From the NCBI GenBank assembly GCA_015832175.1, contig WJXW01000028.1, positions 1 to 44,956 on the forward strand: a stretch of DNA of 44,956 nt. The letters run 5' to 3'. The notes under the pieces are model-generated. The model saw nothing but the letters and a program-made list of their open reading frames with translations, did no database searches and was not told where the DNA came from. The stretch's first letter is position 1. Each line of letters begins with the position of its first letter. This stretch comes from Paraphaeosphaeria minitans. Lineage: Eukaryota; Ascomycota; Dothideomycetes; Pleosporales; Didymosphaeriaceae. This document shows positions 1 to 44,956 of the stretch, in pieces. The translations under genes were made by a program, and so were the position numbers.

Positions 1-895
1 TAGGATGCGTTTCCTTAGTTAGTTTCTTCTCTTTTATTATACTAAATTCTTAAGTAAATAAAAGTTTTTTTATAATAGACGCGTATCCTTTCTCTCTTCT
101 ACTAGATAGTATCTTTCTTTTTTGTACTAGGCCCTCTAACAATTTAAACTTTAACTATAGCGCTGCCTATATCTAGCGCTACTATATCTTACTTATAATA
201 CTAACTACCTATCCTTATCTTACGCTCTTATATAGTAAATAGAACCTTTTAGTCTTAAACTATATAAAACTATATTCTATAAAACTAGCACTAAAGCGTT
301 GCGATAATACTATACTACTCTCTAGTATAGTGTTAGCTATAGTACTGTTGCCCTTTTTATATTTAACTATGTCTAGTAGTCTCTTTACTTTTTCTTTAAA
401 TAACTATAGGCCCTATGTGTGCTTTGTCCTCTATACCTATAACACTATTTTCTAATTACATAGACACTTAGCCGCACCTATAGTAACTACTTAGCTTATT
501 ATCCCTTCTTTAATAGTAGCGTCACTTTAGTAGTTTTTTTATAAATATATAGTAACGTGTCTCTTCTCTATTATCTTCTAATAACTCTACCTCCTCTATG
601 TATTATATACATAGCACAACTTCTATTATTATACTACTAGCTAACGCTTTAGCTTTTAATTTCTATTCTCTACTAAACAGCTAGTCGCTTTTAACGTGCA
701 ATTTTGTTTAGAGGCGCTTTTAGGGCCTCTACTTAAGTATCTTTCTCTTTACCTAACTCTTCCTTACTATTACTTTAGCGCGCTTAGTCCCTATAGACAA
801 AGTGTAAGAAGTAAAAAAATTTTTTCTTTTTTACTTATTTATATATCTATTGCACCACAGACTTAGGTAAGCTACATAGAAATGCCTTAGTAAAA
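1..895 (-). pseudogene. Decayed unknown gene divergent from TLH, copy A (3' part missing)
   Basis: On the minus strand a Lys/Arg/Gln-rich, probably helical protein can be followed once TAG/TAA stops are read as former Gln or Arg codons. Short readable stretches include LFKEKVKRLLDIVKYKKGN and REKGYASIIKKLLF. A frame change near 540-600 and many stops make it non-functional. The same gene occurs in copies B and C, where its natural 3' end is visible. Its 5' end faces the helicase 5' end across roughly 200-250 bp, so the two may have shared a bidirectional promoter (inference). I do not recognise the family, and no catalytic motif or membrane segment stands out. The left 10% or so lies outside the window. 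Confidence 0.55.
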
Positions 896-1119
896 GGACC
901 TCTTCTCTATAGAACTAAATACTATATAGGCTTCTAATTATAAACTTGTTTATATGCGTCTTATATAAGGGAGGGAATTAGACTACTATTATCCTAAAGC
1001 ACCTTAGCTAGCAAGATTAAAGAATAGTAGGCTATAGTAATGTAGTATTTATGTAACCTAAGATATAAATATTACCTAGTGTTTCTTATCTCCCCTTAGC
1101 ACTAAAGTTTAGCTAACTT

Positions 1120-4100
1120 ATTTTAACTATAGACGTGGATTAAAATTAATTACACTACCACTAACTATAGAGACTCCTAAACACATTTACTATAATAAGA
1201 CTTATTATTTTATTACCTATGTACTACATAAATATGTGATACTCCTAAGTAAGGTGTTTTCCTATTTTAATAAGGAACATAGATAAGAGATAACTAGTAA
1301 AGAGAGGCGCGTTATCTAAGAATATATTAATAAGCTTAGGAACCTTTACCTACCACTATAAGAGAAATATAAAGAATTTATAGTTTCTAATACTTTAGTA
1401 CTAGCCTTCCCTGGCCTACGTGTTATCCCTAATAGTTATTGCTGTTATTACTATACCTATATTGCTACTAGGATTTCCGTAAAATATAATATACAAGGAC
1501 ACCTACGCTAGGAATATAAACTCTACGTTCTAAATATAGCTAAAGAAAGAAGGCAGCTCTAGTATAGTAAGTAAGTAAAGGGCGCAAATTACTAATAGTT
1601 TTTCCCCTCTATACTACCCCTATTCTAAAACCTTTATCTTACTTATAAATTTGCAGTTAAACTATTTACAAACTTGCATAGCTCTAAAGCCACTACTAAT
1701 AGCGTTAAAAACTTAACTAAACCTAGCGTAGTCCTTATACCTATTTCTGCCCCTACTAGTAGTAAATTTATAGATTAGCTCTAAGAAGCGTTGTAATAGG
1801 CTAAGAAAGCAAAGTAAGAGTAGTTAGTAGCTATACCTAGTATACCCTTGTTTCCACAAATCCTTAGGTTACTTATATAGGTGTCCTATAAGTGTTTAGC
1901 AACACGTCTACATAGGTAGAGGCTTTATAATATATAGCTATACTAACTGCTGTAGGTGATCTAAAGCTATATTATCTCTACGTAACTATAAAGAGCATAG
2001 CTAGAACTTAGTAGAATGTTACTAATAAAGCCTCCTACTACGCCCACATAAGAGTAATATAAGAACACAAGACTAATGTTCCCCTTACTTCGCTAGAGCT
2101 ATACTAGGACTCTTACCTCTACTACGTAGGACTACTCTAGAAGATATTTGTCTTCTTCTACCACGTATTAGTTAATAATATAGAGAAGCTACTAACACTT
2201 TATTTACAGCCTTACTAGGAGTAGACCTAGTAGGATATTATAGAATACTTAGATTTAATAGATAACATTCTAGAAGTCTAAGAGCACTATACTAGAACTT
2301 AATTTATATTATTTAAAGAGCACTACTATTGCTTTTAGCTATTCCTTATTAAATAAACTAGTTAAACTAAGCATTTTAAACTTACCCTACTAACACCTAT
2401 AGCGTTCCTAACACTCTCCTATAATAGAAAAGGTTTTTAAGAGGCGTACAACTTTGCAATAGACATATTAGCTATAAAGAAGTTTTGCTATTTTGTAGGC
2501 CTTTAGAAACTACAGGATAACCTTATCTATTCAAATAACGTCCAGCCCTAGGCTACTATAAATAGTATACAGACTACTATTTTACTTAATAAGGCTTCCC
2601 TTCTTATCGCTAAGTAAGATAGTAACATGTCTATAGAGGCAGAGAACTATAATCTCACAGACATGTTTAAGGCGTGGGTATATAACTACCTTACTATAGA
2701 GTATCCTATAAGTATAAGCTAGCTTATAAACACAGCACAGTTTATTAGTAAGTTCTAATACAGTAAGAACCTAGATACCTTTATACACTAGAACAAGAAT
2801 ATAGTTACTATACGTAATATAAGAATAATCCTAGCCTTATTTATAATAATGGCTAGGAACGAGTATAAGGAGACCTTAAAGATCCTATACTAGCTAACCT
2901 TTATGTCTACTTATTTAGACCTTCTAAATATTCTATAGGAACTTCTAGTGGAGGAACTAAAAAATGTCACACTAGGCTTTTCTATATTTAGCCCTAATAA
3001 TAGTAACCTTGTGTATAGAGCTGACTTTGTCGTTAAAAACCTAATAAAAGGGGTAGGTTAAGAAAGTTTTTTAACTACCCCCCTTATAAACCTACGTGAC
3101 TTCACCTAGGTGCAGCGATACTATAATTTAGTATAGAAATTTCTAAAGTATCTTCTTTACCTAATTTACTTTACTAGTAGCTAACTTAGCTATAGAACAG
3201 AAGTGCTTAGTGTTTAACTTAAGAATAGTTATACTATAGGTATACATAACATTTTCCTATATAATAGTCTTATCGCAGTAGTTTTATAATACTATAAAGG
3301 GTACAACTGCGATAAGACTATAAAGACTATATATAGATTTCTCCTAGCGGAGGTGGGTAGTCTCTTAGTGTAGTACATTTGGCTGGTCTAACTATTCTAT
3401 CTAGTTGTCTAAGGATAAATAGGGATAGACCTTTATAACCACTATTATAAGCAGGCGTAAAGTGTGCTCCTATAGCTAGACGCAGTAGGAAAATAACACA
3501 CTATATTATATATCTTTAGTTTAGCTATCTAGAGTGCTAGTCTTTATTAGATTAGGTAGGAGATTAACATTAACACCTTATGTTACTTTATAATTACTTT
3601 TGCCTACTAGTTTGCCAGCTCTAAGATGCTTATTTAGGAACTTACTAAAGAGGATGTAGATAATATTATAAATAAGGTAGAGGCTAAAGTATAAGAAATA
3701 TAGGCTAGGCATCTACCTAAAACAGCCTACGTAGTATACACACTTAATATATTAAAAATATTTACCTACTTATTTAATAATGTAAAGGCACACTTTAAGA
3801 TATTATAGAAATAGTATTACGCTATTTATTTTAGCTTAGTAAAAGCGTAGCTAAGTTTTAACTATTATAAGAGCATTATAGCTACTACTTAATAGTAGAA
3901 TACTAAGAGAAGTAATATTAATCTCCTATAACTATTACAAGAGAACTTTAGATGCGACGCCTAATTTAAAGGTATATAGAAGGCCACCCTATTAGCTATT
4001 CTTATAGGCGAAAGTGTAGTAGTGTACATTATAAGCACTAGAGCTAGTAAAAGTCTCCTCTTTATACTACTAGCCTACTATCCAGGCTATAGGCAGAGCC

Positions 4101-6330
4101 TTATAATAGTGCTACTTATAGCCTTATATATAGATATACTTTAACGCTATACAACCCTACGTATACGTACTATAGTGTGGAAGCAGGGCTTATACAATAA
4201 GTAGGCGGCTATTATACTTATAACTCTAGAGAATATAGCTAGCGATAGTTTCTAGGCTTACGTACGTAGGTAGAAGTTATTAGGTGTACTAGAGCAAATA
4301 GTAGTAGACGAATTTCACTATATTATTCTCCCTAATATAGTATACCGCCCTTATCTCTGTAACCTATATTAGTTAATATAGTACAAAGTCCCTTTAACTT
4401 TACTTACTACAACCCTACCTCTAGATAATTAGCACTAAGCGTTTTAATTGCTAGGCCTCCCTATAGATATAAATCCTTATAGGGAATCTACACTTTATAG
4501 TAATGTCTAATATAAGGTCTATAGCGTCCTACTCTTAACAAGCACTATAATAATAGATATAGTAGAGTATATACAATAGGCTCTATAAAAATTTAAGAAG
4601 GTTCTTATCTATATTAACTTTATTTTAATAGTAGATACCTTGGCCTAGGGCCTAGACTACTTAAGATACTACAGCCAAATAGAAGAGGGTAAGAAGGGAA
4701 TAAGCTTAGACCTATTCCTATAATAATTAGAAGGCGCCATAATTGCGACTAGCGTATTAATAGAAGGCCTCTATATCCTAGATATCTAAGTAGTTATTAG
4801 GTTTACTCTACTAGCTAGTCTAATTAGCCTTATATAAGAATTTGGCAGGGTTGCCTAGGACTAGAAACTAGGCACTATATACCTAGTGCTTAGTAAGTAA
4901 GTCCTAAATACACACTTTAATAAAGCTAGTTAGAATGCTTAGCTAGCTGTGCTAGCCTACGTATAGGACCCTACCTACTAACTAGTCTACTATTATAGTA
5001 TTATTAATTATTATCTTAATAGTAATAAGATAAGGAAGATATATAAAGCATCTAAGTAGGCTTATAATATATACTTAGACTTAATTTACTTCCTATCTAA
5101 TTTACCCTATGTGTAAAGTTTATTAATTACACTAGGAAGACTCTAAGGTGTAGTAAGGGGGCTGCTACAAAACGTGCCTTTAACGCCTATTTAGGCTAGA
5201 TACAATGTAAACTCCTTACTAGCCTATATAATAGGTACCCAGAGTAGTGACTATTATGTTTTATTATCTAGAAAACGCCTACTATCTCTAACACCTAGTT
5301 AATTAACTAGGCTAGCCAGCTTATAGACAGATCTAGGTCTCCTCTTAATATATGTAGGAACTATGTTAGGTTCTCCTACTAAACATTTATTTACCCTTAG
5401 TTAGTTTTTCTCTAGCTCCCTAGTTACTGTGCTAATTGTATACACAGTAAACCTACATTAGAAGGCACTAGCCACGCCTTTTAGAGTAGCCTACTAAAAG
5501 AGGGAGCTAGACTTCTTTTAATATAGGATAGAAGAGGCTAGAAAGAGAAGAGGCAGGATCTTTAGAGAAGAAATACTAGCTTGTCTTAAATACTAGAGAC
5601 TTTACTATATAGCTTACTTTGTTAAACAGAAGCCCTTTAACTATAGCTAGGATTAATGTGCCATTATTACTAGACAAAAGACAACCTACTTAGGGAACAC
5701 TATTATGTCCTATTGCGTTTAGATAGGAAATAAATAGAATAAAAGTAACTACTAGGCCTGCCTTCTCTTAGTAAATTACTGCCCTAGGTGGCTTATACTA
5801 GGATCTAACTAGGTTTGAATAGGACTATTAAAAGACGCTTTATATATTAATAAATTTACTATTTAAGATATATAGGCGATCCTGTAGGATAAGTACCTAA
5901 AGGCGAAAGAGCTATAGAGTTGTAATATTAAAGTAATTAAGGGTAAGGACTAGGATTCTAAAAGTACTAATATATTCTAGTAACACTTTATTAGTGTTGT
6001 TAATTTTAGTAATAACTATAAGGCGGGAAGGATTATTCTTAGCCTTAACTAGCTAACGCAGACCTACTATATATCTAAGCGCTATATAGAGTTATAGTAG
6101 GACTGCCCTAGCTAGGAAGCTAGTAGAACCCCTTCTACGATACTAATTTAAATATAATATAGACATAATAATAGAAGGTTTAAAGTAGGTAACGTATACT
6201 ATAGAACTAAGGGAAATATAAGAATCTATATCTGTTATATAAAGTATAAGTAAGGTAAATTAGGGGGAGAGGCTGTCTTATAAACATATTAGGGTTTAAA
6301 ATAGAATAGAAGAGTGTTAGGCACGCGTCT
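1120..6330 (+). pseudogene. RIP-inactivated telomere-linked RecQ-type helicase, copy A
   Basis: This is a former ~1,700-codon gene with many TAG/TAA stops. In order: an N-terminal zinc-finger region (readable LHKYVILLSKVFSYFNKEH at ~1,220, then a second Cys/His cluster ending GHLR at ~1,500); a central tyrosine-recombinase-like region (~3,180-3,800; RTEVLSV, then YYKG, RFL and HLPKTAYVVY); and a RecQ motor with a decayed Walker A (STRASKS, ~4,034), a motif II reading DEFH (~4,306) and motif VI EFGRVAQD (~4,840). A ~400-codon C-terminal extension follows and continues past 6,100. Domain order matches the open gene at 38,864, but the sequences are strongly diverged, so this is a second TLH subfamily. 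It is transcribed toward the telomere. The start is only approximate. Confidence 0.82.
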
Positions 6331-6430
6331 AGCGTAAGTAGGAGTATATTTACAACCCCTAGTAATAGTAATTAAATATATTACAAAAGGAAGTAATACT
6401 AAGCTAGAAAGACTATAGTAGTATACGTTA

Positions 6431-6534
6431 TGGCCTTGGTTTTACTTGTAACTTAGCTTAATATAGAGAAAATGGGGGTCTTTAAGCCCCTTGTTACCCA
6501 TAATAAACAGGCTGCTGTAATAGCGGCATTCATG
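6431..6534. other. Lightly mutated unique spacer between copy A and the 62-bp array
   Basis: About 100 bases immediately after the end of copy A keep many CpA/TpG dinucleotides, unlike their neighbours. They include a short G5/C4 inverted pair around 6,475-6,500 with a short spacer. I see no gene. The weak RIP signature suggests this stretch was single-copy while its flanks were duplicated. Confidence 0.4.
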
Positions 6535-6965
6535 CTAATATTCGGCTAGCCACTTAGAGCTATAGGGCTCATAGGGCTGTTAATTTCCTAGATAGCACAG
6601 ATAGGCGCTGGCTACTTAGAGCTATAGGGCTTATAGGGCTACTAATTTCTAAGGACGTATAGACAGACGCTAGCCACTTAGAGCTATAAGGCTTATAGGG
6701 CTGCCTATTTTATAGATAGCGCTACTAGGCGCTAGCCACTTAGAGCTATAGGGCTTATAAGGCTACCTATTTTATAAATAGCGCTACTAGGCGCTGGCCA
6801 CTTAGAGCTATAGGGCTTATAGGGCTGCCTATTTTATAGATAGCGCCACTAGGCGCTGGCCACTTAGAGCTATAGGGCTTATAGGGCTGCCTATTTCTAA
6901 GGACGCACAGACAGATGCTAGCCACTTAGAGCTATAGGGCTTATAGGGCTGCTATTTTATAAATA
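6535..6965. repeat. 62-bp tandem repeat, seven units
   Basis: The core GCCACTTAGAGCTATAGGGC recurs with its first base at 6,549, 6,611 (one mismatch), 6,673, 6,735, 6,797, 6,859 and 6,921, an exact 62-base period with no indels. Each unit holds a GGGCTTATAGGGCT doublet and a variable half that alternates between a 'TTTTATAGATAGCGC' type and a 'TTTCTAAGGACG' type. Since 62 is not a multiple of 3, the array is not protein-coding. Confidence 0.95.
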
Positions 6966-7072
6966 GCACCTACTCTAAATTTTTGCCTATCTCTGTGCAC
7001 CAGCTCCTCTCTATATACCTTTATCCTTATTCTTTGCGATATCCCTAACTAGGGTATTATGCCACTAACACT

Positions 7073-8060
7073 ATGCCACTAAAACTTAATCTTACACTAG
7101 AAGAGCAACTAGCTTAGCAAAAGGTATTAAAGGCGAAGTTAAACAAAGCTTATAAGGCCTTCTAGGCCTTTAATAGCACCTTAAACGTTAGGATAAGATA
7201 AGCTATTTATCTCTATTTACTAAACTATTTTAAAACTAATATTTATTAGTAAGGCATCGCATTCTATACTTAGTAGCAATAAAACCCTCCTAATTATGCA
7301 CCTATCGCTAGTAACCACCTCTTAAGTTGCACCTTAGCTAAAGACTTAGCTAATTATACTAAGTTTAACGCAATAATTGCCTACACCTATACTTCTGCCT
7401 ATACCTACTATAAGTATAGTAGCACGACCAACATTAACTAATAGGGCGTGAACTTAGGATGTTAAGTATTACTTAGCACACCTTTAATATAATAAACTAG
7501 AGACTAGCTTACTAGCCACATAGTATACTACTTATAGGCAGCCAATAATATCTCCTAGAGTTATTCTAGTATTAGAACGACTAAACGAAAACCTACTAAT
7601 GCTAGATGTTAATAGACTAGCCCTTACTAATCTAGATAACCTTATAGTAGATCTTAAGTATCTCTTTAGCAATACCCGCTTTAGTACCACAAATAAATAC
7701 CTTACAGGACATTCAGATCCTCTACCTAGTGTTTCTAGTCTAGTAGTTACAGCTTCCTCCACAAGAGTTACTATACAAGACTTACCACTAATAGATTTAG
7801 TTAATTTCTCGCTATAGATTAACTTAGACATTAATTTATTATTAGTAGAACTCTGCCTAAATAATAATAATATTACGCCTATAGACACATTACCTAGGCC
7901 CTTAATCCACGCCTCTAACAATAGATTAGATAAAAACCACTCTTATAATTATAAGAGTGTAACACTAGGTACGCTAACTTGACCTATTAATATTATAGAG
8001 GCTAGGGGCTAGAGGACCCCCCTAAGGGTCTTTAGTCCCCTTCCCTTTCTCCCCTACTAA
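7073..8060 (+). pseudogene. Decayed gene of unknown function
   Basis: An ATG at 7,073 opens a basic, helical-looking reading frame (MPLKLNLTLEEQLA at its start, later KLNKAYKAF) interrupted by TAG/TAA at former Gln/Arg codons. This frame fades near 7,600. A different frame is readable from about 7,540 to 7,990 (LTNLDNLIVDLKYLFSNTRF), so an intron or indel may separate two parts. It lies between the 62-bp array and the large decayed gene from 8,096, whose frame equals that of the 7,073 ATG, so both could be exons of one gene. I recognise no family. The 129-codon open stretch on the opposite strand at 7,532-7,921 looks like its shadow. Confidence 0.4.
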
Positions 8061-8095
8061 TCTAAATAGTACCTAACAGTAATTATAGTATATTT

Positions 8096-11000
8096 ATTGC
8101 TAAGCCTAAGCGAGTCCTATTGTCTACTATTAAATGCTGTCTAGAACTGTATTAGTATACTATGTAACTACACTGTGCCACTTAATTAAGCAGCTTGCGA
8201 CTCTATACCTAGACATAGTAGATAAATAAATATATACTAGCTTTTATTCCTACTATCTCTTTTTATCCGCAGCTGTTAATGCTACTAAAGGCATTAGCCT
8301 ACTATCTACGTAATAATACCTAAAACTTTTATGCCTAGGCGGAACTACTTATAGGTGTTTTTAATCTAAACCTATATAATGTTCTATTACTAAGCATAGA
8401 TCGCACAGAAGCGCACTTTCTATTATAATAAAATAGGGTATATTATCTTGTTTAATAATTTAATTGTGATAGTATTATTTTCTCTCTAACTAGTCTTAGT
8501 ATTTTCTAGTATAACCTATCCTTCTCCTTCTTGCCTAGCTTTACTAAGGGTTTTACTAGTAATTAACATGTGTCCTTCTTACCTATAAATCTTTTATAAC
8601 ATAAGAATATTCTTCTTAGACTATGTAATAGGTTTAAGTGTTATATATTCTAGCCACGTTTTCCTCTATAGTTTACTTTAGCTAAAGGGAAGGCTATTAC
8701 TAGATAAACCTAACACCTTCTAGACTATGCCTTAGCTTAATAGCTAAAGTGTGTTATTCTCCCTACTCTATGTAGTGTATGCGATCTAAGTAGTGCTAGG
8801 CATTATCCTATTAGCTATGCGCAGCTAAAAGCGAACTCTAAAGTATATTTTAAATAAAGTTATATATAGACACTAGGTAATTGTTATGTTAACACTTAAT
8901 AGGATATCCTAAAACAAATTCTTAAATCTTTTTAGGATACTATTGTGGATTTAGCACAAGATGTTACTTTCCTAGACTATAATATTCCTAATAACGCCTT
9001 TAGTGATCCTGTACTTATTGTATCTTGTTATAACCTTAAACTATCTAAACTTAGTGGTTATTCTTCCTTGTCTACCTATTAAATATCTTTAGAAGAATTT
9101 ATTTAGTCTTACTAGAACATAAACTTTCTAGACCTATATCGCTTCTATTAGGATCTTGGCATTTAAACTAGATTAAATGTTACTAGCACAACTATATTGC
9201 GAAAATCCTGTTGCCTTAAATAATAGATATCCTTCTTTAATTATAGTGAGCGAGGATTACGTTCAAAGCCGCGTTTCTATACCTTTACTAGTACTAATGC
9301 TAGATCTGCTAAATTAGAGCTTCGCTATAGCAACAAATTTTACTAAGCTAGAATTTAACATATGAAAGTCTATAACACTATTAAGGAGACCACATATGCA
9401 CCTATTTATAGGTATAGTTTATTTTTAAATCCTAATTTAGAAGTTATTAGTGCTACTTAGGAATTCTTAAATAAGACAAAATTTAGTAACACTAGACGTA
9501 ATAAGTAGAGTATTATTTAAGTTAAGTAACTCCTAAATTAAATTAAGCTCTATAAGGCCTATATACGCGTAATTCTATCACCTAAGTCCTGCCAGATATT
9601 TTATTTTAATCGCTAAGAACTTTGTATACAGCTGCACTAGTCTAGAACTGCGTTAGCGCCTCTTAATATTAATAACACAGAGCATATATACTAGATAGAT
9701 ACTAATACTTATTATAGATTCTGGATTCTGCTAATACATAAAGTTAATTACTTCTGTGTAGTAGAATATAATTATTAGCTAGCAGCTCTAGAATTAATTA
9801 CTACTGTAGCTTACTATTTTAACCTACTAACTAAAGATTAAGAACTTAACTACATAGCTATAACTATATTTGCTCGCACTCTTTACTTTATGTTAAACTG
9901 TGAAAATTTAAGTAGTCTTCCTTCCCTTAGCTCTAGTAAGGAGTACCAAAGACCCTATGTTTTTAAACACTAGAAACCCTTACTAGGTGGTACTATTATA
10001 CTAAAACACATGCAGAGATGTAAGCCCAAGCGACGCTAAGGCCTTGAATATACTAAATCTATAAAGTAATTTAGTATTATTTAGATTCCCTTTTGCTTAG
10101 GTATATAGAACAAACTTATACTAAAATTCCAACTTAGTAAATATCCCTATCTAGATATCTACTACTATGTTCTGCAAAAGTTAAAGCGCCGCCTCTACCT
10201 CTATAGGATGCGAACCTTAGAGTCCTATTAGTTTAAATTCATTTACTACTTAATAGAATCTACTCTTTTAATTAGTTAAGGTGCAACTAATTTAAAAGTA
10301 TAGTAGAAGCTATTCTTTTTACTATCTATATAGGCAATAAGAGCATATAATCTCTTTATATAGGAAATTATAGGGCAACGCTGGCTAACCCATAATAAAG
10401 TTAGTAATTAGAAAAACCTGGAACCTTTCTTCTAGTAAGCCCACATAGAGCACCTAGTAAATAGGGGAACAGATATACTTTCTTTCTCTAGTGTTTCTAA
10501 GATTATTAGAGCGCGACTTAGACTAAGCTACCTAGAAATTGCAAAGTAACACAACTACAAGACTACCCTTTTCCTAACTTTTAGTTATAGGACATGGCAG
10601 GGTAGGGTAGCTCCCTTATTTACATTAGATAATAAGAACCCTCCCTAGCTAAAAAAAGCGCTATAGATATAAGTAATACTATCACACCTAGAAGCCTTTA
10701 AAACAGTACTACTAGGACATACTGTGGACGAAATATACGCTTTATACAAAACGTACATTTTATAAATTGCTTATGTTTATGTTTAGGGGATCCTCCTATA
10801 CTCTAAGAAAACAGCATCTATGCTAGGTAGTAATAGTAAGTCTATTAGGCAATTAAGTATAATAATTCGACACTAACTACTAAGTAACTTAGAGCGGATA
10901 AAATGGATATTTCTACACATTGCACCTAAGGACTAATTAACATTTTATTATATCTATACTACTTAACAACAGTTATTAGTATCTAAAGTTAGAGAGGTCC

Positions 11001-11311
11001 TTAAGCGATGTCACATTTTTACCTTCTATAATAAAGGAGATGTCTTAGAACACCTATACCTACTAGGCAGTTTAGACGAAATAGGGTCTTTACTAACCCT
11101 ATTTAGTTACATTAATAAGTTTAACACCAAATTTAGTAAATAGCAGGATAACCTAAGTAAAAATAAAGATAAGGATAGTAACTGGCCAGCTCGACCTGTG
11201 CACACAGCTACTAGTGGATTTATTGTGTTAGAAAGTAAAGAGGCAAGCGATCTATCTAATCTTAAGAGTCTATAGACAGGTAGCAACAGCATATTAGTTG
11301 TATACTATTAA
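8096..11311 (+). pseudogene. Large decayed gene of unknown function, frame preserved over 3.2 kb
   Basis: One frame can be followed from about 8,096 to a TAA at 11,309-11,311 without a shift that I can find, roughly 1,070 codons broken only by in-frame TAG/TAA. Readable pieces are of normal globular composition, for example FFNYSERGLRSKPRF (~9,230), LLGGTIILKHMQRCKPKRR (~9,980), TVDEIYALYKTYI (~10,725) and, near the C-terminus, ARPVHTATSGFIVLESKEA (~11,200). There is no Walker motif, zinc knuckle or polymerase motif that I can see, so it does not look like a retroelement or helicase. The RIP signature implies that a second copy existed when it was mutated. Function unknown. Confidence 0.5.
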
Positions 11312-11645
11312 TATATATTTAAAGGTTTCTCTAGTAATCTTTTCTCTATCTTACTACATCTTCTCTACTTATTAAAAAAATAAACACAAAAGATATAAAC
11401 CCTATTTCCCGCTCTTATCTATATACTTGGATACAGTTAATTATAGGCAATCTATAGATTAAATTATAGGCATATAAGTACAGATGTGCGCTTCTAAATT
11501 TAATCCTCTTATATTTCTATATTAGGCTGCGTAGCTGCTAAGGAATACTTACTAATTAGTTACGATCGAGTTGCGTCTTTCCTTACCCCATAATACTAGG
11601 TATAGTTTTATTAACCTAACACCCATATCTATTAAACTAATAAAT
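11312..11645. other. AT-rich spacer without recognisable gene
   Basis: Spacer between two decayed plus-strand genes. It has a poly-A run near 11,371-11,390 and a CG-containing patch near 11,560-11,590, which might be part of a former promoter for the gene starting at 11,646. Nothing further is supported. Confidence 0.4.
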
Positions 11646-12440
11646 ATGTCACCACAATTATCTAATAGCAGCCAAGTTAGAAAGCCTAAATTTAAACCTT
11701 AGATAAGGAAGGTCACTAAAACTAAGCGCCATAAACTATCACTAGCTACACTAACAAATGCGTATAGAGAATCCTTATTCCTATTAAGCAAGTATTTAAT
11801 TAATACATCTCTAGACACCCACTATTGTGTAGGTATATTTAAAAGGTAAGCAAATGCCAAATAGATATTATAGGATAGAGACCTTCCTAATAAAGAAGAT
11901 AATGTGTAAGCAATTTGCCATCTATAATTATATAAAACTAAGAGCTTAGAACAATTCCCAAATTACTAGTAGAGCCTATGCCCCCACTATTACTAAATTA
12001 TAATTTAAGCCCTTTACAAAATATCTCTACGCACTTTCCTTACACTATAAGATAAGTAGGTTAATAGGTATTGGCTAAAACTACCTAACATAATTATGTA
12101 ATAACACTAGACAGAGTAAACGTATCTACTCTATAAGCGCTGTTTATTTCTTTAACTAGTAGTCGTACATATACCCCTATAAGTAGTTATGCTACGGGCT
12201 CCGCTTACTGCCCACTAAGTGTTAAACCTAAAGGACAATTACCTAGCTTTACTAAATAACAATAGCAACTAGATGCTAAGACAGAACTAAGGGGTAACCT
12301 ACTGGCTGTAACTACTCTAAAATCTATGTTACCCACGCTATAAGTAGGACGCAGTAGACATAGGAAGCGTATAATTACGCGTTCTATTAATTTGGTAGAG
12401 GTAACTTCTAGGTTAATAAAATATATAATTGTACACTAGG
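11646..12440 (+). pseudogene. Decayed gene of unknown function upstream of TLH tail D
   Basis: An ATG at 11,646 starts a basic, Ser/Gln/Lys-rich frame (MSPQLSNSSQVRKPKFKP) that continues to about 12,430 with stops nearly all explicable as former Gln/Arg codons. Readable stretches include LATLTNAYRESLFLLSKYL. The basic N-terminus would suit a nuclear or nucleic-acid-binding protein, but that is only inference. It leads into sequence similar to the 3' end of the TLH unit, so it may be a composite made by rearrangement. No family recognised. Confidence 0.4.
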
Positions 12441-12465
12441 ATAGTAAGGCTATAAAACAACACAT

Positions 12466-12930
12466 ATTTAAATATAATGTGGACATAATAATATAAGGTT
12501 TAACCTGCGCTGGCAAGTTACGCACACTATAGGGACTAAGAGAAACATAAGAACTACTAACCCTATATACAGCGCATAAGGCACACAAGTAACTATTTAC
12601 TAGAATAAGACTTACTAATAGATAAGGAGGGAAAATTATATAGGAGAATAGTTGCAGTAATATAGATATTAAAGATAAAATATAAATAGAAGTAAAGCGC
12701 ATGTGCAGGTTAGTAATACGTCCTCTATAATAGTAAAGCTTACTACCCTAGACTAGCCATAAAACCTATATATCTAACATTTCTCTTAGCTATTAGTAAG
12801 CGAGACAAAGCATAACTACATAAGGTAGGGTATATAAAATAGGATAGTAAGGCTAACTAAATTAGGAAGAGAGGTTGTCTTATAAACAGATTAGGGTTTA
12901 AAACAGAATAGAAGATGCAGGAGAGAAAGG
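12466..12930 (+). pseudogene. TLH unit tail relic D, with ~260-bp internal difference
   Basis: Both ends match the 3' tail of copies A and C: 'ATAATGTGGACATAATAAT' at ~12,475 aligns with ~6,150, and 'GGTTGTCTTATAAACA' at ~12,865 aligns with ~6,265. Between them about 260 bases are present that A and C lack. It is therefore the 3' end of a fourth TLH unit carrying either an insertion or an ancestral segment lost from A and C. It lies directly before copy B, giving a head-to-tail order. Confidence 0.65.
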
Positions 12931-13041
12931 GCGCAATAACCCCTATATATATAATGCTAAGGAATAATAATCATACTAAGTCTCTCCCTACATAACGTAC
13001 CTATTACTAAGATCCTTAAGGAGCCTTTAACTACTTACTAG

Positions 13042-14275
13042 TTAAAATTCTATAACTAAATTACAATCTACTACGTCCTCGTTAGAAAGCATCTCTAGAA
13101 ATAAGGGCTCTAGCGGCTCTAGATCTAATATGCACGCCTTATACGTTTCTACCATAGCTATTACGCTGTTAAAGATAGTATTATTATATTACGTAACTAT
13201 GTCTATTTACTGTTAGAGCTGCGCAACTGTTATGCCTTATTTAATATAGGTGTTAGATATAGAGTTCTATAGTAGTATTATAAATACGCCTATACTAAAT
13301 CTTACCTTAAGCAGACACTATCTTCTTCCTATATCTAGGCACTAACTAAATTCCCTCTACGCTATAGGATGTATTCCCTCGCTTAGTTCTTTCTCTTCTA
13401 TTATCCTAAATTCTTAAGCGAATAGAAGCTTTTTTGCTATAGATATATATCCTTTCTCTCTTCTACTAGATAGCATCTTCCTTTTCTGTACTAGGGCCTC
13501 TAACAATTTAAACTCTAACTAAAGTGCTGCCTATATCTAGCGCTGCTATATCTTACTTACTATACTAACTGCCTATCCCTACCTTACGCTCTTATATAGC
13601 GAATAGAACCTCTCTGTCTTAAATTATATAAAACTATTTTCTATAAAACTATTTTCTGTGAAACTAGCACTAGAGCTTTACAATAATACTATGCTACTCT
13701 TTAGTATAGTGTTGTATCTAGTACTGTTACCCTCTTTGTATTTAACTATATCTAGGAGTCTTTCTACCTTTTCCCTAAACAATTATAGGCCCTATGTGTG
13801 TTTTATTCTCTAGACCTACAACACTATCTTCTAATTACGTAGACACTTAGCTATACCTATAGTAACTGCTTGGCTTATTATCCCTTCCCCAATATTAACG
13901 CCTACCCCTAGTAGTTTATATATAAATATATAATAACATTCCTCTTCTCTATTATCTTATAATAACCCTACGTCTATGTATTATGTACATGGCATAACCT
14001 CTACTATTATGTCCACTAGCTAATGCTTTAGGTCTTAATTTCTATCCTTTGCTAAATAGCTAGTTGCATTTAATGTTTATTTTTATTTTAGAGGTAGTTT
14101 TATAGTAGTTACCTTAGTGTTTTCCTCTTTATCTAACTCTTCTTTACTATTACTTTATTGCGCTTAGTCCCTATAGACAGAGTGTAAGAAGCGTAAAAAT
14201 TCTCTCTTTTCTACTTATTTATATATCTATTACACTATAGACTCTAGTGAGCTACTTATAAATGCTTTAGCAGGA
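13042..14275 (-). pseudogene. Decayed unknown gene divergent from TLH, copy B
   Basis: Most readable copy of the unit's minus-strand gene, about 410 codons. It ends at a TAA read from 13,042-13,044 just after NLVIEF. Well-preserved pieces include LEPLEPLFLEMLSNEDVVD near the C-terminus and GVGVNIGEGIISQAVTIG in the middle. It is rich in Lys, Gln and Leu and looks mostly helical, possibly coiled-coil. Stops are TAG/TAA at former Gln/Arg codons, and the frame is mostly kept. The 5' end near 14,275 is approximate. Its presence in all three units next to the helicase suggests the two genes travelled together. No family recognised. Confidence 0.6.
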
Positions 14276-14504
14276 CAACCTATTATCTGTAAAATAGAAC
14301 ACTATAAAGGCTTCTAATTATAAACCTACTTATGTGCGTCTTATATAAAGGAGGGAATTAGACTACTATTGTCCTAAAGCACCTTAGCCTATAAGATTAA
14401 AAAATAGTAGGCTATAGTGTAGTGTAGTGTAAATATAACCTAGAATAATAAATATTACCTAGCGTTTATTCTCTTCTATTAGCACTAAAGTTTAGCTGTG
14501 TTAT

Positions 14505-16221
14505 TTAAACTGTAGATGTAAATTAAAATCTTTTACACTACTACTAACTATAGAGACTCCTAAACACATCTACTATAATAAGACTTATTACTTTATTACT
14601 TACGTACTATATAGATATGTAATACTCCTAAGTAAGGTGTTTTCTTAGTTTAATAAGGAGCATAGATAAAAAATAACTAGTAAAGAGAGGCGCGTTATCT
14701 AAGAAAGTGTTAACAAGCTTAGGAACCTTCACCCACCACTATAAGAGAAATACAAAGAATTTATAGTTCCTAACACTTTAGTACTAGCCTTTCCTAGCCT
14801 ATGTGTTATCCCTAACGCTTATTACTATTATTGCTGTACCTACGTTACCACTAGGTTCTCTGTAAGCCATAACGTGCACTAACACCTACGCTAAGAATAT
14901 AAACTCTATATTATAAACGTAGGCGAAGAATTAAGGAAACGCTATTATAGTAAGTAAGTAAAGGGCGTAGATTACTAATAGCTTTTCCCCTCTATGCCAC
15001 CTGTATTCTAAAACCTTTATCTTACTTATAAATTTATAGTTAAACTATCTACTAACTCATATAGCTCTAAAGCCACCACTAAAAGAGTTAAGATTACAGC
15101 TAAATCTAGCGTAGACCCTATACCTATGTCTGCTCCTACTAGTAGCAGATTTATAGATTAACTCTAGGAAGTGTTATAATAGGCTAAGAAAGCAAAGTAG
15201 GAGTAATTAGCAGCTATAGCTAGCGTACCCTCTATTTTTACAAATCCCTAGGTTACCTACATAGGTGTCCTATAAGTGTTTAGCAACACATCTATATAGG
15301 TAGAGGCTTTACGCTATATAGCTATACTAACTGCTATAGGTAATCTAAAGTTATATTATCTCTATATAACTATAAAGAGCATAGCTAGAATATAGTAGAA
15401 TATTACTAGCAAAGCCTCTTACTACGCCTATAAGAGAGTAATATAAGAGTATAAGACTAATGTTCCCTTTACTCTACTAGAGCTATACTAGAACCCTTAC
15501 CTCTACTACGCAGGACTGCTCTAGAAGATTTTTATCTTCTTCTACCATGTGTTAGTTAATAATATAGAGAAGCCACTAACGCTTTATTTATAGCCTTACT
15601 AGGGGTAGACCTGGTAGGATATTATAGAGTACTTGGCTTTAATAGATAACATCCCAGAAGTCTAAGAGAACTACACTAGAACTTAATTTACACTATTTAA
15701 AGAGCACTGCTATTACTTTTGGCTATCCCTTATAGAATAAATAAGTTAAATAGAGTATTTTGGGATTAATATGCCATTATTACTAGACAAAAGACAACCT
15801 ACTTAGGGAACACTATTATGTCCTATCGCGTTTAGATAGGAAACAAATAGGGTAAAGGTAACTACTAGTCCTACCTTCTCCCTACTAATTACTGCCCTAG
15901 GTGGATAATACTAGTATCTAACTAGGTTAGAACTAGACTATTAAAAGACGCTTTATATATTAATAAATTTACTATTTAAGATACGTAGGCGATCCTGTAA
16001 GATAAGTGCCTAAAGGCGAAAGAGCTGTAGAGTTATAACATTAAAGTAATTAAGGGTAAGGACTAGAATCCTAAGAGTACTAATATATTCTAGTAACACT
16101 TTATTAGTGTTGTTAATTTTAGTAACAACTATAAGGCGGGAAGGATTATTCTTGGCCTTAACTAGCTAACGCGGACCTACTATATATCTAAGCGCTATAT
16201 AGAGTTATAGTAGGACTGCCC
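14505..16221 (+). pseudogene. TLH helicase copy B, lacking recombinase-like and motor domains
   Basis: The N-terminal finger region (aligned with A ~1,120-1,700) and following sequence are present to about 15,760. They are joined directly to the C-terminal extension (A ~5,648 onward). The ~3.3 kb deletion removes the whole tyrosine-recombinase-like region and RecQ motor. The remaining sequence is also RIPed, so the copy is doubly dead. Confidence 0.8.
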
Positions 16222-16859
16222 TAATATTATTAGGACTAAGAATTCGGACCTAGTATTATCTATGCGCTAGTACGTGCGCACTGGCGCTAGTCTATAAACG
16301 GCTAGCCTACTAACGCGCTATCTTGCGTATTAATACACTATCTCAACGCACTATCCCGCGTACTAACGCACTATCTTAACGCGCTATCCTACGCACTAAC
16401 ACACTATCTTAACACACTATTATGCGCATTAATTTACAATTTACCATCTTAACCTTATACCCCTATTTATCTAGTAAGTGTAATTTCTGGCTAACTATCC
16501 TAACTGTAACTTTTAACTGTATAACTATACGACTTTACCTATAAACCATAAGCCTACCCTTTTACCTATATAGGGGACTTTTACGCATGTAGGCTACGAG
16601 GACTCCTCGCAGCACTACTAGGGGGTAGTTATAAAAGTTTATAGCACTATTATTATTAGGGCGAAAACTTTATTAAGAAGCCCTAAGAAATCGCACTATC
16701 TATAGGTTATACTAAGCCACTAAATAATTTCAACCCTATACTAGAACTAAAATTAGTATAACGTAGAATTATAAATCATGTAAACCTTTCTTAAGTACCC
16801 CTAATTAGTAAATATAACCCTCTTAAGTGTTACCTAGCTATTATACAAATCATTAACAT
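16222..16859. other. Spacer between copies B and C with 33-bp repeats
   Basis: The first part holds the 33-bp tandem repeat listed separately. The remainder is RIPed sequence with no readable frame that I trust. A perfect 13-base palindrome, CGAGGACTCCTCG, lies at 16,597-16,609 in a GC-richer patch. Confidence 0.5.
16311..16433. repeat. 33-bp tandem repeat, about 3.5 units
   Basis: Units starting TAA(T/C)(A/G)CACTATCT begin at 16,331, 16,364 and 16,397, with a partial unit at 16,311 and the next start at 16,430, an exact 33-base period. Each unit is itself two similar halves of ~16-17 bases (ACGCACTATCTTA / ACGCGCTATCCT), so the array grew from a shorter word. Confidence 0.85.
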
Positions 16860-16887
16860 CCCCTAGAAGCCGCTAACTACTTGCTAG

Positions 16888-18115
16888 TTAGAAACCTGTA
16901 ATTAAATTATAATACGCTAGATTCTTATTTAAAAGTATCTCTAGGAGCAAGGGCTCTAGCAGCTCTAAATCTAATATACACGCCTTATATATTTCTGCTA
17001 TAGCTATTACGCTTTTAAAGACAGTATTATTACATTACGTAACTATGTCTATCTATTACTAAAGCTGCGCAACTATTATGCCTTATTTAATATAGGTGTT
17101 GGATATAGAGTTCCTTAGTAGTATTGTAAACACGCCTACACTAAATCTTGCCTTAAGCAGACACTATTATCTCCCTATATTTAAGCACTAACCAAATTCT
17201 CTCTACGCTATAGAATGCGTTTCCTTAGTTAGTTTCTCCTTTTCTATTATACTAAATTCTTAAGTAAATAAAAGTTTTTTTATAATAGACGCGTATCCTT
17301 TCCCTCTTCTACTAGATGGCATTTTTTTTTTTGTACTAGGCCCTCTAATAATTTAAACTCTAACTATAGCGCTGCCTATATCTAGCGCTGCCATATTTTA
17401 CTTATAATACTAACCACCTATCCCTATTTTACGCTCTTGTACAGTGAATAGAACCTCTTAGTCTTAAACTATATAAAACTATATTCCGTGAAACTAGCAC
17501 TAGAGCGTTACAATAATACTATACTACTCTTTAGTATAGTATTAGCTATAGTACTATTGCCCTCTTTATATTTAACTATGTTTAGTAGTCTCTCTACCTT
17601 TTTTCTAAATAACTATAGGCCCTATGTGTGCTTTATCCTCTATACCTATAACACTATTTTCTAATTACGTAGACACTTAGCTGTACCTATAGTAACTACT
17701 TAGCTTATTATTTCTTCTCTAATAGTAGCGCCTACTCTTAGTAGTTTTTTTGTAAATGTATAGTAACGTGCCTCTTCTCTATTATCTTCTAATAACTCCG
17801 CCTCCTCTATATATTGTGTACATAGTACAACTTCTATTATTATATTTACTAGCTAATGCTTTAGCTTTTAATTTTTATCCTCTACTAAATAGCTAATTGC
17901 TTTTAATATGCAATTTTATTTTAGAGGCGCTTTTAGGGCCTCTACTTAAGTGTCTTCCTCCTTACCTAACTCTTTCTTACTATCACTTTAGCGCGCTTAG
18001 TCCCTATAGACAGAGTGTAAGAAGTGAAAAAATTCTTCCTTTTCTACTTATTTATATATCTATTACACTGTAGACTTAGGTAAGCTGCATAGAAATGCCT
18101 TAGTAGGAGGACCTC
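16888..18115 (-). pseudogene. Decayed unknown gene divergent from TLH, copy C
   Basis: Same gene as in copies A and B. The stop is read at 16,888-16,890 after LITGF. It is more heavily mutated than B, with more in-frame stops in the C-terminal third. The upstream end faces the helicase start across ~220 bases. Function unknown. Confidence 0.55.
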
Positions 18116-18334
18116 TTCTCTATAGAACTAAACACTATATAGGCTTTTAATTATAAACTCGTTTATGTACGTTTTGTATAAGGGAGGGAATTAGACTACT
18201 GTTATTCTAAAGCACCTTAGCTAGTAAGATTAAAGAATAGTAGGCTATAGTGTAATATAGTGTTTATATAACCTAGGATAATAAACGTTACCTAGTGTTT
18301 CTTATCTCCCCTTAGCACTAAAGTTTAGCCAACT

Positions 18335-21300
18335 TATTTTAACTACAGATATGGATTAAAATTAATTACACTACTACTAACTATAGAGACTCCTAAACAC
18401 ATTTACTATGATAAGACCTATTACTTTATTACCTACGTACTACATAGATATGTAATACTCCTAAGTAAGGTGTTTTCCTATTTTAATAAGGAACATAGAT
18501 AAGAGATAACTAGTAAAGAGAGGCGTATTATTTAAGAATGTATTAATAAGCTTAGGAACCTTTACCTACTACTATAAGAGAAATATAAAGAATTTATAGT
18601 CCCTAACACCTTAGTACTAGCCTTACCTAGCCTATGTGTTATCCCTAACAGTTATTACTATCGTCACTATACCTATATTGCCACTAGGATTTCTATAAGG
18701 TATAATATGCGAGGACACCTGCGCTAGGAATATAAACTCTATATTCTAAACATAGCTAAAGAAAGAAGGCAGCTCTAGTATAGTAAGTAAGTAAAGGGCG
18801 TAAATTGCTAATAGTTTTTCCCCTCTATGCCACCCCTATTCTAAAACCTTTATCTTACTTATAAATTTGCAGTTAAACTATCTACAAACTTATATAGCTC
18901 TAAAGCTACTACTAATAGTGTTAAAAACCTAACTAAACCTAGCGCAGTCCCTATACCTATTTCTGCCCCTACTAGTAGCAAATTTGCAGATTAGCTCTAG
19001 GAAGCGTTGTAATAGGCTAAGAAAGTAAAGTAGAAGTAGTTAGTAGCTATACCTAGTATACCTTCTATCTCCACAAATCTTTAGGTTGCCTACATAGGTA
19101 TCCTATAAGTGTTTAGCAACACGTCTATATAGGTAGAGGCTTTACGCTATATAGCTGTACTAACTACTATAGGTAATCTAAAGTTATATTATCTCTATGT
19201 AACTATAAAGAGCATAGCTAGAATATAGTAGAATATTACTAGTAAAGCCTCCTACTACGCCTATAGGAGAGTAATATAGAAGTATAAGACTAATGTTCCC
19301 CTTACTCTACTAGAGCTATACTAGAACCCTTACCTCTACTACGTAGGACTGCTCTAGAAGATTTTTATCTTCTTCTACTACGTATTAGTTAATAATATAG
19401 AGAAGCTACTAACGCTTTATTTACAGCCTTACTAGGAGTAGACCTAGTAGGATATTATAGAGTACTTAGCTTTAATAGATAACATCCTAGAAGTCTAAGA
19501 GAACTACACTAGAACTTAATTTATACTATTTAAAGAGCACTACTATTACTTTTAGCTATCCCTTATAGAATAAATAAGTTAAATAGAGCATTTCGAACTT
19601 GCCCTACTAACACTTATAGCGTTCCTAACACTTTTCTACAATAGAAAGGGTTTTCGAGAGGCGTACAACTTTGTAATAGATATATTAGCTATAAAGAAGT
19701 TCTACTATTTTATAGGCCTTTAGAAACTATAGGACAACCTTATCCATTTAAATAATATTTAGCCCTAGACTACTATAAATAGTATATAGACTACTGTTTC
19801 GCTTAATAAGGCTTCCCTTTTTATTACTAAGTAAGATAGCAACATATCTATAGAGGTAGAGAACTGTAATCTCACAGACACATTTAAGGCATAGGTATAT
19901 AACTACCTTACTATAGAGTATCCTACAAGCATGAGCTAGCTTATAAACACAGCACAGTTTATTAGTAAGTTCTAATATAGTAAGAACCTAGATGCCTTTA
20001 TACACTAAAACGGGGATACAGTTACTATGCGTAATATAAGAATAACCCTAGCCTTATTTATAATAATAGCTAGGAATAAGTATAAGGAGACCTTAAAGAT
20101 CCTATACTAGCTAACCTTTGTGTTTACTTATTTAGACCTTCTAAATATTCTATAGGAACTTCTAGTAGAGGAACTAAAAAATGTTACACTAGGCTTCTCT
20201 GTGTTTAGCCCTAATAATAGTAACCTTATGCACAGAGCTGACTTTGTTATTAAAAACCTAATAAAGGGGGTAGGTTAAGAAAGTTTTTTAACTACCCCCC
20301 TTATAAACCTACGTAACTTTACCTAGGTGCAGCGATACTATAACCTAGTATAGAAATTTCTAAAATATCTTCTTTGCCTAATTTACTTTACTAGTGGCTA
20401 ATCTAGCTATAGAATAGAAGTGCTTAGCGTTTAACTTAAGAATAGTTATGCTATAGGTATATATAACATCTTTCTATACAATAGTCTTATCGCGGTAGTC
20501 CTACAATACTATAAAGGGTACAACCGCGATAAGACTGTAAAGACTATATATAGATTCCTCCTAGCAGAGGTAGGTAGTCTCTTAGTGTGGTATATTTGGC
20601 TAGTCTAACTATTCTATCTAGTTGTCTAAGGATAAATAGGGACAGACCTTCGTAACCACTATTACGAGTAGGCGCAAAGTGTGCTCCTGTGGCCAAATAT
20701 AGTAGGAAAATAATACACTATATTATATATCCTTAGTTTAGCTATCTAGAGTGCTAGTCTTTGTTAGATTAGGTAGGAGATTAATATTAGCACCTTACGT
20801 TACCTTATAATTACTTTTGCCTACTAGTTTACTAGCTCTAAGATGCTTATTTAGGAACTTACTAAAGAGAATATAGATAATATTATAAACAAGATAGAGG
20901 CTAAAGCATAAGAAATGTAGGCTAAGCACCTACCTAAAATAGCCTACGCAGTATACGCACTTAATATATTAAAGATATTTACCTACTTATTTAATAATAC
21001 AGAGGCACACTTTAAGACGTTATAGAAATAGCATTACGCTATTTATTTTAGCTTAGTAGAAGCGTAGCTAAGTTTTAACTATTATAAGAGTATTATAGCT
21101 ACTACTTAACAGTAGAATACTAAGAGAAGCAATATTAATCTCCTATAACTGTTATAAGAGAACTTTAGATGCGACGCCTAATTTAGAGGTATATAGAAGG
21201 CCGCCCTATTAGCCATCCTTATAGGCGAAAGTGTAGTAGTGTATATTATAAGCACTAGAGCTAGTAAAAGTCTTCTCTTCATACTACTAGCCTACTATCT

Positions 21301-23530
21301 AGGCTATAGGCAGAGCCTTGTAATAGTGTTACTTGCAGTCTTATATATAAATATACTTTAACGCTGTGTAACCCTATGTATACGTGCTATAGTATAGAAG
21401 TAGGGCTTATGTAACAAGTAGGTGGCTATTATACTTATAACTCTAGAGAATATGGCTAGTAACAGTTTCTAGGCTTACGTACGTAGGTAGAAGTCGTTAG
21501 GCGTACTAGAGTAAATAGTAGTGAATAAATTTCACTATGTTATTCTCTTTAACATGGCATACTGCCCTCATCTTTACAACCTATATTAGTTAATATAGTA
21601 CGAAGTCCCTCTAACTTTACTTACTATAACCCTACCTCTAGATAATTAGCACTAAGCGTTTCGATTACTAGGCCTCCCTACAGATATAAACCCTTATAGG
21701 GAATCTACACCTTATAGTAATGTCTAATATAAGGTCTGTAGCATCCCACTCTTAATAAGCACTACAATAATAGACATAGTAGAGTACATATAATAGGCTC
21801 TATAAAAATTTAAGAAGGTTCTTATCTATATTAACCTTATTTTAATAGTAGATACCCTAGCCTAGGGCCTAGACTGCTTAAGATACTATAGCTAAATAGA
21901 AGAGGGCAAGAAGGGAACGAGCTTAGACCTATTCCTATAATAATTAGAAGGCGCTATAATTGCGACTAGCGCATTAATAGAAGGCCTCTATATCCTAGAT
22001 ATCTAGGTAGTTATTAGGTTTACTCTACCAGCCAGTCTAATTAGCCTTATACAAGAATTTGGCAGGGTTACCTAGGACTAGAAACTAGGCACTATACGCC
22101 TGGTGCTTAGTAAGTAAGTTCCAAATATACACTTTAATAAAGCTAGTTAGGATGCTTAGCTGGCTGTGCTAGCCTACGTATAGAACCCTACCTACTAACT
22201 AGTCTACTATCGCAGTATTATTAATCGTTATCTTAATAATAACAAGATAAGGAAGATATGCAAAGTATCTAAGTAGGCTTATAATGTATACTTAGACTTA
22301 ATTTACTTTCTATCTAATTTACCCTACGTGCAAAGTTTATTAATTACACTAGGAAGACTCTAAGGTGCAGTAAGGGGACTACTATAAAACGTGCCTTTAA
22401 CGCCTATTTAGGCTAGGTACGATGAAAACTCCTCACCAGCCTATATAATAGGTACCTAGAGTAGTAACTATTATGTTCTATTATCCAGAAAACGCCTACT
22501 ATTTCTAACACCTAGTTAATTAACTAGGCTAGCCAGCCTATAGACAGATTTAGGTCTCCTCCTAATATATATAGGAACTATGTTAGGTTCCCCTACTAAA
22601 CGTTTATTTACCCCTAGTTAGTTTTTCTCCAGCTCCCTAGTTACTATGCTAATTATATACACAGTAAACCTATATTAGAAGGCACTAGCCACGCCTTTTA
22701 GAGCAGCCTACTAAGAGAGGGAGCTAGACTTCTTTTAATATAGAATAGAAAAGGCTAGGAAGAGAAGAGGTAGGATCTTTAGGGAAGAAATACTAGCTTA
22801 TCTTAAATACTAGAGACTTTACTGTGTGGCTTACTTTATTAAACAGAAGCCCTTTAACCATAGCTAGGATTAATGTGCCATTATTACTAGATAAAAGACA
22901 ACCTACTTAGGGAACACTATTATGTCCTATCGCGTTTAAATAGGAAACAAATAAGGCAAAGGCAACTACTAGGCCTGCCTTCTCCTAGTAAATTGCTGCC
23001 CTAGGTAGCTTATACTAGAATCTAACCAGGTTTAAACAGGACTATTAAAAGACACTTTATGTATTAATAAATTCGCTATTTAAGATACATAGGCGATCCT
23101 ATAAGATAAGTGCCTAAAGGCGAAAGAGCTGTAGAGTTATAACATTAAAGTAATTAAGAGTAAGGACTAGGATCCTAAGAGTACCAATACATTCTAGTAA
23201 CACTTTATTAGTGTTGTTAATTTTAGTAACAACTATAAGGCAGAAAGGATTATTCTTAGCCTTAACTAGCTAACGCAGACCTACTATATGTCTAAGCGCC
23301 ATATAAAGTTATAGTAGGACTGCCCTAGCTAGGGAGCTAGTAGAACCCCTTCTATAATACTAATTTAAATGTAATGTAGACACAATAACAGAAGGTTTAA
23401 AGTGGGTAACGTATACTATAGGACTAAAGGAAATATAAGACTCTATATCTATTACATAGGGCATAAGTAAGGTAAATTAGGGGGAGAGGCTATCTTACAA
23501 ATATATTAGGGTTTAAAATAGAATAGAAGA
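18335..23530 (+). pseudogene. RIP-inactivated telomere-linked RecQ-type helicase, copy C
   Basis: Full-length counterpart of the copy A helicase with the same order: finger region (~18,400-18,720), central recombinase-like region (~20,390-21,020, including KHLPKIAYAVY near 20,928), RecQ motor (~21,180-22,110) and C-terminal extension to ~23,530. Motif II is further decayed than in A: DEFH of A reads NKFH here (~21,525), as expected from G-to-A changes. Many in-frame TAG/TAA. Transcribed toward the telomere, directly behind B. No part could give a working enzyme. Confidence 0.82.
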
Positions 23531-23635
23531 GCGTTAGGCACGCGTCTAGCATAAGTAGAAGTGTATTTATAACCCCTAGTAATAGTGATTAAATGCGTTA
23601 TAAAAAGAAGTAATGCTAAGCTAGAAAGACTACTT

Positions 23636-25380
23636 TTAAGGTATAAACATATCTACTAGACTTAGCTATAGTAAGTAAGCTAACATAAGCTTAGTGTTAC
23701 CTTCGCCCTTATTATCTCTACTATTCTCGCCCTTCTTATTCTTGCCCTTACCTTCGCCTTCCTCGCCCTCCTTACCCTCCTTGCCCTTTTTACTCTCCTT
23801 ACTCTTCTCTTTACTATTAGTAGCCTTCTCTATCTACGTAGGTAGCGTAGGTATAACTACCTTAATAAGTAGCGTATTCTTATTACTAATAGACTTGCCT
23901 ACTAACCTATCTACGCCTAATTACGTACTTAGCCTCTAGCTTACCTAGTACACCTTTAGGTTAACCTTCTTTACTACCTTTAGCTAGAGGTTCTACTTCC
24001 TAACGCGTAGCGTCTACTCCACCTACTTATAGGTGACGTCGCTAAGAATTAGGTACAAGAAGCCCTAGTTAAAGGTTTTAGCAGCATTATACTACTAAGT
24101 AGCTTAGTTTAGGCGCAGCTTCTACGTGTTCCGCGCTAACGTAGGTAGCTTATAGCTAAGAGGTATAACTATTTAGATAAGCGCAGTAATAGCTTTACTA
24201 TTATATTACTTAGGCAGCACCCCCTCTACTACTAGCTTAGCTATTTTATTAGCATAGGCACGCCTATAGAAGGCTATTACCTAGTAGTACTTAATATATA
24301 TAGCTATTACGTAGCATTTATAGTGCTTAACTAAATAGTGCGTAGTAGTAAAGGTTTTATCTACCGCACTCCTAGGTGCGTAGGATATAGTTTATATTAC
24401 CTATATAGTACCCGCTTCGCCTACTAGTAATGCCCCTAGCTAGCTAGAAATAGGGAAGGGGCTACTATAAAAGCGCTAGGTAGAGAGGAAAGCAGTAGTG
24501 TATTACTATATAGTCTTATTACTAAGCGACTGTGCGTAATTTAGTATATAGGTAGTAGTTACGTAGGGGCTGGCAGCTATAGTTATTAGGTTACGCCTCT
24601 TACCCTTATTATCTTCCTTCCTAATGTTTTACTTAAGGATTTAGGCAACGTTAGGCTTATTTTCTAGTATAATACTGTTATAGGCATTAACTTCTACCTA
24701 GCTAGTGTTTAGGGGAGGGCAAAGTAGACCTAGCTTAACTACCTTTCTACGCTGCTAGTAGGCTACCTACCTACGTTAGCGGTCCTATTTTACGCAGTGG
24801 TTGTTATAGGTTATTACCCTAATATAGGTGGGCAACGCCTAGGACGCCTGGCTCCACGTAGAAGAGAGATAGAATAGCGGTTAAGAGTGGACCCACTTAG
24901 TAGGCGGAGAGGTAAAAGTAGAGATAAAGGGCTACTACGTGCGCCTTAAAAAGGGCTCCTAGGCTAAAGGAGGCACCTTACTTAGGTCTTTAACGTTATT
25001 ATTATTAGCATCCTAACAGTTAGGATCTATAGTAAGTTACTAGGCAGTGGCGACAAAACGTTACTATATATTGTTAGGTAGCGTGTTAGGGGGGAGTATC
25101 TGGCAAATTAGACTAATAGTAGACAGGAGTAACAGAGTAATTAGAACTAGCTTATAGTAGCTAGCGTTATTAGGAAGTAACTATCTAGCGCTATAACAAA
25201 GGGTTTATAAGCTTTACTAGTATAGTAGAATAGTAAGCTAGCGTGCAAAGAGCTATTTATACGCTTTATTAAAGGGGTTATAACTAAAGTTACAAAGAAC
25301 GCGACTTTTAGCGGCTAGAGGAAAGCTATAGGGGCTACTATTATAGTAAGTAGTAGTATTCTTAAGGACAGCTATCTAAT
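23636..25380 (-). pseudogene. Decayed unknown gene with Lys/Glu/Gly-rich C-terminus
   Basis: On the minus strand one frame is readable for ~580 codons, from about 25,380 down to a TAA at 23,636-23,638, with stops at former Gln/Arg/Trp codons. The body includes STWSQAS (~24,860), YFYRRAYANK-like text near 24,260 and FLYLILSDVTYK (~24,050). The tail at 23,700-23,830 is a highly charged KGKEGKEGEEGEGKGK-type run, typical of a flexible nuclear protein. The opposite strand of that tail gives an 81-codon Pro/Ser/Leu open frame that is a shadow. The gene starts right where copy C ends. No family recognised. Confidence 0.45.
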
Positions 25381-26033
25381 ACATGTTTAAGCGGGAAGCA
25401 GTAGGTAAAATAGAAAGAGGTAGGATAGAAAGTAGTAGGTAGGAAAGATATAGTAATACACTAAGCACTTATACTTATACTCTACTGCACATTTATAACC
25501 TACGCGCTATTATAATTAACACTTATAATACTACTAAAGCATTTAAACTAATAGTAAACACGTAAACTAAGGTAAATTAACTTAACGTAAGCTGGCATTA
25601 AGTAATAGTAATTTATAATAATTTAGGCGAGGTAGTAAGGTGCAAATCTCTAAGATATAGTACTATAAAGCGCCAATCTATATACTTATATTAGACTAAC
25701 CATTTAAACTACACACAAATTGTGTCTAGTTTAAATAGTTATTTATAAGTAAGCGTACTTCCTCTTATATTAAGCGCAGCTACTTAGCATAGCATATAAG
25801 AAAAGAAGTATATAAACGCAGAGCTAGGCGTATCTCTAAGATATACTACCACGTTTATTAACTTATAGCTAGCTCCCCGCCAACCTATATAGCTAAAGCC
25901 AGCATAGATAGGACTAATATACACAAACTAATGCAAATTAACGCGAATTAATAGAAAGTAGCGTAGATTGGCACTAATTCTATAGCGATTATATAGAAGA
26001 TAAGGACCTAGATAGGCCGCTTGTAACTTACCA

Positions 26034-26760
26034 GGACTTATAGGCATGCCCTATAGATAGAAAGAATCTAGATGAGCCACTTATTCCTTAACTTAATAGT
26101 AATTAACACTAATTACTAAGAAGCAGCGCAAATTGCCACTATATAAACTTATAGATGCGAATAAGCTACTGCTTCACTATACTATATTATATAAGAAAGA
26201 GGGCTTTATAAGCAAAGGTCCTAGTAACGCGAATTAACGCAAATTAATGTAAATTAACGCTAATTAACGCGAATTAACAGGAAGTAGCGTAAATTACTAC
26301 TATGTTAACTTGTAAATTATAAGGATCTGTACAGAAGTATTAAAACTATTCTACCTAGAGACTACGCTTTAGATTATAGATAAGGAAGACATAGACAAGT
26401 ATTTTGCACTTAGGCAAATAGGCTATTTTAACATAAGTTCACGTAAACTAACGTAAAGTAGGGTACATTGGCACTAAGTTAGTACTAACCCTAATATATA
26501 GTAAGCACCTAGATAAGCTACCTATTCTTTATTAGAGGACTTGCAGGCATGCCCTATAGATAGAAAAGATATAAATAAGCCGCTTATTCCTTAAATTAAC
26601 GTAAATTAACGCGAATTAATAAGAAGTAGTGTAAATTAGCACTAAGTCTGTACTAACCCTAATATATGGCAAGCACCTAGATAAGCCGCCTATTCTTTAT
26701 TAGAGGACTTATAGGTATGCCCTATAGATAGTAAAGATCTAGATGTGCTGCTTATTCCTT
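26034..26760. repeat. ~168-bp direct repeat, three recognisable units
   Basis: GGACTTATAGGCATGCCC, followed by CTATAGATAGAAA and a 'GCC(A/G)CTTATTCCTTA' end, occurs with the first base at 26,034, 26,537 and 26,705. The last two are 168 apart and the first two 503 apart, about three times 168, so one or two units in between may have diverged beyond recognition. A weaker partial match follows at ~26,765. Confidence 0.65.
26226..26290. repeat. Short tandem run of AATTAACGC words
   Basis: Five adjoining ~10-11 base words of the type AATTAACGC(G/A/T) occur in a row before AGGAAGTAGCGTAAATTA. This is the densest cluster of the motif scattered through 25.9-30.3 kb. Confidence 0.7.
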
Positions 26761-28540
26761 ATCTAAGGACGTTTAGCCATGCCCCACAGACAGAAAGTTG
26801 TTGTCCACAGGATAAGAATGCGGTATAGCTGTAGGGGCTATATTATAATATAATTAATAGAGCTAGTATAGGTAGTAAGACCTCCTAATTATACAAATTA
26901 GGGACATTAACGCCAGTTCATATAAATTAACGCTAATAAAGAGGAAGTAGCGTAAATTACCACTATATTAACTTATAGATAGTAAGGATGTAAACATACT
27001 ACTGCTTTACTATATAGGATTAAGTAAAAAAGAGGGCTATATAAGCAAAGGCCCAGATTAACACGAACTAGCGTTATGTGTAGTAAATTAAAAGGGAATA
27101 GTTTACGTAGAGCTCTCTAGGGCTGGCAGCTTAAACTTTAGAGCCTATAGGGAACACCTATGCACGTGCCTATAAGAACCTTAACACTATACCCGCTCTA
27201 CCTTACGCACTATTATAGTTAGCCTATAAGTAGAATAGAGTCTTCTATAGCCTTCTGTAATAAGTACCCTTAAGAAAGTAAGTCTATATAATAGATTTAA
27301 AGCTTAGCGTGCTTAGTTTTTTTTAGAGGCTAGATTTACTGCTCTAGATATTAAAAAAATAACCACATAGTAAGATGTTACAAAAGAATAATATCTATAC
27401 TTAGAAATCTATAGAAGAGTACAGTTCTATTCCTTACGTACTACCTATTTATTAGTAAGGTAGTAGAAGCGGACTAGATAGAGTGTAACACCCTAAGAGT
27501 AGGCGTAAGTATAGGCCATTTTCCGTGTAATTAAAATATTTTATTAAGGTATACACCTCCTACTACTACTACACTTATCTACACTAGAGACGTTATATCT
27601 AGTAAGGGTCTAAAGGATACAAAAGTAGGGTAGTTACCCTATAGAGCTAAATATAAAGTAATCTCTTATTAACTTTAACATAAGGCGCTCTACTAGGCTA
27701 AGTAAAGAGAAATAAGTAAATTAATGTAAAGTAATAAAAGACAGCGCGAATTAGCACTAGGTAACAGTAATATATAATAATTTGGGCGAGGCGGTAAGGG
27801 TAATATATAGGAAATATAGTCTAGCAAAGCGCTAACGCGTATGCTTATATTAGAGTAACCTCCTTACACTTTAATATTAACTAGTTTATATAGGTTTTAA
27901 TTACTAAGTGTGCTTTAGCTAAGACTAGCTAGCCTATGTAGATTAAGGAGGAGCGTAGTAGTAGAGTTAAAAAGTAGGGTAAGAGCTTCTAAGGCTAGTG
28001 CGCCTAAACCCTAGATATAGCTATAAGCGCTATGCCTAGGATTTAGTAGACTGCGATGTAAGGGGTAACAGCGCGAATATAGACAGTAATCTACAATAAT
28101 TTAGGCAAGACTAGGCCTAGTAATATAATAAAAAAACTTAGTATATAACTGCGCCTCTATAGTTAACTAGCGTAGATACTACCTAAGTTCTTTTATTAAT
28201 ATTCCTTAGCGCTAATATAGGCTAAGTACTCTTATTAATAATAAATAAATAGGAGGTAAAGCTGCGCGTTACGCGTATAGAAACTAGCTTTTTAGCTTAC
28301 CTTATAATTTATAAAGTGCGCTAACATGCCCTCTTATAATATTTATAATATTAGAGATGCCTTAAACTAGTCTAGTAAGTATTATATTACATCTATACCT
28401 TATAGCAGCTATAATAACGCGCCGCGTGTGGCATATAGTTAATATTTTTAATAAAGTCCCCTCGCGCCCTACCTACTACCTATTAATAATCTCGCGCCTA
28501 CTACCTACTATAGAAGAAGAGGGTGTATAGCTCTTTAGTA

Positions 28541-29660
28541 TCTCCCTGCTCTACAGTAATAATAATAAGTTTAACTTCTCTACCTTCTCTAGCCCTAAGC
28601 TCTAGCCCTAGAGTTCTATAATAAAGGATGTCTCTAAGGAAGCTAAGGAGCCTAGGGTAATATTATAATAGCTAACGCCTATAGTCTCTAAGGTTAAGGA
28701 GCGCCCTCTACACCTATATAAGTCTTATTACACTAGTAAAACTAACGTACTTAACAACCTTTTAGTAAAAGGCTCTATGCCTATTACGCGCGTAGACGCT
28801 AAAGACTAAGGTAAGAGTAATAATAGGGCTATTTTACCTATCTACACTGCTGCTGCTGCCGCCGCCGCTAAGGTAGTAGAAGAGAAGGAAGAAGGAGAAA
28901 GAGAAGAGGAGGTTAAGGAAAAAAAGGAAGAAGAAGAAGAAAAAGAGGAGGAGAACGCTAGTCTATAGACTTATTCCCCTATTAGAGTAGAAACGTATAC
29001 GGGGCTATTATTACGTAAGTATTAAAAGGCAGATATATTAGCCCTAGCTAGTACTCCTACTAAGGACAATATCTGCTATACTCCTAAATAGTAGTATATA
29101 CTACTAGAGTCTTATACACATTACGCCTACATAAAGCTTATTATTAGCATGTAGGGTAAAGATGTAGAGGATGTAGAGGATCTAATAGTGTGCAATTATT
29201 ACGTAGGAAGCACTATTATAAACGCTATTAGACCTTATAGGGTATACTATATAGATCTCTATACAGCGTACCTATAAAAGCTTAGTTTCTAATGTACGAG
29301 ATATTAGCTAAGTAGTAGAAATTATAGTATTATAGATTAGTGTAAGGCTCTAGTAATAACGCCCTCGCGTAAAGCGTAGGGCCTGTCTAGGTATATACCT
29401 AGTAGTTGTATAGGTAAAGGGGGGCGCCCTAGATCTACGCTAGAGAAGAAAGTAGTAGCGTATAAGCGTAATAAGCATAAGACAAGAGAGGTGTATATAT
29501 AGCGCCAGACTGTAAAGAAGCAGTGGACAGAGTAGTAGTGTAATATACAACCCTATATAAAGTCCTAACCCAGCATACGCAGTAAGTAGACAAACCACTA
29601 TAATATAGCTGTTTTTAAAATTTAAAAGCCAGACGTAATACTGTATATTAAAAAGTTATA
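28541..29660 (+). pseudogene. Decayed unknown gene with Ala and Glu runs and a basic C-terminal patch
   Basis: A plus-strand frame is readable for ~370 codons with few stops. In order: a Ser/Lys-rich start; a run of eight Ala codons at ~28,848-28,872; a Glu/Lys-rich stretch (VVEEKEEGEREEEV-type) to ~28,955; a globular part (NYYVGSTIINAIRPYRVYY at ~29,197); and a basic patch, KGGRPRS then AYKRNKHKTREVYIQRQ, at ~29,417-29,500 that looks like a nuclear localisation or DNA-binding segment. It is less mutated than neighbouring genes. I do not recognise the family. It lies inside the motif-rich region. Confidence 0.45.
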
Positions 29661-30590
29661 GTAATAACTACTGTACACAGATAGCGTTTTAAGTATTATA
29701 TTTACTAGTGTAAGTAGCGTTCTAAGTATTATTATTAATAATAGCTGCAGGAGTTATAGGCGGCCATATACTAAGTAGTTAGCACCTAACCTTATTAAAC
29801 TTTACAGGAACGCTGTAGTACCATAAGTACACATTATTGTAAGCCAGAATTATAAAAGTAATCTTTTATACAAAGGTTAAGCTTTAGATTACGCATAAGG
29901 ATAGCACCTCTAAGCTAGGGCAAGTAGACACTAACGCGAGTTAATAGGAAGTAGCGTAAACTAACACTAAGTAGTAGCTATTTGCAATAGTTTAGTAATA
30001 GGTTAGCTTTAGGGGGACCTATTAACAAACGCATTCCTAGTTACCCATAGAAAAGTTATAAGTTATAAGCTTGGTAAAGTCTAGGTTAAATTAGAAGATA
30101 ACTAAGGCGCGATTAGAACCCTACTATTGTTAAGGTTATACTTAGTCTAGAAGGGCAAGGCGATCTATTAACGCAGAGCTAAGGGCGTATTTCTAAAATA
30201 TAGTGTTACGCGCATTAACTTAAAGCCAGCTTACTACCTACTAGTGTAGTAGAGGCCAGTATTAATTATAGGGTTGTTAGCGCACCAAAACTAACTAAAA
30301 ACACACAAATAGATGCGAACTAATAGGAAATAGCGCAAATTAATATTAAGTGGCGCCAAATTATATACAAAGGAAGACTCTTGTTTAGACAGGTTAAGGA
30401 AAAGTATCCTAGTAGCAAAGGGAATAAAGGTGGGAAGTGCGCTTATAGGCTTACAACCTACACTTACTCTAGAAAAAGTGGTATTGGGATTACTTATAGT
30501 TACAGTGGTAATACTGCAAATAGCTGCACATGTATTAGGAAGGGTAACTTTTTATTTATAAACTACTTTGGTTGTCCTAATTAGAAATTC
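29661..30590. other. Spacer with further copies of the ~40-bp motif
   Basis: Two copies of the scattered motif lie at ~29,933 and ~30,312, and a short direct repeat (GTAAGTAGCGTTCTAAGTATTAT and a similar word) at ~29,685-29,735. The last ~200 bases keep more CpA/TpG than the surroundings and contain a 67-codon open frame at 30,381-30,584. That frame starts with TTG and has no recognisable product, so I do not call it a gene. Confidence 0.4.
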
Positions 30591-30632
30591 TACCTATGGC
30601 CTAGCGTGTTAACGTTTAACCTGCCATAGGTA
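30591..30632. other. Inverted repeat at the 3' end of the SNF2 relic
   Basis: TACCTATGGC at 30,591-30,600 and its exact complement GCCATAGGTA at 30,623-30,632 flank a 22-base centre. The centre itself holds GTTAA / TTAAC. The stop of the minus-strand SNF2 frame (30,616-30,618) lies inside. It could fold as a hairpin in RNA; any role is unknown. Confidence 0.6.
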
Positions 30633-33600
30633 CCTTAGGTATTTTAACCTTAATTTGCTTAAACCAGTCCTTCTAACTACTATTATATTACCGCTAGATC
30701 TCCTTATCCACGTTATACGTCCTATTCTATAGATCTACGCCCTCCTCTATTATATCCCTAAGGTTAGTAGCCATTTATATCCACTTTACCTTCCGCTTTT
30801 TAATATGAGACGCGTTATTAATAAGCGTGATTATATAGCACTTTAATTTAGTTTGGCCACAATAGTAAACCTACGAGAAGAACTAGGCTGTTGTTAATGG
30901 ATTTATATAAGGCTTAAATAGTATTACTATATTTGTGCGCTGTAGATTTAATTCCACACTAGCTGTCTACAGCGTTACTACTATAATCCACGTTTTGTTA
31001 ATTTTGTTTGTATCTGTAAACTTACGTAAGTTAGTTTTATAGTCTTTGGCTTTTGTACTTACAGTGTAATTAAGGACATTTCCATCCCTGTAGGTATAGT
31101 ATAGCATGGCAATTAGGATTCTAGTATGGTTAGGCCATGCTATTCTAATTACTACCTTTTAGCGCGTCCATTTATCCTTGCGCAGCGTTTCTTAGATAGG
31201 GTCTAGTATTCCCTTTAGCGTTAACTACTTTATATATAACATGGACATCTATAACCTTATTACTAGATAACTCTAGGTAGTAGTATTACGTGGGAATTCT
31301 AAATACTAGAGTAGAGCGTAATCCTTAGTAAACTCCCTAGTTTTATTATCTTACTTCTTCTACTTATTAAAAGCCTACACGACTAGCACTACACTTGCTA
31401 TGGCTAGGGCTATTATATATCTATATACCTTATTAGCCAACCCTTTTTTAGACTTCTGGCTTAAAAGTGCTCTGCGCTTCTACCACTCTACTAGGGCTTT
31501 ATTATACTTACAGTTCATCTCTGCCTATAGCTCGTCTTCTATGTCTTAGATCTACTTCTCCTCTCTTTTATTAGGTTTTATGTATACAGAGCGCCTTACC
31601 AGCTTACTAGTTATAGGAACGATAACGTAGTTATTAAACTAATACGTGTTTAGCGTCTAGGCTATAATAAATAATGGCGCAGCTTCTTATGCTATATTAT
31701 TAAAGTTCTTATAGAATGCTATCTTATAAAAGGACTTATTGGTTACACTAAATACGCTAATACTTTTGGTTATATAGTAGTATAGGTTGTTAAGGTTGTT
31801 TATCTTATTACTACTATAAAGACGCTAAAGCCCTTTAAAGGTATCTATAGTAGTAGCCTAGAATAGCTGTTAGAGCGCGGCAGTATAGAAAATATAACTA
31901 TTAACTAGGTTGTTCCCCTCTGGCGTACCAGATGCGCCCTAGACGATTAGGTAGCGTTAATAAGCGTTTTAGAGGGATGTATAGGCGTATTCTATTACAG
32001 TCTACATTTCGGACCTGTTTATGGCTTAGTGGCACTTGTTATATAATACGCACTTAACTACTAGGAGATCTGCTTTATGTATATAGGTTATTAGAGTTTC
32101 TTAAAACTTCTTATCTGTGCTACGCTTCTTCCCTATTGCGATAAGGCTAAACTTAAACTTATTAAAGACGTTTCTAATACAGTAAGGAGTTAATAAGATA
32201 ATAAGATCTAAGGCCCTAGTTAGCACATACAGGTAAGGGGAAAGGACGTCTAAACTATTTAATATAAACGTATTAATTCAGGAGCTCCACTCTATAGGTA
32301 GAATATTCTCCTATTTGTCTTTTTATGTTTTATTACTATTAACGATGCCCTAATTAAAACTCATGTCCTTAATGTTAACCCTCTTGCTATATTTAGTAAC
32401 CTCTATTATAGAAAGAGGCAGGTAGTTTCATAAAGCACCCTAGTTCTTACCCTCTTTAAAGGCGAAGCAAAAACCAGGGTATATTTTAAAAAAGGTACCA
32501 CTCTTAAGTATCTTTTATATATTATCTTAGAAACTGGTTAGAGCAGTACATGGGGTAATAATAAAAGTGCTACTAGGCTTAGGCTCTTGGTTAAGGAAGA
32601 GTTTCTTATAATTAGATAGTAAGCACTAGCAGGTAATAAGGTTATAAGAATAGAAGGGGTAATTACTATTAATTACATTTTGTAGTAAGTGCTTTATTAT
32701 GTTCCCTTACTTTTATACTGCCCAAACCTCTACGTAGTTCGCCTTATAGTGCCTAGTTATAATCACTTTAAGTAAGAGCTAGATTGTTTTACCTACGCCC
32801 TACTTATTATCTAGGATGCCACTGCCTGTAATCGTGCGCTCTATTAGGAAGCCCTCTGTAACTAATATAATCTAGTAGGGCTTAATGCAGATGCTATCTT
32901 TTAGTCCCTAATATTAGAATGGGATGCCTTAGGTCTATATTATCGCATCCTAATTTAGCTAAGGGATTACCTTTACTGCCCAGCTTAAGGCTCTGGCACT
33001 TATATATACATATTTAACCCTTATTAACTTGTCTAGCTATAGATTAATAGGCTGTACATCTTAACCATTCTTAAGCTATGGATTATATTCCTTATTGCTA
33101 TTATTATTATTATTAACATTGTTGCTTTTATAGTTGTTGTCGCTTTTATTGTTATTATCGCTTTTGTTATTGTTATTACTTTTATTATTATTATTATTGT
33201 TGATTTTAATAAGCGTCTTCGCAGGACTAATTGTATAAAACAAAAATAGGACTCTATTACCCTAGTCCTGCTTAGTAGTCTGCCTATAGACACTAACGTG
33301 GCTAGACTAGGCGATTTGGCTTTTAGTGGCGGATTTATTATCGCTAGTATATACGCAAGGAGGGTATTTGTCTTTGCCCTTACCCTACGTAGCGCTAGTA
33401 GTGCTTAGTCTACTAATAGTAGTAGTAGGTAGAAGCGTATTGCTATTACTCTGGATAGGCGCCTAAGATCTTACTCCTCTAACGTTATTATTGGCGTTCT
33501 TATACTTGGGGCTAAGCTCACTTATATTATCCTTGTTATTACTACTGCCAATTCTATAGTATTTACTATATTGGGATTCGCTTCTATAGCGTCCAGCCAG

Positions 33601-34470
33601 ACGTTTATGTTGTTCTAATCTACTACCATTAGTATAACTACAACTTAAGGCTGGGCAGAGAGCGGTTATAATAATAGTAGTGTATACCCTATTAGATATA
33701 ATATTCTAGAGTGTAGTCTACAGGCCTATATGTGTCCTAATCTATATATGGCCTTTAATATAATTTGGCAGATACACGATACCTAACTAGGCTAACCCAA
33801 AGAGATCTATTACCTTATCTAGGAAGTTGTCCTACTAAACACGTCTAGAACTATTATATATAGTAGAGGTGTTCACTTTACTAAGTATAGTCTTATCGCC
33901 TATTACTAAGTATTCTATAAAGCGGAGATTAATATGGTCTAAATGTGGTTTAGGTAGGTAAGTGACGAGTCCCTGGCCTTACACTAACATAGATTATTTA
34001 AAGGAAGAAGTAAGATGCTATATATTCTAGTTTTTAATTATATTGCGGACAGTGGTTCCTAATAACTTGGCATTAATATCTGGCATTAGCGATGGCTTAG
34101 GCTTACGTGCTAGCGTAGGTAATAGCTTAAACTTGCGTACTGGCGCTTTATCCTTTAATTAACGCCTACTATACCTATTTAGCATTACGCAGAGGGCGCT
34201 TACCTTTTATACTTTATTGGCAATGTTAATATCCAGCTTAGGGATCTTCTTAATAATCTATACTATATGTAACTCCTTTAGAATAAGGTAGTTACCTTTA
34301 TAATATTAGTTTTCTAGGTTTATAATTGGCAATATTATTTTTAACTACTCTTTAATGCGGCTAAAGCCTATTAGGTCTAGGCTAAACGCTTCTATGTATT
34401 TATTATTACTAAGTGAGGATATTACTGTAGATTTTAACGCCTTTAAAGACAACTATAGTAGAGCTATTAC
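30616..34470 (-). pseudogene. RIP-inactivated SNF2-family ATPase
   Basis: Minus-strand relic of ~1,280 codons. The N-terminal third is low-complexity, with Asn-rich (KSDNNN)-type repeats at ~33,100-33,200. The motor then follows: IKPYQ and GILDNKQGVGKTIQLLLK at ~32,783-32,890, matching the SNF2 'GGILADEMGLGKT' motif I region, and later TFIITPCTAL for motif Ia. Near the C-terminus are ASVELNLQ, INPLTTA and YYCGQTKLK at ~30,850-30,960, matching the SNF2 motif V/VI region (GLNLQ, WNP, R-x-GQ). The stop is TAA at 30,616-30,618. SNF2 proteins are DNA translocases of chromatin remodelling or repair. Stops and the Arg-to-Cys/Tyr changes in motif VI fit RIP. The start is approximate. Confidence 0.75.
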
Positions 34471-35440
34471 AGATCTAGTGCGCGCGCTATCCTACGCTAG
34501 GTAAGAAAGGTTTATTAGTTATAGGTGTACGCTAGGGGTAGGATAGGTGTAGTTACAAGTTTATATTAATTTGCGAAGACTTGTAGGGTGTGGAGTTAAG
34601 GTTATAAATTAACGTTAAGTAGTAGTAAATAGAAAGATTACGTGTTTATTATTGCCTAGGTGAATATAAATAGTAAACCACGTTAGTAATAAGAACGCGT
34701 GTAGGCTGCAACTGTTATAATAAAAAGGTGTAAGGAGACTATTTAGAAGTGTAATAAGAAGTCTAGTTAAGACTAGGGAGACTAGCAGGCGTTATATTGT
34801 TACGTAGAGGAGTAGAAGAGAAGGGGACTATCTAGTCCAGCCAGGCGAACTAATGTCCTAGCCATAATCTGTTAGCGTACTGTAGATAGTAGACAATATA
34901 TCCTACTAAGTAGAAACTTATCTTGTTACTAGACTTGTGCGTGGAGTGTTAAACTATTATTAAGTCTATTACGCATAAGAGCGTCTTTAATATACCTTAT
35001 ACATACGCTTATAGCTTTACCTCGTAAACTATAATAAGTGGGGCAAATAGCTAATTGCGTACCTTCCTATTACAGCTTACCTAGGCCAAACAAAACCTTC
35101 GCTATTGCCTATTCCTCTTACTATAGTTACCTGGGTAGTCCCCTACTTCTTCTCTTTTACTCCTAACTTTGCCTAGTATCTAGCCCTCTTAACTCTTGTT
35201 CCTTTTACTACTCTTATACCATACTACCGCGTTAAGTTAGGCGCGTTAAGTGGTTACTATTACCCTACTTACTATTACCCTATTAACGCCAATACGCGCC
35301 TTTACACATAAGCACACCTTTATAAGTGCCTTTTCTAAACGCTTCCGCCTACGCCTATAAATATTAGAAACTATTTTATAAATACTTATATTAAGGTATG
35401 CTTTCTGTGTATAAGTATACCCAGTTTTAGTGCTAACTAC
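34471..35440. other. Spacer between divergent SNF2 and zinc-knuckle/SF1 relics
   Basis: Nearly 1 kb with no readable frame that I trust. It contains short direct repeats: GCGTTAAGTTAGGCGCGTTAAGT at ~35,229, and TTACTATTACCCTA twice at ~35,255-35,282. Because the flanking genes diverge, this may have held both promoters (inference). Confidence 0.4.
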
Positions 35441-38400
35441 TATACCTAGTCTAGCTATTATTATAGACGCCTAGGTAAAGCACTTTACTACCTACAACAC
35501 TAGCTACCTAAAGCCTAAGCCTAAGTTCTCTAAAGGCGTTGTAGTCTTTAATATTACGTATAAGAATGCTATAAACCTAGGTCCTAGGCGTATCTCTATA
35601 GGCTATATCTTTGTAAAAGAGTAGCTGTCTGCCATATTAGATAACTAGACTAGTAATAGCTAGGCAATATCTTAGCAGCTTTATAATAAGTATAGATAGC
35701 TAGGCCACCTTTAAGCCAGATGCCCTAGCTAACTCTACTATAAGTGCGGTAACCCTAGCTATCTAGCGTTAGATTACTAACTTTAAAACACCTACTATGC
35801 CTATAGCAACGCAGGACATAAGCGTAAAAACTATTAGAACGTTTACCCTTACTACCTAATAGAGGGCTATGCTACTACTAACTACTACGTAATTAATTAC
35901 GTACCTACACCTACTTAAGCTAGTTAAGCTATAGCCACCTCTACTAAGAGCGTAGCCCCTACTAAAGATAAGGCTATACCTATAGGTTTTATAGCTACAC
36001 CTACTAAAGCATTAGGCGTCCCTACTAACACTATTATTACACCTACAGCTAGCGAAGCTTCTACTAACTTAGAACTAGTAGAAGATTATAGTCTACCTCT
36101 TAGTTAGTTTAAGGCCCTAGAATTAGACAAGATAGAAGTTAAGCTATATACTATAACTATAGAGCACTATTTATTATCTATTTAGCTACGCCTATTAGTC
36201 TTATACGTAAGTAAAAATACAGTAAGTGGCTAGTTTACTAAGGAAGCTATCCTCTAGACCTCTGCCTTTAACACTATTAGCCTAATTAAAACTTATAAGA
36301 TATTAGTTAATTTGCCTACAGAATTTAACTAGCGTAATCTTAACTATCTTAGTGCCTATAGCTGCGAAAAGCTAATACAGCTTATCTCTAGAGATAGCGC
36401 CACAGCCTATCTACTCTACGTATCCTAGGAAATTAAGGCAGATACTAGCCTAAATAGATAGCCCTAAGATCTCCTAGGGCTTACGCTATTCTTTAATAGC
36501 ACCTATAGCCTACATATAGCTACAATACACACGCTTTAAGACGCGCTATAGGGATGCTACTACATATAGATTTACTTCTACACTACAGCCAGCTTATAGT
36601 TTAAGAATACTATAAATAAGGTTTCTAAATTAATCTAAACGTAGGTAAATATTAACACTATAGCTGCCTAGTATCTACGCTAGGCTATTAACATCTAGCT
36701 AGGGATATAGCTTCTACTAGACAAGCGACCTAAGTACTCTATCCTAGCACGTAAGTAGTTTAACTATTATAAGGAGTATTTTACAGTGTATTTCTATTTA
36801 GCTATTATAGAGTATAAGGCTATCCCTAACGCCGTGTTTATGCCTACAAAGGTACACCTGGTTAAGATAGGTAGTAACCTGGACTAGCGCGCCTACTTTG
36901 CGCTTATTATAATAGATAAAAATATAAACCTTCGCGTTAATGCCCTATTTAACATCTAGTTCTTTAGCGATAATATAAGTAATAGCATGGTATAGAGAGG
37001 GCGTGTAGTGCTGCCAGTAGGTATCGCTAATAGCCTTAAGCACTCTGCCTTTATCTAGCAACCCTATAATAGCAGGTCTAGTTTCTAGCAGGACTCTAAG
37101 TTCTCTAAGGACCACGTTGTTAAGGCTAATAACTTTAATAATATTAACCAGCTGTAGGCTGCGCTAGATAACCACCTAGGCATTAAAGTCTACATTCGCG
37201 TTAAGTAACTCTAGAACTAGATTAAGTAGGAAATTAACACGCTGCGCATGCTGTTTTAGTAGTAGAATAAGTATAAACTAAAGCTTAACTTATTACTTAA
37301 TAATAATATACTTAATCTCCCTAATTATAGCTACTTTAAGCAGCACATTTTAGTGTTTAGACTTAATACTATGTAAGCTGCTATTACTAAGGCCACTAAG
37401 CTTACTAGGCTAAAGAATAAGTAGTAAGGTTTCTTCTTTTTCCTTAAGCACTTACGCGCTGGCGTTGGCCTTATTTAGGGCTTTAGTAGTATAGGCAAAT
37501 TAAGGTTAATTTTAGCTATTATTCTTTACTACTATAAGCTATTTACGCGTAGTAGTAACACTAGTTAGCTTTAGGTTATGTTACCTATTAACGCGCAGTT
37601 AAACAACCTATACCTATAAGTGTATAACTAGCTAATGGCTTAGTACACTATGCTTAGTACCTAATCTACTAATATAACTATCCCTTACCCCATTGTTATT
37701 CGCTGGCACATATAGGAGACAGAGAAGAAGGTCTAGTAAAAAGATACGCTTACTTTACGCTAGGCATATAATATTAACACTAGCCCCAATTATACGCCTA
37801 ATGTTGGCGGTGCCTCTGCTGGCGAGAACAAGGATAATAATACTATTCTAGAAAACCTATCTATTAAGTACCTTCTATATACCGCGTTTAACTAGCACAG
37901 TAAGAGTCTTAGTAATAATTAGCTTAAGTAGGTTAGTATTACAGAAGGATAGTAAATGCTGCACCTTACTAGTATACCTATAGAAGGCAGGCAGCTCTAC
38001 CCTATTACTAACCTAAACCCTAGGAAGTACTTACAGTTCCACGACCTAATAGAGCAGTATATAAGTAGCCACGTTATAGTAGTAGAGAATATAGGGTTGC
38101 TCTAAGCTACTACAAACGCGCTAGTAGCCAATTTAGCTTTACTTATACACGCTATCTTTATAATACTGCACATGCTATCTAAGTACTACACCTACTCTAA
38201 GAGTAAAGTATTTACTACACTTTAGAATAAGACTAGTAAGACTACTAAGCGCGCTACCTTCTACTCCTTTATCTAGTTATAGCTAGACGCCTTCTATGTC
38301 CTATTTAGAGACACATTCTAGCCTACTCTAGTAGTAGGACTAGCTAGGCCTACAGAGACCTATTACTTCTATAAGTAAACTAAGATATTACTCTTCTTCC

Positions 38401-38639
38401 GCTTTATTCTTAGTAGCGCCTTTTAGCACTAGTTAAATCTCTAGTATTAGTTTATTCTAGATATAGCAGCTATAGTAAACGCAATCCTACTAGGCAAGAA
38501 GCTGTAGACTAACCCTAGGGTTACTAATCTACCTAACTTTAACCATACTTACTAGTTCTTCTATAATAAGCTTAGCGTTCCTTAGACTATCTACTTCCTA
38601 TCCAAGAGGAAGAGGCGTCGGTGGTCACAGACGCGCTAA
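35441..38639 (+). pseudogene. RIP-inactivated gene: three zinc knuckles plus UPF1-like SF1 helicase, 3'-truncated
   Basis: One frame holds from ~35,441 to TAA at 38,637-38,639. Three CCHC-type knuckles lie at ~35,736, ~35,793 and ~35,844 (YYKCGNPSYLALDY, YYAYSNAGHKRKNY, YPYYLIEGYATTNY; the Tyr residues are RIPed Cys). A Pro/Thr/Ser-rich linker and a long middle region follow. The SF1 motor has a Walker A-like LIQGFSSIGKLRLI at ~37,470 (family GPPGTGK), LPINAQLNNL at ~37,580 (family APTNAAVDN), a weak motif II at ~38,165, and PTETYYF then LNLQYQFILDIAAIVN at ~38,350-38,470 (family motifs III-IV region). Motifs V and VI are missing: the frame ends in a basic stretch exactly where mutation stops. 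UPF1-like enzymes act on RNA or RNA-DNA. Confidence 0.7.
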
Positions 38640-38652
38640 GATTGGCTTAGCG

Positions 38653-38666
38653 TTAGGGTTAGAGTT
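38653..38666 (+). other. Interstitial telomere-like tract
   Basis: TTAGGGTTAGAGTT, a little over two telomere units with one mismatch, lies 14 bases after the stop of the truncated SF1 relic and 198 bases before the ATG of the open TLH gene. It has the same strand orientation as the terminal telomere. It is short, so chance is possible. Confidence 0.45.
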
Positions 38667-38863
38667 AACGAATTAGGTAGGATTTGATACCAGAAACGCG
38701 TTAGACTAGGGGCAGAAACAATCCTATTCCCCAGCTATTTCTATTTCTTTCTCATTCTAATTCATCTCAACGTAACCTCTTATACTAATCTACCATCTCT
38801 TATTCACAAAATAGGATGGTGGTGGCGCAGGGTTTAGCCATTACTTTTTACTACTAATTCGCG
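38667..38863 (+). promoter_or_regulatory. Upstream region of the open TLH gene
   Basis: This 197-base leader is not RIPed. It has a pyrimidine-rich tract at ~38,735-38,800 (TTTCTATTTCTTTCTCATTC), common before transcription starts in filamentous fungi. No clear TATA box is seen; TATACTAATC at ~38,781 is the closest. The ATG context GCGATGG has G at -3 and +4, which favours this start. Confidence 0.4.
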
Positions 38864-41800
38864 ATGGAGTTCTGCTGGGACGCTCGAGCTTCCGCGTCAA
38901 GCCCAGCTAACAGAGTACTAACATCACCACATCAACAGAACTCTCAGCAGCAACAGCAACTAGCAGGAGAAAACTTAGCGCAAGCTAATATACAAAAGTA
39001 TATTCATTTTGTTAAGGAGTACGGCGTGCTTTGCTGCAGCGAGCACAAAGCCGGCATAGAAAATCTCGATGTACATCTCCGTCAAAAGCATAGTGTACCA
39101 GTTAACGAACGGAGGAAATTCATTGAAAGCTGCGCTCTTTTGAGAAGACAAGGGCTGGGCAGCGTTACGCTACCAGACGCTGGCGGACCGCCAATCCAGG
39201 TCCTAGGAGCGCCGTTGGACGGCTTCCAATGCAAGCAGCCAGCATGCAGCTATCTTACGCGAAACAAGGGCCAGATACGACTACACTGCAACAGTCATGG
39301 GTTAGCGTTCAAGACGGGATCAGATGCGCTCTACCAGAAGGTAAAGATGCAGTCTTTCTTCCCCGCTTCAGGACGGCAGCGGTACTTTGTAGTTTGCGTC
39401 CCCGATGTAGCGGACAGCGGAGCAGACGCTAGGGCGCATAAAGAAGAGGTGGAAGACATTCTGGCAGAGTACGCGCGAACGCAGGAGGAGAGGAAGCGGC
39501 AAGAGCAGGTGATGGATGCAGAAGTCGCAAAGACAGACAAGACAGGCTGGTGGAAGTTTACAGAGTGGCCAGAGCACTTTGCGAACCGCAACTGCGTGCA
39601 CCTTGCCCACGCGATCCGGCTGCCGCGCCGGGACGAGCCCAAGCTGCAGAAGGCCGCGCGGGCTGTGGAGCAGCTGGTGGAGCAGAGCGTCCGAGGGCTG
39701 TCCTCGCTACCACGTGAGACCCGACGATGGGTGAAGAGTGCGCAGGCCAACGAGATCCACCAGCAGCCGATAGCCCGACTGCAGAACCCAGAGAGCCAGG
39801 CGCGCTATGCTGGGTACATTGTGATGTTCGTGTGCTATGTCCTACGTATCGTCGCCGCCGAAGAAGCGGACAAGGAGAGCGAGGACACGGAGAGTAGCGA
39901 GGGCAGCAGCACCGACGACAGCAGCGACGGCGACGGCAGCAGCAGCGACTGCAGTGATGAGAGCCCGCCCGAGGCCCACACAGGTCGCCGAGTCAAAGTT
40001 GATCCCATGAAGGACGCGCGGGAGATGTTCCCATGGAAAGAGGACCAAAAGCTGCTGGCCACCATGCTCTGGGAGGCCCTGGACAGCAACGACGAAGCCG
40101 GCCACATCGTCCTAGTGCGCCGGATGCTTAGTACGTTCATCATGACGACCTACATCCGCAGTCCGTTTGAGAGCGGGCTCGTTCACTTTGCTGCTGTGCT
40201 TGGGTTCGATTCAGAGACACGTCGACTGCGCACCGCGAAGAACTATTCGTATCTAGTGGCTGGGATGGTGTACTGCGTTCGGGTGATCAGTGTCGAACAC
40301 CTACTTCCGCCCGCGCAACGGGAACAGCAGGGCTTGGTGGAACGTGACCACTATCTTGACCTGAGAAAGCGCTTCCTAGCGGACGGGTCCTTCAGCCCGA
40401 CGAGCCAGCTGCTTAGTCTGCTGGCCTATGGCAAGTTCATCGGCATGAATACCGGCAACGCGGGCAACGCCTTCTGGTCAGAGGATAAGAAGATCTTCTA
40501 CCTCAACGGTAGACCCATCGTTATACACCATTTCCAGCTGATGGCCCAAGAACTGTTGACCGAGCTGGAGGACCTGCTCTGGGGTGAGCTGCTCTGGGTC
40601 CGCAGTCCCGGTCAGCGTTTCCCGATCCGGCTCGACCTGATTCAGGACGATGTCGCGTGCACACGACGCGGCATGTCCTTTGTCACGCACGGGAACAACG
40701 GCCTGGAGAATGGCTTGCGATGGATGCTCGAACGGATGATGCAGGACGAGCAGGGTCGGAAGCTCCGCTCCGGAGATGGGACTTGGAACGTTGCACGCGT
40801 GAAGCTGTACCTGCGCAGTGTCAAGCGCTTCAAGGAGCTGGAGCTTGCCAATCTCCACATTGACGAGGGAATGCCAGGTCGGGGCACCGAGATCACGTCG
40901 ATGCGGTTCCGCAACGGAGCACTGCAGGACCGCAACCTCTTCGTGATGGACGGACAGATCATGACGGTGGTCCGTTACTACAAGTCGCAGTCGCAGTTCG
41001 ACAAGCCCAAGGTCATCCCAAGGTTCCTGCCCTCGCGGCTCTCGCAGGTGCTCGTTGTGTACCTGGCGTACGTGCAGCCGTTCGAAGAGTACCTGACCGT
41101 GGAGGTGCTGGGCGGCAGCTTCACCGACTACCTGTGGGCCAACGAGCAGGGTCCGTGGCACACGGATCACCTGACGCGGGTGCTGAAGCGCGAGACGGGC
41201 AAGCACCTGGGGGTGGCGCTGAACACGCTCGACTACCGACACACGGCGGTGGGGATTGGGCGGGAGGTGGTTGGGGATGTGTTTGGGCGGGGTTACCAAG
41301 ACGAGGTGGGTGAGATTGAAGAGCCCGAGGTCGACGAGGACGGTGAGAGCCCGTTGGAGCTGCAGAGCGCGCGGACGACCAAGATCGGCCTGGCCAACTA
41401 CAGCGTGCCCATCGATATTGTGAAGCATCTCAGCATGCGTTCGATCGAGACCTTCCGGCCGCTCAGTCGGCGCTGGCACGAGTTTCTAGGTGTGGATGGG
41501 CACGAGGTACGACCCAGTGCAGCCAGGAAGCGGCGATGGGAAGAAGAAGGAGACGGTCAAGACAAAGGGAGAGATGATCTCGCCGTGGTCGTGCCGCAGA
41601 AGAAAACCAAACCAGGGGGTGTCACTGCGAGTGCGATGTCTAGAGCGATGCAGCAGGCACTTGGCCAGGCTACTGCATCGTTCAAGTCGGACGAGCAGGA
41701 ACAGGCCATGTTCGCTATGGTGAACGGTCAGACACCGCTGGTGGTCGTGCTCCCCACAGGTGGAGGCAAGAGTCTGCTGTTCATGGTGCCGGCCTGCCTC

Positions 41801-42934
41801 GACCATGCTGGCGTGACCGTGGTTGTGGTGCCGTTCCGCGCGCTGATCGAGGACCTGGCAACGCGTATCCGCGCGCGCGGTATCGACTGCGTGGAATGGG
41901 TTAACCACGAGACGAACCCGGCCTCCGTCATGCTGGTTGGTGCTGATGTCGCCGGCGGCGCGGGGTTCCTGAAGTATGCCAGCTCGCTGAAGGATAAGAA
42001 GCAGCTGCAGCGGGTGGTGATTGACGAGTGCCATCTCATCATCACCTCCAGCCATTGGCGGCCGAAGCTGGCGAAGCTGCGGAATCTGCGCGTGCTTGCA
42101 TGCCCGATCGTACTGCTGACGGCGACGCTACCGCCCGTGCTGGAGGGGGTGTTGGGTAGAAGCATGTTGATTCAAGCTGCCACCTACATCCGGGCCAGCA
42201 CGGTGCGGCCCAACATCCGGTATTACGTGTCGTGGTGTGGGCGAGGTAAGGCCATGGAGGCAGCACTGGCCATGTGTCGACGGCGGCAGGAACAGCTGCG
42301 GGGTGGCCAGAAAGGCGTCATCTACTGCCACAGCAGGACTGCATGCGAAATGCTGGCAGGGGCGCTGGGCTGCAAGCACTACCACGCTGGCGAGTTGGAT
42401 CGAACCGAGATCCTCGCCAGCTGGCTGGACGAAGGCGGGCTCATCGTGGCAACATCAGCGCTCGGTACTGGGGTTAACTTTCCCAGCATCGTGTTCGTCT
42501 TGCACGTAGGCATGCCATGGAGCATGATCGACTACTGCCAGGAGAGTGGGCGTGCGGGGCGTAGCGGCGAGGTGGCGGACTCGGTCATCATCGTCGAGCC
42601 AGGTGAGGTGGAGAGGCGAATCCGGGAGGGTGGAGCGTCGGTGGACGTGTGCGCGATGGGCATGTTCATCGAGAGCGAAGGCTGCCGGCGCGGGAAGATG
42701 AGCGAGTACATGGATGGGCAGCGGGTAGTGTGCAGTGACATGGACTCGGCTGGGTGCGATCGATGCGGTGAGGGCCGGATCGAGTGGCAGCAGGCCCAGT
42801 CGCTCGCGGCGAGTGAGTGGCAAGAGGTGGAGGCAAGCATGGACGAGCTGCGGGCCGGGTGTGCGATATGCTGGGTGCTGGGCGGGCAGGCTGGCAAGAG
42901 CACAGAACGATGCTGTGCACGGCGCAGCCCATGA
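38864..42934 (+). CDS. Telomere-linked RecQ-type helicase with zinc fingers and a tyrosine-recombinase-like domain
   Basis: 1,356 codons, GC-rich, un-RIPed. In order: polyQ (24-32); Cys/His region (57-76, CC..H....HLRQKH) and a C2H2-type finger (C123, C128, H141, H145); an acidic Ser-rich linker (332-370). Next is a domain at ~640-880 with R673 (GRGTEIT), K707 (YYKS), RHT at 792-794 and Y846, resembling a tyrosine-recombinase core. A basic patch (888-891) precedes the RecQ motor: Q946, Walker A LPTGGGKS (963-970), DECH (1054-1057), TATLP (1086-1090), motif V near ATSALGTG (1196-1203) and motif VI QESGRAGRSG (1226-1235). A RecQ-type zinc site follows (C1274, C1290, C1298, C1301). TLH genes are known at fungal chromosome ends, where a role in telomere maintenance or recombination is presumed. 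This frame runs out early; the usual Cys-rich C-terminus continues in another frame. Transcribed toward the telomere, stop ~1.9 kb from it. Confidence 0.93.
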   Translation: MEFCWDARASASSPANRVLTSPHQQNSQQQQQLAGENLAQANIQKYIHFVKEYGVLCCSEHKAGIENLDVHLRQKHSVPVNERRKFIESCALLRRQGLGSVTLPDAGGPPIQVLGAPLDGFQCKQPACSYLTRNKGQIRLHCNSHGLAFKTGSDALYQKVKMQSFFPASGRQRYFVVCVPDVADSGADARAHKEEVEDILAEYARTQEERKRQEQVMDAEVAKTDKTGWWKFTEWPEHFANRNCVHLAHAIRLPRRDEPKLQKAARAVEQLVEQSVRGLSSLPRETRRWVKSAQANEIHQQPIARLQNPESQARYAGYIVMFVCYVLRIVAAEEADKESEDTESSEGSSTDDSSDGDGSSSDCSDESPPEAHTGRRVKVDPMKDAREMFPWKEDQKLLATMLWEALDSNDEAGHIVLVRRMLSTFIMTTYIRSPFESGLVHFAAVLGFDSETRRLRTAKNYSYLVAGMVYCVRVISVEHLLPPAQREQQGLVERDHYLDLRKRFLADGSFSPTSQLLSLLAYGKFIGMNTGNAGNAFWSEDKKIFYLNGRPIVIHHFQLMAQELLTELEDLLWGELLWVRSPGQRFPIRLDLIQDDVACTRRGMSFVTHGNNGLENGLRWMLERMMQDEQGRKLRSGDGTWNVARVKLYLRSVKRFKELELANLHIDEGMPGRGTEITSMRFRNGALQDRNLFVMDGQIMTVVRYYKSQSQFDKPKVIPRFLPSRLSQVLVVYLAYVQPFEEYLTVEVLGGSFTDYLWANEQGPWHTDHLTRVLKRETGKHLGVALNTLDYRHTAVGIGREVVGDVFGRGYQDEVGEIEEPEVDEDGESPLELQSARTTKIGLANYSVPIDIVKHLSMRSIETFRPLSRRWHEFLGVDGHEVRPSAARKRRWEEEGDGQDKGRDDLAVVVPQKKTKPGGVTASAMSRAMQQALGQATASFKSDEQEQAMFAMVNGQTPLVVVLPTGGGKSLLFMVPACLDHAGVTVVVVPFRALIEDLATRIRARGIDCVEWVNHETNPASVMLVGADVAGGAGFLKYASSLKDKKQLQRVVIDECHLIITSSHWRPKLAKLRNLRVLACPIVLLTATLPPVLEGVLGRSMLIQAATYIRASTVRPNIRYYVSWCGRGKAMEAALAMCRRRQEQLRGGQKGVIYCHSRTACEMLAGALGCKHYHAGELDRTEILASWLDEGGLIVATSALGTGVNFPSIVFVLHVGMPWSMIDYCQESGRAGRSGEVADSVIIVEPGEVERRIREGGASVDVCAMGMFIESEGCRRGKMSEYMDGQRVVCSDMDSAGCDRCGEGRIEWQQAQSLAASEWQEVEASMDELRAGCAICWVLGGQAGKSTERCCARRSP

Positions 42935-43284
42935 TGATGGGGAGGGACATGGACGAGTTCCGGCGAGGGGTGCGCGACGCTGGGAACTGCCACAGCTGTC
43001 GAAGGTGCTGGGTGAGCCAGAAGTGGTGCGCGACAGGGCAGGACGTCGCGAACTCGTGCCAGTGGCCGAACATTGTGATTCCTGTGGCCAGGGCAGCAAC
43101 GGGGATTGCGGATGGGCTTGAGATCATTCGGCAGTGCGGGTTCCAGGGCGAGTGCGAGGTTTCGTGCCAGGCGTACCAGGTATGGCTTGGACAGCGCCAT
43201 TGTGAACGTATCTGGGGCGAATTTCTTAGTAATGCAATGGTAGTAGCTATAAGAGTTATTATAAAACTTAAAGAGAAGAATTAG
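42896..43284 (+). CDS. Out-of-frame C-terminal tail of the TLH helicase
   Basis: The frame one base back from the main one is open from before 42,817 to TAG at 43,282-43,284. After about 42,896 it reads as the natural continuation of the TLH C-terminus: EHRTMLC follows CAICWV of the main frame, then CHSCRRCWVSQKWC and SCQWPNIVIP, a Cys-rich pattern typical of TLH C-termini. Joining the two needs a one-base shift between about 42,870 and 42,905, giving ~1,470 residues. The cause may be a real one-base deletion, a sequencing error or, less likely, a very short intron. The last ~20 codons run into AT-rich sequence, so the original end may differ. Confidence 0.6.
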
Positions 43285-43935
43285 GCCTAGAATATAGTAC
43301 TTTACTTCTATTTTTTAAAAAATCTCACTTTGTACATATTATAGTAGAGTTAGCCTATCTATTATAGATTTTATTTTACTTTACTATATATTAGTATAAT
43401 AGGATGTAAGTTTTAGAAATTATAGAAAAAATAGAAACTAGAGTCTTCTAGAAGAGTTTAGGAATTGTATAAAATAAGTAAATTTCTAAAAACCTAAGTA
43501 CTAGTATTGATACTATCTTATAACTTATTAGAATTTAATAAAATTATAATTAAACTATATTTCTACTTTTTTATAAACTTTACCACTAGTTATTAAATAG
43601 TAGTATACTTTTTTATATACTTATAATAATTTTTACTTATTTAGTAATCATAAGTTTTACTTTAAATAGTTTATACTAATAGTATTATATAACTACTAGA
43701 GTGAAACTAAATTTAATTTTATATTAATAATTTATATTTCTATTAAAAAGAGAATATAAAAGAAATTATTAAAGTAGTAGTATTTATAAGTAGAAGTAGG
43801 ACTTATAAATAATAAAACTAAATTACTAAACTATGTAGTAGATAATAAATAATTTCTAGTTATTATAAAATTAAGAAAAAAAAACTAAAGGGTTATTTTT
43901 TATTAAAGGGAAAATATATATTTCTAAAGTTATAG
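43285..43935. other. Extremely AT-rich spacer, no gene
   Basis: Cytosine is scarce in every context here, unlike the 1-38.6 kb region where CpC, CpT and CpG persist. I see no readable frame. Composition changes sharply from GC-rich to AT-rich within ~60 bases around 43,220. Confidence 0.6.
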
Positions 43936-44565
43936 AAAATATAAAGTAATATAACTTTTTAAAAAGTAATATAAGGTAAAGTTATTAACTATTCTATACA
44001 GGTATATAAGGTCGTGTTAAGTTATATAAAAGGATATAAATTATTATAAAGGGACATAAAGCTATATAAAGTAATATGTAGTAAAGTTATTAAATATTTT
44101 ATAAAGTTATATAAGGTTGTATTAAGTTATATAAAGGGATATAAATTATTATAAAGTAATATAAAGGTATATAAAGTAATATAAAGTAAAGTTATATAAG
44201 GTTGTATTAAGTTATATAAAGTGATATAAATTACTATAAAGCTATATAAAGTGATATATGGTAAAGTTATTAGATATTTAATAAAGTTATATAAAGTGAT
44301 ATAAATTGTAATAAAGTAATATAAAGCTATATAATACTATATAACTTTCTATAAAATAGTATAAGGTACAGTTATTAAATATTTTATAAAGGTTTATAAA
44401 GTAGTGTTAAGTTGTATAAAGTGATATAAAGTAACATAACTTTCTATAAAGGGATGTAAGGTGAAGTTATTAAATGTTATATAAAGTGGTATAAAGCTAT
44501 ATAAAGTAAAATAAAGTTATGTAGAGTAATATAGGATGGACTTATTAAATGTTGTTTAAAGTTAT
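43936..44565. repeat. AT minisatellite built from ATATAAAGT-type words
   Basis: Words of the form (T/G)ATATAAAG(T/C) repeat every 9-12 bases. A higher-order unit containing AAAGTTATTAAATATTTTATAA recurs near 43,981, 44,086, 44,266, 44,371 and 44,466, with spacings of 105, 180, 105 and 95 bases, and a diverged one near 44,541. It is nearly devoid of C and non-coding. Confidence 0.8.
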
Positions 44566-44736
44566 TAGTTATACTATAAAACAAACTTAGTAAGGAGAGA
44601 AGAATAAGCTTCTTATTATAAAACTTTATATAGTAGAGAAAAGTTAGGACTTTTTTAGAAAAGAGATATAATATTATAACTAGATAAGGAGTATACTAAT
44701 ATAAGTTAAAGGGAGTTAAAGTAGGGAAAAATCTTG
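44566..44736. other. AT-rich spacer before the telomere-proximal repeat
   Basis: A purine-rich plus strand (GGAGAGAAGAATAAG at ~44,595; GGGAGTTAAAGTAGGG at ~44,711) with no gene. CpA/TpG remain rare up to ~44,730. Confidence 0.4.
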
Positions 44737-44847
44737 AGGTAGAATAGGAAACCCGTTTATAAGTGTATAGGAGAGGTAGGATAGGAAACCCGTTCGTGAG
44801 TGCAAGGGAGAGGTGGGGTGGGTGGCCCGTCGGGATGGGAAGAACCG
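44737..44847. repeat. 37-bp telomere-proximal repeat, three units
   Basis: Units start AGGTAGAATAGGAAACCCGT, AGGTAGGATAGGAAACCCGT and AGGTGGGGTGGGTGGCCCGT at 44,737, 44,774 and 44,811, exactly 37 bases apart. The unit farthest from the telomere is the most AT-rich and the nearest is fully GC-rich, so mutation fades toward the end. Confidence 0.85.
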
Positions 44848-44855
44848 CTGGTGCG

Positions 44856-44956
44856 TAGGGTTAGGGTTAGGGTTAGGGTTAGGGTTAGGGTTAGGGTTAG
44901 GGTTAGGGTTAGGGTTAGGGTTAGGGTTAGGGTTAGGGTTAGGGTTAGGGTTAGGG
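44856..44956 (+). repeat. Telomere, (TTAGGG)n
   Basis: About 16.8 perfect TTAGGG units run to the last base of the window, with the G-rich strand 5' to 3' at the right end. This is the natural chromosome end (or the end of the assembled contig within it). Confidence 0.99.

Follow-up and report, generated by a model that had tools for sequence, protein, structure and literature searches.

Reports of telomere-linked helicase (TLH) genes at the telomeres of fungi go back to the 1990s. In Magnaporthe, Fusarium, Ustilago, Metarhizium and Agaricus they form families of telomere-adjacent RecQ-like helicase genes with many copies (PMC12857005, PMC7473861, PMC4522978), which published accounts treat as host genes (PMC12857005) or as telomere-associated genes, and whose function was called unclear in a 2024 paper (PMC11893274). 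The window analyzed here, a 44,956-nucleotide stretch of Paraphaeosphaeria minitans DNA (contig C25) that terminates in (TAGGGT)n, carries such a gene at its end. An earlier note on this DNA had claimed that the encoded protein is a fusion of a finger, a tyrosine recombinase (YR)-like domain and a RecQ helicase, and that it could help to move or amplify itself at chromosome ends. The question that this locus raises is whether a TLH contains a recombinase-like domain and whether the DNA around it bears the marks of movement.

The window gene resembles the fungal TLH families in being a multicopy RecQ-like helicase gene that adjoins the telomere and occurs in full and truncated form (PMC12857005, PMC7473861, PMC4522978), with its RecQ-like helicase core about 10 kb or less from the telomere. 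The proposed three-part fusion is supported by Pfam domains, fold and residue conservation (Table 1), and the helicase region, residues 944-1235, matches RecQ, RecQ5 and BLM structures. TLH is the sole long gene seen in the element, the other open reading frames above 150 aa overlapping or overlying it and its 3′ end. The copy on contig C1 encodes 1473 aa with a Cys-containing tail, and the window copy diverges from the other copies near the C terminus; a frame shift is seen there, at window 42870-42934. In the accessible text of PMC7473861 the helicase core is the sole domain found in TLH, the word “recombinase” does not occur in the accessible text of PMC12857005, PMC8381367, PMC11499160 and PMC7473861, and “integrase” does not occur in that of PMC12857005. 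We found no open-access paper containing both “telomere-linked helicase” and “tyrosine recombinase,” and no description of TLH as a YR element in the open-access titles and abstracts listed, a search that leaves bioRxiv and most subscription papers outside its scope.

Table 1. Features of the window, with residue numbers referring to the window TLH protein
Feature	Position	Strand	Remarks
TLH1 terminal element	38597..44956	+	6.26 kb and the telomere; runs from left end through leader, TLH ORF and AT-rich tail to telomeric repeats
Left-end core CCTAT	38597..38601	+	CCTAC in other copies; CTA common to target
Element-only sequence CCAAGAGGAAGAGGC	from 38602	+	just after left-end core
Perfect 7-bp inverted repeat CGCTAAG-ATTGG-CTTAGCG in leader	38634..38652	+	read by eye; candidate protein-binding site
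Degenerate telomere repeats TTAGCGTTAGGGTTAGAGTTA in leader	38647..38667	+	orientation as in real telomere
TLH open reading frame	38864..42934	+	1356 aa in window copy
OrsD (PF12013) zinc-finger-like domain, residues 48-145	39005..39298	+	Pfam, E 4.6e-9
Tyrosine-recombinase-like catalytic domain, residues ~590-880	40631..41503	+	fold matches, profile comparison
Arg673 (box I Arg)	40880..40882	+	kept in 167/168 homologues having a residue there
Lys707 (beta-hairpin Lys)	40982..40984	+	kept in 167/168 homologues having a residue there
Leu789 (box II His position)	41228..41230	+	His in 48/169 homologues
Arg792 (box II Arg)	41237..41239	+	169/169 homologues; in register with XerD
Arg837 at Tyr-9, replacing box III His/Trp	41372..41374	+	Arg in 168/169 homologues, His in 1
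Tyr846, presumed nucleophile	41399..41401	+	169/169 homologues
RecQ-like DEAD domain, residues 944-1092	41693..42139	+	Pfam and structure-sequence matches
Helicase_C domain, residues 1146-1235	42299..42568	+	Pfam
Empty self-target CCTAA	43493..43497	+	used by TLH1 (T and C variants) and TLH2
Commonest empty self-target, CC in TTTA-CC-ACTAG	43583..43584	+	17 readings: 12 T-type, 5 C-type
AT-rich minisatellite tail	43710..44562	+	inner copies keep or lose tail depending on start of next outer copy
Terminal (TAGGGT)n telomere	44856..44956	+	element right end
RIPed TLH2 copy	16220..23632	+	own exact left end CCTAATATTATTAGGACTAAG at 16220; 23632 is the end of similarity to the window's first copy only
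RIPed TLH2 recombinase box I and Lys hairpin	20315..20596	+	stops inside

Pfam and PDB sequence searches of TLH detected no recombinase-like family: residues 430-890 had no PDB sequence match and a single sub-threshold Pfam row only, and a comparison of the domain against shallow YR sets gave no match. The motifs that had been read by eye in the open reading frame are present as described, with R673 in GRGTEI, K707 in RYYKS, the string L789-D-Y-R792-H-T, and Y846. When residue conservation was counted over 169 TLH homologues, the four presumed catalytic residues, whose conservation the earlier note had proposed to check, proved invariant or nearly so (Table 1), as did H793 (169/169). The note had also held that the box II and box III His are replaced in this copy. 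For box II this stands, and residue 789 is L in 105 homologues, H in 48, M in 8, Q in 5, R in 2 and N in 1, so that the box II His is retained in part of the TLH family. For box III the residue named was wrong: in YRs the His/Trp lies nine residues ahead of the Tyr, and in the stretch Q834-S-A-R837-T-T-K-I-G-L-A-N-Y846 the true position is Arg837, three residues away from the proposed Gln834; the His/Trp is absent from this position in TLH1.

Structure prediction returned YRs as the top fold matches for both models of the domain, with a best Foldseek E-value of 8.6e-3 and none of the E-values reaching down to 1e-3. K707 (model residue 118) lies shortly after strand 109-116 of the second model, and Tyr846 is model residue 257, preceded by residues 224-256 modelled with pLDDT below 50. 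A profile comparison blind to the motifs placed both catalytic Arg in register with XerD and left K707 unaligned; its P values were weak, at 0.0014 for the catalytic part, 0.0025 for the whole domain and 0.011-0.03 in global mode, and a short alignment between the whole domain and TLH's own region 150-420 likewise reached P 0.0014. The fold matches include MrpR, YopR and SroF, which we take to be integrase-like phage regulators. A chance motif match is ruled out by the fold matches together with the residue conservation. By model and alignment, the domain is predicted to combine a YR/TopoIB-type fold with near-invariant R, K, R and Y; such near-invariance in 169 homologues implies that it is maintained for something, and we infer that it is catalytically active.

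The element that carries this gene, hereafter TLH1, is repeated across the genome. In the genome searches, which skip very common words and whose counts are lower bounds, at least 34 TLH matches (from 186 candidates) were scored at contig ends, several of them in tandem with a period of 4987 bp. Over 4281 bases, 25 of 29 copies are identical to the window, 3 carry one difference and 1 carries ten. The ten changes of this last copy, on contig C17, are all C-to-T or G-to-A and all fall in the first 171 bases past the core, and the 4.1 kb after this altered leader are identical to the window, which suggests that the C17 tip was recently converted from another end. Because the tip copies are near-identical, homogenisation between tips by homologous recombination is likely. 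Homogenisation could spread sequence identity; it cannot create new left-end junctions.

Such junctions are abundant. Going upstream, identity to the window ends at 38596-38602 in copy after copy despite differing flanks, and among the copies compared the window's own upstream flank was found in one other only, on contig C7. The exact left end common to TLH1 copies, (C)CTAY followed by CCAAGAGG, is joined to 61 different sequences, counted as sites distinct by the 20 bases preceding the core. This set includes 50 left ends beyond the copies first compared, and derives from 93 junction readings (some places being read twice in overlapping loci) with 66 different 32-base flanks. Over the 61 sites the core reads C in 59 and C, T and A in all 61, the first C missing at two (L013, L068), and the bases ahead of it are unremarkable. 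CCTA is followed by T (as at window 38601) in 38 sites and by C in 19, while 4 sites show both; T-type and C-type left ends of otherwise near-identical copies used an identical target. One junction (L053, C16:1454108-1454357) contains an additional CCTAC unit, as though the core had been duplicated. A genome search with the 20-base left end at up to three mismatches found 87 places, 49 exact, 22 with one or two mismatches and 16 with three. The reversed 20-base control pattern matched 15 times at the same threshold, so that some of the 16 three-mismatch places are due to chance; 5 of the 16 lie mid-chromosome, outside the set of junctions read, and 11 within 150 kb of a tip. Of the 71 places with at most two mismatches, none is farther than 150 kb from a contig tip. 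As read from these junctions, TLH1 inserts precisely at its left end.

For 28 of the 61 sites an uninterrupted, or empty, copy of the target is present in the window. At the junction CCTA positions the empty copies carry C in 26, C in 23, T in 18 and A in 15 of 28; CC is found in 22 of 28 vs a window frequency of 3.7%, and CCTA in 11 of 28 vs 1.2% (p values down to ~1e-26, independence assumed). Two empty copies lack the initial C (L068, L004). In this tally the ambiguous L053 was dropped, sites showing T as well as C left ends were counted once, L054 was retained though its empty copy is on the other strand, and for L030 and L032, which matched two empty copies each, the first was used, which is the one favouring the reading. 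Of the 28 targets, eleven fall within TLH1 itself and six within RIPed copies of a second family (TLH2, see below), and many inner tandem copies stop at the commonest self-target (Table 1). The composition of the empty sites thus indicates that joining takes place at a short C(C)TA core, the native sequence after the core being absent from the filled site.

The other end of the element is the chromosome end. The element-telomere junction motif GGTGCG(TAGGGT)n has 32 exact matches, all within ~132 bases of a contig tip, and allowing three mismatches added one further match, also at a tip. None of the 32 exact motifs is followed by a native continuation, and no second end, direct repeat or circular form of TLH1 was seen. 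The distance between a tip and its outermost left end is 6343-6378 bases in 30 of 60 cases, and inner TLH copies are truncated at the start of the next copy. The window and the C7 left end are near-identical forms of a single chromosome end and make a natural empty/filled pair: they share the flank and an inner copy, with 24 mismatches over 7 kb between window 37364-44403 and C7:6757-13797 (locus L006); on C7 the inner copy ends at window 44791, where a new TLH1 element starts at the tip. On C14, the outer copy begins 739 bases into another copy whose remainder is not found distal to it. This pair and the C14 arrangement therefore indicate that insertion replaces the tip, and in the pairs examined the DNA demonstrates tip replacement by TLH1. 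Of the 71 left ends with up to two mismatches, 69 are oriented toward the nearest tip, a bias to be expected because a telomere-bearing element should be tolerated only when pointing to the tip. Exceptions to this orientation lie in three blocks (C2 83-120 kb, C3 121-124 kb and C18 22-31 kb), which are perhaps later inversions or fused former ends, and at one mid-chromosome three-mismatch place outside them. Taken together, the exact left end with 61 flanks, the C(C)TA empty sites and the tip-only right end support the earlier suggestion that TLHs could help to move themselves at chromosome ends.

An exact left end is also found in the second, diverged family. As the earlier note had observed, its RIPed copies share the layout of the recombinase-like domain, with SYRTEV/SYRIEV, YYKG and RFL at 3119-3379 and 20315-20596 and stops inside, followed in the same frame by box III (HLPKTAYVVY in copy A, HLPKIAYAVY in copy C). 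His stands exactly at Tyr-9, where TLH1 has Arg837. The TLH2 left end is CTAATATTATTAGG, and its targets are CTA-like. We counted 38 copies (the window plus 37 loci), none more than ~130 kb from a contig end; each has a flank of its own, and the CTA of the left end is invariant; this count excludes L366, a C7 duplicate of the window place aligned in another register, and a 95-base match in mid-C8. Window 16854 was rejected as a left end since its flank is common to copies, the real end being 16220. For 18 of the 37 loci an empty copy exists in the window, and the native base before CTA equals the junction base in 16 of them, native CTA being present in 11 of 18 vs a window frequency of 4.9%. 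TLH2 is inserted in TLH1 (L368) and TLH1 in TLH2 (L080), and target sites near 43492, 44240 and 44572 were used by both. At the level of the DNA, the two diverged TLH families thus resemble each other in type of left end and of target. Just beyond the first RIPed TLH2 copy, at window 6545-6969, a 62-base unit is repeated 6.9 times in tandem.

We consider it likely that TLH is a YR element with one fixed end and a telomere of its own, and that it replaces chromosome tips by exchange between its left-end core and C(C)TA. The TLH protein, with its OrsD finger, YR-fold domain and RecQ helicase, would recombine (C)CTAY at the left end of the element with a short C(C)TA sequence in another chromosome end or in another TLH copy, the cutting and joining of ends presumably being performed by the YR domain. 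A single exchange would suffice, sequence distal to the target core being replaced by the element and its telomere, so that the new copy would point to the tip. RecQ unwinding may help to copy the arm, in a break-induced-replication-like manner, or assist a reciprocal swap, copying being favoured because copy number is high; recognition may be supplied by the finger and the leader repeats.

Two alternatives retain movement or the domain while denying TLH the chemistry. An element with a fixed left end could move as a linear extrachromosomal or broken-end fragment joined by microhomology end joining or break-induced replication, TLH acting as helicase helper only. The shared core is indeed short, usually CC or CCTA, as in microhomology joining, and gene-conversion-like tip replacement is seen in the C17 copy with its ten leader changes, but repair copied from a chromosome template should give scattered ends, whereas the left end is constant, to within the shared core, at 61/61 TLH1 sites and in 38/38 TLH2 copies; given also the near-invariant R, K, R and Y of the 169 homologues, we regard this explanation as unlikely, if the most serious of the competitors. 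It is more doubtful still that the domain is a YR-derived DNA-binding module devoid of chemistry, holding TLH at telomeres or at the leader as integrase-derived phage repressors do: the replaced box II and III His of TLH1 and the presence of MrpR, YopR and SroF among the fold matches would fit, but hardly any homologue departs from the Tyr, the two Arg or the Lys, and the DNA shows precise insertion.

The remaining alternatives concern the nature of the element. A conventional two-ended YR transposon, a Crypton- or Starship-like circle that added or captured a telomere later at its right side, would also have its gene at the 5′ edge reading inward and a short core at the insertion, as Starships and Cryptons do (PMC12506042, PMC3212892); against it, all 32 exact right-end motifs are terminal with an identical telomere junction, no copy was seen with a right end and native continuation, and in 69 of 71 cases the left end faces the nearest tip, which makes this account very improbable. 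Finally, TLH as a host gene family spread by homologous subtelomere exchange alone is scarcely credible: homogenisation is likely, 25 of 29 copies being identical over 4281 bases, but homologous exchange cannot yield 61 different junctions at one end, nor can it explain junctions inside TLH itself with a matching empty site.

The preferred reading, a one-ended element that replaces tips, differs from the closest known mobile systems. Helitrons and one-ended bacterial transposition have a fixed 5′ end, a helicase with a catalytic Tyr and one-ended behavior, all of which TLH recalls. Helitrons combine an HUH Rep with a Pif1-type helicase; by Pfam at E up to 1, a family search rather than a motif scan, no Helitron family was found in TLH, which has RecQ-type DEAD and Helicase_C domains. 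The protelomerases TelK and TelA make hairpin telomeres, unlike the ordinary (TAGGGT)n of TLH1. Yeast Y′ elements spread by recombination. Like TLH1, they, MoTeR, FoTeR and Penelope-like elements are found at chromosome ends and reshape them (PMC8381367, PMC12857005, PMC4522978), but telomeric retrotransposons use reverse transcription, whereas TLH targets C(C)TA in subtelomeres with its 5′ end toward the centromere. RNA-primed insertion was rejected on this orientation and because no reverse transcriptase family matched the TLH open reading frame in Pfam.

Among YR elements, Starships carry a Captain YR (DUF3435) gene at the 5′ edge, leave empty sites and encode a Cre-like structure (PMC12506042), and TLH1 resembles them in that its YR gene comes first at the 5′ edge and reads inward, the left end lying 267 bp before the ATG. 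Starships are large and have direct repeats (PMC12506042), whereas TLH1 has a fused helicase and a telomere as its right end, and the DUF3435 Captain had no match in TLH (Pfam, E up to 1 over the open reading frame and up to 10 for residues 430-890). Cryptons likewise encode a YR protein, and their 4-6 bp direct repeats are thought to be the recombination substrate (PMC3212892), a paper whose accessible text does not contain the word helicase. A short core common to element end and target is a Crypton-like feature of both TLH1 and TLH2; the GCR1_C domain of the Crypton F type gave no Pfam match in TLH at E up to 1, and Starship- or Crypton-type direct repeats at both ends with native continuation are absent, the right-end motif being confined to tips. 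TLH1 thus differs from known YR transposons in that no second end, direct repeat or circle was seen.

These results support the view that a gene long known at fungal chromosome ends contains a hidden recombinase-like domain. With moderate confidence, we extend this to TLHs in general as one-ended, telomere-bearing YR transposable elements that replace chromosome tips in a single exchange at a 3-5 bp core, whereby host telomeres become part of a parasite, or the parasite becomes a telomere-capping and end-repair device of the host. If true, this would account for the terminal position, tandem arrangement and near identity of TLHs, as well as the loss and rebuilding of fungal chromosome ends and the instability of subtelomeric genes, and TLH would be, as far as we know, the first mobile element with a chromosome end as its second end. 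TLH1 lends itself to a test, since the protein residue (Tyr846), the DNA end and the targets are all defined.
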